This document shows, piece by piece, positions 1 through 64,000 of a DNA stretch of 64,000 nucleotides. The translations under genes and the position numbers were made by a program. The notes below the pieces were generated by a model that did no database searches, was not told the origin of the DNA, and saw only the letters and a list, made by a program, of their open reading frames with translations. Numbering within the stretch: position 1 is the first letter of the stretch; the number at the start of each line of letters is the position of its first letter. This DNA comes from Burkholderia cepacia (lineage in GTDB: Bacteria > Pseudomonadota > Gammaproteobacteria > Burkholderiales > Burkholderiaceae): the NCBI RefSeq assembly GCF_001039005.1, contig NZ_LDWR01000050.1, forward strand, positions 62,001-126,000. Reading direction: 5' to 3'.

Positions 1-816
1 CGTGAAGCGCAGATAGGCATCTAGATCGACCGGGCCGATCACGATGCGAAAGCGGTGCTGGCGATCGGGTGCGACGCGGCCGAGCATCGCGCCTTGCCCC
101 ATCGTTGCCGCCTTCCCCGGACGGCCCATGCGGCCGAGGTCGGCGGGGTCGATCTCGATCCAGTGAAATACATTCTCCTGGATCGCAACGGGCACGCCGA
201 AGTAGCGTTCGAGCGTGGCACGCAGACCGTCCGGATTGCGTGCTTCGCGCACGAGGTGCGCGGAGGCCGCGAGACGGGCGTGCGAGGGCAGCGGGCGCCG
301 GCTGATTTCGCCGATGTCGTGCCCGACGAGGCTCGCGACGTAGAACGAAAACCGCTCGTTGTCCTTCCGGTCGAGCCCGGCGGTGGACTGGGACGACGCC
401 CACGCGCGATAGAGGAGCGTGAAGAAGCGGTGATGGAAGAGATCAAAAAAATCGATCGTCGTCGTATCTCGCCGGCTGTCCTCGCGATCCTTCGCGATCT
501 CGGTCACGTGGATCGGCAGCGGGCCATTGGGGCCAAGCATCCCGAGGCCGAACAGCCGCACCTTCAGTCGCCCGTCGGCTTCGTGCGCGTTGGCAACTTC
601 GCGCGGCGCGAACGCCAGGCTCGGCTGCTGGCCGAGCCGGAACGGTTCCGAACGAGGCCGACGTGCGGTGCCGATCGGATCGATCGCCGGATTCGCGCCG
701 ATGCGTCGCAATAGCGACAGGAAACCGAAACGCCAGGGCTCGCACTGCAAGTGTTCGAGCAGCTCTGGCGACAGCGCGCTGTCTCGCAGCAGCGCCGGCA
801 GCGTCGCGCGTTTCAT
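1..816 (-). CDS. tssG: T6SS baseplate protein TssG (partial, C-terminus off the window)
   Basis: The frame read leftward from ATG at 816 stays open to the window edge, giving about 272 residues beginning MKRATLPALLRDS. It contains the typical TssG/ImpH run (EPFRLGQQPSLAFAP, then LGPNGPLPIHVTE). TssG pairs with TssF in the wedge of the cytoplasmic baseplate. The start overlaps the tssF stop by one base (TGATG), so the two are translationally coupled. Family members are usually 330-370 residues, so perhaps 70 residues are missing to the left. TssA, the only core component not seen in this window, probably lies beyond it; that is inference from common gene orders. Confidence 0.93.
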   Translation of the reverse strand, partial: MKRATLPALLRDSALSPELLEHLQCEPWRFGFLSLLRRIGANPAIDPIGTARRPRSEPFRLGQQPSLAFAPREVANAHEADGRLKVRLFGLGMLGPNGPLPIHVTEIAKDREDSRRDTTTIDFFDLFHHRFFTLLYRAWASSQSTAGLDRKDNERFSFYVASLVGHDIGEISRRPLPSHARLAASAHLVREARNPDGLRATLERYFGVPVAIQENVFHWIEIDPADLGRMGRPGKAATMGQGAMLGRVAPDRQHRFRIVIGPVDLDAYLRFT

Positions 817-2705
817 CACAGGACTCCGCGTGCGCCCGTGCGTACCGGCCAGCGGGCAATGCGCCCGCGCTGCATCGAATGCAGTTCGGTCTGCGTAAAG
901 CTGTTGACCGATACGTGCCGTGCGAGCCAGTGCTCGAGGATCGTGCCGAACAGATAGGGGCTCACGCCGGAGAAGCCGGTCTCGTCGACCGTCAGCACGC
1001 ACTCGACGCCGCGCCCGAACGTCATCGGGCCGGTCCCCGGCAGCTTGCGCGTCACCGGGCGCGTCTTGACGCCGACCAGGCTTTCGACTTGCCGGTTTTG
1101 CGCGGAGTCGTCTTCCGCGAGGTACAGACGCAGCAGATCGCGCAGCCCCTGACCGCCTTCGCGGTGATCGAGATCGTCCAGCGGCAGGTAGTTGAAGTTG
1201 AGTTGGCGGATCAGGCGCCACGCCATGTCCCGCTCGGCATACGGCGGTAGCGGCGCGCTCGGTGGCCGGATGAGGCCGATGCTTTCCACCGGCGCGGACT
1301 CGGCGGTCTCCAGATCGCGCACGCCGTCGCGCGGCACGAGCGTGGCCAGATCCCGGTTGGTCAGGAGCGCGTCGACGGACAGGAAGCGAAGGCTTTCCGC
1401 GTAAGGGGCCTCGTTCTGGTCGACGAGCGAGAGAAACACTTCGGTGCCGACGTAAGGCGTACGTGTGCCATAACGACGCGAGGAATGGGACACGAGGCGC
1501 TGTTCACGCCGCATCGAGAAATAACGCCCGTGATTGCCTTCGTCGTTGTTCAGTGTCTGGTAGAGCGGACGGAATTCAAGCTCGTCGGATGTCAGGGCCA
1601 CCTGCCCGTACACGGTCTCCACCGAAAACACCTCGTAGTCGAGCGGCGCCAGTCGAGCCGGCACGAGGTGAAACTCGGTTTCGCGCGGTGAGATCTCGAT
1701 CCGGTCGGTATGCTTGCTGAAGAGATTGATGACCGGCGTGCAGAACAGCGCGAAGCGTGACGCATCGACGAGGTTTGCGAGCTCGGCCGGCGAGCGGTCG
1801 AGCAGCACGACGATCTCGATCTCGCGGCTGTCAGTGCGTGCAAAGCCTTCGGCAAGGCCGGTCAACGCAAAGAACCAGAACCGCGCGGGACACGCGAAGT
1901 ACTCGTGCAACAGGTTGTGCCCGTGGAACTTCGCCCAAGTGAGCGGCAACAGGTGTTGATCGGTGCGCAAACCTTCGTGCTCCACTGCGCCTTGCGTGAC
2001 GGCGGCGAGCGAGCGGCCCGGCTGGCCGAACGCTCCGGGTGCGCCGATCACGGACGCGATTGCGCCGGCGTGCAGCAGTTCGAACAAGTGAGAGGCCACT
2101 TGCTCATCGCCGGCCAGATAAACGGGGAGCCGATCGAGTCCCTTCAGATCGGCGATCCGCACGTCGCCGGTCGTCGCCAACCGCAACCGCAAGGCGCCGC
2201 GCACTTGTGTATCGGGCGGGACGTATCTCGCGAGTCCCGGGATGTCCGGCGGCACACCCGTCAGGCGCGCTTCGGTGATCGTGAGCGGCCACAGGGTGAC
2301 GTCCTGCCCGCTCGTGAACCGGCACGCCGTTCTCTCTCCGTCGGGAACCCGGGCGGTGAACGACGTGCCGCGCGCGATACGATGCCCTTTGGCGAGGTTG
2401 CCTTCCGACCGGCCGGGATACAGGCGAGCGACGGCAATCGACGGTGTGGGCGCAACGTAGTTCGGGTAGATGACCTCGAGCAGCCGCTCGGTAAAGCGCG
2501 GAAATTCCGCGTCGAGCTTGATCTGCATGCGTGCGGCCATGAAGCTGAATGACTCGATCAGGCGTTCGACGTAGGGGTCGGCCACTTCGCCTGCTTGCAT
2601 GCCGAGCCGACGTGCGATCTTCGGGTGTGCATGCGCGAATTCGGCTGCCAGCTCGCGCATGTAGATGAGTTCCTGGTTGTAGTAGTCGAGCAGTCGCGGG
2701 TCCAT
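816..2705 (-). CDS. tssF: T6SS baseplate protein TssF
   Basis: A 629-residue protein starting MDPRLLDYYNQEL, the hallmark N-terminus of TssF/ImpG. Later family signatures include FPRFTERLLEVIYPNY near residue 75 and a C-terminal stretch around GRGVECVLTVDE. TssF is the main wedge subunit of the baseplate with TssG, TssE and TssK. The frame is open upstream to 2984, but that extension overlaps tssE and is low-complexity, so the ATG at 2705 is chosen; it also gives normal family length. It follows tssE by 38 bases and overlaps tssG by one base. Confidence 0.95.
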   Translation of the reverse strand: MDPRLLDYYNQELIYMRELAAEFAHAHPKIARRLGMQAGEVADPYVERLIESFSFMAARMQIKLDAEFPRFTERLLEVIYPNYVAPTPSIAVARLYPGRSEGNLAKGHRIARGTSFTARVPDGERTACRFTSGQDVTLWPLTITEARLTGVPPDIPGLARYVPPDTQVRGALRLRLATTGDVRIADLKGLDRLPVYLAGDEQVASHLFELLHAGAIASVIGAPGAFGQPGRSLAAVTQGAVEHEGLRTDQHLLPLTWAKFHGHNLLHEYFACPARFWFFALTGLAEGFARTDSREIEIVVLLDRSPAELANLVDASRFALFCTPVINLFSKHTDRIEISPRETEFHLVPARLAPLDYEVFSVETVYGQVALTSDELEFRPLYQTLNNDEGNHGRYFSMRREQRLVSHSSRRYGTRTPYVGTEVFLSLVDQNEAPYAESLRFLSVDALLTNRDLATLVPRDGVRDLETAESAPVESIGLIRPPSAPLPPYAERDMAWRLIRQLNFNYLPLDDLDHREGGQGLRDLLRLYLAEDDSAQNRQVESLVGVKTRPVTRKLPGTGPMTFGRGVECVLTVDETGFSGVSPYLFGTILEHWLARHVSVNSFTQTELHSMQRGRIARWPVRTGARGVL

Positions 2706-2743
2706 CGGATAGGTCTCGTTGTTGTCGTTGTGCCGCGTTGCGC

Positions 2744-3301
2744 CTAGCTGGTGCGCATGCCGGTGATGCGGATCTCGCTCGTTTCGAGATCCAGCGAACT
2801 CTGCACCATGAATTCGAGCGGGTACGGGTCCATATGAATCAGTCCGCGAACCTCGAACGCGAGGACATGGTGATGCTCGCCGCCGTCGTCGGCATGACGA
2901 GGCGATACCACCAGCGAATCGGGAATCAGACGCGGTTCGAAATCGGTAATGGCCTGCCGGATCATGCGTTCGACGCTGTTCCATTGACGTGACGCGATAA
3001 AGGCTCCCGCGAGCGGCGGCACGCCGAAGTTGACGGTCGAAGCAGCCGCGTGCGGATGGCGCGCGCGATCGATCTGATCCTCGATGCTGGTCGTGTTCAG
3101 CAGATAGGCGAGGTCGCGCTGCACGATGTCACGCATCTGTTTGCGCGTTACCGTATATTCCTCCGGGGCTTCGACGCGGCGCTGCGGGGCGTCGTCGCGC
3201 AACCGGTCGAGCAGGGTTGGCATCAGGTGCGCGTTGGCTCGGCGGGGTGTGCGGACCGCCAGCGTATCCGGGGTGGACGACGGTCTTTTGCGATCAGTCA
3301 T
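2744..3301 (-). CDS. tssE: T6SS baseplate protein TssE (gp25-like)
   Basis: A 185-residue protein starting MTDRKRPSSTP, with the gp25-like lysozyme-fold domain over roughly residues 45-180. TssE is the gp25 homologue that joins the baseplate to the first sheath ring. The C-terminus shows the usual strand pattern (AFEVRGLIHMDPYPLEF, then SSLDLETSEIRI). A clear ribosome site (AAAGGAG) sits 7 bases before ATG 3301, which is why this start is preferred over in-frame codons reaching 3481 inside tagJ. The start overlaps the end of tagJ by 8 bases. Confidence 0.92.
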   Translation of the reverse strand: MTDRKRPSSTPDTLAVRTPRRANAHLMPTLLDRLRDDAPQRRVEAPEEYTVTRKQMRDIVQRDLAYLLNTTSIEDQIDRARHPHAAASTVNFGVPPLAGAFIASRQWNSVERMIRQAITDFEPRLIPDSLVVSPRHADDGGEHHHVLAFEVRGLIHMDPYPLEFMVQSSLDLETSEIRITGMRTS

Positions 3302-4142
3302 CGACTCGCTCCTTTCCGGCGGCGCCGTCGATGCCATGCGTGCCGAATTCCGCATTCGGCAATTCGAACAGACTGAAGTCGCCTTGGTTGGTGACCCAGG
3401 TCTTTCGGCCGAAACCTGTGACGCCGGTTCGTCCGTGCGCCTGCCAAACGGTCTTGTGCCCGAGGCGCACAGCGTCGTCACCGGTCTCCGAACCCGGATA
3501 TCGTGCAGGCATGAAGCCGTGGACGACGCTTTGGTCGATGAGCGTGAGCGTGCACGGCGCCCAAACCAGATCGACCAGCTTTGTTGGCCGCGACACGCGC
3601 CACGCTACGAGATCAGCGATCGGAACCCAGCGGTAGTGCCCGGCCGTGACGACCTCGCAGACCGGGCCGAAACGTGAATCGCTGTCGACGATCCACTCTG
3701 CCGTTCCTTGCATGCGTACCGCAACGGTCGGCGCGGCGTCGAGCGCGGCCTCACGCGCATCGTCGGCCTGCTCGCTTTGCTCGCGGGCTGCCAGGCGCAG
3801 CGCATTCAGCAGACCCTCGACCCACGCGGTCGGCTCGAGCACGAAGCCCGGGCGTACGTGTCCGTCGACGACCTGCTTGCGCCAGTTTTCGGCACGGATC
3901 AGGTCGCGATAGACCTGTGCGGTTTCCGCCTGGCCGGGTTCGAGCTTCGCCCACGTCTGCAACTGCTGGATCGCTCGCGGCCATTCACCTGTTACGCACA
4001 TCAACTGAAACAGCGCCCACCGATGGGATGCCGTGGTTGGCTGCGCGCGCAGGTGCGCCGAGATGCGCTCGATCTGTTTGCTGAGCGGAGCGTCACTCAA
4101 GCATTTGGCTTGGGGTGAGCCGGAGGTCTCGCGTCGGATCAT
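3294..4142 (-). CDS. tagJ: T6SS accessory protein TagJ (ImpE family)
   Basis: A 282-residue ImpE/TagJ protein. The N-terminal half is helical and TPR-like (HLRAQPTTASHRWALFQLMCVTGEWPRAIQQL in two turns). The C-terminal half carries the family's ADLVAWRVSRPTKLVDLVWAPC region and LGHKTVWQ. TagJ proteins bind the N-terminus of sheath subunit TssB and are thought to modulate sheath recycling by ClpV. The ATG at 4142 overlaps the stop of the preceding gene (ATGA) and has CAGGGA about 8 bases upstream; an in-frame ATG at 4157 is a possible alternative. It sits between tagK and tssE in one leftward operon. Confidence 0.88.
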   Translation of the reverse strand: MIRRETSGSPQAKCLSDAPLSKQIERISAHLRAQPTTASHRWALFQLMCVTGEWPRAIQQLQTWAKLEPGQAETAQVYRDLIRAENWRKQVVDGHVRPGFVLEPTAWVEGLLNALRLAAREQSEQADDAREAALDAAPTVAVRMQGTAEWIVDSDSRFGPVCEVVTAGHYRWVPIADLVAWRVSRPTKLVDLVWAPCTLTLIDQSVVHGFMPARYPGSETGDDAVRLGHKTVWQAHGRTGVTGFGRKTWVTNQGDFSLFELPNAEFGTHGIDGAAGKERVDD

Positions 4143-4777
4143 CCTTTGTCCCTGCATTCGGGGGCGGACAGCGGACTGTCTACCGACAGCGCGTGGTGTT
4201 CGCGCCGAGTGAGCGGGGGCGGCAGCGCCGACCCTTGCCGCGCGGCCGCCGCGTGAAATTCCGGAGGGGCAAAAAGTCGCAGGATCTCCGGCACGGGTTC
4301 ATCGTCCAGGATGTGCCCGGCATGCCGATCGAGTTGCTCAAACACATCTTCGAGCTTGGGGTTGCCACGCAGTAGCGCTTCGATCGAATCGCATTCGTCG
4401 CGTACGCCAGGATCGACCTGCGGATCCGGCACGGGCGCGTGCGATGTCGGTTGATCTCCCGGTGGCGTCAGATCCGCTGCAACCGACGCATGGGGATCGG
4501 TCAGCGCGCGCCAGTACTGCGCGTGCAACGTCTCGACCAGCGAGTCGGTACCGTCGGTGTTGGCCGAGGTGCGCACATCTGCATCGGTGCCGTCCACGCT
4601 TCCGATACCGAGTTCGCGCAGTACATCATCGTCGCTGCGCTGATGGTCGATCACTTCGTTATCCGGAAGATCGAGGCCAGCTTCGTCGGGCGTCTGCCTT
4701 TCCCGGTTTCCGTCAAACACGGGCTCGGCGTGCGAGATATCCGGTTGTCGACGCCACGATTGACGAAAGGAACGCAT
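4139..4777 (-). CDS. T6SS-associated protein, TagK-domain-like
   Basis: A roughly 212-residue protein, first gene of the leftward arm. The N-terminal 110 residues are polar and probably disordered. The C-terminal part (about residues 125-200: IEALLRGNPKLEDVFEQL, then EILRLFAPPEFHAA and RREHHALSVDSPL) resembles the TagK domain found beside Burkholderia T6SS genes; this is recognition by eye. The usual FHA domain of longer TagK proteins is not apparent. No enzymatic motif is seen. ATG at 4777 is used; an in-frame TTG at 4795 is also possible. The stop overlaps the tagJ start (ATGA), so expression is likely coupled to the baseplate genes. Confidence 0.6.
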   Translation of the reverse strand: MRSFRQSWRRQPDISHAEPVFDGNRERQTPDEAGLDLPDNEVIDHQRSDDDVLRELGIGSVDGTDADVRTSANTDGTDSLVETLHAQYWRALTDPHASVAADLTPPGDQPTSHAPVPDPQVDPGVRDECDSIEALLRGNPKLEDVFEQLDRHAGHILDDEPVPEILRLFAPPEFHAAAARQGSALPPPLTRREHHALSVDSPLSAPECRDKG

Positions 4778-4795
4778 CTGGGTGTCCGATGACAA

Positions 4796-5322
4796 GAATT
4801 TCGCATTTTAACCACGAGTCAGGGCGGTTCGTCTATTGCCATGTAGATAATCGATTTGCCGATGATGGTCGGAAATGTTTTTGAGATGAAATGTAAAACG
4901 TTAAATGCTGTAACGATTGTGTTGAAAAGTGTTTGAAAATCATATCGATGCGTATTTGTGAAAAATTGCAAACAACTGGAATCTGAAAAATATCTCAAAA
5001 TAACAAGGACTTGGATTTTATTGATCCAGGTCTATCGGCGTGAATTTTCTGACGGAAACATGCGTGCTTAGGGTGCGGTCAACGTGGAGGTGTACCGGGG
5101 AGGCTGCAATTTGATGTGGATGGTTTTTGATAGTCGAATGGATTGACGGAAATTGAATTTCATGCCGATAATGCATTCCGATTCGATTTGGCCGATTGAA
5201 TCGGATCGAAGAGAGAGCGATGTATCGAATATTTCCAGCGGCGTCAGGAGAAGTATCTGTGTAGCAGTCCTGATGGTGCAGAAATGATGCTCGTAGCATC
5301 ACGACCAACAACAAAGAACATC
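4796..5322. promoter_or_regulatory. AT-rich divergent promoter region of the T6SS
   Basis: About 525 bases with no credible gene, clearly richer in A/T than its surroundings, between the leftward tagK arm and the rightward clpV arm. Both operons must start here. A dyad CCGATTC-N13-GAATCGG lies at 5178-5204 and could be a regulator site. I see no convincing sigma-54 consensus and did not identify a single clear -35/-10 pair. Confidence 0.55.
5178..5204. promoter_or_regulatory. Inverted repeat upstream of clpV
   Basis: CCGATTC (5178-5184) and GAATCGG (5198-5204) are perfect 7-base arms separated by 13 bases, about 120 bases before the clpV start. The spacing would suit a dimeric regulator, but no bound protein can be named. 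Confidence 0.3.
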
Positions 5323-8004
5323 ATGACCATTTCGCGCCAAGCACTGTTCGGTAAGCTCGGGGTCCAGCTTTACCGAGGTATCGAGTCGGCGACGAATTTC
5401 TGCAAGTTGCGCGGGAATCCGTTCGTCGAACTCATCCACTGGCTGCATCAGCTGCTGCAGCAGCCGGACGGCGACCTTCAGCGGATCGTTCGCCACGCCG
5501 GGATCGATCGCAACACGCTCGAGCGTGACTTCGCGCGGGCACTGTCTGCGTTGCCGGCTGGTGCAAGTTCGATCAGCGATTTTTCGTCGCACGTCGAATC
5601 GGCAATCGAGCGCGCATGGGTCCTTGCGACGCTCGAACACGGTGACCGCCGCGTGCGCGGTGCGTGGTTGATCGCGGCACTCGTGTCCACGCCTGACTTG
5701 CGGCGCGTGCTGCTTGCCATCTCACCCGCGTTCGGCAAGATCCCGGTCGTTGGCCTTGCTGACCTGCTTCCGGCCTGGATCGCGGGTTCGCCGGAAGCGG
5801 CCGATGATCCGTACGACCGCAGCGAATGGTTGCCTGCCACGCCGGGCGACGCATCCGGCGCGATGCCGGGCTCGCCGAAGGGCGGCTCGCTCGAGCGGTA
5901 CTGCACGGACCTGACGGCGCGGGCCCGCGCTGGCGAAATCGATCCGGTCATCGGCCGCGAGCTCGAGATCCGTACGATGATCGACGTGTTGCTGCGGCGG
6001 CGGCAGAACAACCCGCTGGTGACCGGCGAAGCCGGCGTCGGCAAGACGGCGGTGGTCGAAGGTCTCGCACGCGCGATCGTATCGGGCAACGTGCCGCCGA
6101 AGCTGGCCGACGTGCGGCTGCTTGGTCTCGATGTCGGGGCGCTGCTGGCCGGTGCCAGCATGAAGGGGGAGTTCGAAGCCCGCTTGAAGGGTCTACTCGA
6201 CGCGGCCGCGAAATCGGCTGCCCCTGTGATCCTGTTCATCGACGAGATCCATACGCTGATCGGTGCGGGCGGCCAGGCGGGCACGGGCGACGCTGCCAAC
6301 CTCCTGAAGCCGGCGCTCGCGCGCGGCACGATCCGGACGATCGGCGCGACGACCTGGGCCGAATACAAGCGGCATATCGAAAAGGATCCCGCGTTGACCC
6401 GGCGTTTCCAGGTGCTGCAGGTCGCGGAGCCATCCGAAGCCGCTGCCATCGACATGGTGCGGGGTCTCGCGGAAACGTTTGCGACGCATCACGGTGTCGT
6501 GGTGCGTGATGAGGCGATCCGGGGTGCAGTGACGTTGTCGCACCGCTACATTCCGGCACGCCAGTTGCCGGACAAGGCGATCAGCCTGCTCGATACCGCT
6601 TGTGCGCGGGTCGCGCTGTCGCAACATGCCACGCCGCGCGAGCTCGACGACGCGCGTCAACGGCTCGCGGCCGCGTGTGCCGAGGAGGCGCTGCTGGTGC
6701 AGGAAGCCAGGATCGGGCTCGAGGCGGACAAAGGGCTGGCGGCCGTGCGTGCACGTATCGACATGCTGAGGTCGGATGCGGACGCGGTCGAGACGCGTTG
6801 GTGTGAACAGATGGCGGCCGCGCAAGCGTTGCGCGTCGCTCGCGAAGGGTTCGCCGGGGAGCCGGAAAATTTGCCGATGCAAATGGAGCGGCTGCGCGAG
6901 CTCGAGCACGCGCTGGCCGACCTTCAGGGCGAGGCACCACTCGTGTTTCCGGAAGTCGACGAGGCGATCGTCGCGGAGATCGTGTCGGATTGGACCGGTA
7001 TCCCGGTAGGTCGCATGGTCAAGGACGAGGTTGTCGCGGTGCGCCGACTGCCCGAAACGCTAGAGGCGCGCGTGATCGGCCAGACCGATGCGCTGCGCCT
7101 GATCGGCGAGCGCGTGCAGACCGCGCGGGCCGGCCTGACCGACCCGAAGAAGCCGCTCGGCGTGTTCCTGCTTGCGGGGCCGTCGGGCGTGGGCAAGACG
7201 GAATCGGCGCTGGCGCTGGCCGAGGCGCTGTACGGCGGCGAACAGAACCTGATCACGATCAACATGAGCGAGTATCAGGAAGCGCACACCGTGTCAGGTC
7301 TGAAGGGGGCACCGCCCGGCTACGTCGGTTATGGCGAGGGTGGGGTGCTGACCGAAGCGGTGCGCCGTCGTCCGTATGCGGTCGTGCTGCTCGACGAGGT
7401 TGAAAAGGCTCATCGCGACGTGCACGAAATGTTCTTCCAGGTGTTCGACAAGGGCTACATGGAGGACGGCGACGGCCGCCACATCGATTTCCGCAATACG
7501 ACCATCCTGCTGACCAGCAATGTCGGCGCCGATCTGACCGCGAGCCTGTGCGCCGATCCGGTGTTGTCGCCCGATATGGACGGGTTGCGGGACGCGCTTA
7601 CCCCCGAATTGCTGAAAGCCTTCCCGGCGGCATTTCTCGGACGGATGACGGTCGTACCGTACCGGCCGCTGGCCGATGCCGCGCTCGCCCGCATCGTCCG
7701 CCTGCACCTGGGGCGCGTAGTGAAGCGCATGGCCGACAACCATCAAATCGCGCTCACCTACGACGAGGCAGTGGTCGACTACATCGTCGGCCGCTGTCTC
7801 GTACAGGAGACCGGTGCACGCATCCTCATCGGCTTCATCGAACAGCACGTACTGCCGCGCCTGTCGGCCCTCTGGCTCGACGCGTTTACGTCGAAGGCCG
7901 CGCTTGAAGGTATCGCAATCGGCGTCGCCGATCCAGCCGCAGCACCTGTGCAAGCGTTGACGTTCGATGCATTGCCATCCCGTTCGGACGAATCGCTTTG
8001 CTGA
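5323..8004 (+). CDS. clpV: T6SS AAA+ ATPase ClpV (TssH)
   Basis: An 893-residue ClpB-type unfoldase that disassembles the contracted TssB-TssC sheath. The N-terminal domain (about 1-160) is the divergent ClpV sheath-binding region. Two AAA+ modules follow: Walker A GEAGVGKT at residues 235-242 with Walker B VILFIDEIH, and Walker A GPSGVGKT at 619-626 with Walker B VVLLDEVEKAH. A short M-domain coiled coil lies between them (about 400-530). The start MTISRQALFGKL matches the family; a longer in-frame start at 5284 is less likely. No strong ribosome site is visible at either start. Confidence 0.95.
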   Translation: MTISRQALFGKLGVQLYRGIESATNFCKLRGNPFVELIHWLHQLLQQPDGDLQRIVRHAGIDRNTLERDFARALSALPAGASSISDFSSHVESAIERAWVLATLEHGDRRVRGAWLIAALVSTPDLRRVLLAISPAFGKIPVVGLADLLPAWIAGSPEAADDPYDRSEWLPATPGDASGAMPGSPKGGSLERYCTDLTARARAGEIDPVIGRELEIRTMIDVLLRRRQNNPLVTGEAGVGKTAVVEGLARAIVSGNVPPKLADVRLLGLDVGALLAGASMKGEFEARLKGLLDAAAKSAAPVILFIDEIHTLIGAGGQAGTGDAANLLKPALARGTIRTIGATTWAEYKRHIEKDPALTRRFQVLQVAEPSEAAAIDMVRGLAETFATHHGVVVRDEAIRGAVTLSHRYIPARQLPDKAISLLDTACARVALSQHATPRELDDARQRLAAACAEEALLVQEARIGLEADKGLAAVRARIDMLRSDADAVETRWCEQMAAAQALRVAREGFAGEPENLPMQMERLRELEHALADLQGEAPLVFPEVDEAIVAEIVSDWTGIPVGRMVKDEVVAVRRLPETLEARVIGQTDALRLIGERVQTARAGLTDPKKPLGVFLLAGPSGVGKTESALALAEALYGGEQNLITINMSEYQEAHTVSGLKGAPPGYVGYGEGGVLTEAVRRRPYAVVLLDEVEKAHRDVHEMFFQVFDKGYMEDGDGRHIDFRNTTILLTSNVGADLTASLCADPVLSPDMDGLRDALTPELLKAFPAAFLGRMTVVPYRPLADAALARIVRLHLGRVVKRMADNHQIALTYDEAVVDYIVGRCLVQETGARILIGFIEQHVLPRLSALWLDAFTSKAALEGIAIGVADPAAAPVQALTFDALPSRSDESLC

Positions 8005-8041
8005 GCGCCGTCCACTTACCACCGTTCAGGAGAACCTGTTC

Positions 8042-8584
8042 ATGTCCGTTTCCAGCAGTTCGCAGAAATTCATCGCGCGCAATCGTGCGCCGCGTGTGCA
8101 AATCGAGTACGACGTCGAGGTCTACGGCTCGGAGAAAAAGGTCGAGCTGCCGTTCGTGATGGGCGTGCTGGCTGACCTGTCCGGCAAGCACCCGGTCGAG
8201 CCGCTTCCGGCGGTATCGGATCGGCGGTTCCTCGACATCGATATCGACAATTTCGATGAGCGCATGAAGGCGATTCGTCCGCGCGTCGCGTTTGCCGTGC
8301 CGAACACGCTGACGGGTGACGGTCAGATGATGGTCGACATGACCTTCGAGAGCATCGAGGACTTCTCGCCGGCCGCTGTCGCCCGAGAGGTCGAGCCGTT
8401 GCGCCGGCTGCTCGAAGCACGTACGCAGCTCGCGAACCTGCAGACCTACATGGACGGCAAGTCGGGCGCCGAGGCGCTCGTTACCCAGTTGCTGCAGGAC
8501 CCGGCGTTGCTCAAGTCGCTGGCCGCCGCGCCGAAGCCCGTGCGCCACGAAGGCGAGGCGGATGACCGGAACGAAGCGAACTGA
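8042..8584 (+). CDS. tssB: T6SS contractile sheath small subunit TssB
   Basis: A 180-residue TssB/VipA protein. It shows the family opening (SQKFIARNRAPRVQIEYDV), the core motif ELPFVMGVLADLSG near residue 38, and FLDIDIDNFDERM. Together with TssC it polymerises into the contractile sheath around the Hcp tube. A good ribosome site (CAGGAG) precedes ATG 8042. It lies 37 bases after clpV and 27 bases before tssC. Confidence 0.96.
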   Translation: MSVSSSSQKFIARNRAPRVQIEYDVEVYGSEKKVELPFVMGVLADLSGKHPVEPLPAVSDRRFLDIDIDNFDERMKAIRPRVAFAVPNTLTGDGQMMVDMTFESIEDFSPAAVAREVEPLRRLLEARTQLANLQTYMDGKSGAEALVTQLLQDPALLKSLAAAPKPVRHEGEADDRNEAN

Positions 8585-8611
8585 CCGACGAAACGATCGA
8601 GGATGACCACC

Positions 8612-10105
8612 ATGGCGAAACAGCACGCACCGGCCGATCAAGCTCAGACGGCCACCCAGTCCGACTTTACGCAGCTGCTCGAACGGGAGTTCCGCCCGAA
8701 GACAGAGCAGGCACGCGAAGCGGTCGAATTTGCGGTCCAGACGCTCGCCGAGCAGGCGCTGACGCAATCGACCACGATCAGCGACGACGCGTACAAGAGC
8801 ATTGCCGCGATCATCGCGCAGATCGACCACAAGCTCTCCGAGCAGATCAATCTGATTCTCCACCACGACGACTATCAGGCGCTGGAGTCGGCGTGGCGCG
8901 GTTTGCATCACCTTGTGTCGAACACGGAGACGGACGAGCACCTCAAGATTCGCGCGCTTGATGTTTCGAAGAACGAACTGCACCGCACGATGCGCCGGTA
9001 CAAGGGCATCGCGTGGGACCAGAGCCCGCTCTTCAAGCAGATCTACGAGCAGGAATACGGCCAGCTCGGCGGCGAGCCGTACGGCTGCCTGGTCGCCGAC
9101 TACTATTTTGACCATACGCCGCCCGACGTCGACCTGTTGGGTTCGATCGCGAAGGTCTCCGCGGCCGCGCATACGCCGTTCGTCACGGGCGCCGCGCCGT
9201 CGGTGTTGCAGATGGAATCGTGGCAGGAGCTCGCGAACCCGCGCGACCTGACGAAGATCTTCACGCAGAACCTCGAATACGCGGCATGGAATTCGCTACG
9301 GAACACCGAGGATGCGCGTTACGTCGGGCTCGCAATGCCGCGCTTCCTCGCGCGCCTGCCGTATGGTGCGAAGACCAATCCGGTCGACGAGTTCGATTTC
9401 GAGGAAGACACGAACGGCTCGGATCACAGCCGCTACGGCTGGGCGAACGCCGCGTATGCGATGGGTGTCAACATCAACCGCTCGTTCAAGCAGTATGGCT
9501 GGTGTTCGCTGATTCGCGGCGTCGAGTCGGGTGGCACGGTCGAGAACCTGCCGTGCCACACGTTCCCGACCGACGACGGCGGGGTCGACATGAAGTGTCC
9601 GACCGAGATCGCGATCTCGGACCGCCGCGAGGCCGAACTGTCGAAGAACGGTTTCATTCCGCTCGTGCATCGCAAGAACACCGATCACGCGACCTTCATC
9701 GGTGCGCAGTCGCTGCAAAAGCCGGCCGAATATCACGACGCGGACGCGACCGCCAACGCGAACCTGTCGGCACGCTTGCCGTATCTGTTCGCGTGCTCGC
9801 GCTTCGCGCATTACCTGAAGTGCATCGTGCGCGACAAGATCGGTGCGTTCAAGGAGCGTGAGGACATGCAGCGCTGGCTCAACGAATGGGTCATGCACTA
9901 CGTCGACGCGGATCCGGCCAACTCGTCGCAAGACACCAAGGCGCGTCGTCCGCTCGCGGCAGCCGAAGTCCTCGTCGAAGACGTCGAGGGCAATCCCGGC
10001 TACTACCAGGCGAAGTTCTTCCTGCGTCCGCACTTCCAGCTCGAGGGGTTGACGGTTTCGCTGCGGCTCGTCACCAAGCTGCCGTCGATCAAGGAAGCGG
10101 CTTGA
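8612..10105 (+). CDS. tssC: T6SS contractile sheath large subunit TssC
   Basis: A 497-residue TssC/VipB protein. Recognisable blocks include LESAWRGLHHLV near residue 90, the LLGSIAKVSAAAHTPFV region near 190, RFLARLPYG near 245, and the conserved C-terminal GYYQAKFFLRPHFQLEGL. It forms the outer sheath layer and carries the handshake strands with TssB. GAGG lies 9 bases before ATG 8612, so this start is preferred over the ATG at 8603, which abuts the GAGG directly. Confidence 0.96.
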   Translation: MAKQHAPADQAQTATQSDFTQLLEREFRPKTEQAREAVEFAVQTLAEQALTQSTTISDDAYKSIAAIIAQIDHKLSEQINLILHHDDYQALESAWRGLHHLVSNTETDEHLKIRALDVSKNELHRTMRRYKGIAWDQSPLFKQIYEQEYGQLGGEPYGCLVADYYFDHTPPDVDLLGSIAKVSAAAHTPFVTGAAPSVLQMESWQELANPRDLTKIFTQNLEYAAWNSLRNTEDARYVGLAMPRFLARLPYGAKTNPVDEFDFEEDTNGSDHSRYGWANAAYAMGVNINRSFKQYGWCSLIRGVESGGTVENLPCHTFPTDDGGVDMKCPTEIAISDRREAELSKNGFIPLVHRKNTDHATFIGAQSLQKPAEYHDADATANANLSARLPYLFACSRFAHYLKCIVRDKIGAFKEREDMQRWLNEWVMHYVDADPANSSQDTKARRPLAAAEVLVEDVEGNPGYYQAKFFLRPHFQLEGLTVSLRLVTKLPSIKEAA

Positions 10106-10193
10106 TTTCGAGGTTTCGCCCTCTCGGGTCGGGCATCGGACCAATTTCTGTCGTGGTGGCCGACCTGTTTTCACTCACTCAAGGAGCATTGGC

Positions 10194-10679
10194 ATGGCAC
10201 AAGACATTTTCCTGAAGATCGACGGCATCAACGGCGAATCGCTCGACGACAAGCACAAGGACGAAATCGAAGTCCTGAACTGGGACTGGGAAATCCTGCA
10301 GGAATCGACGATGCACGCGGGCAGCGGCGGCGGTGCCGGCAAGGCGACGGTCAAGGATCTGACGTTCGAACACAACATCGATCGCGCGAGTCCGAACCTG
10401 ATGAAGTATGCGCTGACCGGCAAGCATATCGACCAGGCGACGCTCGTGATGCGCAAGGCCGGTGGCAACCCGCTCGAGTACCTGAAGCTCACGATGAGCG
10501 ACGTGATCGTTACGCGCGTGAAGCCGTCGGGCAGCAAGATGGACGCCGAGAAGAGCCGCGAAACGGTGTCGCTGTCGTTCGCGAAGGTGAAGCAGGAGTA
10601 CGTCGTGCAGAACGCGCAGGGCGGCAGCGGCGGTGCGGTGACGGCCGGCTTCGACATCAAGGGCAACAAGGAAGCGTAA
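10194..10679 (+). CDS. hcp: T6SS tube protein Hcp (TssD)
   Basis: A 161-residue Hcp1-family protein starting MAQDIFLKIDGINGES. Hcp hexamers stack to form the inner tube driven out by the sheath and are secreted with VgrG. The beta-barrel pattern and the motif VKDLTFEHNIDRASPNLM are typical. AAGGAG sits just before the start, an unusually strong ribosome site for this operon and consistent with high demand. The gene is followed by a hairpin (10690-10730). Confidence 0.96.
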   Translation: MAQDIFLKIDGINGESLDDKHKDEIEVLNWDWEILQESTMHAGSGGGAGKATVKDLTFEHNIDRASPNLMKYALTGKHIDQATLVMRKAGGNPLEYLKLTMSDVIVTRVKPSGSKMDAEKSRETVSLSFAKVKQEYVVQNAQGGSGGAVTAGFDIKGNKEA

Positions 10680-10689
10680 GCAGGGGAGA

Positions 10690-10730
10690 CACCGCGCGGC
10701 GGTAGAAGGCCACCTTCTCCGAGCGCGGTG
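10690..10730 (+). terminator. Hairpin after hcp (attenuator or mRNA-stabilising stem)
   Basis: Outer arms CACCGCGC (10690-10697) and GCGCGGTG (10723-10730) enclose inner arms AGAAGG (10704-10709) and CCTTCT (10713-10718). No U-tract follows, and the operon continues into tssJ. It therefore looks like partial attenuation or 3'-end protection of the hcp message rather than a full terminator. Confidence 0.45.
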
Positions 10731-10760
10731 CATCCCGCTGTCCATCAAGGTGAAATCTGC

Positions 10761-11264
10761 ATGCGTTCGATCCTGACTGCCGCGACCCTCGCCAGTGTCG
10801 TATTGCTTTCCGCTTGTGCGAGCGGTGAGCCGAAGCCCAAGCAGCCGATCCGGCTGGAAATGACGGTCGAAGCGAAGATCGACGTCAATCCGGACGACCG
10901 CGGGCGGGCGGCGCCGATTGTCGTGCGCCTCTATGAACTGAAGAACGACATCGCCTTCGAGGCGACGGACTTCTTCACGCTGCAGACGCAGGACAAGACG
11001 GTATTGGGCGACGACGTCGTGAAGCGCGACGAAGTGCAACTGCGGCCCGGCGAACATCGGGCCATTGTCCGGCGTCCGGATCCGGAAACGACTGCCATCG
11101 GTGTGATCGCGGCTTATCGCGACTTGCCGAACGCCGTGTGGCGAGCGGTCTACACGATGCCGATCGCACCCGACAAGGCGTGGTACCGCTTCTCCACGCC
11201 GAAGCTGAAACTGAAGATCGATCTCGACGCAAAGGCCGTCAGGATCGAGGAAGCCAAGAAATGA
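10761..11264 (+). CDS. tssJ: T6SS outer-membrane lipoprotein TssJ
   Basis: A 167-residue lipoprotein. The signal peptide MRSILTAATLASVVLLSAC ends in a lipobox LSAC near residue 19. The mature part has the TssJ beta-sandwich pattern (IVVRLYELKN, then FEATDFFTL, and AAYRDLPNAVWR). TssJ anchors the TssL-TssM complex to the outer membrane. ATG 10761 is chosen because the signal peptide begins there; an in-frame upstream start at 10728 falls inside the hairpin after hcp. Confidence 0.93.
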   Translation: MRSILTAATLASVVLLSACASGEPKPKQPIRLEMTVEAKIDVNPDDRGRAAPIVVRLYELKNDIAFEATDFFTLQTQDKTVLGDDVVKRDEVQLRPGEHRAIVRRPDPETTAIGVIAAYRDLPNAVWRAVYTMPIAPDKAWYRFSTPKLKLKIDLDAKAVRIEEAKK

Positions 11265-11295
11265 ATCACGCTGCGCAACGAAACGGACGGTACAT

Positions 11296-12642
11296 ATGAG
11301 CTGGTATGCCAAGGTCGCCTGGCAGGAAGGGTTGTTTTTCCGTCCGCAACTGTTTCAGCAGCAGGATCGTTATCTGGAGAAGTACGCGCACATGCGCGCG
11401 GCGCCGCTGTCGCCGTTCTTTTTCGGTTTTGCGCACTACGCACTCGATCTGGAATCGCTCGCGCTCGGCAAGGTGATCGTCAAATCCGCCGCCGGCGTGT
11501 TCGCCGATGGCTCGCCGTTCGACGCGCCGGGCAACACACCGCTGCCACCGCCGTTGACGATCCGGCCGGAACATCTCGATCAGGTGATCTATCTGGCGGT
11601 ACCGGTCCGACTGCCGAACTGCGAAGAGACGACGTTCGAGAACACCCCGGATTCGCTGGCGCGGTACCTCGTGTTCGATACCGAGTTGCGCGACACGAAT
11701 TCGATCGGCCTCGCACCCGAGTCCGTGCAGCTTTCGAATCTGCGATTGCGCCTGCTGCCCGAGAAGGAGCTCGGTGATGCGTGGATCGGCCTCGCGCTCA
11801 CCAGCGTGAAGACGATACGCGCGGATGGCAGCATTGAGCTCGACAACACGCTTGTGCCGCCTGTTTCGGGTTTTGGGGCGAGCGACTTGCTGACGAGCTG
11901 GGTCACGAAGATTCACGATCTCGCACGGTTGCGTGCGAATGCGCTGGCGCAACGGCTGGCGGGCACCGACGACACCACCGCGAGTGCGGCAACGGTCACA
12001 GATTACTTGCTGCTGCAGATCCTGAACCGGTACGAGCCGCTGCTGCAGCACATGCTGCGCGTGCCGACCACGTCGCCCGCGGATGTCTATGCGCTGCTGA
12101 TCGGTATGGCGGGCGAACTGTCGACCCATCTGCGCACGGATACGCGCCGGCCGCTCGATACGCATCTGCCGTATCAGCACACGACGCCGCACCTGTGCCT
12201 GAAGCCGATCGTCGACGACACGCATCGGCTGCTCAACGCCGTGTTGGTGCGGAGTGCACAAAACATTGCGCTTGAGGATCGGGGGCACGGCATGCGAAAT
12301 GCGGTGATCGATCCGGTCGACATGCGGGGGTTTACTGCGCTGGTACTGGCCGTCCATGCGGCGATGCCGCCCGACTTGTTGAAGCAGCAGTTTCTCGCAC
12401 AGGCGAAGGCGGGGCCTTCGGAGAAGCTGCCGAGCCTCGTGCGCAGTCACTTGCCGGGTATCAGCCTGCAGGCACTTCCGGTGCCGCCGCGGCAGATTCC
12501 GTTCAATGCGGGATACATCTACTACGAGTTGACCCAGGGTGGAGCGATGTGGGAGGAAGTCGTGCGCCACGGTGGCGTTGCGCTGCACGTGGCGGGGGAT
12601 TTTCCGTCGTTGAAGCTGGAGCTTTGGGGTGTGCGCGCGTAA
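11296..12642 (+). CDS. tssK: T6SS baseplate protein TssK
   Basis: A 448-residue TssK/ImpJ protein opening MSWYAKVAWQEGLFFRPQLFQQQDRY, the strongly conserved family N-terminus. TssK trimers connect the TssEFG baseplate wedge to the TssJLM membrane complex. The C-terminal domain ends in the usual LPVPPRQIPFNAGYIYYEL and HVAGDFPSLKLELWGV pattern. It lies 31 bases after tssJ and is followed by vgrG. Confidence 0.95.
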   Translation: MSWYAKVAWQEGLFFRPQLFQQQDRYLEKYAHMRAAPLSPFFFGFAHYALDLESLALGKVIVKSAAGVFADGSPFDAPGNTPLPPPLTIRPEHLDQVIYLAVPVRLPNCEETTFENTPDSLARYLVFDTELRDTNSIGLAPESVQLSNLRLRLLPEKELGDAWIGLALTSVKTIRADGSIELDNTLVPPVSGFGASDLLTSWVTKIHDLARLRANALAQRLAGTDDTTASAATVTDYLLLQILNRYEPLLQHMLRVPTTSPADVYALLIGMAGELSTHLRTDTRRPLDTHLPYQHTTPHLCLKPIVDDTHRLLNAVLVRSAQNIALEDRGHGMRNAVIDPVDMRGFTALVLAVHAAMPPDLLKQQFLAQAKAGPSEKLPSLVRSHLPGISLQALPVPPRQIPFNAGYIYYELTQGGAMWEEVVRHGGVALHVAGDFPSLKLELWGVRA

Positions 12643-12714
12643 GAGCGACGGGTTTGGGACGATGGGACCGCTGTGAGCGGTCGGTGGTTCGATTGAATCA
12701 ACGGAGGTGTCGAG

Positions 12715-15237
12715 ATGGCTCTATTTGACGTACCACGAACACTCTCGGTTTCGGGCGCGGCCCTGCCGATGTATGGCGATCACCCGATCCTTACGCCGGT
12801 GAAGCTCACCGGCAGGGAAACGATCGGTGAGCTGTTCGAGTACGTACTCGAGTTGAAAACGCCGGATGCGCTCGCGTTCTCGTAGAGCATTGCGGCCAAC
12901 ATCCAGCTTGACAAGATGATCGGCACCGAAATAACGGTTTTAATCCAAATCGACGGCAAGGGGCACTTCATTCGCGGCCTTGTTGGCGATGCAGGGCTGG
13001 CCAACATCGGAGCAGGAGCGCGCGAAATCACCGGAATCGTGAGTCGCGCTGAAATTTTGCGCGAGGACGGTCGTTCGATCGTTTACGCGATTACGCTGCG
13101 GCCGTGGCTCTGGCACGCAACCAAGAACTGCGATTGCCGCATCTTTCAGGATATGTCGGTGATCGAGATTACGGATGCGGTGCTATCGGCTTATCCGTTT
13201 CCCGTCGACAAGCGGCTTACCACGCCACGCCCGAACAAGGCGTGGCCAAAGCGCGATATTCAGCGGCAGCACCGCGAAAGCGATTGGACGTTCCTGCAGC
13301 GGATCTGGGAAGAATGGGGCATCTTCTATTTCTTCGAGCATAGCGAAGGCAAGCATCGACTTGTGCTGGTCGATTCGCTGGGCGCGCTTCAACCTCTCGG
13401 CGACGCGTATGCGACGATTCGCTACCAGGCACCGAGCGCGCGGCGCATCGACGAAGAGCACATTCACGATCTGTCGGTGTCGCATGCGCTGACGACAGGC
13501 GCCGTGACCAGCGTCGACTATGACTACACGTGGCCGCGGGCGGATCTGCGGATCGCTCGCGAGGACCCTCGCGACACGGGGCTCGCTCATCAGGAACATT
13601 ACACGTGGGGCGACCATGCGCAGCCTCAGGCGGGTGCGGCGGGTCTGTCCGGCGACCACAACGATCCGCGCACCGAGGCGGAATACCTGACGATCGTGCA
13701 GATGCAGGCTTACCGATGCCAAGGGCTCAGGGCATCGGGCAAAGGCAATTTGCGCGGTGTCGTGACCGGGCAAACATTCGTGCTGTCGCACTACCCGCAG
13801 ACCGCGGCCAATCGCGAGTATGCGGTCATTGCCAGTACGCTGACGATCGAGGAGATCGGGGAGGCGTCGGGTTCCGGTCAGCGCTACCGTTGCGAAGCGC
13901 ACTTTACGTTGCAGCCGTCCAATGAACCTTTCCGGTTGCTTCGCACGATCGAGAAGCCGCGCGTTGCCGGTGTCGAATATGCGGTGGTGACGTGTCCGGA
14001 GAATCAGGAAATCTGGACCGACGCATACGGTCGCGTAAAACTTCAGTTCCTGTGGGACCGCCTTGGAAAGAACGACGAGCGTTCGAGCTGCTGGGTACGT
14101 GTTGCCGGGGCGTGGCATGGCGATCAGTTCGGCGGGATATTCCTGCCGCGTCGCGGGCATGAGGTCGAAGTCGCGTTCGTCAACGGCGATCCGGACTTGC
14201 CGATCATCGTCGGAAGTGCGACGAACGCATTCAACATGCCGCCGTTCGCGCTACCGGACAACCACGCGCTGGCCGGTTTCCGCAGCCGCGAAGTCGAGGG
14301 TCGGCGGGCGAACACTCTGGCTTTCGACGATACCAACGGAAAGATCCAGGCGCATCTGTCGAGTGACGAAGGCGCGTCGCAGCTCAATCTTGGGTACATC
14401 ACGCGTATCGCCGGCAATGCCGGTAGGCAGGACGAGCGTGGTCGGGGCTTTGAACTTGCAACTGGATTATGGGGCGTGGTCCGTTCGGCATTGGGGATGC
14501 TGATTACGACGCAATCGCGATCCGGTTCGCAGGGACATGCCAAGAGCATGCCGGAGACACTGGAGCAGCTCGACGGCGCGCAACGTCTGCATGATGCATT
14601 GAGCCGTGTGGCGCAGGAGGCGGAGGCGCAGGACGCCGACGGGCATCAGTCCGATCTTGCGGGAGCGATCGCGGCACAGAACGAGCAGATCAGAGGTCGG
14701 GCGGACGAGAGCAACGCATTTCCGGAATTGGCGGAACCGCATCTCGTGATTGCGGGTGAAGCAGGCGTCGAACTGGTCACGCCGAGAACCGCGCATATCG
14801 CGGCCCGACAGGTCGCGGTGACGAGCGAAGGGCATGTCGGGATCGCGAGCGGTAGCAGTCTCTTTGCGAGCGTGCGCGACACGATTCGTATGGTCGCGCA
14901 GCGGGGGATGATGAAGCTTGTTTCAGCCGCAGGAGACATCGTGCTGCATGCGTTGACGAAATCCATCGTCGCTCGCGCGCAGAAACAGATTCTGCTCGAA
15001 GCCGACGAAATAGTGCTGCGCGGCAAGCGGCAGATTCGCTTCGAGGTCAACGGCAGTTTCACACAGATGGATTCCTCCGGGATCGTGCACGGTACCACGG
15101 GCAAGTTTCTGGCGCACGCGTCGCTGCATCAGTTGCCTGGTCCGCTAGACCAAGCGGTCGATCTTTTGCCGAAGAAGATTTGTATCGAGTGTCTTATGAA
15201 GGCTGCGAGAGGTGGTGCGGCTCTTGTGCTTCGCTAA
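12715..15237 (+). pseudogene. vgrG: VgrG spike protein (TssI), frame interrupted by TAG at codon 57
   Basis: A strong ribosome site (ACGGAGGTGT) precedes ATG 12715, and the first 56 codons are a normal VgrG N-terminus (MALFDVPRTLSVSG). TAG at 12883-12885 then stops the frame. Beyond it the same frame continues without shift (SIAANIQLDKMIGTEITV) through the gp27-like base (to about residue 430), the gp5-like OB region (QEIWTDAYGRVKLQF) and a DUF2345-type beta-helix tail to 15237, 840 codons in all. No enzymatic extension is fused at the C-terminus. An internal ATG at 12916 could give 773 residues lacking the first strands of the base. A base error, suppression, or true inactivation are all possible. 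It is the only vgrG in the window, directly upstream of the effector island. Confidence 0.85.
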
Positions 15238-15342
15238 TGTGGTAGGAGTGGAAATTTCATTAACGGCAAGATTTACTCGCATGACACTCATATTCATTGC
15301 TTGGAGATTTATTGAGTCTCGTCAAAGCCGGGGGATTGTGAA

Positions 15343-15957
15343 ATGCGTATTGACCGATTTTTAATCCTGATGGGTGTATTGACGGTACTTCTTGGCGGAT
15401 GCGGTGGCCTGCGTGCGAATACTCCAACAACCGTCGAGATACCCAAGCGAGTGGAGTTGACCAGCGGTGGCACCAAGACCCTGAATTACACACCTTGGTA
15501 TATCCACACGTTTTCAATTTCAGGACCGAAGGGTTCTGGTATCGGAGGAGGCGGTCCGAATGTCATGCCGGTGCGTGAGGATGGGCGCCCTTCTGGCGGA
15601 GGGGCGGAAACTTGCTGCTCGAGCTACCCGAGCGAATGGCAGCCGGACTTGAAGGTCACGATGCGGTGGCTGGTATTTAAAGATGTCAAGCGCCTTGGTG
15701 CGAAGGCTCCTGGAGCTTGGTACAAGGCCGATGATGTTCGGATTCCACAGTATGACGGCAATCGTACCTTCGGCGTCTGGGCGATCTTCCTGCCGGGAGA
15801 TCGAGTCAAGATCATGGTGGCTGATGGCAATGCAAATGGTCACAACTCCGTGGGTACACGTCCATCCGACGATGATCTATACGTAGCGCAAGGCGCGCCC
15901 GACGAGGAATGGAATTACGAGTATCCGAATGGTGTAAAGCGAGGGCTCGAAAAATGA
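15343..15957 (+). CDS. DUF3304-like lipoprotein, presumed Tle1 immunity protein, copy 1
   Basis: A 204-residue lipoprotein with signal peptide and lipobox LGGC (about residues 17-20). The mature part has an NYTPWYIHTFSISGP motif, a Gly-rich loop, and a C-terminal WAIFLPGDRVKIMV then EEWNYEYPNG. I read it as DUF3304-like. Lipoproteins of this kind adjoin DUF2235 phospholipase effectors and are presumed to protect the producer's periplasm. It is about 80% identical by eye to copy 2. Its stop overlaps the start of the tle1 stub (ATGA). A GGGGGA ribosome site precedes the start. Confidence 0.75.
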   Translation: MRIDRFLILMGVLTVLLGGCGGLRANTPTTVEIPKRVELTSGGTKTLNYTPWYIHTFSISGPKGSGIGGGGPNVMPVREDGRPSGGGAETCCSSYPSEWQPDLKVTMRWLVFKDVKRLGAKAPGAWYKADDVRIPQYDGNRTFGVWAIFLPGDRVKIMVADGNANGHNSVGTRPSDDDLYVAQGAPDEEWNYEYPNGVKRGLEK

Positions 15958-16133
15958 ACGTGAAATGGCCGGAAAGTGGTCGTCTGTCATCGAAAGAAGC
16001 GGAAGCTGCGTGGTCGACAGGCTATTGCAATGTGGTTGACCCGAGGGTGTCGTGTCAGCAGGCCTTGAATATCTCGCTGTTCTTCGATGGAACGAACAAC
16101 AACGACGAAAAAACTGGATGGATTCGAAAATGA
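15954..16133 (+). pseudogene. 5' stub of a duplicated tle1 (DUF2235) effector gene
   Basis: A 59-residue frame whose first 50 residues closely match the N-terminus of the full effector at 16723 (the GRLSSKE and ISLFFDGTNNND blocks). It then diverges and stops at 16131-16133. Homology ends at a shared GATTCGAA sequence (16121-16128 here, 16914-16921 in the full gene). The stop overlaps the start of lipoprotein copy 2 (ATGA). It lacks the nucleophile Ser and most of the domain, so it cannot be an active lipase. It is the scar of a tandem duplication of the immunity-effector pair. Confidence 0.8.
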
Positions 16134-16726
16134 GCATTGGTCGATTGGTAATCCTTATGGGTGTATTGACGGTACTTCTTGGCGGGTGCGGTGGTCTGCG
16201 TGCGAATACTCCAACAACCGTCGAGATACCCAAGCGAGTGGAGTTGAACAGCGGGGGCACCAAGACCCTGAATTACACGCCTTGGTATATCCACACGTTT
16301 TCAGTTTCAGGACCGAAGGGTTCTGGCATAGGAGGAGGAGGCCCGAATGTCATGCCGGCGAGTGAGGATGGACGCCCTTCTGGCGGAGGGAAGGAATCGT
16401 GTTGCACGAGCTACCCGAGCGAATGGCAGCCTGACCTGAGGGTCACGGTGAGATGGCTGGTCGATAAGAAGAACAGCAAGACTTCGGGTTGGTACAAGGC
16501 CGAGAACGTTCGTATAGAACCGTATACGACGCGAACCGCTGGAGTATGGGCGATCTTCCTGCCGGGAGATCGAGTGAAGATTGTGGTTGGGAACCCCAAT
16601 GCGCGTGATCTTGCTCGTGACGCTGGGCCTCCTGCCTCTGACGATCCATACGTAGCACAAGGCGGACCGGACGACGAATGGAATTACGAGTATCCGAAGG
16701 GTGTAAAGCGAGGGCTCGAAAAATGA
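16130..16726 (+). CDS. DUF3304-like lipoprotein, presumed Tle1 immunity protein, copy 2
   Basis: A 198-residue lipoprotein with the same lipobox (LGGC) and domain as copy 1. The first 100 residues differ at only a few sites. The region after WLV differs more and has small insertions and deletions, and the tail again ends YEYPKGVKRGLEK. ATG 16130 overlaps the stop of the tle1 stub, and the stop overlaps the start of the full effector. This copy is therefore the one directly coupled to an intact tle1 and the better candidate for its cognate immunity protein. Function is inferred from position and family. Confidence 0.77.
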   Translation: MSIGRLVILMGVLTVLLGGCGGLRANTPTTVEIPKRVELNSGGTKTLNYTPWYIHTFSVSGPKGSGIGGGGPNVMPASEDGRPSGGGKESCCTSYPSEWQPDLRVTVRWLVDKKNSKTSGWYKAENVRIEPYTTRTAGVWAIFLPGDRVKIVVGNPNARDLARDAGPPASDDPYVAQGGPDDEWNYEYPKGVKRGLEK

Positions 16727-18957
16727 ACGTTCAATGGCCGGAACGGATGCCGGATGGCGGCCGTCTGTCATCGAAAGAAGTGGATGCTGCATGGTCGACA
16801 GGCTATTGCCGTATGGTTGACCCGAGGGTGTCGTGTCAGCAGACCGTGCATATCTCGCTGTTCTTCGATGGAACGAACAACAACGACGACAAAGACAATC
16901 CGAAGTGGCGCGATTCGAATACGCAACACCATACGAACGTCGCGAGATTGTACAAAGCAGCATTGGATAAAGGCGATCGTGGGATCTATGCATTTTACAT
17001 TCCTGGCGTTGGTACACCCTTCGAAAAGATTGGCGAGAAGACGTATTCACAGGACGGAAAGGCGCTAGCGACGGGATTCAATCAGCGGTGCGTCTGGGCG
17101 TACACGCGGGTTCTCAATGCGGTGTACGACGCTATCCTGAAAGATTCCAGATGGCAATTGATCGTCGACGTCGACGCAAAAAGACTCAGCAATGATGGAG
17201 CCTTTTGTGACAAGCAAACTTTCAAGCAATGTTTCGCGCCTTACTTGAAGCGGTTGCAGGTCGCACATGGCCAAGCCTCGACCGAAAACACGATCAAAAA
17301 GATCTGGATCAACGTGATCGGATTTTCACGAGGAGCGGCTTCGGCACGTGCGTTCGTGCACAAGCTCGTGAACGAATGGGCGCCGGACGGCAGGCTGAGT
17401 GAAGAGGTAGGCCCGCGCGCGTTGCGGTATCAGGTCAATTTCATGGGGTTGTTCGACACGGTGGCGTCTGTCGGTTTGCCGGACTCGTTTCGTACCGCGC
17501 TGAACCTGGACGTCCTCGACGGTCATGCGCATTTTGCGAGCAACGGCGGACTCGCGATTCCCGACTCCGTTCGAAACTGTGTGCATGCGTTCTCGATCCA
17601 TGAGCAACGCATGAGCTTTCCGCTTGACTCGATTCGTCAGGGCGATAGCTACGCTGGTGGAGAGGTGCGGCGCGAGGTTGCCTATCCGGGCGTGCATTCG
17701 GACGTGGGCGGCGGTTACGGGCCAGGCGAGCAGGGCAAGGGCTGCGACAAGAATGGTAAAGGCATGGATGCACGCAAGCTCAGCCAGATTGCCTTGCACG
17801 ATATGTACATCGCTGCACTTCGGTACGGCGTACCGTTGATGAAAGCAGATGCCATTTTGGAGAATGAATATCTGAGACCGGATTTTGAATTACACCCCGA
17901 CACCATTGCCGCCTTCAACGCTTGGCTCCAGACGACCAGCCCTGTCACCCACCTGGAAGATGCCATACGCTTCGGTATGGCGCAGATGTTGAGTTGGCGC
18001 GCATTGCGCGCGCAGGTTTCGGGCGGCAGCTATGTCACGAACCAGGATTTTTTCAAATGGGCGAAGGAGGATCGGCTGACGCCTCGCAAGGTCACGCAGG
18101 CGCTCGAGAAGGCGAAGCTGGACGATCTCCGCCTGCGGGAACTGAATGCCCGGAGGAACGCAGCGATCGGCGCCTTGTCGCTGGCGAAGGCGAGCAGGTC
18201 GTACCCGGAAAACGTTCCGGCGGTCGATGCAGCACAGAAGGAAGTCGATGCCGCCGACGAAGCGATCCGGGTCCGAACCGAAGCGTTATGCGCGGAAGTC
18301 GCCTACCCTGACGTCACGCCGCCGCAACGGCCCGAGTCTGCCCGCCCGGGGGAAGGGGCGGGCGACATCACGACCAACGACCAGACCGATTTGCGTCAGG
18401 GTGCGGAGGAAATGCGTCTATTGCTGGCGCACCTTCACCCCGATCAGCGCGAGAAACTGGATGTCGAGGAGAACGACGCGGTGGTACGGCCGCCGGAGTA
18501 TCTCGCCACCGTCAATCACGCAAAGGCACTCTCGGTGCCGCATGCGAAACCGGGCTCCCAATCAGGCTCTCAATCGGACTCCGATTCGTCTCGCATGTCG
18601 CTGGTGGACGTCGGCGTGATCAAATTTCACGCAGCGCGCACGTCGCTTGCAAAGGCGTACAACGAAGCCGACGACGTGTTGCCGAAGCCGGTCGCGGAAG
18701 TCGCTTCGTTTCTTCGGCAGCACACGTCCGAGCACGCATTCACGACGCTGCCCACAGCGGTGTCGAACCTGTACGACAACTACGTGCACGACAGCCGCTG
18801 CTGGTTTCGCGTGCCGTACTTCCACGAGTATGCACCCGGCGGATATGGCTGGCCGCGCGTGATTTTCGTCGGCAAGAAGCGCGTACCGTGGCTTGGGAAA
18901 GATCCGCTTGCCGTTGCTTTCCATATGTTCGATTCGGTCGAGACCGCGGTGGCGTGA
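16723..18957 (+). CDS. tle1: Tle1-type T6SS phospholipase effector (DUF2235)
   Basis: A 744-residue protein with a DUF2235/T6SS Tle1 alpha/beta-hydrolase domain over about residues 35-430. The opening ISLFFDGTNNNDDKDNP is characteristic. The GxSxG nucleophile elbow is GFSRG with Ser202. Likely partners are Asp245 in GLFDTVASV and His325 in PGVHSDVGGGYG. Residues 440-744 are a helical, charged C-terminal region of unknown role. Tle1 enzymes hydrolyse membrane phospholipids of target cells after T6SS delivery. Two presumed immunity lipoproteins lie upstream, and DUF4123 adaptor and PAAR genes lie downstream. Base composition is more AT-rich than the core tss genes at the 5' end, suggesting exchange of this cassette. 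Confidence 0.88.
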   Translation: MNVQWPERMPDGGRLSSKEVDAAWSTGYCRMVDPRVSCQQTVHISLFFDGTNNNDDKDNPKWRDSNTQHHTNVARLYKAALDKGDRGIYAFYIPGVGTPFEKIGEKTYSQDGKALATGFNQRCVWAYTRVLNAVYDAILKDSRWQLIVDVDAKRLSNDGAFCDKQTFKQCFAPYLKRLQVAHGQASTENTIKKIWINVIGFSRGAASARAFVHKLVNEWAPDGRLSEEVGPRALRYQVNFMGLFDTVASVGLPDSFRTALNLDVLDGHAHFASNGGLAIPDSVRNCVHAFSIHEQRMSFPLDSIRQGDSYAGGEVRREVAYPGVHSDVGGGYGPGEQGKGCDKNGKGMDARKLSQIALHDMYIAALRYGVPLMKADAILENEYLRPDFELHPDTIAAFNAWLQTTSPVTHLEDAIRFGMAQMLSWRALRAQVSGGSYVTNQDFFKWAKEDRLTPRKVTQALEKAKLDDLRLRELNARRNAAIGALSLAKASRSYPENVPAVDAAQKEVDAADEAIRVRTEALCAEVAYPDVTPPQRPESARPGEGAGDITTNDQTDLRQGAEEMRLLLAHLHPDQREKLDVEENDAVVRPPEYLATVNHAKALSVPHAKPGSQSGSQSDSDSSRMSLVDVGVIKFHAARTSLAKAYNEADDVLPKPVAEVASFLRQHTSEHAFTTLPTAVSNLYDNYVHDSRCWFRVPYFHEYAPGGYGWPRVIFVGKKRVPWLGKDPLAVAFHMFDSVETAVA

Positions 18958-19016
18958 CGCACGCATCGTCGCCGTACCGAACACGGTTATCCAATGCAAC
19001 GATCTTGACAAGAGAC

Positions 19017-19901
19017 ATGGAAGCAAATTTCAACCAGGGGCCCGCCCGCCTGTTCGCGCTGATCGATGGCGCGGCGGCTCCCGAGGCGCTGCAAGCGCTG
19101 CGAGAGCAAGCCGGCGTTGAATTCAGGAACGTCTATGAAGGGCTGCCCGAGGCGGAGTCGGGATTGGCGTCGCTGTTCCTTGCGCCCGTGCCGGACCCGG
19201 ATGCCGCCTGGGTGACGGAACTGGATCGCATCGATCGTCACACGCCTTGCCTGTCGCTTGTCTGGGGACGCGTCGCGAGCGATCAACTGGCCGCGCATCT
19301 TCGTGCTTTTCTGTTCGCAGACATTGGCGACGGTGTATTGGCAATGGTTCGATTCTTCGATCCTCGCATTACCGGCGCGGTTTTCCGTGTATGGGGCGAT
19401 CGGATTCTCGACATCTTCATGGGCCCGATCGATCGATGGATGTATCGCGGCCGTCATTCAAATTGGCAACGCGTGCAGAACGACGCATTGCGCGGCGCGA
19501 AGGTATGCCGTTCGATCCTGATCGAGCTTGAACAGAAGGACGTCGACGCCTTGACCGCGCACACCGAACCGGACGAATTGCTGGCCGTGCTGGTCGAGGC
19601 CGGGTTGGTCGACGGTACGCGCCCGTATCTGGACCGGCTGGCCGATTTCATGCCGCGTTACGAGCGCGCATTGCATTGGGGGCTGACCGAGCCGGCGGAT
19701 CGATTGAGTTTCTGCCAGCAGACCTGTCTGCATGGTACGGCTTTCGACCGCCACCCCGCGATTGCGGAGGCACTGGAAGCGCGCAGGAGATCGGACATGG
19801 GCCTGGGCCAGATGTTTGACGCCGTGCCGTCCTACGTCTGGACCGAGATTTCCCGCAAGCGCAGTGCGCGGTCCGAATCTCCCAATGGCGCCAACTTCTG
19901 A
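19017..19901 (+). CDS. DUF4123 T6SS effector adaptor (Tap/Tec-like)
   Basis: A 294-residue protein whose N-terminal half (about 10-130) has the DUF4123 pattern: ARLFALIDGAA, then WVTELDRID, the LSLVWGRVASDQLAAHLR block and MVRFFDPRI. DUF4123 proteins act as chaperones that load a specific effector onto VgrG and are encoded between them. Here the gene follows tle1 by 59 bases and precedes PAAR, so Tle1 is the likely client. ATG 19017 is taken; in-frame sequence upstream overlaps tle1 and does not look like protein. Confidence 0.85.
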   Translation: MEANFNQGPARLFALIDGAAAPEALQALREQAGVEFRNVYEGLPEAESGLASLFLAPVPDPDAAWVTELDRIDRHTPCLSLVWGRVASDQLAAHLRAFLFADIGDGVLAMVRFFDPRITGAVFRVWGDRILDIFMGPIDRWMYRGRHSNWQRVQNDALRGAKVCRSILIELEQKDVDALTAHTEPDELLAVLVEAGLVDGTRPYLDRLADFMPRYERALHWGLTEPADRLSFCQQTCLHGTAFDRHPAIAEALEARRRSDMGLGQMFDAVPSYVWTEISRKRSARSESPNGANF

Positions 19902-19917
19902 GAGAAAAAAAAGCGAT

Positions 19918-20199
19918 ATGGCATTGCAAATCATTGTCGTCGGCGACGGTACGTCGCACGGAGGCCGAGTCGTCACCGGCTCCGAAACCCACATGATCGG
20001 AGGCAAGGGGATCGCGCGCTTGTTCGATCTGGTCGATTGTCCACAAAAGTATCCCGACGGACGCCCGCATGGCATCAACAAGATCGTTGAAGCCCACGCG
20101 ACTTTCACGATCGGTGGCGAGCGTGTCGCGTTGCATGGGCACCGCACCGAATGCGGCTGCACGCTGATCGGCAGCGGCACCGCAAGCATTGGAGATTGA
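19918..20199 (+). CDS. PAAR-domain spike tip protein
   Basis: A 93-residue PAAR protein. It shows the GDGTSHGGRVVTGS start, an AHATFTIGGERVALHGHRTECGC block and a C-terminal GTASIGD. PAAR proteins form the conical zinc-bound tip on the VgrG trimer and can tether effectors. No C-terminal toxin is fused. The stop lies 3 bases before tssL1, so the PAAR gene and the membrane-complex genes form one transcript. Confidence 0.9.
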   Translation: MALQIIVVGDGTSHGGRVVTGSETHMIGGKGIARLFDLVDCPQKYPDGRPHGINKIVEAHATFTIGGERVALHGHRTECGCTLIGSGTASIGD

Positions 20200-20202
20200 C
20201 GC

Positions 20203-21522
20203 ATGGCAAGAGCGAGCGAGTACCTGGAGTCCGACGCGCCGGACAAAGCATCCGACGACGTGGCGGGATCCGCGTCGTCAGACACGATCAAAGGGGCAAC
20301 CGAGATTTCGGCAGGCGGCTCGGAGTTGCGGTGGGAGGCGCCGCCGTCGGAGCCGTTCGAGCAACGGCTGGCCGCCGTGCGTTCGGCTCCGAACCCGCTG
20401 CTGGAAGCGTCTCGTGTGTTGCTTCGCGCGCAGGCCGATATGCCGGACCAATTGGCGTCGAACCGAACCATCGCGAGATTGAGGTCGCTACTCGAGCAGG
20501 AATTGCGCGTGTTCCAGAAGCTGTGCGAGCAAGCCAATATTCGCCGCGATCACACGATCGGCGCGCGGTATTGCTTGTGTACAGCACTCGATGAGGCTGC
20601 GATGCAGACCGAGTGGGGTAAAGGTGGGTCTTCAGGCATGGAGTGGATCCGGACGGGCATGGCCACGGTCTTCCATGAAGATCGACACGGCGGAGTCAAG
20701 GTCTACCTTCTGATTGGCCGTCTGCTGGAGGACGCTCATGAGCATCTGAACCTGCTGGAAGTGATCTACCGGATTCTCAGTCTAGGCTTCGAAGGACGCT
20801 ATCGGGACACGGCAGATGGCAAGCGCAAGCACGATGCGATTCGCCAACGACTCTACAACGAGATCGCGTCGCAACGCGAACCCGTGCCGGTGACGCTGTC
20901 CCCCCACTGGCAATCGGACGCAAAAGGCAAACGTCCGTCGTTCTACGATTTTCCGGTGTGGATCACCGTCACCGTCCTGTCCGTGGTTCTTCTCGGGATC
21001 TTCGGCTGGTTCAAATACGACCTGATGAGCCGCAGTGCGGTTGTGCAGACGCAGATCGCTGAAATTGGCCGTATGACGCCACCGCCCGCACCGCCGCAAT
21101 TGCATTTGAAGCAACTGCTCAAGGATGAGATCGCGGCAGGCACGGTCAGCGTCGACGAAGATGCTCGCCACAGTGCGGTGACGTTCCGGGGCGATGCGAT
21201 GTTCTTGCCCGGCGGCGTCACGATCAAAAGTGCGATGGCGCCGCTGATCGCGAAGATCGCGGGAGAAATCGTGAAAGTGCCAGGCAAGGTCACCGTGCTG
21301 GGTTACACGGACAACCTGCCAATCCGTAGTCGTCAGTTCCCGTCGAACGAGGCGCTGTCGGAGGAGCGGGCGACCCAGGTCATGCAGATGCTGCAAGCCG
21401 CTGGTGTGCCGGCCAACCGCCTCGAGGTGGTCGGCAAGGGCGATGCCGATCCGATTGGCGACAACCGTACCGCCCAGGGGCGTGCGCAGAACCGGCGCGT
21501 CGAGATTGTCGTCGCGCAATAG
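20203..21522 (+). CDS. tssL: T6SS inner-membrane protein TssL with C-terminal OmpA domain (copy 1)
   Basis: A 439-residue TssL/DotU protein. Residues 1-50 are a polar leader. The cytoplasmic DotU domain spans about 60-225 (NPLLEASRVLL; YCLCTALDEAAM; HEHLNLLEVIYRILSLGFEGRYR). A single transmembrane helix lies near 250-268 (VWITVTVLSVVLLGIFGW). A periplasmic OmpA-like peptidoglycan-binding domain follows (VLGYTDNLPI near 365; GRAQNRRVEIVV at the end). It works with TssJ and TssM in the membrane complex. GGAG lies about 8 bases before the start. A paralogue follows tssM. Confidence 0.93.
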   Translation: MARASEYLESDAPDKASDDVAGSASSDTIKGATEISAGGSELRWEAPPSEPFEQRLAAVRSAPNPLLEASRVLLRAQADMPDQLASNRTIARLRSLLEQELRVFQKLCEQANIRRDHTIGARYCLCTALDEAAMQTEWGKGGSSGMEWIRTGMATVFHEDRHGGVKVYLLIGRLLEDAHEHLNLLEVIYRILSLGFEGRYRDTADGKRKHDAIRQRLYNEIASQREPVPVTLSPHWQSDAKGKRPSFYDFPVWITVTVLSVVLLGIFGWFKYDLMSRSAVVQTQIAEIGRMTPPPAPPQLHLKQLLKDEIAAGTVSVDEDARHSAVTFRGDAMFLPGGVTIKSAMAPLIAKIAGEIVKVPGKVTVLGYTDNLPIRSRQFPSNEALSEERATQVMQMLQAAGVPANRLEVVGKGDADPIGDNRTAQGRAQNRRVEIVVAQ

Positions 21523-21547
21523 GCCAGATCCGTATCTGGAATAGAAC

Positions 21548-24500
21548 ATGAAGAAGTTTTTGTCGTTTCTCGCATCGCGCCAGTTTCTTGCGTTTCTCGC
21601 GCTGATCGTCGTTGTGCTGGTGATCTGGTTCGTCGGACCGTACTTCGCGTTCGGCGGCCTCAAACCGCTGGCCGGGGCCGGCATGCGCGTGCTGCTGATC
21701 GCTATCCTGCTCGCGGGCGTGTTGCTCTGGCTTGCAGGCAAGCCGACGAGCATCGTGTTTGTTGCGCTGCTGTGTTTGTTGATCTGGTATGCGGCGCCGC
21801 TGCTGTCGTTCGGTCATGCGTCACCGTTCGAGCCGGCGTCGATGCGGCTTGTCGCGATCGCGCTGGTATTGGCCGTCTTCGTCGTTTTCTGGGCGGTCCG
21901 AATCTGGCGGAAGATGCAAGAGGATGAGGCATTCCTGAAGAAGGTGCTTCATTTCGGCGGCAAGAAGAACGAGTCGCCTGCCGCACCGCGGTTGAAAAAG
22001 GTCGAGGCGATCGTCAGCAGCGCACTGGCGCGGCTGAAGTCAATGCGCACGGGGGCACGCGGGCCGGGCAAGCTGTTCCAGGGCAAGCGCTACCTGTATG
22101 AACTTCCCTGGTACATCACACTTGGTTCGCGTGGGGCGGGCAAGACGAGCGCGCTGCTCAACGGTGGTCTGGCATTTCCAATTGCGGAGCAAATGCAGCG
22201 TGCCGCCGGAACCCGGGCGGGTGACGTCGCTGCAGTGAACTGGTGGCTCACCAACGACGCGGTGTTGATCGACACTGCGGGCTATTACACGCGCCACGGC
22301 ACCTCGCCGGAAGCGGTAGACGAGGTCCTTGCCCCTCCATTGGCCCGATCGGCATCGGCTCCGTCAACTGACGAAAAAGCAGACGGAGCGGGCGACGAAG
22401 GAAAATCCGACGCCTCTGCCGATACCCAGGCGGCGGCCGCCACAAAGTCGAGCATCAATATCGCCCCGATCCGTGCCGACTCGAGCGTGCGGCGCGAAGA
22501 CCTCGATTGCGCGGAATGGTTGGGTTTTCTCGGCATGCTGCGGCGACACAGGCCGCGTGCGCCCATCAATGGTGCGCTGCTTGCCGTCGATCTTGACCTG
22601 CTAGCGGGCGCAGACGAGCAGCAACGCATTGCCGAGGCGTCGGCGCTGCGCGCGCGACTCGCCGAATTGCGCAAGGAGCTTGGCATCCGTTTCCCGGTCT
22701 ACGTGCTCGTCACGAAAATGGACCGTCTGACAGGGTTTGCCGAGTATTTCGGCGGACTGACTGCGGAGAGCCGCGCGCAAGCGTGGGGTTTCACGTTGCC
22801 TTACAGCAAGGAAATCGTCGCCAAGGAAGGCCTGCGCGCGCGCTGCCGTGAGGAACTGATGCAGCTCGCGGGGCGGCTGTCCGGCATGGTTTACACACGG
22901 CTGCAGGATGAGGACGAAACCATCAAGCGCCGACAGCTCGTTGCGTTGCCGGAAGCGTTCTCCGCACTGATCGTTCCGCTCGTCGACCTGATTGACCGTG
23001 TGTTCCTCGATTCCCGATACGACGATACCCAGCTTCATTCGACTCTGCGTGGCGTTTATTTCACGAGCGCGCAGCAAGACGGGAACCTCGTTATCGCGGA
23101 ACGCGATACGGTCGTGCAACGTCTTGCGCCGCAGCACGGGCAGGGCGGCGCCGCCGACACGCATGAAGGCAACCGGAGCTTTTTCCTGCACGACGTCCTG
23201 ACCCGCGTCGTGTTTCCGGAAGCGCATCTCGTCAGTCCGAACCTGCGCTGGGAGTACCGGTACCGGCTGCTGCGCGTGATCGGTCATGCGCTAGCCTTGC
23301 TGCTGTTCGTCTGGCTCGCGTTCGGTTTGCGTGTGAGCTTTGGCAGCAACAGCGAGTATCTCGACGCCGTCGGCCGCAAGGTCCAGGTGTTGGCGGCTCG
23401 CGTGACGCAGCTTTACAAGGCGCCCAAGCCGGAGGCCGTACCCGATACGCTGACCGAAGCACTCTATTTGCCGACGTATCCGAATCTGGACCTATCCGAT
23501 CCCGGCAGCACGTGGCGCTACGGTCTCTATACCCCACCGGACATCGTGACGGAGAGCGGTCGCACCTACGACGCGCTGGAGGACAACCTGCTGGTGCCGC
23601 AGATCGTGCGCCGGATGGAAGACGTGATGTCCCGGGCAATTGCCAACAAGGATCCGAAGGCCGCCTACGATGCGCTGCGCGTCTACTTGATGCTTTACGA
23701 CAACGCGAAATTCAATGCTGGCGACGTCAAGGCGTGGGTACTCGACGATTGGGCGAAGAATGACAGCGCGGCAATTTTCGGTGGCCGTGCTTCGATGATC
23801 GATCACGTGCAGCAGCTGTTTTCCGGCGACCGCGTCGTGAAGTCACCGTTGATCCGCAACGATGCGCTGATCCAGCAGGCTCGCTCGTTCCTCGACGGCA
23901 GCAACGCGACCGACCGCCTGTATCAGCGCGCAAAGGCGGCGATGCGGCAGGAGGCACCGGACGAGTTCACGCTGTTGCGTGCCGTCGGGCCGCAAGCCGG
24001 CACCGTGTTCACGCGGGCGAGCGACCAGCCACTGTCGCGCGGTGTGCCGGGTCTCTTCACGTTCGACGGGTACCGCAACCTGTTCGACAAGCGGCTTCCG
24101 GAATTCGTCCAGATCGCGCGCGACGACGATGCGTGGGTGATGGGTCGCTCGTATCTCGGCGAGGCTCAAAAAAAAACGGCTGAGATCGTGAACAACGCGG
24201 CAGGGGTGGACGATGCGCTGACGGATGCTGTCCGTCGCGAGTACCTGGTGGAATACGCGCGGCAGTGGGACGCGTTTCTCGGCGACATCCGGACGGTGAG
24301 CGGCACGAGCCTCGCGTTTAACCTTCAGGTGTTGCGCAGCTTCGCCGCCCCCGACTCGCCGCTCGCGAGACTTGCCCGCGCGGCCGTGCATGAAACGACC
24401 CTCACGGCTGCGGCGACCGGATCGGACGGTTCATTTCTTCAGAAGGCGGCCGACCAGCTCAACCAGAAGGCCGACAAGGTGCTCGGCATCCGCGCATCGG

Positions 24501-25618
24501 AACGTGTCGAACGCGAGCTCGTCGACAGCCAGTTCGCTGCGCTGCGCGAGGTCGTGACGGGCAATGCCGACTCGCAGGCCGACTCCAGGGCGACGGCCGC
24601 GCAAGCCGGCACGACGGGACTCGACGGCGTGACCAACCTGTTGAACGATTACTACACGGCGCTCACGGTTTCCGACAATGCATTGTCGAACAACAGCATG
24701 CCGCCGGCGACCGATACCGGTGCCAAGCTCAAGATGACGGCCAACACGATGCCTGCACCTTTCCGGGCAGTGCTGCTGCAACTCGCTGCGGACGGCTCCC
24801 GCGAAGTCAATCAGGGGATCGGCCAACTGCTGTCCCGGCAGATGCAGGCGGTCGTCGGCGACGCGTGTCGGCTCTCCATCGAGGGCAGCTATCCGTTTTC
24901 GCCCGACAGCAAGCGTGACGTCAGCATCGACGACTTCACCCGTGTATTCGCGCAAGGGGGCGTGATCGACGATTTCTTCGCGAAGACGCTTGCGCCGTTC
25001 GTCGATACGTCCGCGAAACCGTGGCGTTACCGGACGCTGCCCGGCGCGACCGAGCCTGTCCAGGGGCCCGACCTGGAGCCGTTCGAGCATGCGAAGGCGA
25101 TTCGCGACGTGTTCTTCAATGACCCGGGCCACAAGCAGCTTACGTGGAAGGCCGACATCCGCATTCCTGAACTGGATCCCACGATCACGAGCCTGTCGCT
25201 CGACATAGACGGCCAGAGTTCGCTCTATCGACATGGCCCGGTGGCACCTTTCACGGTGTCGTGGCCGGGGCCGCGCGGTGGTGTTCACACGGAAATCACG
25301 GCCAGTCCGCGCATTCGTCCGGATACGTCGACGATCGTGGCCGACGGACCGTGGGCGCTGATGCGGTTGTTCCGGAGGGGGCAGGTTGTCGAGACAGCCA
25401 CGCCCGGACGTACCCGCGTTGCGTTTGACTTCGATGGTCGCAAGGCGGTGCTCGACATTGCGAGCACGGGAAGTGTCGCGAATCCGTTGACGAGCGATGT
25501 GTTGAAGACATTCCGCTGCCCGACCTCGATGCCGGTATTCAATTTGTCCGATAGCGGACCGCCTCCGGGGTTGCCGCGCGGCGCGATGCCGACCAGCCCG
25601 GCAGGCGTCTTCCAATGA
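21548..25618 (+). CDS. tssM: T6SS inner-membrane protein TssM (IcmF)
   Basis: A 1356-residue IcmF-family protein. Two transmembrane helices lie near residues 15-35 and 45-70, and another near 575-595 (LALLLFVWLAFGL). The cytoplasmic GTPase-like domain has Walker A GSRGAGKT at 193-200. A low-complexity insertion (about 265-300) is rich in Ala, Asp and Ser. The long periplasmic part contains the IcmF-related and DUF1215-like regions and reaches TssJ at the outer membrane. It starts 25 bases after tssL1 and is followed within 20 bases by tssL2. Confidence 0.95.
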   Translation: MKKFLSFLASRQFLAFLALIVVVLVIWFVGPYFAFGGLKPLAGAGMRVLLIAILLAGVLLWLAGKPTSIVFVALLCLLIWYAAPLLSFGHASPFEPASMRLVAIALVLAVFVVFWAVRIWRKMQEDEAFLKKVLHFGGKKNESPAAPRLKKVEAIVSSALARLKSMRTGARGPGKLFQGKRYLYELPWYITLGSRGAGKTSALLNGGLAFPIAEQMQRAAGTRAGDVAAVNWWLTNDAVLIDTAGYYTRHGTSPEAVDEVLAPPLARSASAPSTDEKADGAGDEGKSDASADTQAAAATKSSINIAPIRADSSVRREDLDCAEWLGFLGMLRRHRPRAPINGALLAVDLDLLAGADEQQRIAEASALRARLAELRKELGIRFPVYVLVTKMDRLTGFAEYFGGLTAESRAQAWGFTLPYSKEIVAKEGLRARCREELMQLAGRLSGMVYTRLQDEDETIKRRQLVALPEAFSALIVPLVDLIDRVFLDSRYDDTQLHSTLRGVYFTSAQQDGNLVIAERDTVVQRLAPQHGQGGAADTHEGNRSFFLHDVLTRVVFPEAHLVSPNLRWEYRYRLLRVIGHALALLLFVWLAFGLRVSFGSNSEYLDAVGRKVQVLAARVTQLYKAPKPEAVPDTLTEALYLPTYPNLDLSDPGSTWRYGLYTPPDIVTESGRTYDALEDNLLVPQIVRRMEDVMSRAIANKDPKAAYDALRVYLMLYDNAKFNAGDVKAWVLDDWAKNDSAAIFGGRASMIDHVQQLFSGDRVVKSPLIRNDALIQQARSFLDGSNATDRLYQRAKAAMRQEAPDEFTLLRAVGPQAGTVFTRASDQPLSRGVPGLFTFDGYRNLFDKRLPEFVQIARDDDAWVMGRSYLGEAQKKTAEIVNNAAGVDDALTDAVRREYLVEYARQWDAFLGDIRTVSGTSLAFNLQVLRSFAAPDSPLARLARAAVHETTLTAAATGSDGSFLQKAADQLNQKADKVLGIRASERVERELVDSQFAALREVVTGNADSQADSRATAAQAGTTGLDGVTNLLNDYYTALTVSDNALSNNSMPPATDTGAKLKMTANTMPAPFRAVLLQLAADGSREVNQGIGQLLSRQMQAVVGDACRLSIEGSYPFSPDSKRDVSIDDFTRVFAQGGVIDDFFAKTLAPFVDTSAKPWRYRTLPGATEPVQGPDLEPFEHAKAIRDVFFNDPGHKQLTWKADIRIPELDPTITSLSLDIDGQSSLYRHGPVAPFTVSWPGPRGGVHTEITASPRIRPDTSTIVADGPWALMRLFRRGQVVETATPGRTRVAFDFDGRKAVLDIASTGSVANPLTSDVLKTFRCPTSMPVFNLSDSGPPPGLPRGAMPTSPAGVFQ

Positions 25619-25637
25619 GCCGCGAGGAGCCTGCGAA

Positions 25638-26858
25638 GTGACGATTTCGACTGCCGATTCGAGGAACCAGACCGGGTTGCCGGTGTCTCCATCGCTTGCC
25701 GCGCGACTGAGGGCTGCCGAACTAGCGGTAAATCCGTTGCTTGAATCCGCACACGTGTTGTTGCGCGCGCTGGCCAGCACACCCGCCTCACTGGATCCTG
25801 AAGCTGTCGTGTATCGGCGGCAATGGCTGGAACACGAGCTCAGGCTGTTCACGCGTGTCTGCAACGAGCTGAAGCTTCGTTCCGGGCACGTGGTCCGCGC
25901 GAGTTATTGCCTGTGCACCGCGCTCGATGAAGCGGCGATGAAGACGCGTTGGGGAAAGGGCGAGGCAGCAGGGGTGGACTGGCAGTCAAACAGCCTGGCG
26001 CTTGCGTTGGGCCACGATCGGCAGGGCGGTGATCGGGTGTTTCGATTGATCGATGAGGCGATGGAGAGCCCGCGCGAGCACCTTGACCTGATCGAGTTGT
26101 TTCAGAACATCCTCGATCTCGGATTCCAGGGGCGCTACCGCTTCGCGAGCGAAGGTGCGATGCGCTTGGTGAACATCCGCGAGCGGGTGCATGGCGTCGT
26201 GATGACGGGCGGACTCGGGTTCGTTCGCGACATTGAACCGATTCGGCTGCCCCGACAAACGGCGGTTGATCCGTGGGTGCGCCCTGTGACGGCGCGGCGA
26301 CCGCGCGGGCAGATTCTCGCCGGCCTGGTCGTTGCGTTGTTGCTGGCGGCGATCGGATATGCCGCTGTCGGCCATTGGGCGGGCGGCTCGCAACCTGCTT
26401 CGGCGACGTCCGTCCTCGATGCACTGACGGCGCAGCTCGGATCAAGCTTGCGCGATGAAATTGCTGCCGGGAATGTCGATTTGAGCCGCGATGTCGCGAA
26501 GAACGAGCTGACGCTCAGATTCAACGGCATGTATGGGTCCGGCGACGTGATGGTGGCACCGTGGTGGGCTTCCATGATGGCTTCGATCGGTCGGACCATT
26601 GCCGCGTCGGCACCTTCACCGCACGTCCGCGTCGTCGGCTACACCGATGCGATGCCGGCGGATATGACGCGTCAGGGTGGCAATCAAGTGCTGTCCGAAG
26701 CCCGTGCCCGGCAGGTCGCGCAGATTCTCGCGGCGTCCGGTGTGCCACAGGAACGCATCAGCGTAGCAGGACAGAGCGCTGCCGACCCTCTGGCCGACAA
26801 CGGCTCGAAGGAAGGGCGCGCGAGAAACCGGCGCGTCGAAGTGACCGTATCGAATTGA
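25638..26858 (+). CDS. Second TssL-like protein with DotU and OmpA domains (copy 2)
   Basis: A 406-residue paralogue of the TssL at 20203. The DotU domain (about 30-195) shows NPLLESAHVLLRAL, then YCLCTALDEAAMKTRWGKGE and ILDLGFQGRYRF. A transmembrane helix lies near 217-237 (ILAGLVVALLLAAIGYAAV). An OmpA-like domain ends GRARNRRVEVTV. The start is a GTG at 25638 with GAGGAG about 10 bases upstream. Both copies keep all domains. It may be a redundant TssL, a mixed partner in the membrane complex, or a specialised variant. It is the last gene of the T6SS operon. Confidence 0.9.
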   Translation: MTISTADSRNQTGLPVSPSLAARLRAAELAVNPLLESAHVLLRALASTPASLDPEAVVYRRQWLEHELRLFTRVCNELKLRSGHVVRASYCLCTALDEAAMKTRWGKGEAAGVDWQSNSLALALGHDRQGGDRVFRLIDEAMESPREHLDLIELFQNILDLGFQGRYRFASEGAMRLVNIRERVHGVVMTGGLGFVRDIEPIRLPRQTAVDPWVRPVTARRPRGQILAGLVVALLLAAIGYAAVGHWAGGSQPASATSVLDALTAQLGSSLRDEIAAGNVDLSRDVAKNELTLRFNGMYGSGDVMVAPWWASMMASIGRTIAASAPSPHVRVVGYTDAMPADMTRQGGNQVLSEARARQVAQILAASGVPQERISVAGQSAADPLADNGSKEGRARNRRVEVTVSN

Positions 26859-26946
26859 TGCAGGAAACCGAACATGTTTGGCGCGAGGCTCGATAAACTG
26901 CAACACCATGGGTGACTGCCATTCGTCGTAAGGCTTCAATGGGTGC

Positions 26947-26977
26947 GGCACCGGGCGCCATCGAGGCGCCCGGTGCC
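26947..26977. terminator. Perfect 13-bp hairpin between convergent T6SS and oxidase genes
   Basis: GGCACCGGGCGCC (26947-26959) and its exact complement (26965-26977) flank a 5-base loop ATCGA. It lies between tssL2 (ending 26858) and the leftward oxidase gene (ending 26997). There is no U-tract on either side, so it is a strong bidirectional stem but not a textbook intrinsic terminator. Confidence 0.6.
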
Positions 26978-26996
26978 GATCCGACGCACGCGCCGA

Positions 26997-29900
26997 TCAG
27001 GTCTGGATCGTGTTCATCACGTTGGCCGGCGTGATGAGATCGAACACCACGGTTTCGGGAATCGCGGTGGCGCCCGGATGTGCGTTCAGGTAGTTCGCCG
27101 TATCCCTCGCCTGCCGCGCGCCGATCGCCTCGCCGATCTTCACGACATCCCGGTAGTACTCGAACACGGCGTCCCGCAGCTGCGGGTCGACGAAACCGTA
27201 GCTGTCCTGCAGGAAGTCGATCGAGGGCTCCAGCACGCCGCGCCCCGTTACCGTTTCGGGGTAGGGGCCCTGGCCGGTCACCGACGCGTTGATCTGCACG
27301 TCCATGAAGTTCATGCCGCCGAGGGTCGGATAGGTGGCCGTTTGCGACGGCAGGCAGGCCAGCACGTCGGCCGGCGTCCACCGCGAGGACAGCTTGCCCG
27401 CCGGCAACGGGTACATCAGCGTCGATGCGTTGGGCACGAACGCCGCATGGTTGTACGCGCCGTCGTTGATCACCGTGTGCTGCACCGAGAACTGCCAGAT
27501 GAACATCGTGAGCACGTCGCGCAGCGTCGCGACGGTCTTGACCTCGGCCGGGAAGCGATGGGCGAACGTCGCATTGTCGACGAAGTTGAATGCGGGAATC
27601 AGTTTGTCGAAAAAGCGCTGAAGCTGGATGTCCGCCGCGATCGCCGGATCGCCGTCCGGATACCGAATCGCGATGAACTTGCCGACGAACCGGAAGATCG
27701 CGTCGTACCAAAGGCCGGCGTCATGAACGTACGCGTAGGAGAACGGCGTCTGCTCGACGCCGCGCCGCTTCGTATCGGCCGGAAGGGCCTGCTCCAGGAA
27801 GCGAAAGCGATCGTTGTCGTAGTACATCTTGTCCTGCAGCTGATAGTTGCCGATCCGCCCGCACGAGAAGATCAGGTCGTAGACGAAGCCGATGTTGTAC
27901 ACCCCGGGGGCGCCGTTGGCCTCGCGGGTCGCCGGGAAAGACTCCGCATACGGGTCGTAGGCACGGTTGTAGATGGTCTGCTGGAATTCCACGGTCTTCA
28001 CCACGTGTGGCCGCAGCAGCTTGAACACGGGGTGCTGCTGGAACGGCTCCGCGGAATGGGGCAGCGTGTCCGGGTTGAAGACCTCCTCCGAGAACAGCGC
28101 GATCGACACCATCGCGCAGATCTGGTGCGTCAGCAACTGATGAAAGCCCACGTCGTGCAGCGTCTGGCCCGCGCAGTTGGTCTGCATCTTGGCCAGCAGC
28201 CACGCATTCTCCGCATTGACCATGTCCGGCGTGAACAGCTCGCCACCCGGTTCGAGCTGGATGCCGACCGGCATCAGCTCGTGATGGTGGTCCACGGTGA
28301 AGAAGACGAGCGGCTTGGCGAGGTAGTAGCCCACCGGCGTCACCGTGCAGGCGTCCAGGTAGTGCCGGTAGTTGGCCACGTATTGCACCGCGCCCGGCCG
28401 GCCGAGACGCGCCGCGTCGACAATGCCGGCTTCCGAAACCAGCCGGTCGAAGTCCGCCGTCGACACCTTCTCGAGCAACGTCGGCATGAAGCCCGCGAGC
28501 TGCTGCCGGGCAAACTCGTCGTCGCTCTTCAGCCAGAACTTCGGCGCGGGGATCGTCTGGAAATTGTTGCCGTAGTAGATGTCCTCCAGCATCTTCACCG
28601 CGTTTTCCATATCCACGGGCCTCGGCGGCAGCTTCGCGCGCCAGGCGACGTTGTCGTCCCAGGCCGAGTTCAGCATCGCGAGCACCTGCTTGTCGCGGTT
28701 GATGGCCTTCATGGATTGCGGCACCGTGTCGTAGTCCGCCACGAACGCGGGCACCTGGCCATCGAACACGTATTGCGCGTTGCCGTAGATGCTGTCGCTG
28801 CCGCCCGGCGGCTTCGATGCCGCATCGCGGTCTGCCAGGTTGTACGTGTAGGCATACGACATCTGGTTTGCCGTGGCCGGGTCGCCTTCGATATCCGGCG
28901 CCAGGAACTTGCCCCAGGTCTGCTGCATGGCCTCGATCTTTTCAGCCTCGCCCGCATGCAGAAGGATGTTCAGCACGGCGTTGTAGGCCGAATCCAGCGC
29001 CCCGACGATCCAGCCGTGATGCACCGAGCAGCACTCGCCGGCGAAGTTCAGGCAGCCGTCGAACTCGGGCGTCAGCAGCGTCGGGTAGAGTTGCTTGAAC
29101 TGCCCCGGCTTGAACAGCGCGAACGCGCCGCCGCCTGCGTGCTCGTCCCAGAACCAGGTCTTGGTCGTCACGCCCTCCTCGTAGCCCGCGAAGGTCTCGT
29201 AGACATCGACTTCGGGGTACAGGTATTGAATGCCCTTGAGGCATTCTGCGATGCGCTCCCGGTCGTCGAGCGCCCCCAGCTTGCGCGCATCGAGCGCCCA
29301 GCAATACACCTGCAGCACGCCCTGGTCCGCCGCATAGCCGTACGACGGATAGATGATCTGCCGGTTCGGGCGGTCGGTTGCCGCCGCGCCGTAGCCGCCC
29401 GTCTGCTCCTGGCGCTCGCCCGCGTCGGCCCAGAACTGGCGCTTGAAGGTCAGGAAGGCCTTGAACGACGCCATGTAGTTGCATTCGCGGATGGCCTGCG
29501 CCTTGTCGAAGGAGATCCCTTCCAGCAGGTTCACGTGCTTCTGGCCGTTCAGGTAGGCGCCGGTGGGCAGCGTGGTGACGACATAGGGATAGGTTTGCTC
29601 GTGCTCGCGGCCGTCGTGCGTGCGGCGCACCTTGACCCGCATGCCGCCCTGGCCGTCGTTCAGGCTCGGGTCGTGGCGCAGGCTCGTCACCTCGTGCTGA
29701 AGGTGCACGCGCTGCTTGTAAGCGGCCCGCGACGGCTCGCCGCGCGACGCGCCTTCAGGATAGCGGGCGGTGGATGCCGGCGGCCTGGCATCCGGCGTGA
29801 GATTGGGCGGATCGTAACGGTAGGGGCCGCCCGGTTGCGGCAACATGCCGACCTGAATTTGCGCGGTGACGCCATCCTGCACCGTGACGGCGTCCTGCAG

Positions 29901-30971
29901 ATCGAGCACCATCCGGCACGCGTCCGGGAAGCGCTGCATTCCCTGGTCCACGGTGAGCATGTAGATCGCGTCGTCGTCCGGCCGATAGGGGTCCTTGCTG
30001 CCGCCCCAGTCATAGACGGCGATCACCATCTCCACGAACGACACCGAGTACATCCCGCTGCCGACGTTGGTGGTCTCGAGGAAATTGGCCACGGACCACG
30101 GCAACAGGTCGTTCTTCGCGCCCATCGCCGGATCGTAGTACTCGCCGAGATCCCCGAGGCGGAACTGCGTCGTCAGGTAATCCCACATCGAATACTGGTC
30201 GTACTGCATCAGCAGGTCGAAGCCCTCGGCAAACGACCGGTTGATGGCCTTCAGGAACGGCGCGTTCACCTGATCCAGCACCTTGTTGATCGGCAGGTAT
30301 TGGTCGTTGCCGACGCCCTTCGGTGTCACCCAGACCAACGGCACGTCGCCACCGTTCGCCACGCCGAAGTTGAAGCCGTCCAGCGTCGACTCGGCGGCCG
30401 TCGTGGGGTCTGCCATGTTGTTGTAGCGCAGCCGCTGTTGCGGCGAGTCGTAATAGAACTTCCGCCAGTACACGCTCTGGTCGTCCAGGCCGTTGCGGGC
30501 CAGCACCGCATTCACCGCCAGCGCAAGCTGCTGCACCGGCAGCATGTCCGCCGAAAACTGCGGCAGGCGCATCCCGCCGACTTCGCCATACAGGCCGGCG
30601 CGCTGCACGTCGTTCGGATCGTAGTCGCTCGAGTACCACGTGTGAATGCGTCCGCCCACGCGGTCCGACGATTCGAACAGCTCGAACTCGATGCCGAGCG
30701 ACTGCAGGATCAGCCCCGCGAACATCCCCGCGAAACCGCCGCCGACGATCCCGACCTGGGGCGCGTCCGCTTTCGCCGACAGCTTGTACGCGGCAGCGCC
30801 GCGCGTCGCGCGGATTTCGGCGGCCTTCGCGCGCTGCGTTTCGATCCTGGCGCGGTAGGTGGCCCCATGGTTGGCCAGTATCCAGTTCGAGAACGCGGCG
30901 CCGAGCGGGCGCCGCTGCCGGGCGTGGCGCACCGGCGAGACGGTCGTGGCGTTGAAATGAAGGAAGCTCAT
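26997..30971 (-). CDS. Amine oxidase-lipoxygenase fusion protein
   Basis: A 1324-residue protein of two enzymes. Residues about 70-660 are an FAD amine oxidase: dinucleotide fold GGGFAG at 77-82, Glu100, RVGGR near 104-108, and the C-terminal FAD motif FAGECCSVHHGW near 642. Residues about 700-1324 are a lipoxygenase: iron ligands His944 and His949 in FHQLLTHQ, preceded by LHDVG; then HPVFKLLRPH; then His1165 and Asn1169 in QHTVIN. The chain ends NTIQT, so the C-terminal carboxylate ligand would be Thr, not the usual Ile. Lipoxygenases dioxygenate polyunsaturated fatty acids; the oxidase substrate is unknown. No signal peptide is visible. The gene is single, with convergent or AT-rich flanks. 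The fold assignment is firm by motif; a combined reaction is inference. Confidence 0.85.
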   Translation of the reverse strand: MSFLHFNATTVSPVRHARQRRPLGAAFSNWILANHGATYRARIETQRAKAAEIRATRGAAAYKLSAKADAPQVGIVGGGFAGMFAGLILQSLGIEFELFESSDRVGGRIHTWYSSDYDPNDVQRAGLYGEVGGMRLPQFSADMLPVQQLALAVNAVLARNGLDDQSVYWRKFYYDSPQQRLRYNNMADPTTAAESTLDGFNFGVANGGDVPLVWVTPKGVGNDQYLPINKVLDQVNAPFLKAINRSFAEGFDLLMQYDQYSMWDYLTTQFRLGDLGEYYDPAMGAKNDLLPWSVANFLETTNVGSGMYSVSFVEMVIAVYDWGGSKDPYRPDDDAIYMLTVDQGMQRFPDACRMVLDLQDAVTVQDGVTAQIQVGMLPQPGGPYRYDPPNLTPDARPPASTARYPEGASRGEPSRAAYKQRVHLQHEVTSLRHDPSLNDGQGGMRVKVRRTHDGREHEQTYPYVVTTLPTGAYLNGQKHVNLLEGISFDKAQAIRECNYMASFKAFLTFKRQFWADAGERQEQTGGYGAAATDRPNRQIIYPSYGYAADQGVLQVYCWALDARKLGALDDRERIAECLKGIQYLYPEVDVYETFAGYEEGVTTKTWFWDEHAGGGAFALFKPGQFKQLYPTLLTPEFDGCLNFAGECCSVHHGWIVGALDSAYNAVLNILLHAGEAEKIEAMQQTWGKFLAPDIEGDPATANQMSYAYTYNLADRDAASKPPGGSDSIYGNAQYVFDGQVPAFVADYDTVPQSMKAINRDKQVLAMLNSAWDDNVAWRAKLPPRPVDMENAVKMLEDIYYGNNFQTIPAPKFWLKSDDEFARQQLAGFMPTLLEKVSTADFDRLVSEAGIVDAARLGRPGAVQYVANYRHYLDACTVTPVGYYLAKPLVFFTVDHHHELMPVGIQLEPGGELFTPDMVNAENAWLLAKMQTNCAGQTLHDVGFHQLLTHQICAMVSIALFSEEVFNPDTLPHSAEPFQQHPVFKLLRPHVVKTVEFQQTIYNRAYDPYAESFPATREANGAPGVYNIGFVYDLIFSCGRIGNYQLQDKMYYDNDRFRFLEQALPADTKRRGVEQTPFSYAYVHDAGLWYDAIFRFVGKFIAIRYPDGDPAIAADIQLQRFFDKLIPAFNFVDNATFAHRFPAEVKTVATLRDVLTMFIWQFSVQHTVINDGAYNHAAFVPNASTLMYPLPAGKLSSRWTPADVLACLPSQTATYPTLGGMNFMDVQINASVTGQGPYPETVTGRGVLEPSIDFLQDSYGFVDPQLRDAVFEYYRDVVKIGEAIGARQARDTANYLNAHPGATAIPETVVFDLITPANVMNTIQT

Positions 30972-30979
30972 GATGACCT

Positions 30980-31640
30980 CTGTGCGTGTGGTGTGACAGC
31001 GGGGACGACTAAGTCATTGGGCGATGCCGATCAGTCTCCGAATCGACATCGGACACGCGACGCGCGCGGTGCGCGACGCAAATGCGTACTCGATCGACAG
31101 GGCGGCTGACTTACTTCGGGAGGGGGCGTCCGGTGGACGCGTATCGAAACGGGGAACCGCGCCAGGCGCTATTGCGACCAAAGCTGTCCATTTTGAAATG
31201 GTCTCCGTGACAGAGCTGTTCAACCCGATGGCGTGGATCGGGATTTTTTAAATAAATATTGAATTTAAACTCAACAAGGCGCGACAGCAGGCGATGCAGT
31301 CGTCGGCCAAATCCGCACAACCCGGCTTTTGAAATATTGTCCTTTTGCCGCTTGGAAGCCCGGCGCCATTGAGGCTGTAATCAATTCGTCACATTTGCCG
31401 ATTCGAGGATGTCTGATGCGTGTTTCGGCGGGGGCATTCTGATATTAGTGGTCGGGTATCTAATATTCCACCTGTCATTATCGACAGTGCTTTTCAATAT
31501 TGAAATTATCGACGGTATTTTTTCAATATTTGAGAGCGATCGGGCGGCGCCATACGATATTTCCTGATCGAAACGATACGGATGCCTATGCTTGTCGATT
31601 ACCGTGCTGCATATTCGAATTCGATCGACATCGAGGCGCA
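30980..31640. other. AT-rich intergenic region with direct repeat
   Basis: No credible gene. The part near 30980-31100 should hold the promoter of the leftward oxidase-lipoxygenase gene. The part from 31240 to 31560 is strongly AT-rich and contains a tandem imperfect repeat (31477-31530) and the palindrome TTTCAATATTGAAA. It leads into a decayed TPR gene. Confidence 0.5.
31477..31530. repeat. Imperfect tandem repeat, two units of 25-26 bases
   Basis: Unit 1 (31477-31501) and unit 2 (31505-31530) both read ATTATCGAC, then 5-7 variable bases, then TTTTCAATATT. They are spaced 28 bases start to start, close to three helical turns less a few bases. A perfect 14-base palindrome TTTCAATATTGAAA (31492-31505) spans the junction. 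This could be a regulator site or simple sequence drift. Confidence 0.5.
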
Positions 31641-32450
31641 ATAACGGACATTCTCCTTTACGGTGATTTCGCGCGGTACTACGACCTCGTGCATGCCGCC
31701 CACGGCGAGCGACGAGGCTTATTCCGGAAGGTGGACGCGGGGCGCCCGGGCGGCATCGATCACCCGGACGGCGACCGCTATCGCTGGGGCTACTACCGGC
31801 ACAACATCCATTTCGCGCTGGCGTCGGCGATCATGACCGACCATGTCGAGGACATGAGCTGGGCCGCCGATCGGCTGCGGCGTTCGGAAGGCGACGGCGT
31901 GACGCGCAGGTGCTTGCCTACGTCCGCAAACGCGATGTCCAACGCACGCGGCGCGTATCTGAAACTTGAGGAGGACGTGATCGCATTCAGGAACGAGCGG
32001 CGCGACGAAGTGATGGGGCACCAGGCCGCGCAGATCGTGCAAGCGGTCGCGCGCGTGGATCGACCAGATGAACGGCGACGCGCGAGGCGGCGTGCGCGTG
32101 CTCGAATGCTCGGTCAGGCAACAGGACGCGATGAACTACGACGAGCCGCCTTACTGGATGGTGCCGGTCAGGCAGACCCTCGCCGCACTGCTGATCGACC
32201 TCGGCCGATACGACAACGCGATCGACACGCTCCACGCGTCGCTCGGCGGCGACGACCCGAATCGCAACCTGTCATGAATTTCAAAGGCAACGGCTGGGCA
32301 TATGTCGGCCTGACGCAGGCGTATGAACGCAAGGGGATCGAGAACCTGACGCCTGACCAACGGAGGGACGACGACAGCGCACGGAAGCGGCTCGCCGAAT
32401 ACTGTCCGCCGGGCAGTGACGCATGCGCGTTGTCGCTCGACCGGATGTAG
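31640..32450 (+). pseudogene. Decayed TPR-repeat protein gene with frameshifts
   Basis: TPR-like pieces occur in order but in different frames. Frame a (31640-32050) has YYRHNIHFALASAIM and AYLKLEEDVIAF. Frame b (32068-32277) has VLECSVRQQDAMNYDEPPYW and PVRQTLAALLIDLGRYDNAI. Frame a again (32275-32450) has NGWAYVGLTQAYERKG. The series resembles the C-terminal part of TPR proteins that end with a DEPP-W-PVR block followed by an NGW-GL block. At least two frameshifts (near 32050 and 32275) are needed to join them, and the N-terminal part is missing. No upstream ribosome site or start is convincing. Confidence 0.6.
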
Positions 32451-32597
32451 GCGGGCCGTGCCGGTCGGTTGAATTGTTTCGAAAATCGATTTAAATATTA
32501 AAATAATTAACGCTGCATTATTTCATATTGATTAAATTGACTTTACAATATGTAATGTTATATCTTGGTTGCCCAAAAACAATCGAGAGAAAACAAA

Positions 32598-34541
32598 GTG
32601 GCAATAAACGACGTGCTTCAAAAAAGCCGCCGCTGGTCGGCCATCGTCGCGTGGTCGGTATTCGCCGGACTGGCCGGCACCGCGTCGGCCAATACCGAGC
32701 CGGCGCAGCCGACGCAACCCAAGCAGGCGCGCATGCCTCGCGTGCCGCAGAATCTGCCCGTGTCGCCCGAGCAGGCGCAGTACAACCTGCCACTCAGCGA
32801 GCAGGATCGCGCGGCGCTGACCAAGCCTTCGCAGCTCAAGCAACCGGCCACGCGCAGCAAGCGCAGCACGTCGGGCGTCGATTGCCGCGACATGTCGGTG
32901 ATGGCCCAGTATCGCGGCGCGGCACTCGCCGATTACATCGCGAATCTTCCCGATTACGAATGCCATTACGGCCTGTTCTCGGTCGATAAAGCGCAGGCCA
33001 CACAGATCTTCAATGCCGAAAATGTGCACGCTGTCGCGAGTCGTTTCGTGCAGGAAATCTATCAATACGATGCGAGCAATTTGATCCTGGTCAATTTGCT
33101 GATTTATCTGCGTGCCGCTTATTACCAATATGATGTATCGGGCATGGCGAACCCGATTCCGAATCTCGCGGTGTCGCTGCGTCCGTATATCAAGCAAAGC
33201 CTGGAGGGCGATGCGCTCTATCGCGACAATTCACGTGCGCCGAGCACCGCGAACGAGCTGATGAAGCTCATCACGAACATGCGGGACGAAGCGTACTACC
33301 TGCCGACGCTGAAGAACCGCATCGCGTCCTACACCGTGAGCGCGGCGAATCCGCAGGCGGCGGCGCCGCTGCTGCAGCGCAGTGCGGCAGGCGGCTTCAC
33401 CGGTTTGCTCACGGTGTTCTTCTACGCGCACCAGCGCAGCGGCGCGCAGCCGATGCTCGACAGCGACGCGACGCTCCCGGAGACGCTCAACCGCTTCGTC
33501 ACCGCGAACCGCGCGAGCCTGTCGAACACGAGCGCCGCCTATCAGCTGGCCGACGCGGCGCGCGAAACGTTTCGCTTCCTCCGCTATCCGACGCAGAAGC
33601 CGCGCGTGAAGAAAATGATCCAGGACCTGCTCGCGTCGACGAGCATGACGGGCGCGGACAGCGATCTCTGGCTCGCGGCGGCGGAAGCGGTCGATTACGG
33701 CGATCCGGGCAACTGCGCGGACTACGGCACCTGCGACTACAAGAAGCGGCTGGCCGACGCGGTGCTCTCGAATCGCTACGCATGCAATGCGGGCGTGCGC
33801 ATTCTCGCGCAGGACATGACGATGCCGCAGCTGCAGTCGGTCTGCGCGGCGGTCGCGCGGCAGGACGACTACTTCCACCGGATGATGAAGACCGGGCGCA
33901 AGCCGGTCGCGGGCGATCGCAACGACACGATCGAACTCGTCATTTTCGACGACTACGCGAACTATCGAAAATACGCGTCGGTGATCTACGGCATCAGCAC
34001 CGACAACGGCGGCATGTATCTCGAGGGCGATCCGTCCGCGCCCGGCAACCAGGCGCGCTTCATCGCGCACGAGGCATCGTGGCTGCGGCCCGAGTTCAAG
34101 GTGTGGAACCTCGAGCACGAGTTCACGCACTATCTCGACGGCCGCTACGACATGGCGGGCGACTTCTCGGTGAGCACCGCGAAGCCGACCGTGTGGTGGA
34201 TCGAGGGCGTCGCCGAGTATCTGTCGAGAAAGAACGACAACCAGGAGTCGATCGACGCGGTGCGCACGGGCGCGTACCGGTTCTCGGACGTGCTCGGCAC
34301 GCGTTACTCGTCGAGTGACTACGTCACGCGCGCGTACCGGTGGGGCTACATGGCGACGCGCTTCATGTTCGAGCGCCATCGCGCGGACGTCGACACGATC
34401 GTGTCGCGCTTCCGGGTGGGCGATTACGACGGCTACGCAAACTATATCGCGTACATCGGCAATCGCTACGACACCGAGTTCGCCGACTGGGCGCGCAGCG
34501 CGACGCCGGCGGGCGAGCCGCCGGTGCCGGCGAAGCGCTGA
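32598..34541 (+). CDS. Secreted M9-family metallopeptidase (collagenase-like)
   Basis: A 647-residue protein starting at GTG 32598, with GAGAGA about 8 bases upstream. A signal peptide follows (RRWSAIVAWSVFAGLAGTASA). Residues about 30-85 are a Pro/Gln-rich linker. The N-terminal M9 domain covers about 100-400, and the catalytic domain has zinc site HEFTH at 507-511 and Glu540 in GVAEYLS. The size fits a Vibrio-type M9 catalytic core without C-terminal PKD or collagen-binding domains. It is predicted to be exported and to digest collagen or related peptides. The gene stands alone between the TPR remnant and the convergent hmq operon. An alternative TTG start at 32565 would only lengthen the leader. 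Confidence 0.85.
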   Translation: MAINDVLQKSRRWSAIVAWSVFAGLAGTASANTEPAQPTQPKQARMPRVPQNLPVSPEQAQYNLPLSEQDRAALTKPSQLKQPATRSKRSTSGVDCRDMSVMAQYRGAALADYIANLPDYECHYGLFSVDKAQATQIFNAENVHAVASRFVQEIYQYDASNLILVNLLIYLRAAYYQYDVSGMANPIPNLAVSLRPYIKQSLEGDALYRDNSRAPSTANELMKLITNMRDEAYYLPTLKNRIASYTVSAANPQAAAPLLQRSAAGGFTGLLTVFFYAHQRSGAQPMLDSDATLPETLNRFVTANRASLSNTSAAYQLADAARETFRFLRYPTQKPRVKKMIQDLLASTSMTGADSDLWLAAAEAVDYGDPGNCADYGTCDYKKRLADAVLSNRYACNAGVRILAQDMTMPQLQSVCAAVARQDDYFHRMMKTGRKPVAGDRNDTIELVIFDDYANYRKYASVIYGISTDNGGMYLEGDPSAPGNQARFIAHEASWLRPEFKVWNLEHEFTHYLDGRYDMAGDFSVSTAKPTVWWIEGVAEYLSRKNDNQESIDAVRTGAYRFSDVLGTRYSSSDYVTRAYRWGYMATRFMFERHRADVDTIVSRFRVGDYDGYANYIAYIGNRYDTEFADWARSATPAGEPPVPAKR

Positions 34542-34615
34542 CCGGCACGGGCCGGCGCCGCGTGGTCGGACGCCGGCCACCGTGGCGCCCGACGCACCAG
34601 GGCACGGCGCAGGAA

Positions 34616-34645
34616 GCGGCCCTCGAACGGAAGTTCGAGGGCCGC
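34616..34645. terminator. Perfect 13-bp hairpin between collagenase and hmq operon
   Basis: GCGGCCCTCGAAC (34616-34628), loop GGAA, then the exact complement (34633-34645). It lies between the convergent stops at 34541 and 34676 and could end transcription from both sides. There is no U-tract. Confidence 0.6.
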
Positions 34646-34675
34646 GTCGCGTCGACATGACGCGACGCCACCGCG

Positions 34676-36808
34676 CTAGCGATCCGTGCCGATGTCGGCA
34701 ACGTAGTTTGCGATACTGAAGAATCGATAGTCGCTCAGCAAATCAGGCGCCGGGAACCCCTCCGGATGAATCCGCCCGTAAATCGGGCTGTCGGGGCGCA
34801 GGCCGGCCAGCGTCAACGCGAGCGTGAATTCGTTGAACGGCGCCATGAACTGACGCGACACGAAATGCATGCCCCAGTTGAACACCGACGGAAGCTGCTC
34901 GGTGCGCAACCACGTGTCCGGCCCGCCCGGCGTACGCGCGCAAAGATTCTCCGCCCACGGGCTATGTCCTTCCACGATCAGAAAGCCATGCTTCGCGTGG
35001 CGCTTCCAGCGGGTCAGGAAATCGATGAGATCCGCAGCCGCCACGTAACCGGGAACAAGGCCTTCCGCGTCGCTATACGCCACCTTGAACGCTCGCTTGA
35101 TCTGGTCGAGCGTAATCGGCAACTCGGCCTGATCCGATACCGTCAGGGCGCCCGCATAGTACTGGTCGATCACCGCGCGCAGGCGTGCTCGGTCGACGGT
35201 GCGGAGATGGCGCTCGAGGATCGCTTCGGCGTCGTCCTTGCGCCGGATGCTCAACCGGCGGTTGTGGACCAGGAACATGAAGGTATGCAACAGGTCGCTC
35301 AGCCGCGCCGGGCGCATGCAGCCGTCCGGCTGCCCGACGGTCAGGCCGCTTTCGGCCACGGCTTCGTCATAGCGGTCGGGCTGGGAAATGTCGGCGGCGA
35401 TCACGCGCACCTGCACGCCTGGGATGTCCTTCAGCGCAGACAGCGTGGCGGCGGCGCGGCCGCGCGCGGATTCGTTGTAGTCAGCGCCGATCACGAGCAG
35501 CGGATGGGTCGCGAGGTGCCGGCCGCGCCGCGTCGACGTAACGACGTATTCCGCCAGGCGCTTCAGCGCGCTGCCGTCGCCGCAGCCCATGTCGGCGATG
35601 CCGGCCGGCTGGCGATCCAGCAGCGTGTCGTCGAACAGCGTGCGCAGGATTTTCGTCGTGATTTCGTGCGACGCGGGCCCGGACCCGGCGCCGCTCGACG
35701 CATACACGTTCATCACGCGATCGATGTGGCCGTCGCTATCGATATCGAGCGGATCGGGGTTGCGGAACAGGAGTTCGTCGAGCAGCGCATACGAACGCAG
35801 ATAGGACGCGGGCAACCCCGCGTAAGGGGCGGCAATCGGTCGATGAATCCGGCCCGACTCGGTGAGGCGCACCTTTTCGCGATCGATTTCCGCCATGCCG
35901 AACTTGCACATCAGCGCCCATGCCGCGTGCAGCACGACAGGATCAGCCTGTGTCCACGCGCCGACCGCGACCCCGTCGGGCTGCGCGTCGAGCTTGCCGA
36001 GGATGCCGGGCGCCGACTGCGAGTACTGGCCGTCCGGCTGCCTGTCGAACACCGGCATATCGAGCGCGACCCAGGTCGGGCCGAGCAGCAGGCCGTCCAT
36101 CGCCGTGCGCAGCTGTCCATTCACCTGGCGCTCCAGATCGGTGGCCGGGAGCGGAAGCTCCGGCCAGCCCGCCACGCAGATCCGCGCGAGCTGCGCATAC
36201 AGCACGCTGTCGTTGGCCGCCACGCGCGTTCGATGACACAGTGCGTGCAGATGCTGGAGCACCGACGTGGCATTCGCCAGTTGCTCGAACAGCGGCCGGG
36301 TGCGCTCGACGCACGCGACGACATATTCACCGGCCGGGGTGAGCGCATATTCGGCGTCTTCGTCGCCGCGATCGAGGGTCAGCCAGCCGGCCAGGCTCAA
36401 CAGGTTGAGGGCGCCCCACAGCACCCCCAGGTTACGGGTCGGGTCGGGCTGGCGGGATTCCGCGAACGCGCGCATCGCGCGGGGCGCGCCGGCCCGCAGG
36501 CCGCGGAACGCGCCGGCAAACACCAGGCGCGCCAGTGTCGGCACCAGCACGATGCCGTTCGCCCAGTTGCAACTGCGCGTATAGGCCATCACGCGCTGAG
36601 CGTCGTGTCGGCCGATGCGCAGCGTGGCTGCATGTGTGTGTTGCTCGAGCTTGACCGGCAGTTCCATGTCGAGCACCTCGACGCCGATCGCGGTACCGGC
36701 CGACAGGCCGAGCAAGGTGCGCGTTTCGTCGGGATAGGCGTGGAGATAGTGTTCGAGTTGTCGGGCCAGCGCGGCGGTGGAATCACCAAGGTCGAATCGG
36801 GCGTGCAT
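34676..36808 (-). CDS. hmqG: HmqG-like SAM-dependent methyltransferase
   Basis: A 710-residue protein, last gene of the hmq operon. The class I methyltransferase motif ADMGCGDG is at about 405-412, followed by VIGADYNESARG near 440. Residues 1-380 form a long N-terminal region without a recognised enzyme motif. The architecture recalls the AprA-type methyltransferases of polyketide starter modules, an impression not checked. In Burkholderia hmq systems HmqG adds the 3-methyl group of the alkylquinolines. ATG 36808 follows the hmqF stop by 11 bases; longer in-frame sequence upstream overlaps hmqF and is rejected. Confidence 0.82.
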   Translation of the reverse strand: MHARFDLGDSTAALARQLEHYLHAYPDETRTLLGLSAGTAIGVEVLDMELPVKLEQHTHAATLRIGRHDAQRVMAYTRSCNWANGIVLVPTLARLVFAGAFRGLRAGAPRAMRAFAESRQPDPTRNLGVLWGALNLLSLAGWLTLDRGDEDAEYALTPAGEYVVACVERTRPLFEQLANATSVLQHLHALCHRTRVAANDSVLYAQLARICVAGWPELPLPATDLERQVNGQLRTAMDGLLLGPTWVALDMPVFDRQPDGQYSQSAPGILGKLDAQPDGVAVGAWTQADPVVLHAAWALMCKFGMAEIDREKVRLTESGRIHRPIAAPYAGLPASYLRSYALLDELLFRNPDPLDIDSDGHIDRVMNVYASSGAGSGPASHEITTKILRTLFDDTLLDRQPAGIADMGCGDGSALKRLAEYVVTSTRRGRHLATHPLLVIGADYNESARGRAAATLSALKDIPGVQVRVIAADISQPDRYDEAVAESGLTVGQPDGCMRPARLSDLLHTFMFLVHNRRLSIRRKDDAEAILERHLRTVDRARLRAVIDQYYAGALTVSDQAELPITLDQIKRAFKVAYSDAEGLVPGYVAAADLIDFLTRWKRHAKHGFLIVEGHSPWAENLCARTPGGPDTWLRTEQLPSVFNWGMHFVSRQFMAPFNEFTLALTLAGLRPDSPIYGRIHPEGFPAPDLLSDYRFFSIANYVADIGTDR

Positions 36809-36819
36809 GTTGGACGGTC

Positions 36820-39800
36820 TCACAGGGTCGAAGGTTGGGCTGCAATGAGTGAAGGTGCATCCGGATCGGCGTGCGCGACGGCAACCGCCGGCGCGGCGCC
36901 GTGCGTCCGGGGCGCGAGATGGGCGGCCAGCGCGCGAATGGACGGGTAGTCCCAGACCGCGGACGGATCGACTGTCACGCTGAACGCGTCGCTGAATACG
37001 ATCGTCATTTCGACGGCGAGGATCGAATCGAAGCCGATCTCGGCGAACGTCGACTCGCGCGTCAATCGAAGCTTGCGGTGCTTGAGGCGCTCGCCCAGCC
37101 ACGCGATGAGCCATTGTTCGACGGCATGAACCTGCTGGCGATCGATCAGGCTCGCCGGCTCGCTCACGATCGGGGCCGCCGAACCGGCATCTTCGCCGGC
37201 TGGCGCGTCGGGCGCGGAGGAGACCGGACGCGCGTCGGCATGGGCGTCCAGCAACGGATCGACGAGCTGGCTTGCGCCCGGGATCGTTTGCTCGATCGCG
37301 CCGATCTCGAACCCGGTGCGCGCTGCCCAGTCGTTCAACTCCACCGACGTGGACAGCGCCGAGCGCAGGCCGACCTGCCGTTGCGCGGCCTCGATCGCGC
37401 GTTCGTACTGGCTCTGCGCCCAGCGCAGCGCGCCGTCGCCGATGCGCTGCTGTGCGGCCGCGCGTTCGATCACCGCCAGCAGCAAGCCCCATTGCGCGAC
37501 CGTGCCGAGCCAGTAATTGACCCAGACGGCGGCATGCGCGGCGCCGCCGAGTTTCGACGCATTGGCGAGCCCGTCTTGCGCCAGCTGTGCGCCCAGCTCG
37601 CGCAGCTCCGTGGCCAGCACGCCGGCGCCCAGCGCATGCTCCAGATAGCGCAGCAAATCGTCGCTCCCGTTGAGCAGACGGCTGCCCAGGTGAACCAGCA
37701 GCGTTTCGGTCGGCCCCTCGAAGATGCGGGTCAGGCGCGCGTCGCGGAAGATCTGCGGCGCCAGGTTGGTCTCGATATAACCGCGGCCGCCCAGGAACTG
37801 CATCATCTCGTCGGCGGATTGCGACAGCAGCTCGGAGCCGAGAATCTTCGAGATCAGCAGGCAGTCTTCAGGCAGCGCGACGCCGAGGTCCAGCTCGGTG
37901 GCCAGGTGCTCGACCAGCGCGTTGAGCCCGTCGATGCGGTCCCGCAGTTCGCCCAGGCGCAGGCGGCTCAGCGGGTTGTCCAGCAGGAGGCCGGTGCCGA
38001 CCTGGCGCCGCGCCCCGTAGCGATGCATCAGCTGCGCACAGCGTTTCATTCCGCCCACGCAGACGGCAGCGATGCCGAGGCGCGCAATGTTCATCGCGTG
38101 CTGCGCCACGAACATCCCTTGGCCGATGTCGCCGAGCCGGTATGCGTCGCTGATGCGTGCCCGATCCAGATGCAGCGAATTCTGGATCATGCCGCGCACG
38201 CCCATCGTCAGCTCCTCGGCGCCGATCCGCACGCCTGGCGTGCCGGGGCGCACCGCCAATCCGACCATCCCCGTGCCGTCGGCCTGCTTCGCGAACACGT
38301 TGATGATCCCCGCCCACGCGGACGAGCCGCTCCAGCTCTTGTTGCCCGTGACCAGCCAGTCGCCGGACTCGATGCGCTGCGCGCGGGACGCGATCGCGCG
38401 CACATGCGAACCCGCGGCCGGCTCCGTGATCGCGAAGGCGGCGAGCATCCGGCCGCTCGCGAGGCTCGGCAGCAATTCCTCGCGCAACGGCGGCTGCGCA
38501 TGCTGCATGATCGGCAGGATCCCGAGCGTGTTGTTCAACGCGACAAAGAAAGCCAGCGTCGAATCGATCGCGGCCAGTTGCGCCAACACGCGCGACATGT
38601 CGCGCTGGCCGAGGCCGAGGCCGCCATGCGAACGGTCGATCGGCATGCCGAGCAGGCCCCGGTTCCCGAAATCGAGCACGATGTGCGGCGGAATGGTGCG
38701 GCGCTCGTCGATGGTGCGCGAATCGATCCGCGTGCGGGCGTAGTGCCTGAGCCAGTCGTTCAGTTCGTCGACGGTGGCGCTGGCATCGCGCCGGCGATCG
38801 TTGGCCGCCGGTTTGTCGGCAACTGCTGCCGGGCGCGCGGGCTGCCGGCGATCGGGCGCGGGCGTCTCGACGCCGCCCTCGACGTCCCACTGCGCGAGGA
38901 TCGTCAGCGCGCCGTCGTGCAACTGCGTGCGGCACGTGCTGCGGCGCACCTTGCCGCTCGACGTTTTCGGCACGCTGCCGGGCGACACCAGCACGATCGC
39001 GCTCGGGCCGATGTCGAGGCGGTTCCAGATCGCCTGGCGAATCGCGTCGATGAAGCTGTCGAGATTGCCCTTGCGCTGCGTGCGCTCGACTTCCGCCACG
39101 ACGATCAGGCGTTCCGCGTCGAACTGGTCGTCCATGAAGGCCGCGCAACCGTTCGGCACGAGTTCCGGCATGCCGACGATCAGCGCGTACTCGATGTCTT
39201 CCGAGTAGTAGTTGCGGCCGGCCAGGATCACCATGTCCTTGAGCCGGCCGGTGACGTACAGTTCGTTATCCAGAATGAAGCCGAGATCGCCGGTGCGCAT
39301 GAATGCCTGATCCCGGTCGTCGGCCAGCGTGTGCCGGAAGGTCGAATGCGTCTGCTCGTCCAGACGCCAGTAGCCGGCGGCGATGCTCGGGCCGGCCACG
39401 CAGATTTCGCCGATGGTCCGATCGTCGCAACGCGCATTGGTCTCCAGGTCGCGCACGATCACCTGTTGTTCGCCGTCGGTGCGGCCCACGCCGACCAGCA
39501 CTCGCTCGCCCGGGCGGTCCAGCGGCTGCGGCGATACGCCCTGGAACTCGCTGCGCAACACGACGGATTGCCGCTGGAGCGCGGTCTGATCGACGCACAG
39601 CGTGCGGATCGGATGCCGCTCCGTGCGGCCGGCGACGTACAGCGTGCCCTCCGCCAGCCCGTAGCACGGCAGGAAGCCGTCGGCGGCGAAGCCCGCGGCG
39701 GCGAAGCGCTGCGCAAAATCCGTCAGCGTGCTGGCGCGCACCGACTCGGCGCCGTTGTAGGCGACCCGCAGGCACGACAGGTCGAGCGTCGCCAGCTGTT

Positions 39801-40635
39801 CGTCGGAGATCCGCCGGTAGCACATCCGGTACGCGAAATCCGGCGCGCCCGTCAGGTCCGCACGGTACTGGCTGATTGCGCGCAGCCACAGGTACGGATG
39901 CTGGATGAAGCGTTCCGGGGCCATCAGCACGCTCCGGAAGCCGCCGTAGAGCGACGTCAGGATCACGCTGATCAGGCCCATGTCGTGGTAGGGCGGCAGC
40001 CAGCTGACGATCGTGCTTGCCTCGTCATAGGCGAGCCATTCGCGCATCAGCCCCAGGTTGTGCATCAGGTTGCCGTGCGACACCATCACGCCCTTGGGGC
40101 TGCCGGTGGTTCCCGACGTGTATTGCAGAAAGGCGATGTGGGAGGGCTGCACGTCGGCGGGCGCATCGACGGGTTCCAGCACCTGCGCGCCGCCGACGTC
40201 GAGCAGCGTGCTGCCGGATGCATCGGTATCGGCGAGCCAGGTCGTGCAGCGCGCGTGGTCATCGGCCGAGCACAGGATCGTGTTGGCGCCCGCGTTCTCG
40301 ACGATGCCGGCGATCCGCACCATGTGCTGCCTGTTGCGCGGCGGGTAGGCAGGCACCGCGATCGCGCCCGCATACAGGCACCCCATGAAGGCGCTGACGT
40401 AATCGAGCCCCGGCCGGCACAGCAGCAGCACGCGGTCGCCGATCTCGACCGCGTTCTGCCGCAGCAGCGCGGCGATCTGCCGGGCGCGTGCGTCGAGCGC
40501 CGCGAAGGTCATCGATTCGGCCTGTTCCTGATCGGGCGGCCCGCTCAGGAACACGTAGGCGGTTTTGTCGCCGAGGGTGGCGGCCCGGTTCTGAAGCAAT
40601 TCGCTGAGCGTGGTCGGCAAGGTCGCAGTGGTCAT
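36820..40635 (-). CDS. hmqF: HmqF-like fusion: acyl-AMP ligase, acyl-CoA dehydrogenase, acyl carrier protein
   Basis: A 1271-residue three-part protein. Residues 1-580 are a fatty acyl-AMP ligase (YTSGTTGSPKGVMVSHGN near 175; SWLPPYHDMGLI; RTGDLGFI). Residues about 625-1020 are an acyl-CoA dehydrogenase (AITEPAAGSHVR near 732; RIFEGPTETLLVHLG near 973). Residues about 1160-1240 are an acyl carrier protein with phosphopantetheine site GFDSILAVEM (Ser1204). The layout suits activation of a fatty acid, loading on the carrier and alpha,beta-desaturation, giving the 2-alkenyl side chain of HMAQs. ATG 40635 gives an FAAL-like N-terminus. It lies 89 bases downstream of hmqE, the largest gap in the operon. 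Confidence 0.9.
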   Translation of the reverse strand: MTTATLPTTLSELLQNRAATLGDKTAYVFLSGPPDQEQAESMTFAALDARARQIAALLRQNAVEIGDRVLLLCRPGLDYVSAFMGCLYAGAIAVPAYPPRNRQHMVRIAGIVENAGANTILCSADDHARCTTWLADTDASGSTLLDVGGAQVLEPVDAPADVQPSHIAFLQYTSGTTGSPKGVMVSHGNLMHNLGLMREWLAYDEASTIVSWLPPYHDMGLISVILTSLYGGFRSVLMAPERFIQHPYLWLRAISQYRADLTGAPDFAYRMCYRRISDEQLATLDLSCLRVAYNGAESVRASTLTDFAQRFAAAGFAADGFLPCYGLAEGTLYVAGRTERHPIRTLCVDQTALQRQSVVLRSEFQGVSPQPLDRPGERVLVGVGRTDGEQQVIVRDLETNARCDDRTIGEICVAGPSIAAGYWRLDEQTHSTFRHTLADDRDQAFMRTGDLGFILDNELYVTGRLKDMVILAGRNYYSEDIEYALIVGMPELVPNGCAAFMDDQFDAERLIVVAEVERTQRKGNLDSFIDAIRQAIWNRLDIGPSAIVLVSPGSVPKTSSGKVRRSTCRTQLHDGALTILAQWDVEGGVETPAPDRRQPARPAAVADKPAANDRRRDASATVDELNDWLRHYARTRIDSRTIDERRTIPPHIVLDFGNRGLLGMPIDRSHGGLGLGQRDMSRVLAQLAAIDSTLAFFVALNNTLGILPIMQHAQPPLREELLPSLASGRMLAAFAITEPAAGSHVRAIASRAQRIESGDWLVTGNKSWSGSSAWAGIINVFAKQADGTGMVGLAVRPGTPGVRIGAEELTMGVRGMIQNSLHLDRARISDAYRLGDIGQGMFVAQHAMNIARLGIAAVCVGGMKRCAQLMHRYGARRQVGTGLLLDNPLSRLRLGELRDRIDGLNALVEHLATELDLGVALPEDCLLISKILGSELLSQSADEMMQFLGGRGYIETNLAPQIFRDARLTRIFEGPTETLLVHLGSRLLNGSDDLLRYLEHALGAGVLATELRELGAQLAQDGLANASKLGGAAHAAVWVNYWLGTVAQWGLLLAVIERAAAQQRIGDGALRWAQSQYERAIEAAQRQVGLRSALSTSVELNDWAARTGFEIGAIEQTIPGASQLVDPLLDAHADARPVSSAPDAPAGEDAGSAAPIVSEPASLIDRQQVHAVEQWLIAWLGERLKHRKLRLTRESTFAEIGFDSILAVEMTIVFSDAFSVTVDPSAVWDYPSIRALAAHLAPRTHGAAPAVAVAHADPDAPSLIAAQPSTL

Positions 40636-40724
40636 GATGTCGTCGGAAGAGGATTGAAAACAGCGAGCAGCGGCCCGACGCCGGGCGGCGCCCATGCGTT
40701 GCTGCGGCGGGAATCCGAAGGAGG

Positions 40725-41621
40725 CTATTCGGCGCGATGGAACAGATCGATCATGTGCATCATGCTTTTGAGATGCAGGAAATGCGGCACCACCTTTTCG
40801 CTTCTTGCTGCGTAACGGGCAGTCCAGTGGTGGGCCAGTTCCTGCGTGGCGGCGGTGTTGCCGCGAACCGCGCGCGCGTCGGCCTCGCGCGCATCGAGGC
40901 ATGCGCGTGCGTGCCGCGCGGCCGATCGGGCGAGTGCACCGGCGAGGATGCCGTGGTGCCCCAGTGCGAGCCGCGGCGCGTGCAGCTGCTCGATGACGCC
41001 CAGCGAGTGCCGATACGCAAACAGATCCTGAAAGACCAGCGGCAGCCAGTGGGTGGCACCGTGAAACTCGCCGAGCGCATCCGACACGAAACCGATATCC
41101 AGCTGCGGGCAGTAGTAGCCGAACTGGCAACGGCTGTGGCCCGGCAGTGCGATCGTGCGAATCTGCATCCCGCCGCCGATGTCGAGCTGCGTGCCCGGAT
41201 TGACCGGGTAGAACGGCAGGTCGGACAGCTCGGTGAAGTCGATACCGACGGCGGGCGCCCACGACCGTGACGCGTGCGCGTCGAGCTGACGGATGGTGCG
41301 GCAGGCCGACGGGCTCTGGAACGCATCGAACGCGTCGGGAGAACCGGATACATGGAGCCACGGCATGCGCGACTTGAGCGTCATCAGCAGGCTGCAATGG
41401 TCATAGTGCGAGTGGGTGATCAGCCAGTAGCGCAGATGCCGGATGCCGCCGAAGTCCCGCAGCAGATCGTGAAGTTGCTGCCACACGAGTTCCGTCATGC
41501 CGCTCAGGCCGCCCTCGATCAGCGTCGCGGCCTCGTCGTTGACGATCACGTACAGCGGCACGTCAGCCGTGCCGACGAGGGCCAGCCGCGGCTCGATCCA
41601 CCCCGGGGAAGCGTTCAGCAT
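40725..41621 (-). CDS. hmqE: HmqE-like metallo-beta-lactamase-fold hydrolase
   Basis: A 298-residue MBL-fold protein with the metal motif THSHYDH (His70, His72, Asp74, His75), a later IALPGHSRCQFGYY and ALGHHG. PqsE, the counterpart in Pseudomonas, is a thioesterase acting on 2-aminobenzoylacetyl-CoA with additional regulatory roles. The equivalent chemistry is inferred here from operon position. GGAG lies 9 bases before ATG 41621, and the gap after hmqD is only 5 bases. Confidence 0.85.
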   Translation of the reverse strand: MLNASPGWIEPRLALVGTADVPLYVIVNDEAATLIEGGLSGMTELVWQQLHDLLRDFGGIRHLRYWLITHSHYDHCSLLMTLKSRMPWLHVSGSPDAFDAFQSPSACRTIRQLDAHASRSWAPAVGIDFTELSDLPFYPVNPGTQLDIGGGMQIRTIALPGHSRCQFGYYCPQLDIGFVSDALGEFHGATHWLPLVFQDLFAYRHSLGVIEQLHAPRLALGHHGILAGALARSAARHARACLDAREADARAVRGNTAATQELAHHWTARYAARSEKVVPHFLHLKSMMHMIDLFHRAE

Positions 41622-41626
41622 GTCGT

Positions 41627-42625
41627 TCAGCTCCGATAGAGCGCACAGGCCCAGGTCGCGCCCGCGCCGTAGGTCACGAAGAGGTTGAGCTGCCCGGCCG
41701 GCATGCGGCCTTGCTCGCGCGCGATGGCGAGCGCGACCGGAAACGCCGCGCTTGCCATGTTGCCCAGCTGATCCACGGAAATCATGCAGCGCTCGCGGGG
41801 CAGACCGAGCCGCTCGATGACCGCGTCGAGGATGCGCAGGTTCGGCTGATGCGGCACGACCAGGCCGATATCTCCGATCGTCAGCCGGTGCTTGTCGAGC
41901 ATCTGCCGGCACGCGTCGACGATGCGTCGCGTGGCGTCTTCGAACATGGGCCCGCCTTTCATCCGGAAGTAATGCCGGCCGGCCGCGATGTCGTCTTCGT
42001 CGATGAAGCGCGGGCGTCGCGCGCCGGGCGCTTCGGTGCTGAGCAGATCGAACTGGGTGCCGTCGGCGCCGAGCGTCAGGTCGATCAGCCCGTGCGCCGG
42101 GTGGTCCGTCGCTTGCAGCAGCAGCGCGGCGGCGCCGTCGCTCAGCAGGATCGACAGATTCCGGCCGGCATTGCTGGTGTCGATCCGCCGCGACAGCGCC
42201 TCGGCGCAGATCAGCAGCACGTTGCGATACAGGCCGCTCGCGAGGAAATGGCGCGCGATCTCGACCCCGTAGAGCCCGCCGCTGCATTGCGCGCGGATAT
42301 CGAAGCACGGAATCTCCCGCAAGCCGAGCCGGGGCTGGATGTAGCACGCCTGCGACGGATCGTGATGATCCGGCGACAGCGTATTGACGATCAGCAGATC
42401 GACGTCCTGCGCGCTGACGCCCGCGTCGGCCATCGCCCGTTCCGCGGCCGGGCACGCGAGATCCGCCAGATGCTGATCGGGGGCGAGATAGCGTCGCGCG
42501 ACGACGCCGGTTCGTTCGCGAATGAACGCGTCGCTGGTGTCGATCATGCCGGCGACTTCGTCGTTGCTGACGATCCGGTCCGGCAGCGCGTGGCCCATCC
42601 CGGCGATAACGAGTCTGGCGGTCAT
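41627..42625 (-). CDS. hmqD: HmqD-like KAS III-fold synthase (PqsD counterpart)
   Basis: A 332-residue beta-ketoacyl-ACP synthase III-type enzyme with the full triad: Cys114 in AQCSGGLYG, His259 in VVPHQPN, and Asn289 in DQLGNM. PqsD condenses anthraniloyl-CoA with malonyl-CoA (or malonyl-ACP) to 2-aminobenzoylacetyl thioester, and this gene has the matching position and active site. The ATG overlaps the hmqC stop by four bases (ATGA). Confidence 0.88.
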   Translation of the reverse strand: MTARLVIAGMGHALPDRIVSNDEVAGMIDTSDAFIRERTGVVARRYLAPDQHLADLACPAAERAMADAGVSAQDVDLLIVNTLSPDHHDPSQACYIQPRLGLREIPCFDIRAQCSGGLYGVEIARHFLASGLYRNVLLICAEALSRRIDTSNAGRNLSILLSDGAAALLLQATDHPAHGLIDLTLGADGTQFDLLSTEAPGARRPRFIDEDDIAAGRHYFRMKGGPMFEDATRRIVDACRQMLDKHRLTIGDIGLVVPHQPNLRILDAVIERLGLPRERCMISVDQLGNMASAAFPVALAIAREQGRMPAGQLNLFVTYGAGATWACALYRS

Positions 42626-43731
42626 GCCCGCACCTCCTGCTCCGTGACGGCGGCGATGGTTTCGCCCGCATCGGTCACGACGGTTTCGCCCCAGCGCCAC
42701 AATTGCGCGCCGAAGCCCCAGCCGGCGCCTGCGCCGGCAATCACGACCAACGATCCCGGCCGGATCACGCCTTCCCGGATCGACTCGAACAATGCAAACG
42801 GCACGGCGGCCGACACGAGGCACGCACAATCGGCCACGCGAATCACGTATTGGTCGGGCTTGAGCCCGAGCCGCTGGGCCCATGCGCGCACGAGCAGCGC
42901 CGACGGCTGATGGAACACCATCGCATCGACGTCGGCGATGTTCGTTCCGCTCCGCTGCAACAGCCGCTCGACGATATCGGGAATGGCCACCGGCATGAAG
43001 CGCGAGATCGCCTCCTGCGCTTCGGGCTTGAGCGTGAAATACACGCCGAACGGATTGTCGGCGTCGGTTGCCGCGTCATCGTCAGCCGCCGCCCGGGCGT
43101 TGCGCCACTGCATCGTCACGAGGTCGTAGTGCGTTGCATCGCTGCGATACGCGGCATCCAGCCAGTCGGCACCGCCGGGATCGGCCGGCTCGGCGACGAG
43201 CACGGCCGCGGCCGCGCCATCGCCGAAGTTCGTCGACGATTTGCTGGTGTAGTCGACCACCGCCGACATGCGCTCCGACGAGCACACCAGCGCGCGCTTC
43301 ACGCGTCCCTGCTTGATGAGGTTGGTCGCGATCTGCAGTTGCAGCACGAAGCTCGCGCATTCCATCTCGACATCGGCGTCGAGCGCGCGCATGGCGCCGA
43401 GCCGGTCGCGCAGCGCGCGCGACAGCCGCGGCGCGAAACGGCGCCGGCCGTCGGTGAGCGAGACGAACGGCGACGTCATGTTGAACAGCACCAGATCGAG
43501 TTCGGCGGCCTCCACGCCGGCACGGGCGAGTGCGTCGCGCGCCGTGCGCTCGGCCAGCGCGAGCTCGGATTCGCCGGCATCGGGATCGATCATGTAGCGC
43601 GATTCGATGCCCCAGAATTGCCACCATTCCGACGGAATGGGCTCGACGCCCGCGAACACGGGATCGTCGTTGGGGACCTGGCGCGCCGGCAGGCGGCACG
43701 CGAGACTTGCGATTCGAACGTTGTGCACCAT
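42622..43731 (-). CDS. hmqC: HmqC-like KAS III-fold condensing enzyme (PqsC counterpart)
   Basis: A 369-residue thiolase-fold protein. Cys125 (EMECASF) and His274 (VFHQPSA) are present. The region that should carry the third Asn reads ADCACLVSAAVP near 300-310, with no Asn. A Cys-His pair without Asn is a known feature of PqsC, which acts with PqsB to join 2-aminobenzoylacetate and an acyl group. The start overlaps the hmqB stop by one base (TGATG) and the stop overlaps the hmqD start. Confidence 0.86.
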   Translation of the reverse strand: MVHNVRIASLACRLPARQVPNDDPVFAGVEPIPSEWWQFWGIESRYMIDPDAGESELALAERTARDALARAGVEAAELDLVLFNMTSPFVSLTDGRRRFAPRLSRALRDRLGAMRALDADVEMECASFVLQLQIATNLIKQGRVKRALVCSSERMSAVVDYTSKSSTNFGDGAAAAVLVAEPADPGGADWLDAAYRSDATHYDLVTMQWRNARAAADDDAATDADNPFGVYFTLKPEAQEAISRFMPVAIPDIVERLLQRSGTNIADVDAMVFHQPSALLVRAWAQRLGLKPDQYVIRVADCACLVSAAVPFALFESIREGVIRPGSLVVIAGAGAGWGFGAQLWRWGETVVTDAGETIAAVTEQEVRA

Positions 43732-44618
43732 CAGACCTCCATCGTGCTGCAGGCGATGCGCGGCCTGAACGGATCCAGCGTCATGGTGACCACCGACCGT
43801 TCATCCTCACGCAACGACATCGAATGTGCGACGCGGGACGCGAGCCACGCGGGCAGCTGGAACGGGTTAGGGATGTCCGTCGAACCGGCGACGACATCGA
43901 TGTGGAAATCGCGACCCACGCCGGTGGCGATCGATGGCCATCCGCTCAACCACGATTCGCAAAACAGCGTGGCGGCGCGCCGGTCGATGCGGCTCTGCAC
44001 CGCGTCGACCATCGCGCGCACCGCGGTGGCCGCATTGGCCGGTTCGGCGTCGAAGCGACCGGTTGCGTGATCGAACCGGCTCTCGAAGCGGGCCAGTGAC
44101 AGGATGCCGTTCACGCGCCGGGCAGGCAGCGCGTCGAGCGTCGCGAACGGAGGCGAATCGAGGTCCGCGTAGCGGCTGGCATCGACGCGGTCCTGGCCGG
44201 CAGGCGTCAGGACGATCGCCCCCGCGCCGTCGGCGAAGCCGCTCGCGGCCACCTGTTCGACGTCCGCGAGTGCCTCCGCGCGAACGACGATCGCGCGCCG
44301 ATAGCCGAGCTGTTTGCAATGGCTTTGCGCGAGATCGAGTGCGAGCGTCCAGTCCGCGTCGAGCAGATCGAACACGACCGCATGCCGCGCACGCAGGTCG
44401 CGCTGCACCGAGTGCGCCAGCCGCGGCCCGGCGATCGTCGGCGCGTCCGCCATCCGGCTGGGAGAAATCGACAGGCTGACGATCAGATCCAGTTCCGACG
44501 GCAGGCAACCGGCTTGCTGCAGCGCCTGCCTGGCTGCCTTGATCGCGTAATCGTTGGCGCAGGATTGCGCGGTGATCGCGGGGTCCGGAATGGCCACCGC
44601 GGCGCCGAGAATTTTCAT
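43731..44618 (-). CDS. hmqB: HmqB-like KAS III-fold partner without catalytic Cys (PqsB counterpart)
   Basis: A 295-residue short thiolase-fold protein. At the place of the nucleophile it reads VFDLLDADWTLALDLA, so the Cys position is Asp89. It is therefore a non-catalytic partner, as PqsB is for PqsC, and the size (about 280-300) fits PqsB. It would form a heterodimer with HmqC. The ATG at 44618 overlaps the hmqA stop (ATGA) and its own stop overlaps the hmqC start. Confidence 0.82.
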   Translation of the reverse strand: MKILGAAVAIPDPAITAQSCANDYAIKAARQALQQAGCLPSELDLIVSLSISPSRMADAPTIAGPRLAHSVQRDLRARHAVVFDLLDADWTLALDLAQSHCKQLGYRRAIVVRAEALADVEQVAASGFADGAGAIVLTPAGQDRVDASRYADLDSPPFATLDALPARRVNGILSLARFESRFDHATGRFDAEPANAATAVRAMVDAVQSRIDRRAATLFCESWLSGWPSIATGVGRDFHIDVVAGSTDIPNPFQLPAWLASRVAHSMSLREDERSVVTMTLDPFRPRIACSTMEV

Positions 44619-46273
44619 AAGGCGTGCTCGTTGAGGACTGCTTGATTCAGGGGATGCGTCGCGCCATGACCTGCCTGCCGGAGCACGGCGCGCCGCAATT
44701 TTCCCGATTCGTTGCGTGGCAAACCGCCGGCGTGATAGGTCACGCGATGCGGACATTTGTACGGCGCAATCACGTTCTTGACGTGCTGCTGCAGCTGCGT
44801 CGTCAACGCGTCCGAGCCGCCGACGCCCGGTCGCAGCACCACATGCGCGCAGATGAGCGTGCCGCCCCATTCGTCGATCTGTCCGACGACGCCGCATTCG
44901 GCGATATCGGGATGGCGCAGCAACGCCTGCTCCACTTCGCCGGGAGATACCGTGTAGCCGGAGCTGATGATCATGTCGTCGGCGCGCGCCTGATAGAACA
45001 GATAACCGTCCTCGTCCAGGTAGGCGCTGTCGCCCGTCAGGTTCCAGCCGTGCTTGACGTAGTCGCGTTGCCGCGCGTCATTCAGGTAGCGGCACCCGGT
45101 CGGCCCCTGTACGGCCAGATAGCCGATTTCGTAGGGCGGCAGGCATTGGCCGTGCTCGTCCACGACGGCAAGGCGGTAACCGGGCACGGCCTTGCCGATT
45201 GCGCCGTCCTTCGCGCCGGTGTCGCCGGTCGACGCGAAGATATGCAGCATCTCGGTCGACCCGATTCCATCGATCAGGTGCAGGCCGGTGCGCTCCCGCC
45301 ATGCGTCGCGCGTCCAGGACGGGAGCGCTTCACCCGCCGACACGCATTTGCGCAGGGACGACAGGTCATGCGTGTCGAGATGGTCGAGCATGGCCCGATA
45401 GGCCGCCGGCGCCGTAAACAGGATGCTGACCCGATGCCGGTCGATGGCGGCCAGCAGCCGCTCCGGGCTCGCTTTCGTCAACAGCACGACGCTTGCGCCG
45501 ACACTGATCGGAAACAGCAGCAGCGCGCCGAGGCCGAACGTGAACGCGAGCGGTGGCGACCCGCAGAAGACGTCATCGGCCGTGGGCCTGAGCACGTGCT
45601 GCGGAAAGCAGTGACAGGCCGCCATCACGTCACGATGAAAATGGACGGTAGCCTTCGGTTCCCCGGTCGTCCCCGACGTGAACGCGATGAGGCAAGGATC
45701 GTCCGCGCGCGTGTCGGCCGCCGCGAATGCCGCTGAATAGCCGCCGAGCCAGTGCGCGTGCGGATGCGTGTCGTCCGTTTCGTAGTACCGAACGTCGCCG
45801 CGCCACTGAATGCGCGCGATCGCCGTGTCAAGCTCGGTCGACAGCCCGGCTTCGCAGATGACGTGCGTGACCCGGGCTCGCCCGATGACGGTCGACAGTT
45901 CTCCCGCGCGCAGCTTCGGCATCGTCGCGACGGCCACGCCGCCGGCCTTGACCACGCCGAACCACGCGGCGGCCAGCATCGGATGATTGGCGCCGTGCAG
46001 CAGCACCCGATTGCCGGCCACCAGGCCCGCATCGCGGACCAGCATGTTGGCGATCCGGTTGCCGGCATCGCGCAACTCGCGATATGACCACGTGATGCCC
46101 GACTCGGTCCTGATCGCAACGCGATCGCCCCAGCCCCGTTCCTCGACTGCGGTATCCAGCAGCGCGGCGGCGCAATTGAGAAACGGCGGAAACTGCAGCC
46201 CCGGCAACTCGAAGACAAACGTCGGCCAATCTTCGGCAGGGGGCAGGTTCGCGCGGCAAAAGTCGTCCATCAT
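44615..46273 (-). CDS. hmqA: HmqA-like 2-aminobenzoate(anthranilate)-CoA ligase
   Basis: A 552-residue ANL-superfamily ligase of the benzoate/2-aminobenzoate-CoA type: FTSGTTGEPKATVHFHRD near 199, SPPLAFTFGLGALLLFP, the DGIGSTEMLHIF motif, NLTGDSAYLDEDGY, and a late NESGKLRR with the AMP lysine. PqsA/HmqA starts quinolone synthesis by making anthraniloyl-CoA. It is first in a seven-gene leftward operon. Start ATG 46273 or the adjacent 46270; the ribosome site is weak. The frame extends further upstream, but that part overlaps the promoter and does not match the family. Confidence 0.9.
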   Translation of the reverse strand: MMDDFCRANLPPAEDWPTFVFELPGLQFPPFLNCAAALLDTAVEERGWGDRVAIRTESGITWSYRELRDAGNRIANMLVRDAGLVAGNRVLLHGANHPMLAAAWFGVVKAGGVAVATMPKLRAGELSTVIGRARVTHVICEAGLSTELDTAIARIQWRGDVRYYETDDTHPHAHWLGGYSAAFAAADTRADDPCLIAFTSGTTGEPKATVHFHRDVMAACHCFPQHVLRPTADDVFCGSPPLAFTFGLGALLLFPISVGASVVLLTKASPERLLAAIDRHRVSILFTAPAAYRAMLDHLDTHDLSSLRKCVSAGEALPSWTRDAWRERTGLHLIDGIGSTEMLHIFASTGDTGAKDGAIGKAVPGYRLAVVDEHGQCLPPYEIGYLAVQGPTGCRYLNDARQRDYVKHGWNLTGDSAYLDEDGYLFYQARADDMIISSGYTVSPGEVEQALLRHPDIAECGVVGQIDEWGGTLICAHVVLRPGVGGSDALTTQLQQHVKNVIAPYKCPHRVTYHAGGLPRNESGKLRRAVLRQAGHGATHPLNQAVLNEHAL

Positions 46274-46500
46274 CAGCGCTCGCAAGAGTGTGAGTTCGAA
46301 GTCCGCGATAGCGGTGCGGCGCCGGCCGGGCCGTTTGATCGGGCCCGTCCCGCGCAACCTGAATCGCGATGCCAAAGAGGCGTGGTCGGGGCGGCAGGCA
46401 CATGTCGCCGCGCGACGCACGGAGAGCCCGGTCAATCACATGATGGCTTGCCGGTTTTTATGGATTTATTCCGTCTCATTTGATTTTCAAAATAAACAAT

Positions 46501-46687
46501 AATCGACCGATTTAATGCAGATTGCTTGGGGTCGGAAATTAATCGATCGATTTTGTGGGTTTAAAAAGCGTGCCGTAAGCTTAGCGGAATTAAAATTGGA
46601 AAGTAAATGGTAATGTGGGTTGGTGGTTGGAATTATTGATTGAAATCGATTCCATTAAGCATCGGCATTTGATCGAGTTAATCGATT
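46501..46687. repeat. Four AATCGATT-like boxes upstream of hmqA
   Basis: AATCGACCGATT (46501-46512), perfect palindrome AATCGATCGATT (46541-46552), AATCGATT (46644-46651) and AATCGATT (46680-46687). They come as two pairs about 36-40 bases apart. This could be an operator array for hmq control, or chance in AT-rich DNA. Confidence 0.4.
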
Positions 46688-46818
46688 TCGGTTAACCATC
46701 TCGCGATTTGTTGACTCCGATGGAATCTGGCTGCCGGAGCGCTGAATAAAGCAACGCGACGTTCACCGGGGCGAAACGAGCGTCGCGTCACGAAGCGGAT
46801 TGCCCCGCGCGAAAGACG

Positions 46819-46851
46819 AATAACCCGCGCTCCCGGGAGCAGCGGGTTATT
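46819..46851 (-). terminator. Terminator-like hairpin downstream of tetR
   Basis: Arms AATAACCCGC (46819-46828) and GCGGGTTATT (46842-46851) enclose a self-complementary GCTCCCGGGAGC, giving a long stem whose base is A/T. It lies about 140 bases past the tetR stop in the direction of tetR transcription, and separates it from the hmq promoter region. Confidence 0.6.
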
Positions 46852-46992
46852 GAGTCGGTTTGGATGGGGAATCAGGGGGGGCGGGCGCCGGGGTCTCGGG
46901 TTGCGCCCATATGGATTTGCGTAATTGTATTAACGAATATTTTGTTTCAAGTGCGAAATCGGAATGTCTCGGTTAGAGGATTCGAGCGCATC

Positions 46993-47661
46993 CTAGCTGT
47001 CAAGCACCGATAAATCTTGCGGCAATGTCCGCTTGAACATCGCGAGAATCCTGCGCGCCGCCTTCGGCGGCAGCTCGATCGCATGCCGCACCGCCGCAGC
47101 GATCAACACCATCGTCAATTCCGAGAATGCCGCCAATTGCGCGTCGGGTACCGTCGGCGCGAGATCCCGTAGCGCACCCGTCAATAGCCCGGCCAGAAAC
47201 ACGCCGTCCGCCTGGTCGAGTTCCTGCAGCGCGCGGTCGGCTTGCGTCGCCCGCCAGATGTCCCGCATCAGCGGCTCGTCGACGAACATCTGGTAGTAGC
47301 TGTCGGTGATGCGGCACAGCGTGCCGTGCAGATCCTCGATCCGCTTCATCTTCGCCAGATCGCGCCGCACGCAGTCGTGCCCGACTGCGTTGTAGCGCTC
47401 CGCGAGCGTGCCGATCACGGCGGCCTTGTCCGGAAAGTACTGATAGAGCGAACCGAACGAGATGCCCGTGCGCTCGACGATGTCGCTCATCCGGAACGCA
47501 TCGCAGCCTTTCTCGATCATGACTTCCGACGCGCACGCGAGGATGCGTTCGAACCGCTCGCGGCTGCGCTGCTGCGTCGGAACGAGCCGCGCGCGCGCCG
47601 GCGCGTCCGCTGCCGCCGCCGCTTCAGGCTCGTCGTTCTGCCCCGATTTTTGTCGACCCAT
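46993..47661 (-). CDS. TetR-family transcriptional regulator
   Basis: A 222-residue protein. The N-terminal HTH (about 35-80) reads RERFERILACASEVMIEKG then MSDIVERTGISFGSLYQYFPDKAAVI, the TetR signature. The C-terminal ligand domain is helical and its ligand cannot be told. It is divergent from the NmrA-like gene with 94 bases between starts, and probably represses that gene and itself. A poly-Ala stretch follows the first ten residues. Confidence 0.88.
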   Translation of the reverse strand: MGRQKSGQNDEPEAAAAADAPARARLVPTQQRSRERFERILACASEVMIEKGCDAFRMSDIVERTGISFGSLYQYFPDKAAVIGTLAERYNAVGHDCVRRDLAKMKRIEDLHGTLCRITDSYYQMFVDEPLMRDIWRATQADRALQELDQADGVFLAGLLTGALRDLAPTVPDAQLAAFSELTMVLIAAAVRHAIELPPKAARRILAMFKRTLPQDLSVLDS

Positions 47662-47678
47662 GCCGCCTCCGGAAAAAC

Positions 47679-47707
47679 TTGACGTTGCTAATGCGAGAGT
47701 CTATCGT
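47679..47707 (+). promoter_or_regulatory. Sigma-70-like promoter of the NmrA-like gene
   Basis: TTGACG (47679-47684), a 17-base spacer, then TATCGT (47702-47707), 49 bases before ATG 47756. AAGGAG is the ribosome site just upstream of the start. Confidence 0.45.
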
Positions 47708-47719
47708 GTTTTTGAAACG

Positions 47720-47732
47720 CGAGACATTCTCG
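47720..47732. promoter_or_regulatory. Candidate TetR operator
   Basis: CGAGACATTCTCG is a near-palindrome with 5-base arms around CAT, just after the -10 hexamer. A related half-site GCGAGAGTC lies at 47693-47701. The position suits repression by the divergent TetR gene. Confidence 0.35.
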
Positions 47733-47755
47733 TATTTTAACCCAAGGAGACGCAC

Positions 47756-48580
47756 ATGTCGGCACTTCCCATCCTCATCGTCGGCGGTTCGGGCAAGACG
47801 GGCGCCCGCGTCGATGCGCGGCTACGCGCACGCGGCATCGCCACCCGGCCCGTGTCGCGCACGTCGGCCGTTCGCTTCGACTGGACGGCGCCCGCGACCT
47901 GGCCCGCCGCGCTCGACGGCGTGTCGGCCGCGTACGTGACCTACCAGCCCGACCTGGCCGTCGACGGCGCGGTGGAAGCGATCGCCGCATTCGCGCGGCT
48001 CGCGCGTGACAGCGGCGTCGAGCGTGTGGTGCTGTTGTCGGGGCGCGGCGAGCCACGCGCGCAGGCGGCCGAGGCCGCGCTGCAGGCGTCAGGTGTGGGC
48101 TGGGGTGTGGTGCGCGCGAGCTGGTTCAACCAGAACGTCTCCGAGGGCTACCTGATCGACGGCGTGCTGGCCGGCGAGGTCGCGCTGCCGGCCGGTGCGG
48201 TGCGCGAGCCGTTCGTCGATGCGGACGACATCGCGGACGTGGCCGTGGCCGCGCTCACCGATGCACGGTTCGCGAACCGCGTGATCGAGGTGACGGGGCC
48301 GCGCGCGCTGACGTTCGCCGAAGCGGTCGGCGAGATCGCGCGAGCGGCCGGCCGGCCGATCGCTTATCGCGAGATTCCGCCGGACGCGTTCGTCGCGGCG
48401 CTGCGCGAGGTTGGCGTGCCGGAGCCGGTCGTCGCGCTGCTCGACGAACTGTTCGGCGTGGTGCTCGACGGGCGCAACAGCGCGGTGATGCACGGCATCG
48501 AGGAGACGCTCGGGCGGCCCGCGCGCGATTTCTCCGACTATGCGCGTGCGACGGCCGCGACCGGCGTGTGGAGTGCATGA
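47756..48580 (+). CDS. NmrA-like NAD(P)-binding reductase
   Basis: A 274-residue SDR-atypical (NmrA/QOR2-like) protein. The nucleotide motif GGSGKTG is at residues 10-16, and VERVVLLSGRGE lies near 92-103 in place of a classical YxxxK site. Residues 105-270 hold the substrate region (SWFNQNVSEGYL; EPFVDADDIADVAV). Proteins of this type sense or reduce quinone-like or similar substrates. It is likely controlled by the divergent TetR gene and is coupled to the next gene (ATGA). Confidence 0.82.
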   Translation: MSALPILIVGGSGKTGARVDARLRARGIATRPVSRTSAVRFDWTAPATWPAALDGVSAAYVTYQPDLAVDGAVEAIAAFARLARDSGVERVVLLSGRGEPRAQAAEAALQASGVGWGVVRASWFNQNVSEGYLIDGVLAGEVALPAGAVREPFVDADDIADVAVAALTDARFANRVIEVTGPRALTFAEAVGEIARAAGRPIAYREIPPDAFVAALREVGVPEPVVALLDELFGVVLDGRNSAVMHGIEETLGRPARDFSDYARATAATGVWSA

Positions 48581-49068
48581 CCATGATCGCGCTCGTGACT
48601 TCCGCGTTGCTGTGGGGTTCGGCCATCGGCTGCGGGCTGATGGCCGGCGTGTACTTCGCGTTCTCGACGTTCGTGATGACGTCGCTCGCACGGATCGCGC
48701 CGCATGCCGGCGTGGCCGCGATGAATGCGATCAACGTCGACATCGTGCGTTCGCCGTTCATGCCGCTGTTCCTCGGCACGACGCTGATGGCGCTCTCGCT
48801 GGTCGTGATCGCGCTGTTCGATCGCGACCAGCCGGGCGCGATGGCGGCGGTCGCGGGCGGCGTGCTCTACGTGTTCGGCATGTTCGCGGTGACGATGGCC
48901 GTCAACGTGCCGCTCAACGATGCGCTTGCCGTGGCCGATCCGCTCACGACGCACGGCGCGGCGCTGTGGACGCGCTACGTGCACGACTGGACGATGTGGA
49001 ATCACGTGCGCACGGTGGCGTCGGCGGCCGCGTGCGTGTTTTTCATCGCGGGGATTGCGGCGCGGTAG
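48577..49068 (+). CDS. DUF1772 (anthrone oxygenase-like) membrane protein
   Basis: A 163-residue protein with four predicted transmembrane helices (near residues 5-30, 60-80, 88-110 and 138-160). It has the DUF1772 pattern: GLMAGVYFAFSTFVM, then FMPLFLGTTLMALS and VPLNDAL, then TMWNHVRTVASAAA. The family includes anthrone oxygenase-like proteins, but function in bacteria is unclear. The ATG overlaps the stop of the reductase gene, so the two act as one unit. Confidence 0.78.
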   Translation: MTMIALVTSALLWGSAIGCGLMAGVYFAFSTFVMTSLARIAPHAGVAAMNAINVDIVRSPFMPLFLGTTLMALSLVVIALFDRDQPGAMAAVAGGVLYVFGMFAVTMAVNVPLNDALAVADPLTTHGAALWTRYVHDWTMWNHVRTVASAAACVFFIAGIAAR

Positions 49069-49092
49069 CGCCGCCGTCGCGCCGAACCCGCG

Positions 49093-49893
49093 CTACGCAT
49101 AAAACGCCGACGGCGACACGCCGAAATGCCGCTTGAACATCGCGGAGAACGCGCTCTGGCTGCTGTAGCCGTGATCCATCGCGACGGTCAGCACTTTCTC
49201 GCCGTGCGCCAGACGCTTGAGCGCGAGCAGCAGCCGTGCCTGCTCGCGCCAGCGGCGGAAGCTGAGCCCCGTCTCGCGGCGGAACGCGCGATGCAGCGTA
49301 CGCACCGACAGGCCGAGCACGTCGGCCCACTCGGCGATCGTGCGCAGGTCGTCGGGCGCGGCGACGAGCGTGTCGCAGATCGTCCGCAGGCGCGCGTCGT
49401 GCGGCCAGGGCAGGTACAGCGGCAGCAGCGGCGCGACCGTCACCTCGGCGAGCAGCAGGTGCATCAGGTGATCGTGGCGCGAGCCAGGCGCGTAGTCGAG
49501 CGGCACGTCAACTGCGGCGAGGATCAGCTCGCGCAGCAGCGGATGCACTTCCACGACGCAGCTCCGCGCGGGCAGGTGCTCGACCGCGCCGGGCTCGACG
49601 AACACGGTGCGCATCTGCACGTCGCCGCTCATCTGCACCGTATGGTCGAGGCCCGCTTCGAGCCACACGCCGCGCGTCGGCGGCACGACCCACGACGCAC
49701 CTTCGGACTGCACGTGCATCACGCCCTCGATCGCATAGAGCAATTGCGCGCGGCGATGGCGGTGCGGCTCGATGAACGTGCCGTGCGCGTATGTCGCCGC
49801 CATCGCCGACACGGGCATCGGTGTCGATTCGTAGCGCAGGTGCGCGAAGGGCGGGGTGGACTCGATTGTCCGATTGGCGATAAGTCCTGACAT
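49093..49893 (-). CDS. AraC-family transcriptional regulator
   Basis: A 266-residue regulator. A cupin-like N-terminal domain (about 25-120: HGTFIEPHRHRRAQLLYAIEGVM) precedes the two HTH motifs of AraC (TIAEWADVLGLSVRTLHRAF; TVAMDHGYSSQSAFSAMFKRHFGVSPS). ATG 49893 gives a normal family length; an in-frame start at 49962 would run into the exporter promoter. It is divergent from the EamA exporter gene by 90 bases and probably controls it. Confidence 0.88.
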   Translation of the reverse strand: MSGLIANRTIESTPPFAHLRYESTPMPVSAMAATYAHGTFIEPHRHRRAQLLYAIEGVMHVQSEGASWVVPPTRGVWLEAGLDHTVQMSGDVQMRTVFVEPGAVEHLPARSCVVEVHPLLRELILAAVDVPLDYAPGSRHDHLMHLLLAEVTVAPLLPLYLPWPHDARLRTICDTLVAAPDDLRTIAEWADVLGLSVRTLHRAFRRETGLSFRRWREQARLLLALKRLAHGEKVLTVAMDHGYSSQSAFSAMFKRHFGVSPSAFYA

Positions 49894-49983
49894 TTTGGCG
49901 TGAGACAGGCAGTTGGGCGGGCGGGCACGATGGCGTTCCGATGCACGCCAGACCCCTGTCACGATATTAATCCGTCAAACGCG

Positions 49984-50892
49984 ATGAACAAGTCTCCTTT
50001 TCTGTTTCCCTTCTGCGCGATCGCGCTGTGGGCCGGCAACGTCGTCGTGTCGAAGCTGTCGGCATCGACGATCGACCCGTCGGCGATCACGTTCTACCGG
50101 CTGCTGCTCGCCGTCGCGCTGATGAGCTTGTTCACGTTGCGTCCCGCGTGGCGCAACCGCGCGGCGCTCGTCGCGCACCTGCCGAAGCTCGCGGTGCTCG
50201 GCTTTCTCGCGATGGCGCTGTTCCAGAGCCTGTCCTACGAGGCCGCGAAAACGACGAGCGCGACCAACATGGCGATCATCACCGCGCTCGTGCCGCTGAT
50301 GACGATGGCGCTCAGCTCGCTGCTGCTCGGCGATCCGCCGGGCGCGGGCATGGTGGCCGGCGGGATGCTGTCGCTCGCGGGCGTCGTGTACCTGATCGCC
50401 GAAGGGCACCCGACCGCGATCGCCGCGCGCGGCGTGCATGCGGGCGACCTGCTGATGCTGGCCGCGTCGGCCGCGTATGCGCTCTACGGCGTGCTGCTCA
50501 AGCGCTGGCGCATCGGTGCGCTGCCGGCGTGGCAGTCGACCTACGTGCAGGCGCTCGCCGCGCTCGTGTTCATGGTGCCGATGTTGCTGCGGCTGCCCGC
50601 GCAAGCCGCGTGGCCGACACGCGCGAGCGTGCCGCTGATCCTGTACGCCGGCGTGCTGGCGTCGGTGGTGTTGCCCTATCTGTGGATGCAGGGCGTGCGG
50701 CTGCTCGGCCCGAGCCGCTGCGCGATGTTCATGAACCTGCTGCCCGTGATGACGGCCGGCGGCGCGATCGTGCTGCTCGGCGAATCGCTGCGGCTTTATC
50801 ACCTGATCGGCGGGGGTGTCGCGCTGCTCGGCGTGGCGCTCGCGCAGCGGTTCCCGTTTCAGGCGGGCGCGTCGCAGGGCGCTCGGCAATGA
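49984..50892 (+). CDS. EamA/DMT-family membrane exporter
   Basis: A 302-residue protein with about ten transmembrane helices in two EamA repeats (FCAIALWAGNVVVSKL start; second repeat from GDLLMLAASAAYALYGVLLKRW). Members export amino acids or other metabolites; the substrate is unknown. It lies opposite an AraC gene, a common regulator-exporter pairing. Its stop overlaps the start of the DUF815 gene (ATGA). Confidence 0.87.
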   Translation: MNKSPFLFPFCAIALWAGNVVVSKLSASTIDPSAITFYRLLLAVALMSLFTLRPAWRNRAALVAHLPKLAVLGFLAMALFQSLSYEAAKTTSATNMAIITALVPLMTMALSSLLLGDPPGAGMVAGGMLSLAGVVYLIAEGHPTAIAARGVHAGDLLMLAASAAYALYGVLLKRWRIGALPAWQSTYVQALAALVFMVPMLLRLPAQAAWPTRASVPLILYAGVLASVVLPYLWMQGVRLLGPSRCAMFMNLLPVMTAGGAIVLLGESLRLYHLIGGGVALLGVALAQRFPFQAGASQGARQ

Positions 50893-51866
50893 GCGGCGCT
50901 CGCGACCTGCAGGACCCGATCGCCGCGCTGCCGGACGGGCGCGCACCCGTTGCCGTGTCGTCGCTCGCGCGTCAGCTCGAACGGATCGCGGTGGCGCTCG
51001 AAGCGATGGCGCACACCGGGCGGCCGGCGGCCGTCGATTTCGAGGCGGCCGTCGCATTCCGCTGGCGCGGCTTCGGCGGCGGTCATCACGCGGCACCGCT
51101 CGAGCCGATCCCGTCGCCCGCGCTCGTCGCGTTCGACGCGCTGCGCAACGTCGGCCGTCAGGCCGCGATCGTCGAACGGAACACGCGGCAGTTCGTGCGC
51201 GGGTTCGCGGCCAATCACGTGCTGCTGACCGGCGCGCGCGGCACCGGCAAGTCGTCGCTCGTGAAGGCGTGCCTGCACGCGTTCGCGGCGCACGGGTTGC
51301 GGCTGATCGAGGTCAGCAAGGAAGGGCTGAACGACCTGCCGGCGATCGTCGAGCTGGTGCGCGCGCGGCCCGAGCGCTACATCGTGTTTTGCGACGACCT
51401 GTCGTTCGAGGCGGGCGAGACCGGTTACAAGGGGCTGAAGACCGTGCTCGACGGATCGGTCGCGAGCGACCTGTCGAACGTGCTGGTGTACGCGACGTCC
51501 AATCGTCGCCACCTGATGCCCGAGCACGCGAGCGACAACGCGAACGTGTCCCGCGCGGAGAATGGCGAACTGCGTCCCGGCGATGCGGTCGAGGAGCGGA
51601 TCTCGCTGTCGGAGCGCTTCGGGATCTGGGTCACGTTCTACGGCTTCACGCAGGACGAATACCTGGCCGTCGTCGACAGCCGTCTCGGCGCGGCAGGTTT
51701 CGACGCCGAGCAGATCCGTGCGGCGCGCGAGCCCGCGCTGCAGTGGGCGCTCGAACGCGGCGCGCGCTCGGGCCGCATCGCCGTGCAGTTCGCGCGCGAT
51801 TACGCGGGGCGGTTTGTCGAAGAAGACGGCTCGGAAGAACGCGAACCCGTGCGGCGAACGGGCTGA
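50889..51866 (+). CDS. DUF815 AAA-type ATP-binding protein
   Basis: A 325-residue P-loop protein of the DUF815 family. Walker A GARGTGKSS starts at residue 115, Walker B is RYIVFCDDLSFE near 165, and the conserved LVYATSNRRHLMPE lies near 200. A helical N-terminal part is present. The cellular role of the family is unknown. The overlap with the exporter stop is ATGA. Coupling to an EamA exporter has no evident functional reason. Confidence 0.85.
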   Translation: MSGARDLQDPIAALPDGRAPVAVSSLARQLERIAVALEAMAHTGRPAAVDFEAAVAFRWRGFGGGHHAAPLEPIPSPALVAFDALRNVGRQAAIVERNTRQFVRGFAANHVLLTGARGTGKSSLVKACLHAFAAHGLRLIEVSKEGLNDLPAIVELVRARPERYIVFCDDLSFEAGETGYKGLKTVLDGSVASDLSNVLVYATSNRRHLMPEHASDNANVSRAENGELRPGDAVEERISLSERFGIWVTFYGFTQDEYLAVVDSRLGAAGFDAEQIRAAREPALQWALERGARSGRIAVQFARDYAGRFVEEDGSEEREPVRRTG

Positions 51867-51956
51867 GCGCCGCGCTACTGCCGCCGCTCGGACAACCCAC
51901 GGAACGCGACGTCAGGCACGACGCAACACATCGGCCTGATGCTGTCCCGGGCCGGG

Positions 51957-52265
51957 TCAGAGATCGCTGACGACCCGGGCGACGAACGCGGCGATGGCCG
52001 TGTCGTTGCGGGCGACGAAGATCCACCGGCCGACCGGTGTCGCGACAATCAGGCCCGCGTCGCGCAGCAGCGCGATGTGGGCCGAGACGGTCGATTGCGA
52101 TAACCCGCTGCGCGTCACGATCGACGCGAGCGGTACGCCGTGGCACGAATGGAGGCGCGCCGCGCGCGGGAACGTGTCCGGTGAGTCCGGCGATTTCAGC
52201 CAGCGCAGCACGTCCCGTCGAAACGGATGCGCGAGCGCCTTATGAATGACGTTGAGGTCGGTCAT
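51957..52265 (-). CDS. ArsR-family winged-helix regulator
   Basis: A 102-residue ArsR-type regulator: LAHPFRRDVLRWLKSP, recognition helix SGLSQSTVSAHIALLRDAGLI, then a wing ending GRWIFVARND. No metal-binding Cys pair of the classical sensors is seen (the only Cys is in HSCHG). It begins 13 bases after the MFS stop, in the same direction, so it is probably cotranscribed with that transporter. Confidence 0.85.
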   Translation of the reverse strand: MTDLNVIHKALAHPFRRDVLRWLKSPDSPDTFPRAARLHSCHGVPLASIVTRSGLSQSTVSAHIALLRDAGLIVATPVGRWIFVARNDTAIAAFVARVVSDL

Positions 52266-52278
52266 CGCACACGCCGGA

Positions 52279-53490
52279 TCAGCGCCGCCCCATGCAGCGA
52301 TGCACGAGCGCGGCGGCGAGCCCGGCCGCGATGCCGAACGCGACCACGCCATGCCAGCCGAAGCGGGCCATCAGCGCGCCGCTGACGGTTGCGCCGAGCG
52401 CGCCGCCGACGAAGGTCGCGGTCATGTAGAGGCTGTTGATGCGGCCCTGCGCCTTCGGATCGGCGGCAAATGCGCGCGTCTGGTTCGCGACCAGTCCGGC
52501 CTGCACGCCGATGTCGAGCACCACCACGCCGATCACGAGCAGCGCGAGCGAGTTGCCGGCGCCGGCCAGGATCAGGTAGGAGACCGTCACGATCGCGATG
52601 CCCAGGCCGATCACGCGCCGCGTGCCGATCCGGTCCGACGCCCGGCCGCCGATCATGGCGGCCAGCGCGCCCGCCGCGCCGATCAGGCCGAAACCGCCGG
52701 CCCACGCGCTGCCGAGGTGCCAGGGCCCGTCGGCGAGCAGCGCCGCGAGATTGACCCAGAACGCATTGAAGGCGGCCCACAGCAGCGCCTGCACGATCAT
52801 CGATTCGCGGATCGGGCGATGCGTGCGCGCCAGCGTCCACAGCGACGCGAGCAGCCGGCCATAGGACAGCGTGGTGCTCGGCACGCCACGCGGCAGCAGC
52901 CACGCGGCGGCGATGCCCACCGGCACCATCGCGGCGGCCTCGACGCCATATACCGCGCGCCAGCCGTAGTGCGCGGCGATCAGGCCGCTGACCGCGCGGC
53001 CGAGCAGGATGCCGACCATGATGCCGGTGACCACCGTGCCGACATTGCGACCGCGTTCGGTGGGCGCCGACATCACGGCCGCGAACGGCACCAGTTGCTG
53101 GGGCACGCAACTGACCACCCCGAGCCCGAACGCGGCACCGACCAGCGCCCACACGCCCGGCGCGAACGACGACGCCACCGCGAACGCGAAGGCCAGTGCG
53201 ATCTGGCCCAGTACCAGCTTGCGCCGATCGTAGCGGTCGCCGAGCGGCAGCAGCAGCGCCAGCCCGGTCGCGAAGCCGAGCAGCGCCGCGCCGGCCACCA
53301 GGTCGACCGTCGCCGGGTCGGCCTGCAGGTCCTGCGCGATCAGCGGCAGGATCGGTTGCGTGCAGTAGATGTTGGTCACCACCGCGCCGGCGATGGCGGC
53401 CATCGCGACGATCTTGCCGCGCGAGGCGGTGGCGGGCGGCGCGGCAGCCGCGACGGGCGGCATGCCGGATGCAAGGGGCAATTCGTTCAT
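52279..53490 (-). CDS. MFS transporter (drug/metabolite efflux type)
   Basis: A 403-residue protein with twelve predicted helices. The motif-A loop GDRYDRRKLVLGQIAL follows TM2, and GYGWRAVYGVEA-like residues follow TM5. It resembles YnfM/Bcr-type proton antiporters. The N-terminal 25 residues are low-complexity. A LysR gene is divergent with 141 bases between starts, and an ArsR gene follows downstream. The substrate is unknown. Confidence 0.86.
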   Translation of the reverse strand: MNELPLASGMPPVAAAAPPATASRGKIVAMAAIAGAVVTNIYCTQPILPLIAQDLQADPATVDLVAGAALLGFATGLALLLPLGDRYDRRKLVLGQIALAFAFAVASSFAPGVWALVGAAFGLGVVSCVPQQLVPFAAVMSAPTERGRNVGTVVTGIMVGILLGRAVSGLIAAHYGWRAVYGVEAAAMVPVGIAAAWLLPRGVPSTTLSYGRLLASLWTLARTHRPIRESMIVQALLWAAFNAFWVNLAALLADGPWHLGSAWAGGFGLIGAAGALAAMIGGRASDRIGTRRVIGLGIAIVTVSYLILAGAGNSLALLVIGVVVLDIGVQAGLVANQTRAFAADPKAQGRINSLYMTATFVGGALGATVSGALMARFGWHGVVAFGIAAGLAAALVHRCMGRR

Positions 53491-53597
53491 GGCGGGTTCC
53501 TTTCGTGGCGGTCCGTTTTCGCCGGCAGCGGATGCGGTCGGCGGGATGATCTGGACGCAGCCTACCGCCTTGCACTGGTAAAGATAATCCAGCAGAA

Positions 53598-53618
53598 TTT
53601 GGAATCATCTTTCCGAAA
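53598..53618. promoter_or_regulatory. Candidate LysR-type operator
   Basis: TTTGGAA, 6 bases, TTCCGAAA: an imperfect dyad with inner GGAA/TTCC arms, 14-34 bases before the lysR start and within the divergent intergenic region with the MFS gene. It is compatible with a T-N11-A type box but not proven. Confidence 0.3.
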
Positions 53619-53631
53619 TTCGAGAGGCAAC

Positions 53632-54558
53632 ATGAACCGCCTCGAGTCGATGTCCCTGCTGGTGGCGGTGATCGATGCCGGCAGCATGTCGGCCGCCGCG
53701 CGCCAGCTCGGCATTCCGCTGGCGACCGTGAGCCGCAAGATCTCGGATCTCGAGACCTACCTGAATACGCGGCTGCTGCATCGCACGACCCGGCAACTGT
53801 CGCTGACCGAGGCCGGCGAGTCGTATGTCGCCGGTTGCCGGCGCATCCTCGACGACATCGCGGAAACCGAGCGCGCCGCCACCGGCGAATACGCGGCGCC
53901 GCGCGGCGAGTTGATCGTCACCGCGCCGATCGTGTTCGGGCGCCTGCATATCGTGCCGGTGGTGGCCGCGTTCCTCGCCCACTATCCCGAGATCGACGTG
54001 CGCCTGGTGCTGACGGACCGCGTCACCCATCTGATGGAAGAACAGATCGATGTCGCGCTGCGGATCGGCGAGTTGCCCGACAGCACCTTCATGGCGACCC
54101 GTGTCGGCAGCGTGCGCCGTGTGATCTGCGCGAGTCCCGCCTACCTCGCGGCACATGGCGCGCCCGAAGCGCCCGGCGATCTGGCGCAGCATCAATGCAT
54201 TACCTTCGAGGTGCTGGCGTCGCGGCGCGCGTGGGTGTTCGACGGCGAGAAGGGCGAACTGACGGTGCCCGTCCACTCACGCTTCGCCGTGAATACGGCC
54301 GAAGCGGCCATCGATGCCGCCGTGCTCGGCGTGGGGCTGATCCGCGTGCTGTCGTATCAGGTCGCGCAGGCACTGCGCGATCGCATGCTGGACGTGGTAC
54401 TCGATGCGTTCGAATCGCAGCCGCTGCCGGTCAGCCTCGTGCACAAGGGGCAGGCGCCGATGCCGCTGAAACTGCGCGCGTTTCTCGATTTCGTCGCGCC
54501 ACGGCTGCGTGAGCGTATTGCGGAGTTGACGCCTGATTCGGGACCGCGCACCGGCTAG
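53632..54558 (+). CDS. LysR-family transcriptional regulator
   Basis: A 308-residue regulator. The HTH (about 4-60) reads LVAVIDAGSMSAAARQLGIPLATVSRKISDLETYL, and the substrate domain begins RGELIVTAPIVFGRLHIVP, the CrgA-like type. GAGAGGCAAC precedes the ATG. It is divergent from the MFS transporter and probably controls it. Its stop overlaps the stop of the convergent kinase gene in a shared CTAG. Confidence 0.88.
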   Translation: MNRLESMSLLVAVIDAGSMSAAARQLGIPLATVSRKISDLETYLNTRLLHRTTRQLSLTEAGESYVAGCRRILDDIAETERAATGEYAAPRGELIVTAPIVFGRLHIVPVVAAFLAHYPEIDVRLVLTDRVTHLMEEQIDVALRIGELPDSTFMATRVGSVRRVICASPAYLAAHGAPEAPGDLAQHQCITFEVLASRRAWVFDGEKGELTVPVHSRFAVNTAEAAIDAAVLGVGLIRVLSYQVAQALRDRMLDVVLDAFESQPLPVSLVHKGQAPMPLKLRAFLDFVAPRLRERIAELTPDSGPRTG

Positions 54559-56303
54559 GATCTGTTGACACGATCGGTGTGCCCGCCAGCCTGTCTCCCC
54601 GTCTGCGCGCGCAGGACACGCTCCATTGCCGAGCGCAGCTTGTCGCTTGGCACCGGCTTGTGCAGCAGCATGAAGCCGTCGTGTTTCGACCGGCCGGGCC
54701 GGCGCGCCGTCGTGTCGCCGGTGATCAGCATCGCCGGAATGGCCGTGTTGTACTCGTCGCGCAGCCGCGAGATCGCACCGATTCCGTTCTCGTCACCGTG
54801 CAGGTGCAGATCGCAGATCAGCAAGGTCGGGCGTACGTCGTCCGACGCCAGGTGTGCGATGGCCTCGCTTGCCGACGCGGCCGCGACGACCCGGTAGCCC
54901 CATTGCGCGAGCAGGATCGACATCCCGGTGCGGATGGCCGATTCGTCGTCGATCACGACCACGAGGTGGGCGGCGGCCGCGGCCGCGTCGACGGCGATCT
55001 CGTCCGCAACGGCACCGGGTGGCCGGGCGGTCGCGGGCATCCGCGCCACCTGCAGTTCGAAGCACGAGCCCCGCCCGGGCGCGGAGCGCAGCGTCAGCGG
55101 ACAATCCAGCAGCTCGGCCAGGCGCCGCACGATTGCCAGCCCGAGACCCATGCCCTGTTCGTGCCCGCGGCCATGATGGGTCAACTGATAGTAGTCGTCG
55201 AACACGCGGTCCTGCTGATCGGCCGGGATGCCGCGCCCGGTGTCGATGACTTGCACGCGCACGTGCGTGCGGGTGCGCCGGCAGCCGACGACGATGCGTC
55301 CGGCGTCGGTATAGCGCACCGCGTTCGACAGCAGATTGCGCACGATGCGCTCGAGCAGTACCGGATCGGAGTCGATGACGACGGTGCTGCGCACGTACGT
55401 CAGTTGCAACCCCTTCGCATGCGCATCGACGGCCACGTCGCTACACACGCGCTCCAGCATCGTGTCGATCGCGAACGGTCGGCGATGCACGGGCACGACG
55501 CCCGCGTCGAGCCGCGAGATGTCCAGGATCGCGGTGAACAGTTCGTCCATTGCATTGACGGACTGGTTGATGCGTTCGACGAGCAGCGCACCGTCGGTGG
55601 GCATCTGAACGTGCCGCAACGCGCCGACGAACAGGCTGAGCGCATGGACGGGCTGGCGGAGGTCGTGGCTCGCGGCCGCGAGAAAGCGCGATTTGACGTG
55701 CGAGGCCTCGGTGGCGAGATCCTTCTGCTGACGGAAGTTTTCGGCGAGCTGTGCGGCGCGCTGGCGCTCATGTTCGGCGATCCGCTGCGCGTCGATCAAC
55801 TGGAGCTGCATTTCGATCTGGTCGCGGAATTCCTCGACGAGCCGGATGTACCGTTCCGAATATGCATTTTCCTTGCAGTCGAGCACGCAAATCGTGCCGA
55901 ACGTCGTGCGGTCGGGCCAGTGGATCGGCAGGCCGAGATACGAGACCATGTTGACGCGCAGGTCCGGGTTGTCGTGCCATTGCGCCGATTGCCGCGCATC
56001 GGGCACCACCAGCGAGCGGTCGCTCTCGATCACGGCTTCGCAATAGAGCCCCGAGCCGGACAGTTCGGCCGATTCGCCCTGATAGAACGGATTGGTTTCG
56101 TTGCGGCTGGCCACCACCACCTGGATGTCCTTGCCGACATGGCGCATGATCAGCCCGGCCGGCACGCCGACGATATCCGCCATCAGGTCGACGAGGCGTT
56201 GCCATCGCTCGATCACCTCCGCGGCGAGATCGAACGGGCCGTCAGGGTCGGTCGGCGCATCGGGCGATGTGTGACCGTCCGTGGGTCGAGGCGTGGAAGC
56301 CAT
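54555..56303 (-). CDS. Hybrid sensor histidine kinase with GAF domain and receiver
   Basis: A 582-residue soluble kinase. A GAF domain (about 30-165) is followed by HisKA with His213 in ASHDLRQPVHAL, an HATPase domain (NAVRYTDAG; DTGRGIPADQQ; GMGLGLAIVRR; GRGSCFEL), and a C-terminal receiver from about 450 with DDE near its start and phosphoacceptor Asp in LICDLHL. It has no transmembrane helix, so the signal is cytoplasmic. It lies 121 bases after the response-regulator gene and is transcribed with it. Confidence 0.88.
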   Translation of the reverse strand: MASTPRPTDGHTSPDAPTDPDGPFDLAAEVIERWQRLVDLMADIVGVPAGLIMRHVGKDIQVVVASRNETNPFYQGESAELSGSGLYCEAVIESDRSLVVPDARQSAQWHDNPDLRVNMVSYLGLPIHWPDRTTFGTICVLDCKENAYSERYIRLVEEFRDQIEMQLQLIDAQRIAEHERQRAAQLAENFRQQKDLATEASHVKSRFLAAASHDLRQPVHALSLFVGALRHVQMPTDGALLVERINQSVNAMDELFTAILDISRLDAGVVPVHRRPFAIDTMLERVCSDVAVDAHAKGLQLTYVRSTVVIDSDPVLLERIVRNLLSNAVRYTDAGRIVVGCRRTRTHVRVQVIDTGRGIPADQQDRVFDDYYQLTHHGRGHEQGMGLGLAIVRRLAELLDCPLTLRSAPGRGSCFELQVARMPATARPPGAVADEIAVDAAAAAAHLVVVIDDESAIRTGMSILLAQWGYRVVAAASASEAIAHLASDDVRPTLLICDLHLHGDENGIGAISRLRDEYNTAIPAMLITGDTTARRPGRSKHDGFMLLHKPVPSDKLRSAMERVLRAQTGRQAGGHTDRVNRS

Positions 56304-56424
56304 CTGCGATCCCGCTGGCGATGAGGATGACGAAAATCTAGGCGATTCGCGTCGGGTTGGCAATTCGCGCGGTGCACCTCCCGCGCCAACGGGCCGGTTT
56401 GACCGGCGCGCCGCAGGCGGGCGG

Positions 56425-57066
56425 TCAGATCAGTCCGGCCTTCCTGCCGGCAGCGGCCGCCTGGGTCCGGTTGATCACGTTCAGTGCCTTGAAGATCGCG
56501 GTGATATGCGCCTTGACGGTCTTTTCGGACAAGCCGAGCTTGTCCGCGATGATCTTGTTCGGCACGCCCTCCGCAAGATAGCGGAGTACTTCGACCTGGC
56601 GTTGCGTCAATGTCGAGTCGCGTAACGCGGGTGGCGGGCTCGTGGCGCCGTCCGGGTGCGGCGCGGCATGCTCGTCGAGCAGGAGCGGCGGCACGTAACG
56701 TTCACCGTTGAGTGCGATCCGGATGGCGGACAGCAGCGTGCGCGGGCCGGCGGACTTCGGGACGTAGCCCATTGCGCCCTGCGCGAACGCGTTGCGCACC
56801 GCGCTCAGATCCTCCGACGAAGACAGCACGATGACGGGCAGCCCCGGGCGCATCCGCGCGAACACGGCGAGCGCTTCGAGCCCGTTCATGCCGTGCAGTT
56901 TCAGGTCGAGCACGATGGCGTCGAGGTCGGTGTGCTGGTCGAGCATCCGCACCGCGTCATCCGCATTGCCCGCCTGAACGACGACCGTGTCGCTGTTCTC
57001 CTGACGGAGCAGCATTTCCACGCCGTCCCGCAGGATCGCGTGATCGTCGACGATCAGAATTTTCAT
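56425..57066 (-). CDS. NarL/FixJ-family response regulator
   Basis: A 213-residue regulator. The receiver has DDH at 7-9, phosphoacceptor Asp54 (IVLDLKLHG) and Lys near 104 (YVPKSAG). The LuxR-type HTH reads LTQRQVEVLRYLAEGVPNKIIADKLGLSEKTVKAHI. It is the likely partner of the hybrid kinase immediately downstream in the same direction. Its promoter region faces that of the flhDC-like genes. Confidence 0.9.
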   Translation of the reverse strand: MKILIVDDHAILRDGVEMLLRQENSDTVVVQAGNADDAVRMLDQHTDLDAIVLDLKLHGMNGLEALAVFARMRPGLPVIVLSSSEDLSAVRNAFAQGAMGYVPKSAGPRTLLSAIRIALNGERYVPPLLLDEHAAPHPDGATSPPPALRDSTLTQRQVEVLRYLAEGVPNKIIADKLGLSEKTVKAHITAIFKALNVINRTQAAAAGRKAGLI

Positions 57067-57495
57067 TGGGATGATGAAAGGTGGGACGGCCGGTGCTGAT
57101 TCGGTCTGAGCGAACCGGATTGTACAAGACGAAAGTCTTAATACTAAAGTCTCATTTGTCCTCTATTTATCCTGCATTTGTCTTGCGCCTAACGTCGCGT
57201 TTACATTCGACGGGATATCGCCGAGACTCAATCGTGACGGTTTGCAATGCAGGCCGTTTCGGGGGTGCCGTGCGAGGTGCCACGTGCATCGCCGCGACGC
57301 GGTCTGCGACGCCTGAGGCCGCGCCGGAACTGAATCGCAGCCCCATGCATGCGCGCGATGCGAATCGTGCGGGAATGTCCGGTTTCGATATTTCGTACTG
57401 CCAGAAGAACATAACGATCCGTAATAAAATTTTTATCGGCACGCATTTTTGACGACGACTCATTGACCCTGGCAGCGCATTAATCGAGGTGAACG
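57067..57495. promoter_or_regulatory. Divergent promoter region with short direct repeats
   Basis: About 430 bases with no credible gene between the response regulator and the flhD paralogue. Two repeat pairs lie near the regulator start: AAAGTCT at 57132-57138 and 57146-57152, and CATTTGTC at 57153-57160 and 57175-57182. The part near 57400-57440 is AT-rich and may hold the flhD-like promoter. Confidence 0.5.
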
Positions 57496-57819
57496 ATGAA
57501 GCTTGTCAACGACAGTGACGCAATGTGGGAATTGAACATGTCGTATCTGTGCCTCGCGCAGCGGCTGTTGCAGTCGGATCGCGCGATCGGCATGTTCCGT
57601 CTGGGCGTGAGCGCCGACGTCGCCGTTGCGCTGGCGGCGTTGTCGGTGAAGCACATGAACGATCTCGCGTCGGCGGGACAGCTCATCTGCGCGTTGCGGC
57701 CGAGCCGGCACGGCGTGATATCGGCGCTGACCCGCGCGACGCCGCCGGTCGACATCGTGCGTCTCCATACCGCGCTGGCGCTGGCGGGTCTCGCGCTGCC
57801 CGACGAGGCCGCATCATGA
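57496..57819 (+). CDS. FlhD-like transcriptional regulator (paralogue)
   Basis: A 107-residue FlhD-family protein: [28 protein letters not shown] then LVRLH-type C-terminus ([14 protein letters not shown]). FlhD forms a hetero-oligomer with FlhC to activate flagellar class II promoters. The gene lies among sensor kinases, not flagellar genes, so it is probably an additional copy and its targets are uncertain. Its stop overlaps the flhC-like start (ATGA). Confidence 0.8.
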
Positions 57820-58487
57820 ACGATCCTGTCAGGCGGCACGACCTCGTGGACGATGCGCAACGCACGATGCAGGCGGTGGCGCTGATCCGGCTCGGCGCGC
57901 GGCTCCAGATGCTGGAAATCGAGTGCGCGCTGCCGTACGACCGTCTCGCGCGTCTTTACCGGGAGGTGCGCGGTGTCGCGGCGCCGAAAGGGATGCTGCC
58001 GTCCTCGACGGACTGGTACATGACGTGGCTCGCGAATCTTCACGCATCGCTGTTCCATGGCATCTACCGTTTCCTGCGAAACGACGCGGGCTGCTCCCGG
58101 CTCGACGCACTCGTCAAGGGCTACACGCTATACGCCGAGCACGGCGGTGCGGCCGGCATTGCGCTGCCGCTCGATCTGACGCGGGCCTGGATGCTCGTGC
58201 GCTTCATCGACGGCGGCGTGCTCGACCTCGCGCCATGCGCGCGTTGCGGCGCGTCGTTCGTCACGTATCGCTACGCGTTGCGGCGCCATACGGTCTGTGT
58301 TGCGTGCCGGCTGCCGGCACGCGCCGGCAAGCGTGCGGTCCACGCGCCGCCGCGTGTCGACCCCGTCGCGCCCTGCGCGACGCGGCAAGACGCGCGCGCG
58401 ACGATCATGTCCCGCTGCAAGGGCGGCACGGTCGCGACGCGCGGGTGCGGGGCGGGCGGGTGGCGGGGAGAACGCGATGCCGGCTAG
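57816..58487 (+). CDS. FlhC-like transcriptional regulator (paralogue)
   Basis: A 223-residue FlhC-family protein. The N-terminal part ([33 protein letters not shown]) is typical. The zinc site uses CARC and CVAC (near 138 and 158). Residues beyond about 180 are a variable, basic tail rich in Gly, Arg and Cys that is longer than usual. It is coupled to the FlhD-like gene by ATGA, so the pair is likely a functional complex. Confidence 0.82.
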
Positions 58488-58505
58488 CGGAGCGGACGAG
58501 GCCGC

Positions 58506-60491
58506 GTGCGTCGCACGTCCGTTGCGAACCGGGCCCGCATCGTGAACCCCGGCGGCTTGTCGATCCGGCAGCGGATGCGTGCCGGCTTCGTGCTTGTGGT
58601 GGCGCTGACGGCGGTGGCGTGCGGGACGAACGTCTGGGAAAGCTACCGGCAGTACCGGCAGGGGAGCCTCGATCTGCGCGACTTCGAACAGGTCGAGCGC
58701 ACGATGATCGCGTTGAACCTGATCTCGGCCGAACGCTGGCCGGCCAATGCGCTGCTCGCGCATCGGCGGCGCGACGCGGCGGCCGACGCGACGGCCGTGA
58801 GCGCCGCACGGGTGCGCGCCGACCAGGCGCTCGACGCGCTTCGAACGCATCTCGCGCAGGCGAGCGTGCTCGACGCGCCCGAACGCGGGATCGCGCTGCA
58901 TGCGATCGAAGCGATCCGCGCCGAGCTGGCCGGTGCGCGGCATGAGGTCGACACGCTCGCCGCGCAGCCGCCGGACGCGCGCATGGTGTGGCAAGTACAG
59001 TCCGCGCAGGACCGGATGTTCGCGGCCGCCGACGATCTCGCGACCCTGGCGCACGACGTGATGGCGGGCACCGCGATGCGCCACCCCGATACGGCGAACG
59101 CGCTGATGCTTGCGTACCTGCTCGGCGACCTGCGCGAATACACCGGGCGTCTCGGCTCGCTGTTCGTCGCACCGCTGATGCGGAACGCGCCGCTCGACGA
59201 CGAGCGGCTCGCGCGCATTCTCCAGATGCGCGGACGCATCGTGCAGCTACGCGCGCTGATTGCCGGCGCGATCTCGCCGCAGCTCGCCGACCCAACGCTC
59301 GCGAACGACTTCGCGCGGCTGAACGATACGATGGAGGGTAGCTTCCTGCCGCTTGTCTCGGCGACGATCCGCGCGGGCCGGACGGGCAACTATGCGATGA
59401 ATGCCGAGGACTTCGCGCGGCGGATCATGCGCGACCTCCGACCGGCGGAACAACTCCGTGATCGCGTGATCGACGTCACGCGGGCGCGCGCGGTCGAGCT
59501 GCGCGATGCGGCTCGTTTCAGAATGGCCTTGTCCGCCGCCGAAGCGGCGTGCTGCATCGCGATACTGTTCCTGCTCGTACGCGGCACGCAGCGGACGCTG
59601 TCGAAACCGCTCGACGCGTTGAGCCGGGGCATCGTCGCGCTGAGCCAGGGCGACGTATCGCCGATCGTCGCGGTGCCGGGCACGGGTCCGGAGATCGCGC
59701 GGTTGAACGACGCGCTGGATCGGCTGCGCGGCGCGTACGTCCGCCGCGAGGTGCTCGAGCGGCAGCGCAACGACATGCTGACGTTGTTCTCGCACGACAT
59801 GCGTGCGCCGCTCACGTCGGTCGTCGTGCTCGTGGGCGCGCCGGCGGCGTGCCCGGTCGACTGCACGTTGCGCGAACGCCTTCACGAGATCGGCAGGCTG
59901 ACGCGTCATACGCTGGCGATGGCGGACGGCTTCGCGCAAGTGTCGCGGGCCGAGGCGGGCGAGTACGCACCGGAGCTCGTCAATGTCGCGGAGCTGATGA
60001 ACCAGGCGCGGGACGAAGTCTGGTCGCACGCGAGCGAAAAAGAGATCGACGTCGACGACGTGCCGCATTGCGACGACGCGCTCGTGCACGGCGATCCGGT
60101 GCTGCTGTCGCGCGCGCTGGTCAAGTTGCTGGGGAACGCCGTCGAATACAGCGCGTCGCATACCCGCATCGAGTGCAGCGTCGAGCTGGCCGAGGATCGT
60201 GCGTCGGTGCGCTGCGTGATCCGCGATCACGGTTACGGGATCGCGGCCGAGGATCAGGCGAGACTGTTCGAGCGCTACCGGCGCTTTCGCCTGAAAGGGC
60301 AACCCGACGCAAAGGGCGTCGGGCTCGGGATGGCGTTTGCCAAGGCGGTCGTGGAGCGCCATCGCGGCGAGATCCGCGTGCACAGCGCCGCGTGGCAGGG
60401 TACGACGGTGACGGTGACATTGCCGGCGGCGGGCGTGTGCGGTCCGGCGGAGGCCATGCATGCGATGGAGGCCGAGGCCGCGCGCGAGTGA
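58506..60491 (+). CDS. Membrane sensor histidine kinase
   Basis: A 661-residue kinase. Transmembrane helices lie near residues 25-43 and 343-363, framing a large helical periplasmic domain of about 300 residues. A HAMP-like segment follows, then HisKA (LFSHDMRAPLTSV) and HATPase (LGNAVEYSASH; GYGIAAEDQARLF; GVGLGMAFAKAVV). The start is GTG 58506 (GACGAGG upstream) or GTG 58542. It lies 18 bases after the flhC-like gene and no receiver gene adjoins, so the FlhDC-like pair may be functionally linked to it. Confidence 0.82.
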   Translation: MRRTSVANRARIVNPGGLSIRQRMRAGFVLVVALTAVACGTNVWESYRQYRQGSLDLRDFEQVERTMIALNLISAERWPANALLAHRRRDAAADATAVSAARVRADQALDALRTHLAQASVLDAPERGIALHAIEAIRAELAGARHEVDTLAAQPPDARMVWQVQSAQDRMFAAADDLATLAHDVMAGTAMRHPDTANALMLAYLLGDLREYTGRLGSLFVAPLMRNAPLDDERLARILQMRGRIVQLRALIAGAISPQLADPTLANDFARLNDTMEGSFLPLVSATIRAGRTGNYAMNAEDFARRIMRDLRPAEQLRDRVIDVTRARAVELRDAARFRMALSAAEAACCIAILFLLVRGTQRTLSKPLDALSRGIVALSQGDVSPIVAVPGTGPEIARLNDALDRLRGAYVRREVLERQRNDMLTLFSHDMRAPLTSVVVLVGAPAACPVDCTLRERLHEIGRLTRHTLAMADGFAQVSRAEAGEYAPELVNVAELMNQARDEVWSHASEKEIDVDDVPHCDDALVHGDPVLLSRALVKLLGNAVEYSASHTRIECSVELAEDRASVRCVIRDHGYGIAAEDQARLFERYRRFRLKGQPDAKGVGLGMAFAKAVVERHRGEIRVHSAAWQGTTVTVTLPAAGVCGPAEAMHAMEAEAARE

Positions 60492-60497
60492 CGCGCG

Positions 60498-60519
60498 GCT
60501 TCCCTGCTGGCCGGGAAGC
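60498..60519. terminator. Hairpin between convergent kinase and deoC
   Basis: GCTTCCC (60498-60504), an 8-base loop, then GGGAAGC (60513-60519), between the kinase stop at 60491 and the deoC stop at 60567. There is no U-tract. Confidence 0.35.
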
Positions 60520-60566
60520 GCCGGATGTCGGCAGGATCGCGCAGCCGGGCTTCCGGCACCGCGTCG

Positions 60567-61247
60567 TCAGTACCCCGCGTCGCTGCTGCTTTGATCGGTG
60601 ACGATCGCCACCCCCGAACTCGTGCCGAGCCGCGTCGCGCCGGCTTCGAGCATCGCAAGCGCGGCCGCGCGGTCGCGCACGCCGCCGGACGCCTTCACGC
60701 CGAGATCCGGGCCGACCGTGCGGCGCATCAGTGCGACATCCGCGAGCGTCGCGCCGCCGTGGCCGAACCCCGTCGACGTCTTCACGAACGCGACACCGAG
60801 ATCGCGGCACATCTCGCACACGCGGACCTTCTCGTCGTCGCTCAGCAGGCCCGTCTCGAGGATCACCTTGAGCGGCACCGCGCCGCACGCTTGGTGCACG
60901 GCTTCGATGTCGGCCTTCACGTCGTCGGCGCGGCCGCTCTTCAGCGCGCCGAGGTTGATCACCATGTCGATCTCGCCGGCGCCCGCCGCGATCGCGGCCG
61001 ACGCCTCGAATGCCTTCGCGGCCGACAGCCCCGCGCCGAGCGGAAAGCCGACCACCGCACACACGAGCACGCCGGTGCTGGCCAGCTCGCGCGCGGCGAG
61101 CGGCACGTTCGCCGAATTCACGCAGACCGAGTAGAAGCGATGCCCGGCCGCCTGGCGGCAGAGTTCGCGGATCTGCGCGTCGCTCGCGTCGGGCGCGAGC
61201 AGCGTGTGATCGATGGTTTGGGCGAGCTGGGCGTTGGAAAGCGGCAT
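60567..61247 (-). CDS. deoC: Deoxyribose-phosphate aldolase
   Basis: A 226-residue class I aldolase that cleaves 2-deoxyribose-5-phosphate to acetaldehyde and glyceraldehyde-3-phosphate. The Schiff-base Lys156 lies in [10 protein letters not shown], the second conserved Lys185 in VKASGGV, and Asp95 in EIDMVINLG. It is divergent from the DeoR-family gene with 146 bases between starts, where a candidate operator is seen. Confidence 0.95.
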
Positions 61248-61294
61248 GTTTCAGGACTCCACGGATCGTATGCCGGCAAGGCACACGGAAAGTT

Positions 61295-61308
61295 GATGTT
61301 TTCACATC
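61295..61308. promoter_or_regulatory. Candidate DeoR-family operator
   Basis: GATGT-TTTC-ACATC, perfect 5-base arms, lies between the divergent deoC and deoR-like genes, 48 bases before the deoC start on its strand. Confidence 0.4.
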
Positions 61309-61393
61309 GGTTTGTTACAAATACGACATTCCGGCCGGCTCCGCACGCCCGGCACGACAAGCGGCAGGTGCGACGGGTACGCAGGATACAGGC

Positions 61394-62164
61394 ATGGAAA
61401 CGAAGAAGGGCGAACGAATCAAGACGCTGATGAACGTGCTGCAAGGGCAGAACGCGATTCATCTGAGGGAAGTGGCCGAGCTGTTCGGCGTGTCCGAGAT
61501 GACGATCCGCCGCGATCTCGCGGACAACCCGCACGGCCTCAGCCTGATCGGCGGTTACGTGACACGCCATTTCGCCGCGCAGCGCAGCGACATCGGCGAA
61601 TACCTGATCAGCGCCGAGAACAACCGGCAGACCGAGGAAAAGCGCCGCATCGGCAAGCTTGCCGCGCAGTTCGTGACCACCGGCGACACGATCTTCGTCG
61701 ACTGCGGCTCGACCACGCCGTTCATCGTCGACTTCATTCCGGACGACCTCGAATTCACGGCCGTCTGCAACGCGCTGAACGTGTTCGCGAAGCTGCAGCA
61801 GAAACCGCATTGCAACGTGATCCTGTGCGGCGGCGCGTATCACCGCCAGAACATGGTGTTCGAATCGGTCGCCGAAACGGGCATCCTCGACTCGGTGCGC
61901 GTGTCGAAGGCGTTCATCTCGGCGGCCGGCGTGAGCGACCGCTGCGGCGTCACGTGCTTCAACTTCCACGAAGTCGACGCGAAGAAGAAGGTGATGGCGC
62001 GTGCGCAGAACCGCTTCCTGCTGGTCGACCACACGAAGTTCGACGAAGTGCGCGCGGCCTATTTCGCCGAACTGACCGACTTCAACTACGTGATCTCCGA
62101 CGGACAACTGAGCCGCCGCTACGAAACGACGATCCGCGAACACGGAATCGCGCTCGTGACCTGA
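61394..62164 (+). CDS. DeoR-family transcriptional regulator
   Basis: A 256-residue DeoR-type repressor. The N-terminal HTH reads LREVAELFGVSEMTIRRDL. The C-terminal sugar-phosphate sensor has the family's FVDCGSTTPFIVDFIP, VILCGGAYHRQN and LVDHTKFDEV. The setting points to deoxyribose-5-phosphate as effector, which is inference. ATG 61394 begins at the HTH. Codons further upstream overlap the intergenic promoter of deoC and are rejected. Confidence 0.9.
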   Translation: METKKGERIKTLMNVLQGQNAIHLREVAELFGVSEMTIRRDLADNPHGLSLIGGYVTRHFAAQRSDIGEYLISAENNRQTEEKRRIGKLAAQFVTTGDTIFVDCGSTTPFIVDFIPDDLEFTAVCNALNVFAKLQQKPHCNVILCGGAYHRQNMVFESVAETGILDSVRVSKAFISAAGVSDRCGVTCFNFHEVDAKKKVMARAQNRFLLVDHTKFDEVRAAYFAELTDFNYVISDGQLSRRYETTIREHGIALVT

Positions 62165-62186
62165 CGCAACGCGGCCGCGCATCGCG

Positions 62187-62300
62187 TTATGCATCGCGTG
62201 CTTCCGCCGCGCTCAGGTAGCCGGTGATGACTTCGGTGCGGTACAGCGTGCGCGGTGCTTCGCGGAAGTCGTCGCGCCGCAGTTCGATCTCGCCTCGCAT
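62187..62300 (-). CDS. Short 37-residue frame after the transporter gene
   Basis: MRGEIELRRDDFREA then PRTLYRTEVITGYLSAAEARDA. It begins 2 bases after the transporter stop and ends 22 bases from the convergent deoR-like gene. The first half vaguely recalls the N-termini of aldose-1-epimerase-like proteins, so it may be a remnant of such a gene. I do not recognise a function. Confidence 0.4.
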   Translation of the reverse strand: MRGEIELRRDDFREAPRTLYRTEVITGYLSAAEARDA

Positions 62301-62302
62301 GC

Positions 62303-63676
62303 TTACGCCCCCGACGTGTTGCGCGTCGCGGCGTAGCGCGCGCGGGCGTTGCCGTCGGCCGTTGCGTCGGGTATCGCGGCCGCCTGGTGGCGCAGGCAGT
62401 AGAAGCCGTAGTAGACGATCACGACGAAGCACGCGAGCGGCACGACGAAAGCGAGCTGCATGTTGCCGCCCGTACGGTCGGAAATCAGCCCCTGGATCAG
62501 CGGCACGACCGCGCCGCCGACGATGCTCATCACGAGGATCGAGCCGCCGTATTCGGTGTCCTTGCCGAGGCCGTCGATCGTGAGGCCATAGATCGTCGGC
62601 CAGCACGGGCCGAGGAACACGCTCACGCACACGGCCGCATAGACGGCGGTGATGTTGTGCACGCTGATCGTGTACGCGAGCAGCGCGATGCACAGGATGC
62701 CGTACACGATCAGCACCTTGGCCGGCCCGACGCGCTTCATCACGAGCGTCGCGATCAGCTTGCCGACGAAGAACGCGAAGAAGGTCGCGAGCAGGTAGTG
62801 CGATGCGCCGCGCTCGGTGAGGCCGCCGATCTGCATCGCGAGCCGGATCGTGAAGCTCCACACGCCGACCTGCGCGCCGACATACAGGAATTGCGCGACG
62901 ACGCCCGCGACGAAGCGCCGGTTGCCGAACAGGCGCGCGAGCGTGCCGCGCGCGTCGATCCGGTGCGTGGCCGCGCCCGGCCCGTTGCCCTTGCAGGCCG
63001 GATACGGCGTGAGCGCGAACACGATGAACACCGCGACGAGCACGACGATCAGCCACTTGTACGGCTCGAGCGTGGCCTGGATCATCGCGAGCTGATGCAC
63101 GTGCGCGTCGGCCGCCGACATCGCCGCGAGCTGCGCATGCGACGCATCGCCTTCCTTGAAGATCAGGAAACTGCCCATGACTACGCCGGCCATCGCGCCG
63201 AACGGATAGAACGTCTGCGAGATGTTCAGCCGCCGCGTGCTGGTGTCGCGCGGGCCCATCAGCGTCGAATACGAGTTCGATGCCGTTTCGAGAAACGACA
63301 GGCCTGCCGCAATCACGAACAGCGCGACGAGGAACATCCCGTACTTCGCCATCGACGCGGCCGGAAAGAACAGCAGGCAGCCCGTCGTGTAGAGCAGCAG
63401 GCCGACCAGGATCGTCGTCTTGTAGCTGAACTTCTTCACGACGGTCGCGGCCGGAATCGCGAGGAAGAAGTAGCCGAGATAGAACGCGGACTGCACGAAC
63501 GCCGATTCGAAGTCGGACAGGAAGAACGATTTCTTGAACTGCGCGATCAGCACGTCATTCAGGTTCGCGGCGGTGCCCCACAGCGCGAACAGGCAGCACA
63601 GCAGCGTGAAGGCGAAAAGCGGCGTGCGATTCAGGTAATAGCCGTCGGATGTGTGTTCGATTCTGGTTCGGCTCAC
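62303..63676 (-). CDS. FucP-type MFS sugar transporter, probably for deoxyribose
   Basis: A 457-residue protein of the fucose-proton symporter group with twelve predicted helices. Typical segments are FALWGTAANLNDVLIAQFKKSFFLSDFESAFVQSAFY, then FPFGAMAG-like and GPCWPTIYGLTIDGLG, the last characteristic of FucP relatives. The cluster (ribokinase, deoC, DeoR) suggests 2-deoxyribose as substrate; this is inference. It is transcribed leftward after the ribokinase gene with a gap of 42 bases. Confidence 0.88.
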   Translation of the reverse strand: MSRTRIEHTSDGYYLNRTPLFAFTLLCCLFALWGTAANLNDVLIAQFKKSFFLSDFESAFVQSAFYLGYFFLAIPAATVVKKFSYKTTILVGLLLYTTGCLLFFPAASMAKYGMFLVALFVIAAGLSFLETASNSYSTLMGPRDTSTRRLNISQTFYPFGAMAGVVMGSFLIFKEGDASHAQLAAMSAADAHVHQLAMIQATLEPYKWLIVVLVAVFIVFALTPYPACKGNGPGAATHRIDARGTLARLFGNRRFVAGVVAQFLYVGAQVGVWSFTIRLAMQIGGLTERGASHYLLATFFAFFVGKLIATLVMKRVGPAKVLIVYGILCIALLAYTISVHNITAVYAAVCVSVFLGPCWPTIYGLTIDGLGKDTEYGGSILVMSIVGGAVVPLIQGLISDRTGGNMQLAFVVPLACFVVIVYYGFYCLRHQAAAIPDATADGNARARYAATRNTSGA

Positions 63677-63718
63677 GGGTGTCTCCTTCCCGGGTTGTCT
63701 CGTCGATCAAGGCGCCGT

Positions 63719-64000
63719 TCAGAGGCCGGCGTCGCGGAGGAAGCGTTCGAACGTCGCGGTGTCGGCGTACGACTTCTGCGTGCCGAGGCCCGTGACCGAA
63801 TGCGCGGCATACGCGGATGCGTAGCGCATTGCGTCGACGGCGTCGCGCGATGCGGCATAGCAGCGCGCGAAGCAGCCGATATACGCATCGCCGGCGCCTG
63901 TCGTGTCGCGTGCGTCGACCGGCACGCCCGGCACGTGCCGCACGCCGTCGCGCGACGCGAGCAGCGAGCCCTTGTCGCCGAGCGTGACGAGCACGTGTTT
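63719..64000 (-). CDS. PfkB-family ribokinase, probable deoxyribokinase (partial, N-terminus off the window)
   Basis: The C-terminal 93 residues of a PfkB-type sugar kinase. The catalytic DTTGAGDAYIG motif with the base Asp is clear, followed by AAHSVTGLGTQKS. The frame is open to the right edge. In this setting it would phosphorylate deoxyribose to deoxyribose-5-phosphate for DeoC. No stop or frameshift is seen. Confidence 0.9.
   Translation of the reverse strand, partial: KHVLVTLGDKGSLLASRDGVRHVPGVPVDARDTTGAGDAYIGCFARCYAASRDAVDAMRYASAYAAHSVTGLGTQKSYADTATFERFLRDAGL

Follow-up and report, generated by a model that had tools for sequence, protein, structure and literature searches.

A rare bacterial protein that joins a predicted L-amino acid oxidase to a divergent lipoxygenase-type domain

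Results

One open frame encodes a flavin oxidase domain and a lipoxygenase domain

We analyzed a 64,000-nucleotide stretch of the Burkholderia cepacia contig NZ_LDWR01000050.1 (the window), on whose minus strand lies an open frame of 1324 amino acids with zero internal stops, referred to here as AO-LOX (Table 1). In Pfam searches the first half of the protein matched PF01593 (Amino_oxidase; E 1.8e-36, 126.9 bits against a cut-off of 19.8), with PF13450 (NAD_binding_8) at residues 75-112 (30.3 bits, cut-off 21.9), and the second half matched PF00305 (Lipoxygenase; E 3.3e-18, 66 bits, cut-off 23.6). The initial annotation had claimed that one polypeptide joins an FAD amine oxidase to a lipoxygenase, and this was borne out by the uninterrupted frame, by PF01593 and PF00305, and by matches of both halves to solved structures in the PDB. 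The long frame on the opposite strand (26943-31109, plus strand, 1388 aa) had zero Pfam matches.

Table 1. Features of the AO-LOX locus (coordinates in the window)
Feature	Position	Strand	Basis
AO-LOX gene, encoding 1324 aa: an L-amino acid oxidase (LAAO)-type FAD domain fused to a lipoxygenase domain	26997..30971	-	ORF, Pfam, PDB sequence search
FAD amine oxidase/LAAO-type domain, residues ~70-690; Rossmann motif 72-112; Arg135, Lys504, Tyr541 and Trp654 at LAAO active-site positions	28902..30764	-	Pfam, PDB sequence search, alignment
Lipoxygenase catalytic domain, residues ~791-1324	27000..28601	-	Pfam, coral alignment, predicted model, Foldseek, hhalign
His944 and His949 (HQLLTH), presumed to bind iron	28125..28142	-	sequence, alignment
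His1165 and Asn1169 (HTVIN), presumed to bind iron	27465..27479	-	sequence, alignment
Ala1172, at the position of Gln in 59/59 unfused relatives	27456..27458	-	alignment
C-terminal VMNTIQT, same in Burkholderia, Microcystis and MAG; presumed carboxylate ligand residue Thr, not Ile	27000..27020	-	alignment, motif scoring
Possible terminator between two convergent genes: hairpin, 14-bp stem, 19 bases past the stop, without a T-run	26946..26978	-	
AT-rich element, -298 to -273, (near-)identical in six Burkholderia copies; possible promoter element	31244..31269	-	

The flavin half is of the L-amino acid oxidase type

A PDB sequence search with the first half returned L-amino acid oxidases, among them 9enh (E 9.7e-41), LAAO4 of Hebeloma, and 7c3i (E 1.1e-36), the L-lysine oxidase of Trichoderma. 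Arg135, Lys504, Tyr541 and Trp654 were invariant in all eight rows of an alignment in which four fused proteins were set beside four stand-alone LAAO-like ones, and could be aligned with 9enh; we take their roles, that of the Arg being toward the carboxylate, to be those of the equivalent positions in the snake LAAO active site. Judged from these matches, the first half belongs to the L-amino acid oxidase type in particular, which makes an L-alpha-amino acid a likelier substrate than a simple amine. Because an LAAO-type site requires a free alpha-amine, N-acyl amines, which had been suggested earlier as substrates, are unlikely ones on family knowledge. A lysine-oxidase-like specificity via Asp321, considered from the PDB alignment, was dropped since the residue numbering could not be fixed. 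Furthermore, the flavin domain of the fused family carries insertions that are absent from the four aligned stand-alone proteins, and these are conserved at 72% (residues 268-292), 79% (371-398) and 48% (206-230).

The second half has a predicted lipoxygenase fold and four presumed side-chain ligands

The best PDB sequence match of the second half was the coral allene oxide synthase (AOS)-lipoxygenase 3fg3 (E 3.9e-21), and profile-profile comparison with hhalign gave a probability of 99.9 in favor of the lipoxygenase fold. A predicted model of residues 670-1324 (pTM 0.72, mean pLDDT 66.5) found coral, 12-, 15- and 5-lipoxygenases as its best Foldseek matches (E 2.1e-16, probability 1.00), with TM-scores against the solved chains that were modest (best row 0.58/0.56). 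The initial annotation had named the absence of the lipoxygenase fold from separate domain searches as a refutation; the fold is upheld by the Pfam match and by the Foldseek comparison of the model. The four residues that it had named as iron ligands, His944, His949, His1165 and Asn1169, are present at those positions in an HxxxxH and a following HxxxN arrangement. In an alignment of 65 rows (59 unfused and six fused lipoxygenases), the three ligand His positions were His in 65/65, and at the position of Asn1169, 47 unfused rows had Asn and the other 12 Ala; every aligned full-length fused copy retained all four side-chain ligands. The spacing from Trp924 to His939, His944 and His949 (+15, +20 and +25) was canonical and gap-free, also in the coral alignment, and we rejected for this reason the shifted ligand register implied by a 5-residue gap that hhalign had placed between Trp924 and the His ligands.

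The surroundings of the iron site and the C-terminus are altered in the fused proteins. Three residues past the Asn ligand, at a second-shell position whose Gln presumably acts as in soybean lipoxygenase, the residue was Ala in 6/6 fused rows, whereas it was Gln in all unfused ones; position 940 was Asp in all six fused rows in contrast to Glu or Gln in the unfused relatives; and the helix that usually bears the INxxAxxxLI motif seems, in the alignment, to have been rebuilt, with an insertion (residues 996-1005). In lipoxygenases the C-terminal carboxylate, normally of Ile, is the fifth ligand. The last residue was Thr in 6/6 fused rows compared to Ile in 45, Gly in 10 and Val in three of 58 unfused tails, the tail of the lipoxygenase-half model had a pLDDT below 50, and in motif scoring the fused tails did not score as canonical lipoxygenase tails. 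Since the protein extends past the canonical tail, the C-terminal carboxylate is doubtful as fifth ligand in AO-LOX; we keep the last residue as a possible ligand despite the motif scoring, because the VMNTIQT terminus is invariant. The branch leading from the fused lipoxygenase half to other bacterial lipoxygenases was very long, at 3.9 changes per column, and by these sequence measures the half is deeply divergent. Given the changes from Gln to Ala and from Glu/Gln to Asp and the Thr tail, fatty-acid dioxygenation by this half is not secure.

The fusion is rare, recurrent and under purifying selection

We found eight distinct full-length copies, six from Burkholderia, one from Microcystis and one from a gammaproteobacterial MAG, which were 66-99% identical to the window protein and rule out chance or an assembly artefact. 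A survey of how often the two domains are fused, proposed in the initial annotation, showed that AO-LOX recurs but is rare: it was present in 5/65 genomes of the genus Burkholderia and made up five of 80 lipoxygenase loci kept from one GTDB species scan, where 60 classed loci were without an oxidase and 14 were unclassed. The fusion was colinear in both phyla and constant in all full-length copies found. As a handful of unrelated bacteria share it, AO-LOX looks like a real and as yet unnamed two-in-one enzyme family, and its colinearity across two phyla argues that the linkage itself is useful.

Overall dN/dS was about 0.19, and between the window and B. stagnalis it was 0.20 for the oxidase half and 0.17 for the lipoxygenase half. 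Across Burkholderia, Microcystis and the MAG, the best conserved 30-residue segments included some in the oxidase, at 639-668 and 297-326 (97%) and 125-154 (90%), and some at the iron site, at 1158-1187 (93%) and 938-967 (87%), while the region between the halves (691-790) was conserved at 46% compared to 65% and 62% for the halves. These comparisons show purifying selection on both halves, with the predicted active sites among the best conserved parts.

The neighborhood of AO-LOX changes between genomes

Neighbor genes differed between genomes and none was common to all copies, so we rejected AO-LOX as part of a biosynthetic cluster. A general association with type VI secretion was likewise rejected, as the type VI cluster adjoins AO-LOX in the window genome only; on the equivalent side, genome G047 and SRS-46 carry fatty-acid breakdown genes and B. 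stagnalis a porin. The B. lata contig ends on that side ~0.8 kb behind the gene. The copies of B. stagnalis, SRS-46 and B. lata have octopine-dehydrogenase-like, PhyH-type or methyltransferase genes in their vicinity. The neighbors of the Microcystis and MAG copies were compared by Pfam as well as by BLAST, and in BLAST no frame beside either copy matched the six Burkholderia regions except AO-LOX and its antisense frames. Viral or phage carriage was rejected, as two scans of viral contigs returned zero relatives and the lipoxygenase half had no match in phage records. With its neighbors changing in this way, AO-LOX seems to move and work alone.

Discussion

Our tentative reading, which we favor while holding it at somewhat less than an even chance, is that AO-LOX is a cytosolic bifunctional enzyme in which the amino acid oxidase half makes H2O2 that is used by the adjacent lipoxygenase-type iron half. 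The flavin domain would convert an L-alpha-amino acid and O2 to the 2-oxo (imino) acid, ammonia and H2O2, and the C-terminal non-haem iron domain, held adjacent, would consume this peroxide; the initial annotation had suggested that a bifunctional enzyme of the two parts could channel peroxide. Lipoxygenases need oxidation by peroxide before they work, and the flavin-made H2O2 could convert the resting ferrous iron to ferric and so enable dioxygenation of an unsaturated, lipid-like substrate; alternatively, H2O2 could serve the iron domain as oxidant. The gene would spread by itself between distant bacteria and be kept under selection as one unit. In this proposal we infer the amino acid substrate, iron as the metal, the cytosolic place and the use of peroxide by the second domain. 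Burkholderia is not known to make polyunsaturated fatty acids, so that such a substrate would need an outside source; yet no signal peptide was seen by eye in the protein. One study reports that no polyunsaturated fatty acids were detected in B. thailandensis (PMC11011848).

The changes around the iron site bear on what the second half does. The loss of the Gln and of Glu/Gln, Asp940, the Thr tail and the rebuilt channel helix could together mark a lipoxygenase-fold site retuned into a self-supplied, amino acid-driven non-haem iron peroxygenase instead of an O2-dependent lipoxygenase, which we regard as quite improbable. The same residues gone from all six fused rows, and the very long branch, would also fit a half without lipoxygenase activity, serving as a structural or regulatory scaffold or for other iron chemistry in what is mainly an amino acid oxidase; however, no aligned full-length copy has lost any of the four side-chain ligands, conservation in the iron-site segments ranks among the highest of the protein, and dN/dS is as low in this half as in the oxidase; we consider this explanation unlikely.

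Other explanations concern how the halves are related. AO-LOX might carry out two steps on one molecule, a lipo-amino acid or biosynthetic intermediate whose free amino acid head is deaminated and whose unsaturated chain is oxygenated. The flavin insertions, two of them well conserved, could widen or roof a pocket for it, and the octopine-dehydrogenase-like, PhyH-type or methyltransferase neighbors are in keeping with it, whereas the lack of any neighbor common to all copies speaks against it; we judge it, too, to be unlikely. The amine-oxidase fold also occurs in the Cutibacterium polyunsaturated fatty acid isomerase, and a flavin half that pre-treats a fatty acid, instead of oxidizing amino acids, and passes it to the lipoxygenase half would explain the joining to a lipid-type enzyme. 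With LAAOs as nearest relatives and the active-site Arg, Lys, Tyr and Trp positions retained, this is the least probable of the explanations considered. Finally, the halves might merely be co-inherited without coupling: no interface was seen in a low-confidence 1200-residue model of both (mean pLDDT 49.9, pTM 0.50; flavin half mostly below pLDDT 50, six alignment rows), and the inter-half region is the less conserved one. Such an arrangement is very unlikely in view of a fusion that is constant in all full-length copies over two phyla, while the classed lipoxygenase loci without an oxidase are 60.

The initial annotation knew of no established amine oxidase-lipoxygenase fusion, and we found no description of one in the open-access literature searched. 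The second half appears to have been overlooked in B. stagnalis YJ-2, since the one annotated record reads only 'FAD-dependent oxidoreductase'. A lipoxygenase that carries a flavin domain of its own for making peroxide would, if true, be a natural self-activating enzyme and make the activation question testable in one protein, and a second half that proved to be a peroxygenase would be new chemistry for the lipoxygenase fold.

AO-LOX resembles the L-amino acid oxidases 9enh, 7c3i and 7e0c (the last an L-glutamate oxidase) in the sequence of its FAD domain and in its active-site positions, and differs from them by the several flavin-domain insertions and an entire C-terminal lipoxygenase domain. 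With stand-alone bacterial lipoxygenases (Pseudomonas LoxA 4g32, myxobacterial and sphingomonad proteins, and Burkholderia multivorans L048) it shares the catalytic fold and the side-chain iron ligands; however, it is ~19-25% identical to them, with different second-shell residues and a different C-terminus, and they are without a flavin domain in the same frame. The coral allene oxide synthase-lipoxygenase (3dy5, 3fg3), whose lipoxygenase is the solved structure that the second half matches best, and the cyanobacterial catalase-related/lipoxygenase fusions likewise place a peroxide-related enzyme before a C-terminal lipoxygenase. AO-LOX lacks their N-terminal catalase-like haem domain, its first half being a flavin amine oxidase by Pfam and PDB matches, and whereas the haem partner in corals and cyanobacteria consumes a lipid hydroperoxide, the flavin partner in AO-LOX would make peroxide.

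A single polypeptide joins an L-amino acid oxidase-type half to a lipoxygenase-type half

The frame encoding the amine oxidase-lipoxygenase fusion (AO-LOX) specifies 1324 aa, in which Pfam placed an amine oxidase and a lipoxygenase domain, each far above cut-off, bearing out the single FAD amine oxidase-lipoxygenase polypeptide proposed in the initial annotation. In sequence searches of the PDB, the nearest solved relatives of the flavin (AO) half were L-amino acid oxidases (LAAOs), and those of the lipoxygenase (LOX) half were animal-type lipoxygenases, with coral AOS-LOX at the top. When the AO half was aligned with four stand-alone LAAO-like proteins from the same taxonomic order, Arg135, Lys504, Tyr541, and Trp654 were invariant; from LAAO structures, we take these positions to have roles concerning the carboxylate, a flavin-linked water, and the substrate pocket. 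The fused family carries insertions in this half near residues 206-230, 268-292, 323-337, and 371-443. Judged by sequence, we file the AO half as LAAO-type.

Over its whole length, the window protein is 72% identical to the copy in Microcystis and 66% to that in a Gammaproteobacteria MAG, and identity is about equal in the AO and LOX halves (0.72/0.73 to Microcystis; 0.69/0.66 to the MAG). The LAAO active-site and iron-ligand stretches are among the most conserved of AO-LOX, and dN/dS between the window and B. stagnalis genes is 0.185. AO-LOX is a real enzyme family without a name. No earlier description of this architecture was found in the open-access literature searched and, as far as that literature shows, it is new.

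The LOX half has the lipoxygenase fold but departs from plain lipoxygenases

An AlphaFold2 model of residues 670-1324, built from 65 sequences, had a mean pLDDT of 66.5 and a pTM of 0.72, with pLDDT >=70 at 338 of 655 residues and a C-terminal tail that was not resolved. Foldseek matched this model to 132 PDB chains at E <=0.001, and the best 50 of these were all lipoxygenases (top match 4qwt, E 2.1e-16, TM-scores 0.58/0.56). Thus, the lipoxygenase fold, one of the two features on which the initial annotation had staked its claim beforehand, was recovered. The proposed ligands His944, His949, and His1165 also held at the level of the alignment, where the three histidines are invariant in all 65 rows; of the 59 unfused rows (stand-alone bacterial lipoxygenases), 47 share Asn1169 and 12 have Ala in that column.

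Three columns separate the fused from the unfused rows. Column 1172 is Gln in 59/59 unfused and Ala in 6/6 fused rows; at column 940, the unfused rows have either Glu (53) or Gln (6) and 6/6 fused rows have Asp; and column 1004 is Leu in 58/59 unfused and Ala or Asp in fused rows, the alignment there being uncertain owing to an insertion. Unfused rows were retrieved with a pattern ending at His1165, which may bias them towards likeness there; columns 940 and 1172 lie outside it. These residue differences count against a plain lipoxygenase. Furthermore, all six fused proteins end in VMNTIQT, whereas 58 unfused tails end in Ile (45), Gly (10), or Val (3). A motif built from the unfused tails scored 14.9 to 38.9 in leave-one-out runs and at most 1.9 anywhere in the fused proteins, whose true C-terminal end was not the top-scoring place; the fifth iron ligand of the fused LOX half is therefore only putative. 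In a quick tree, the fused LOX domains grouped together (SH-aLRT 100); the branch leading to them is 3.9 changes per column long, and the point at which it attaches is unsafe. We place the LOX half within the lipoxygenase fold family, where it is divergent, rather than treating it as a proven lipoxygenase.

Among the stand-alone proteins, a cyanobacterial group ends in Gly, not Ile (loci L040, L042, L047, L052, L056-L058, L070, L104, L109), one protein has His at the Asn-ligand position (see table), and two acidobacterial loci (L091, L095) each hold two adjacent lipoxygenase genes.

AO-LOX is rare and patchily distributed

Searching 72,556 plasmid records, from which those closest to the window genome were possibly excluded, returned the whole protein once, in B. 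stagnalis YJ-2 (92.8% identity; annotated 'FAD-dependent oxidoreductase'). With the whole protein as query, AO-LOX was found in 5/65 Burkholderia genomes and in 4/299 genomes sampled across the family, all four within one of 25 genera. In the order sample, 5/399 genomes matched at E 1e-15, with a full-length match in the window's own genome only. The lipoxygenase family model detected any lipoxygenase in 6/369 genomes of the class sample and 4/398 of the phylum sample, and in both a lipoxygenase in a frame >1,000 aa occurred only in the window's own genome.

We surveyed fusion frequency, as the initial annotation had suggested, by scanning 84,980 species (one genome each) with a single peptide pattern. 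The pattern occurred in 168 stretches, 122 of which encode a relative, and the best 80 of these 122 loci were retained; the counts are a lower bound, since 42 relatives lie beyond the best 80 and pattern-less copies escape. A script located the lipoxygenase frame in 66/80 loci, leaving 14 unclassed. Five of the 66 frames include the oxidase (B. lata, B. stagnalis, Burkholderia sp. SRS-46, Microcystis wesenbergii FACHB-1317, and Gammaproteobacteria MAG C7_D7_9), 60 have no oxidase domain, and one is a broken fragment. With the window, B. stagnalis YJ-2, and another Burkholderia genome (G047), this gives eight distinct full-length copies. Samples of the Microcystis order (1/291) and the MAG family (1/144) contained AO-LOX only in the starting genome itself. 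The Microcystis copy has 51% GC vs 42-44% in its flanks and adjoins a phage-type integrase gene (PF00589). Together, the patchy presence in distant groups, this GC contrast, and the adjoining integrase point to horizontal spread of the AO-LOX gene.

The conserved unit is a single gene

In the window, the AO-LOX gene and the end of a type VI secretion system (T6SS) cluster face each other across a hairpin; the cluster encodes ClpV-like ATPase, VipB, VasE, VgrG, IcmF, DotU, and TssF proteins and a Tle1-like phospholipase. On the equivalent side, G047 and SRS-46 carry fatty-acid breakdown genes (acyl-CoA dehydrogenase, ETF-QO, thiolase, 3-hydroxyacyl-CoA dehydrogenase), B. stagnalis a porin, and B. 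lata a contig end. The Burkholderia copies share about 700 bp of upstream sequence (piecewise in B. stagnalis), with an AT-rich element; beyond this stretch, SRS-46 has a divergent methyltransferase gene, to which a window frame shows only a 59-aa likeness. None of the frames beside the Microcystis or MAG copy match Burkholderia neighbours. Without common neighbours across groups, the conserved unit is the AO-LOX gene alone, plus the upstream region in Burkholderia.

Further along the window, a set of genes resembles a cluster for a fatty-acyl natural product; besides the three-part protein listed in the table, it encodes a methyltransferase and includes genes for ketoacyl synthase III, and part of it also adjoins AO-LOX in G047 and B. 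lata. Two other observations concern single genomes: the lipid-releasing Tle1-like enzyme is encoded near the lipoxygenase-type gene in the window genome only, and on the B. stagnalis megaplasmid AO-LOX lies beside genes for tyrosinase, DUF2182, DUF692, and PhyH proteins and two octopine-dehydrogenase-like genes.

Features in the window and in comparison loci
Feature	Sequence	Position	Strand	Remarks
Tle1-like T6SS phospholipase effector gene	window	16678-18957		PF09994; inside T6SS cluster
AO-LOX gene	window	26997-30971	minus	
Frame with likeness to SRS-46 methyltransferase	window	31500-32450		
Peptidase M9 (collagenase-type) gene	window	32565-34541		between AO-LOX gene and fatty-acyl cluster
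Putative fatty-acyl natural product cluster	window	34676-46435	minus	partly also beside AO-LOX in G047 and B. lata
AMP-ligase, acyl-CoA dehydrogenase, and carrier protein joined in one protein	window	36820-41397		within fatty-acyl cluster
Broken fragment of fused family	Nostoc mirabile CHAB5784 (L038)	7906-8535		part of LOX domain only
Region with AO-LOX	B. stagnalis megaplasmid (L024)	1-27975		
Stand-alone lipoxygenase	L013	1186-2847		554 aa; HSSVH; Val end

A possible peroxide-coupled enzyme

In the simplest account, the AO half would be an amino acid-driven source of peroxide fused to a peroxide-responsive iron enzyme; we infer both the substrates and the coupling of the two halves. The layout resembles that of the coral and cyanobacterial catalase-LOX fusions (PMC11719350, PMC5617202). 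However, whereas the catalase-type partner uses peroxide, the partner in AO-LOX would make it.
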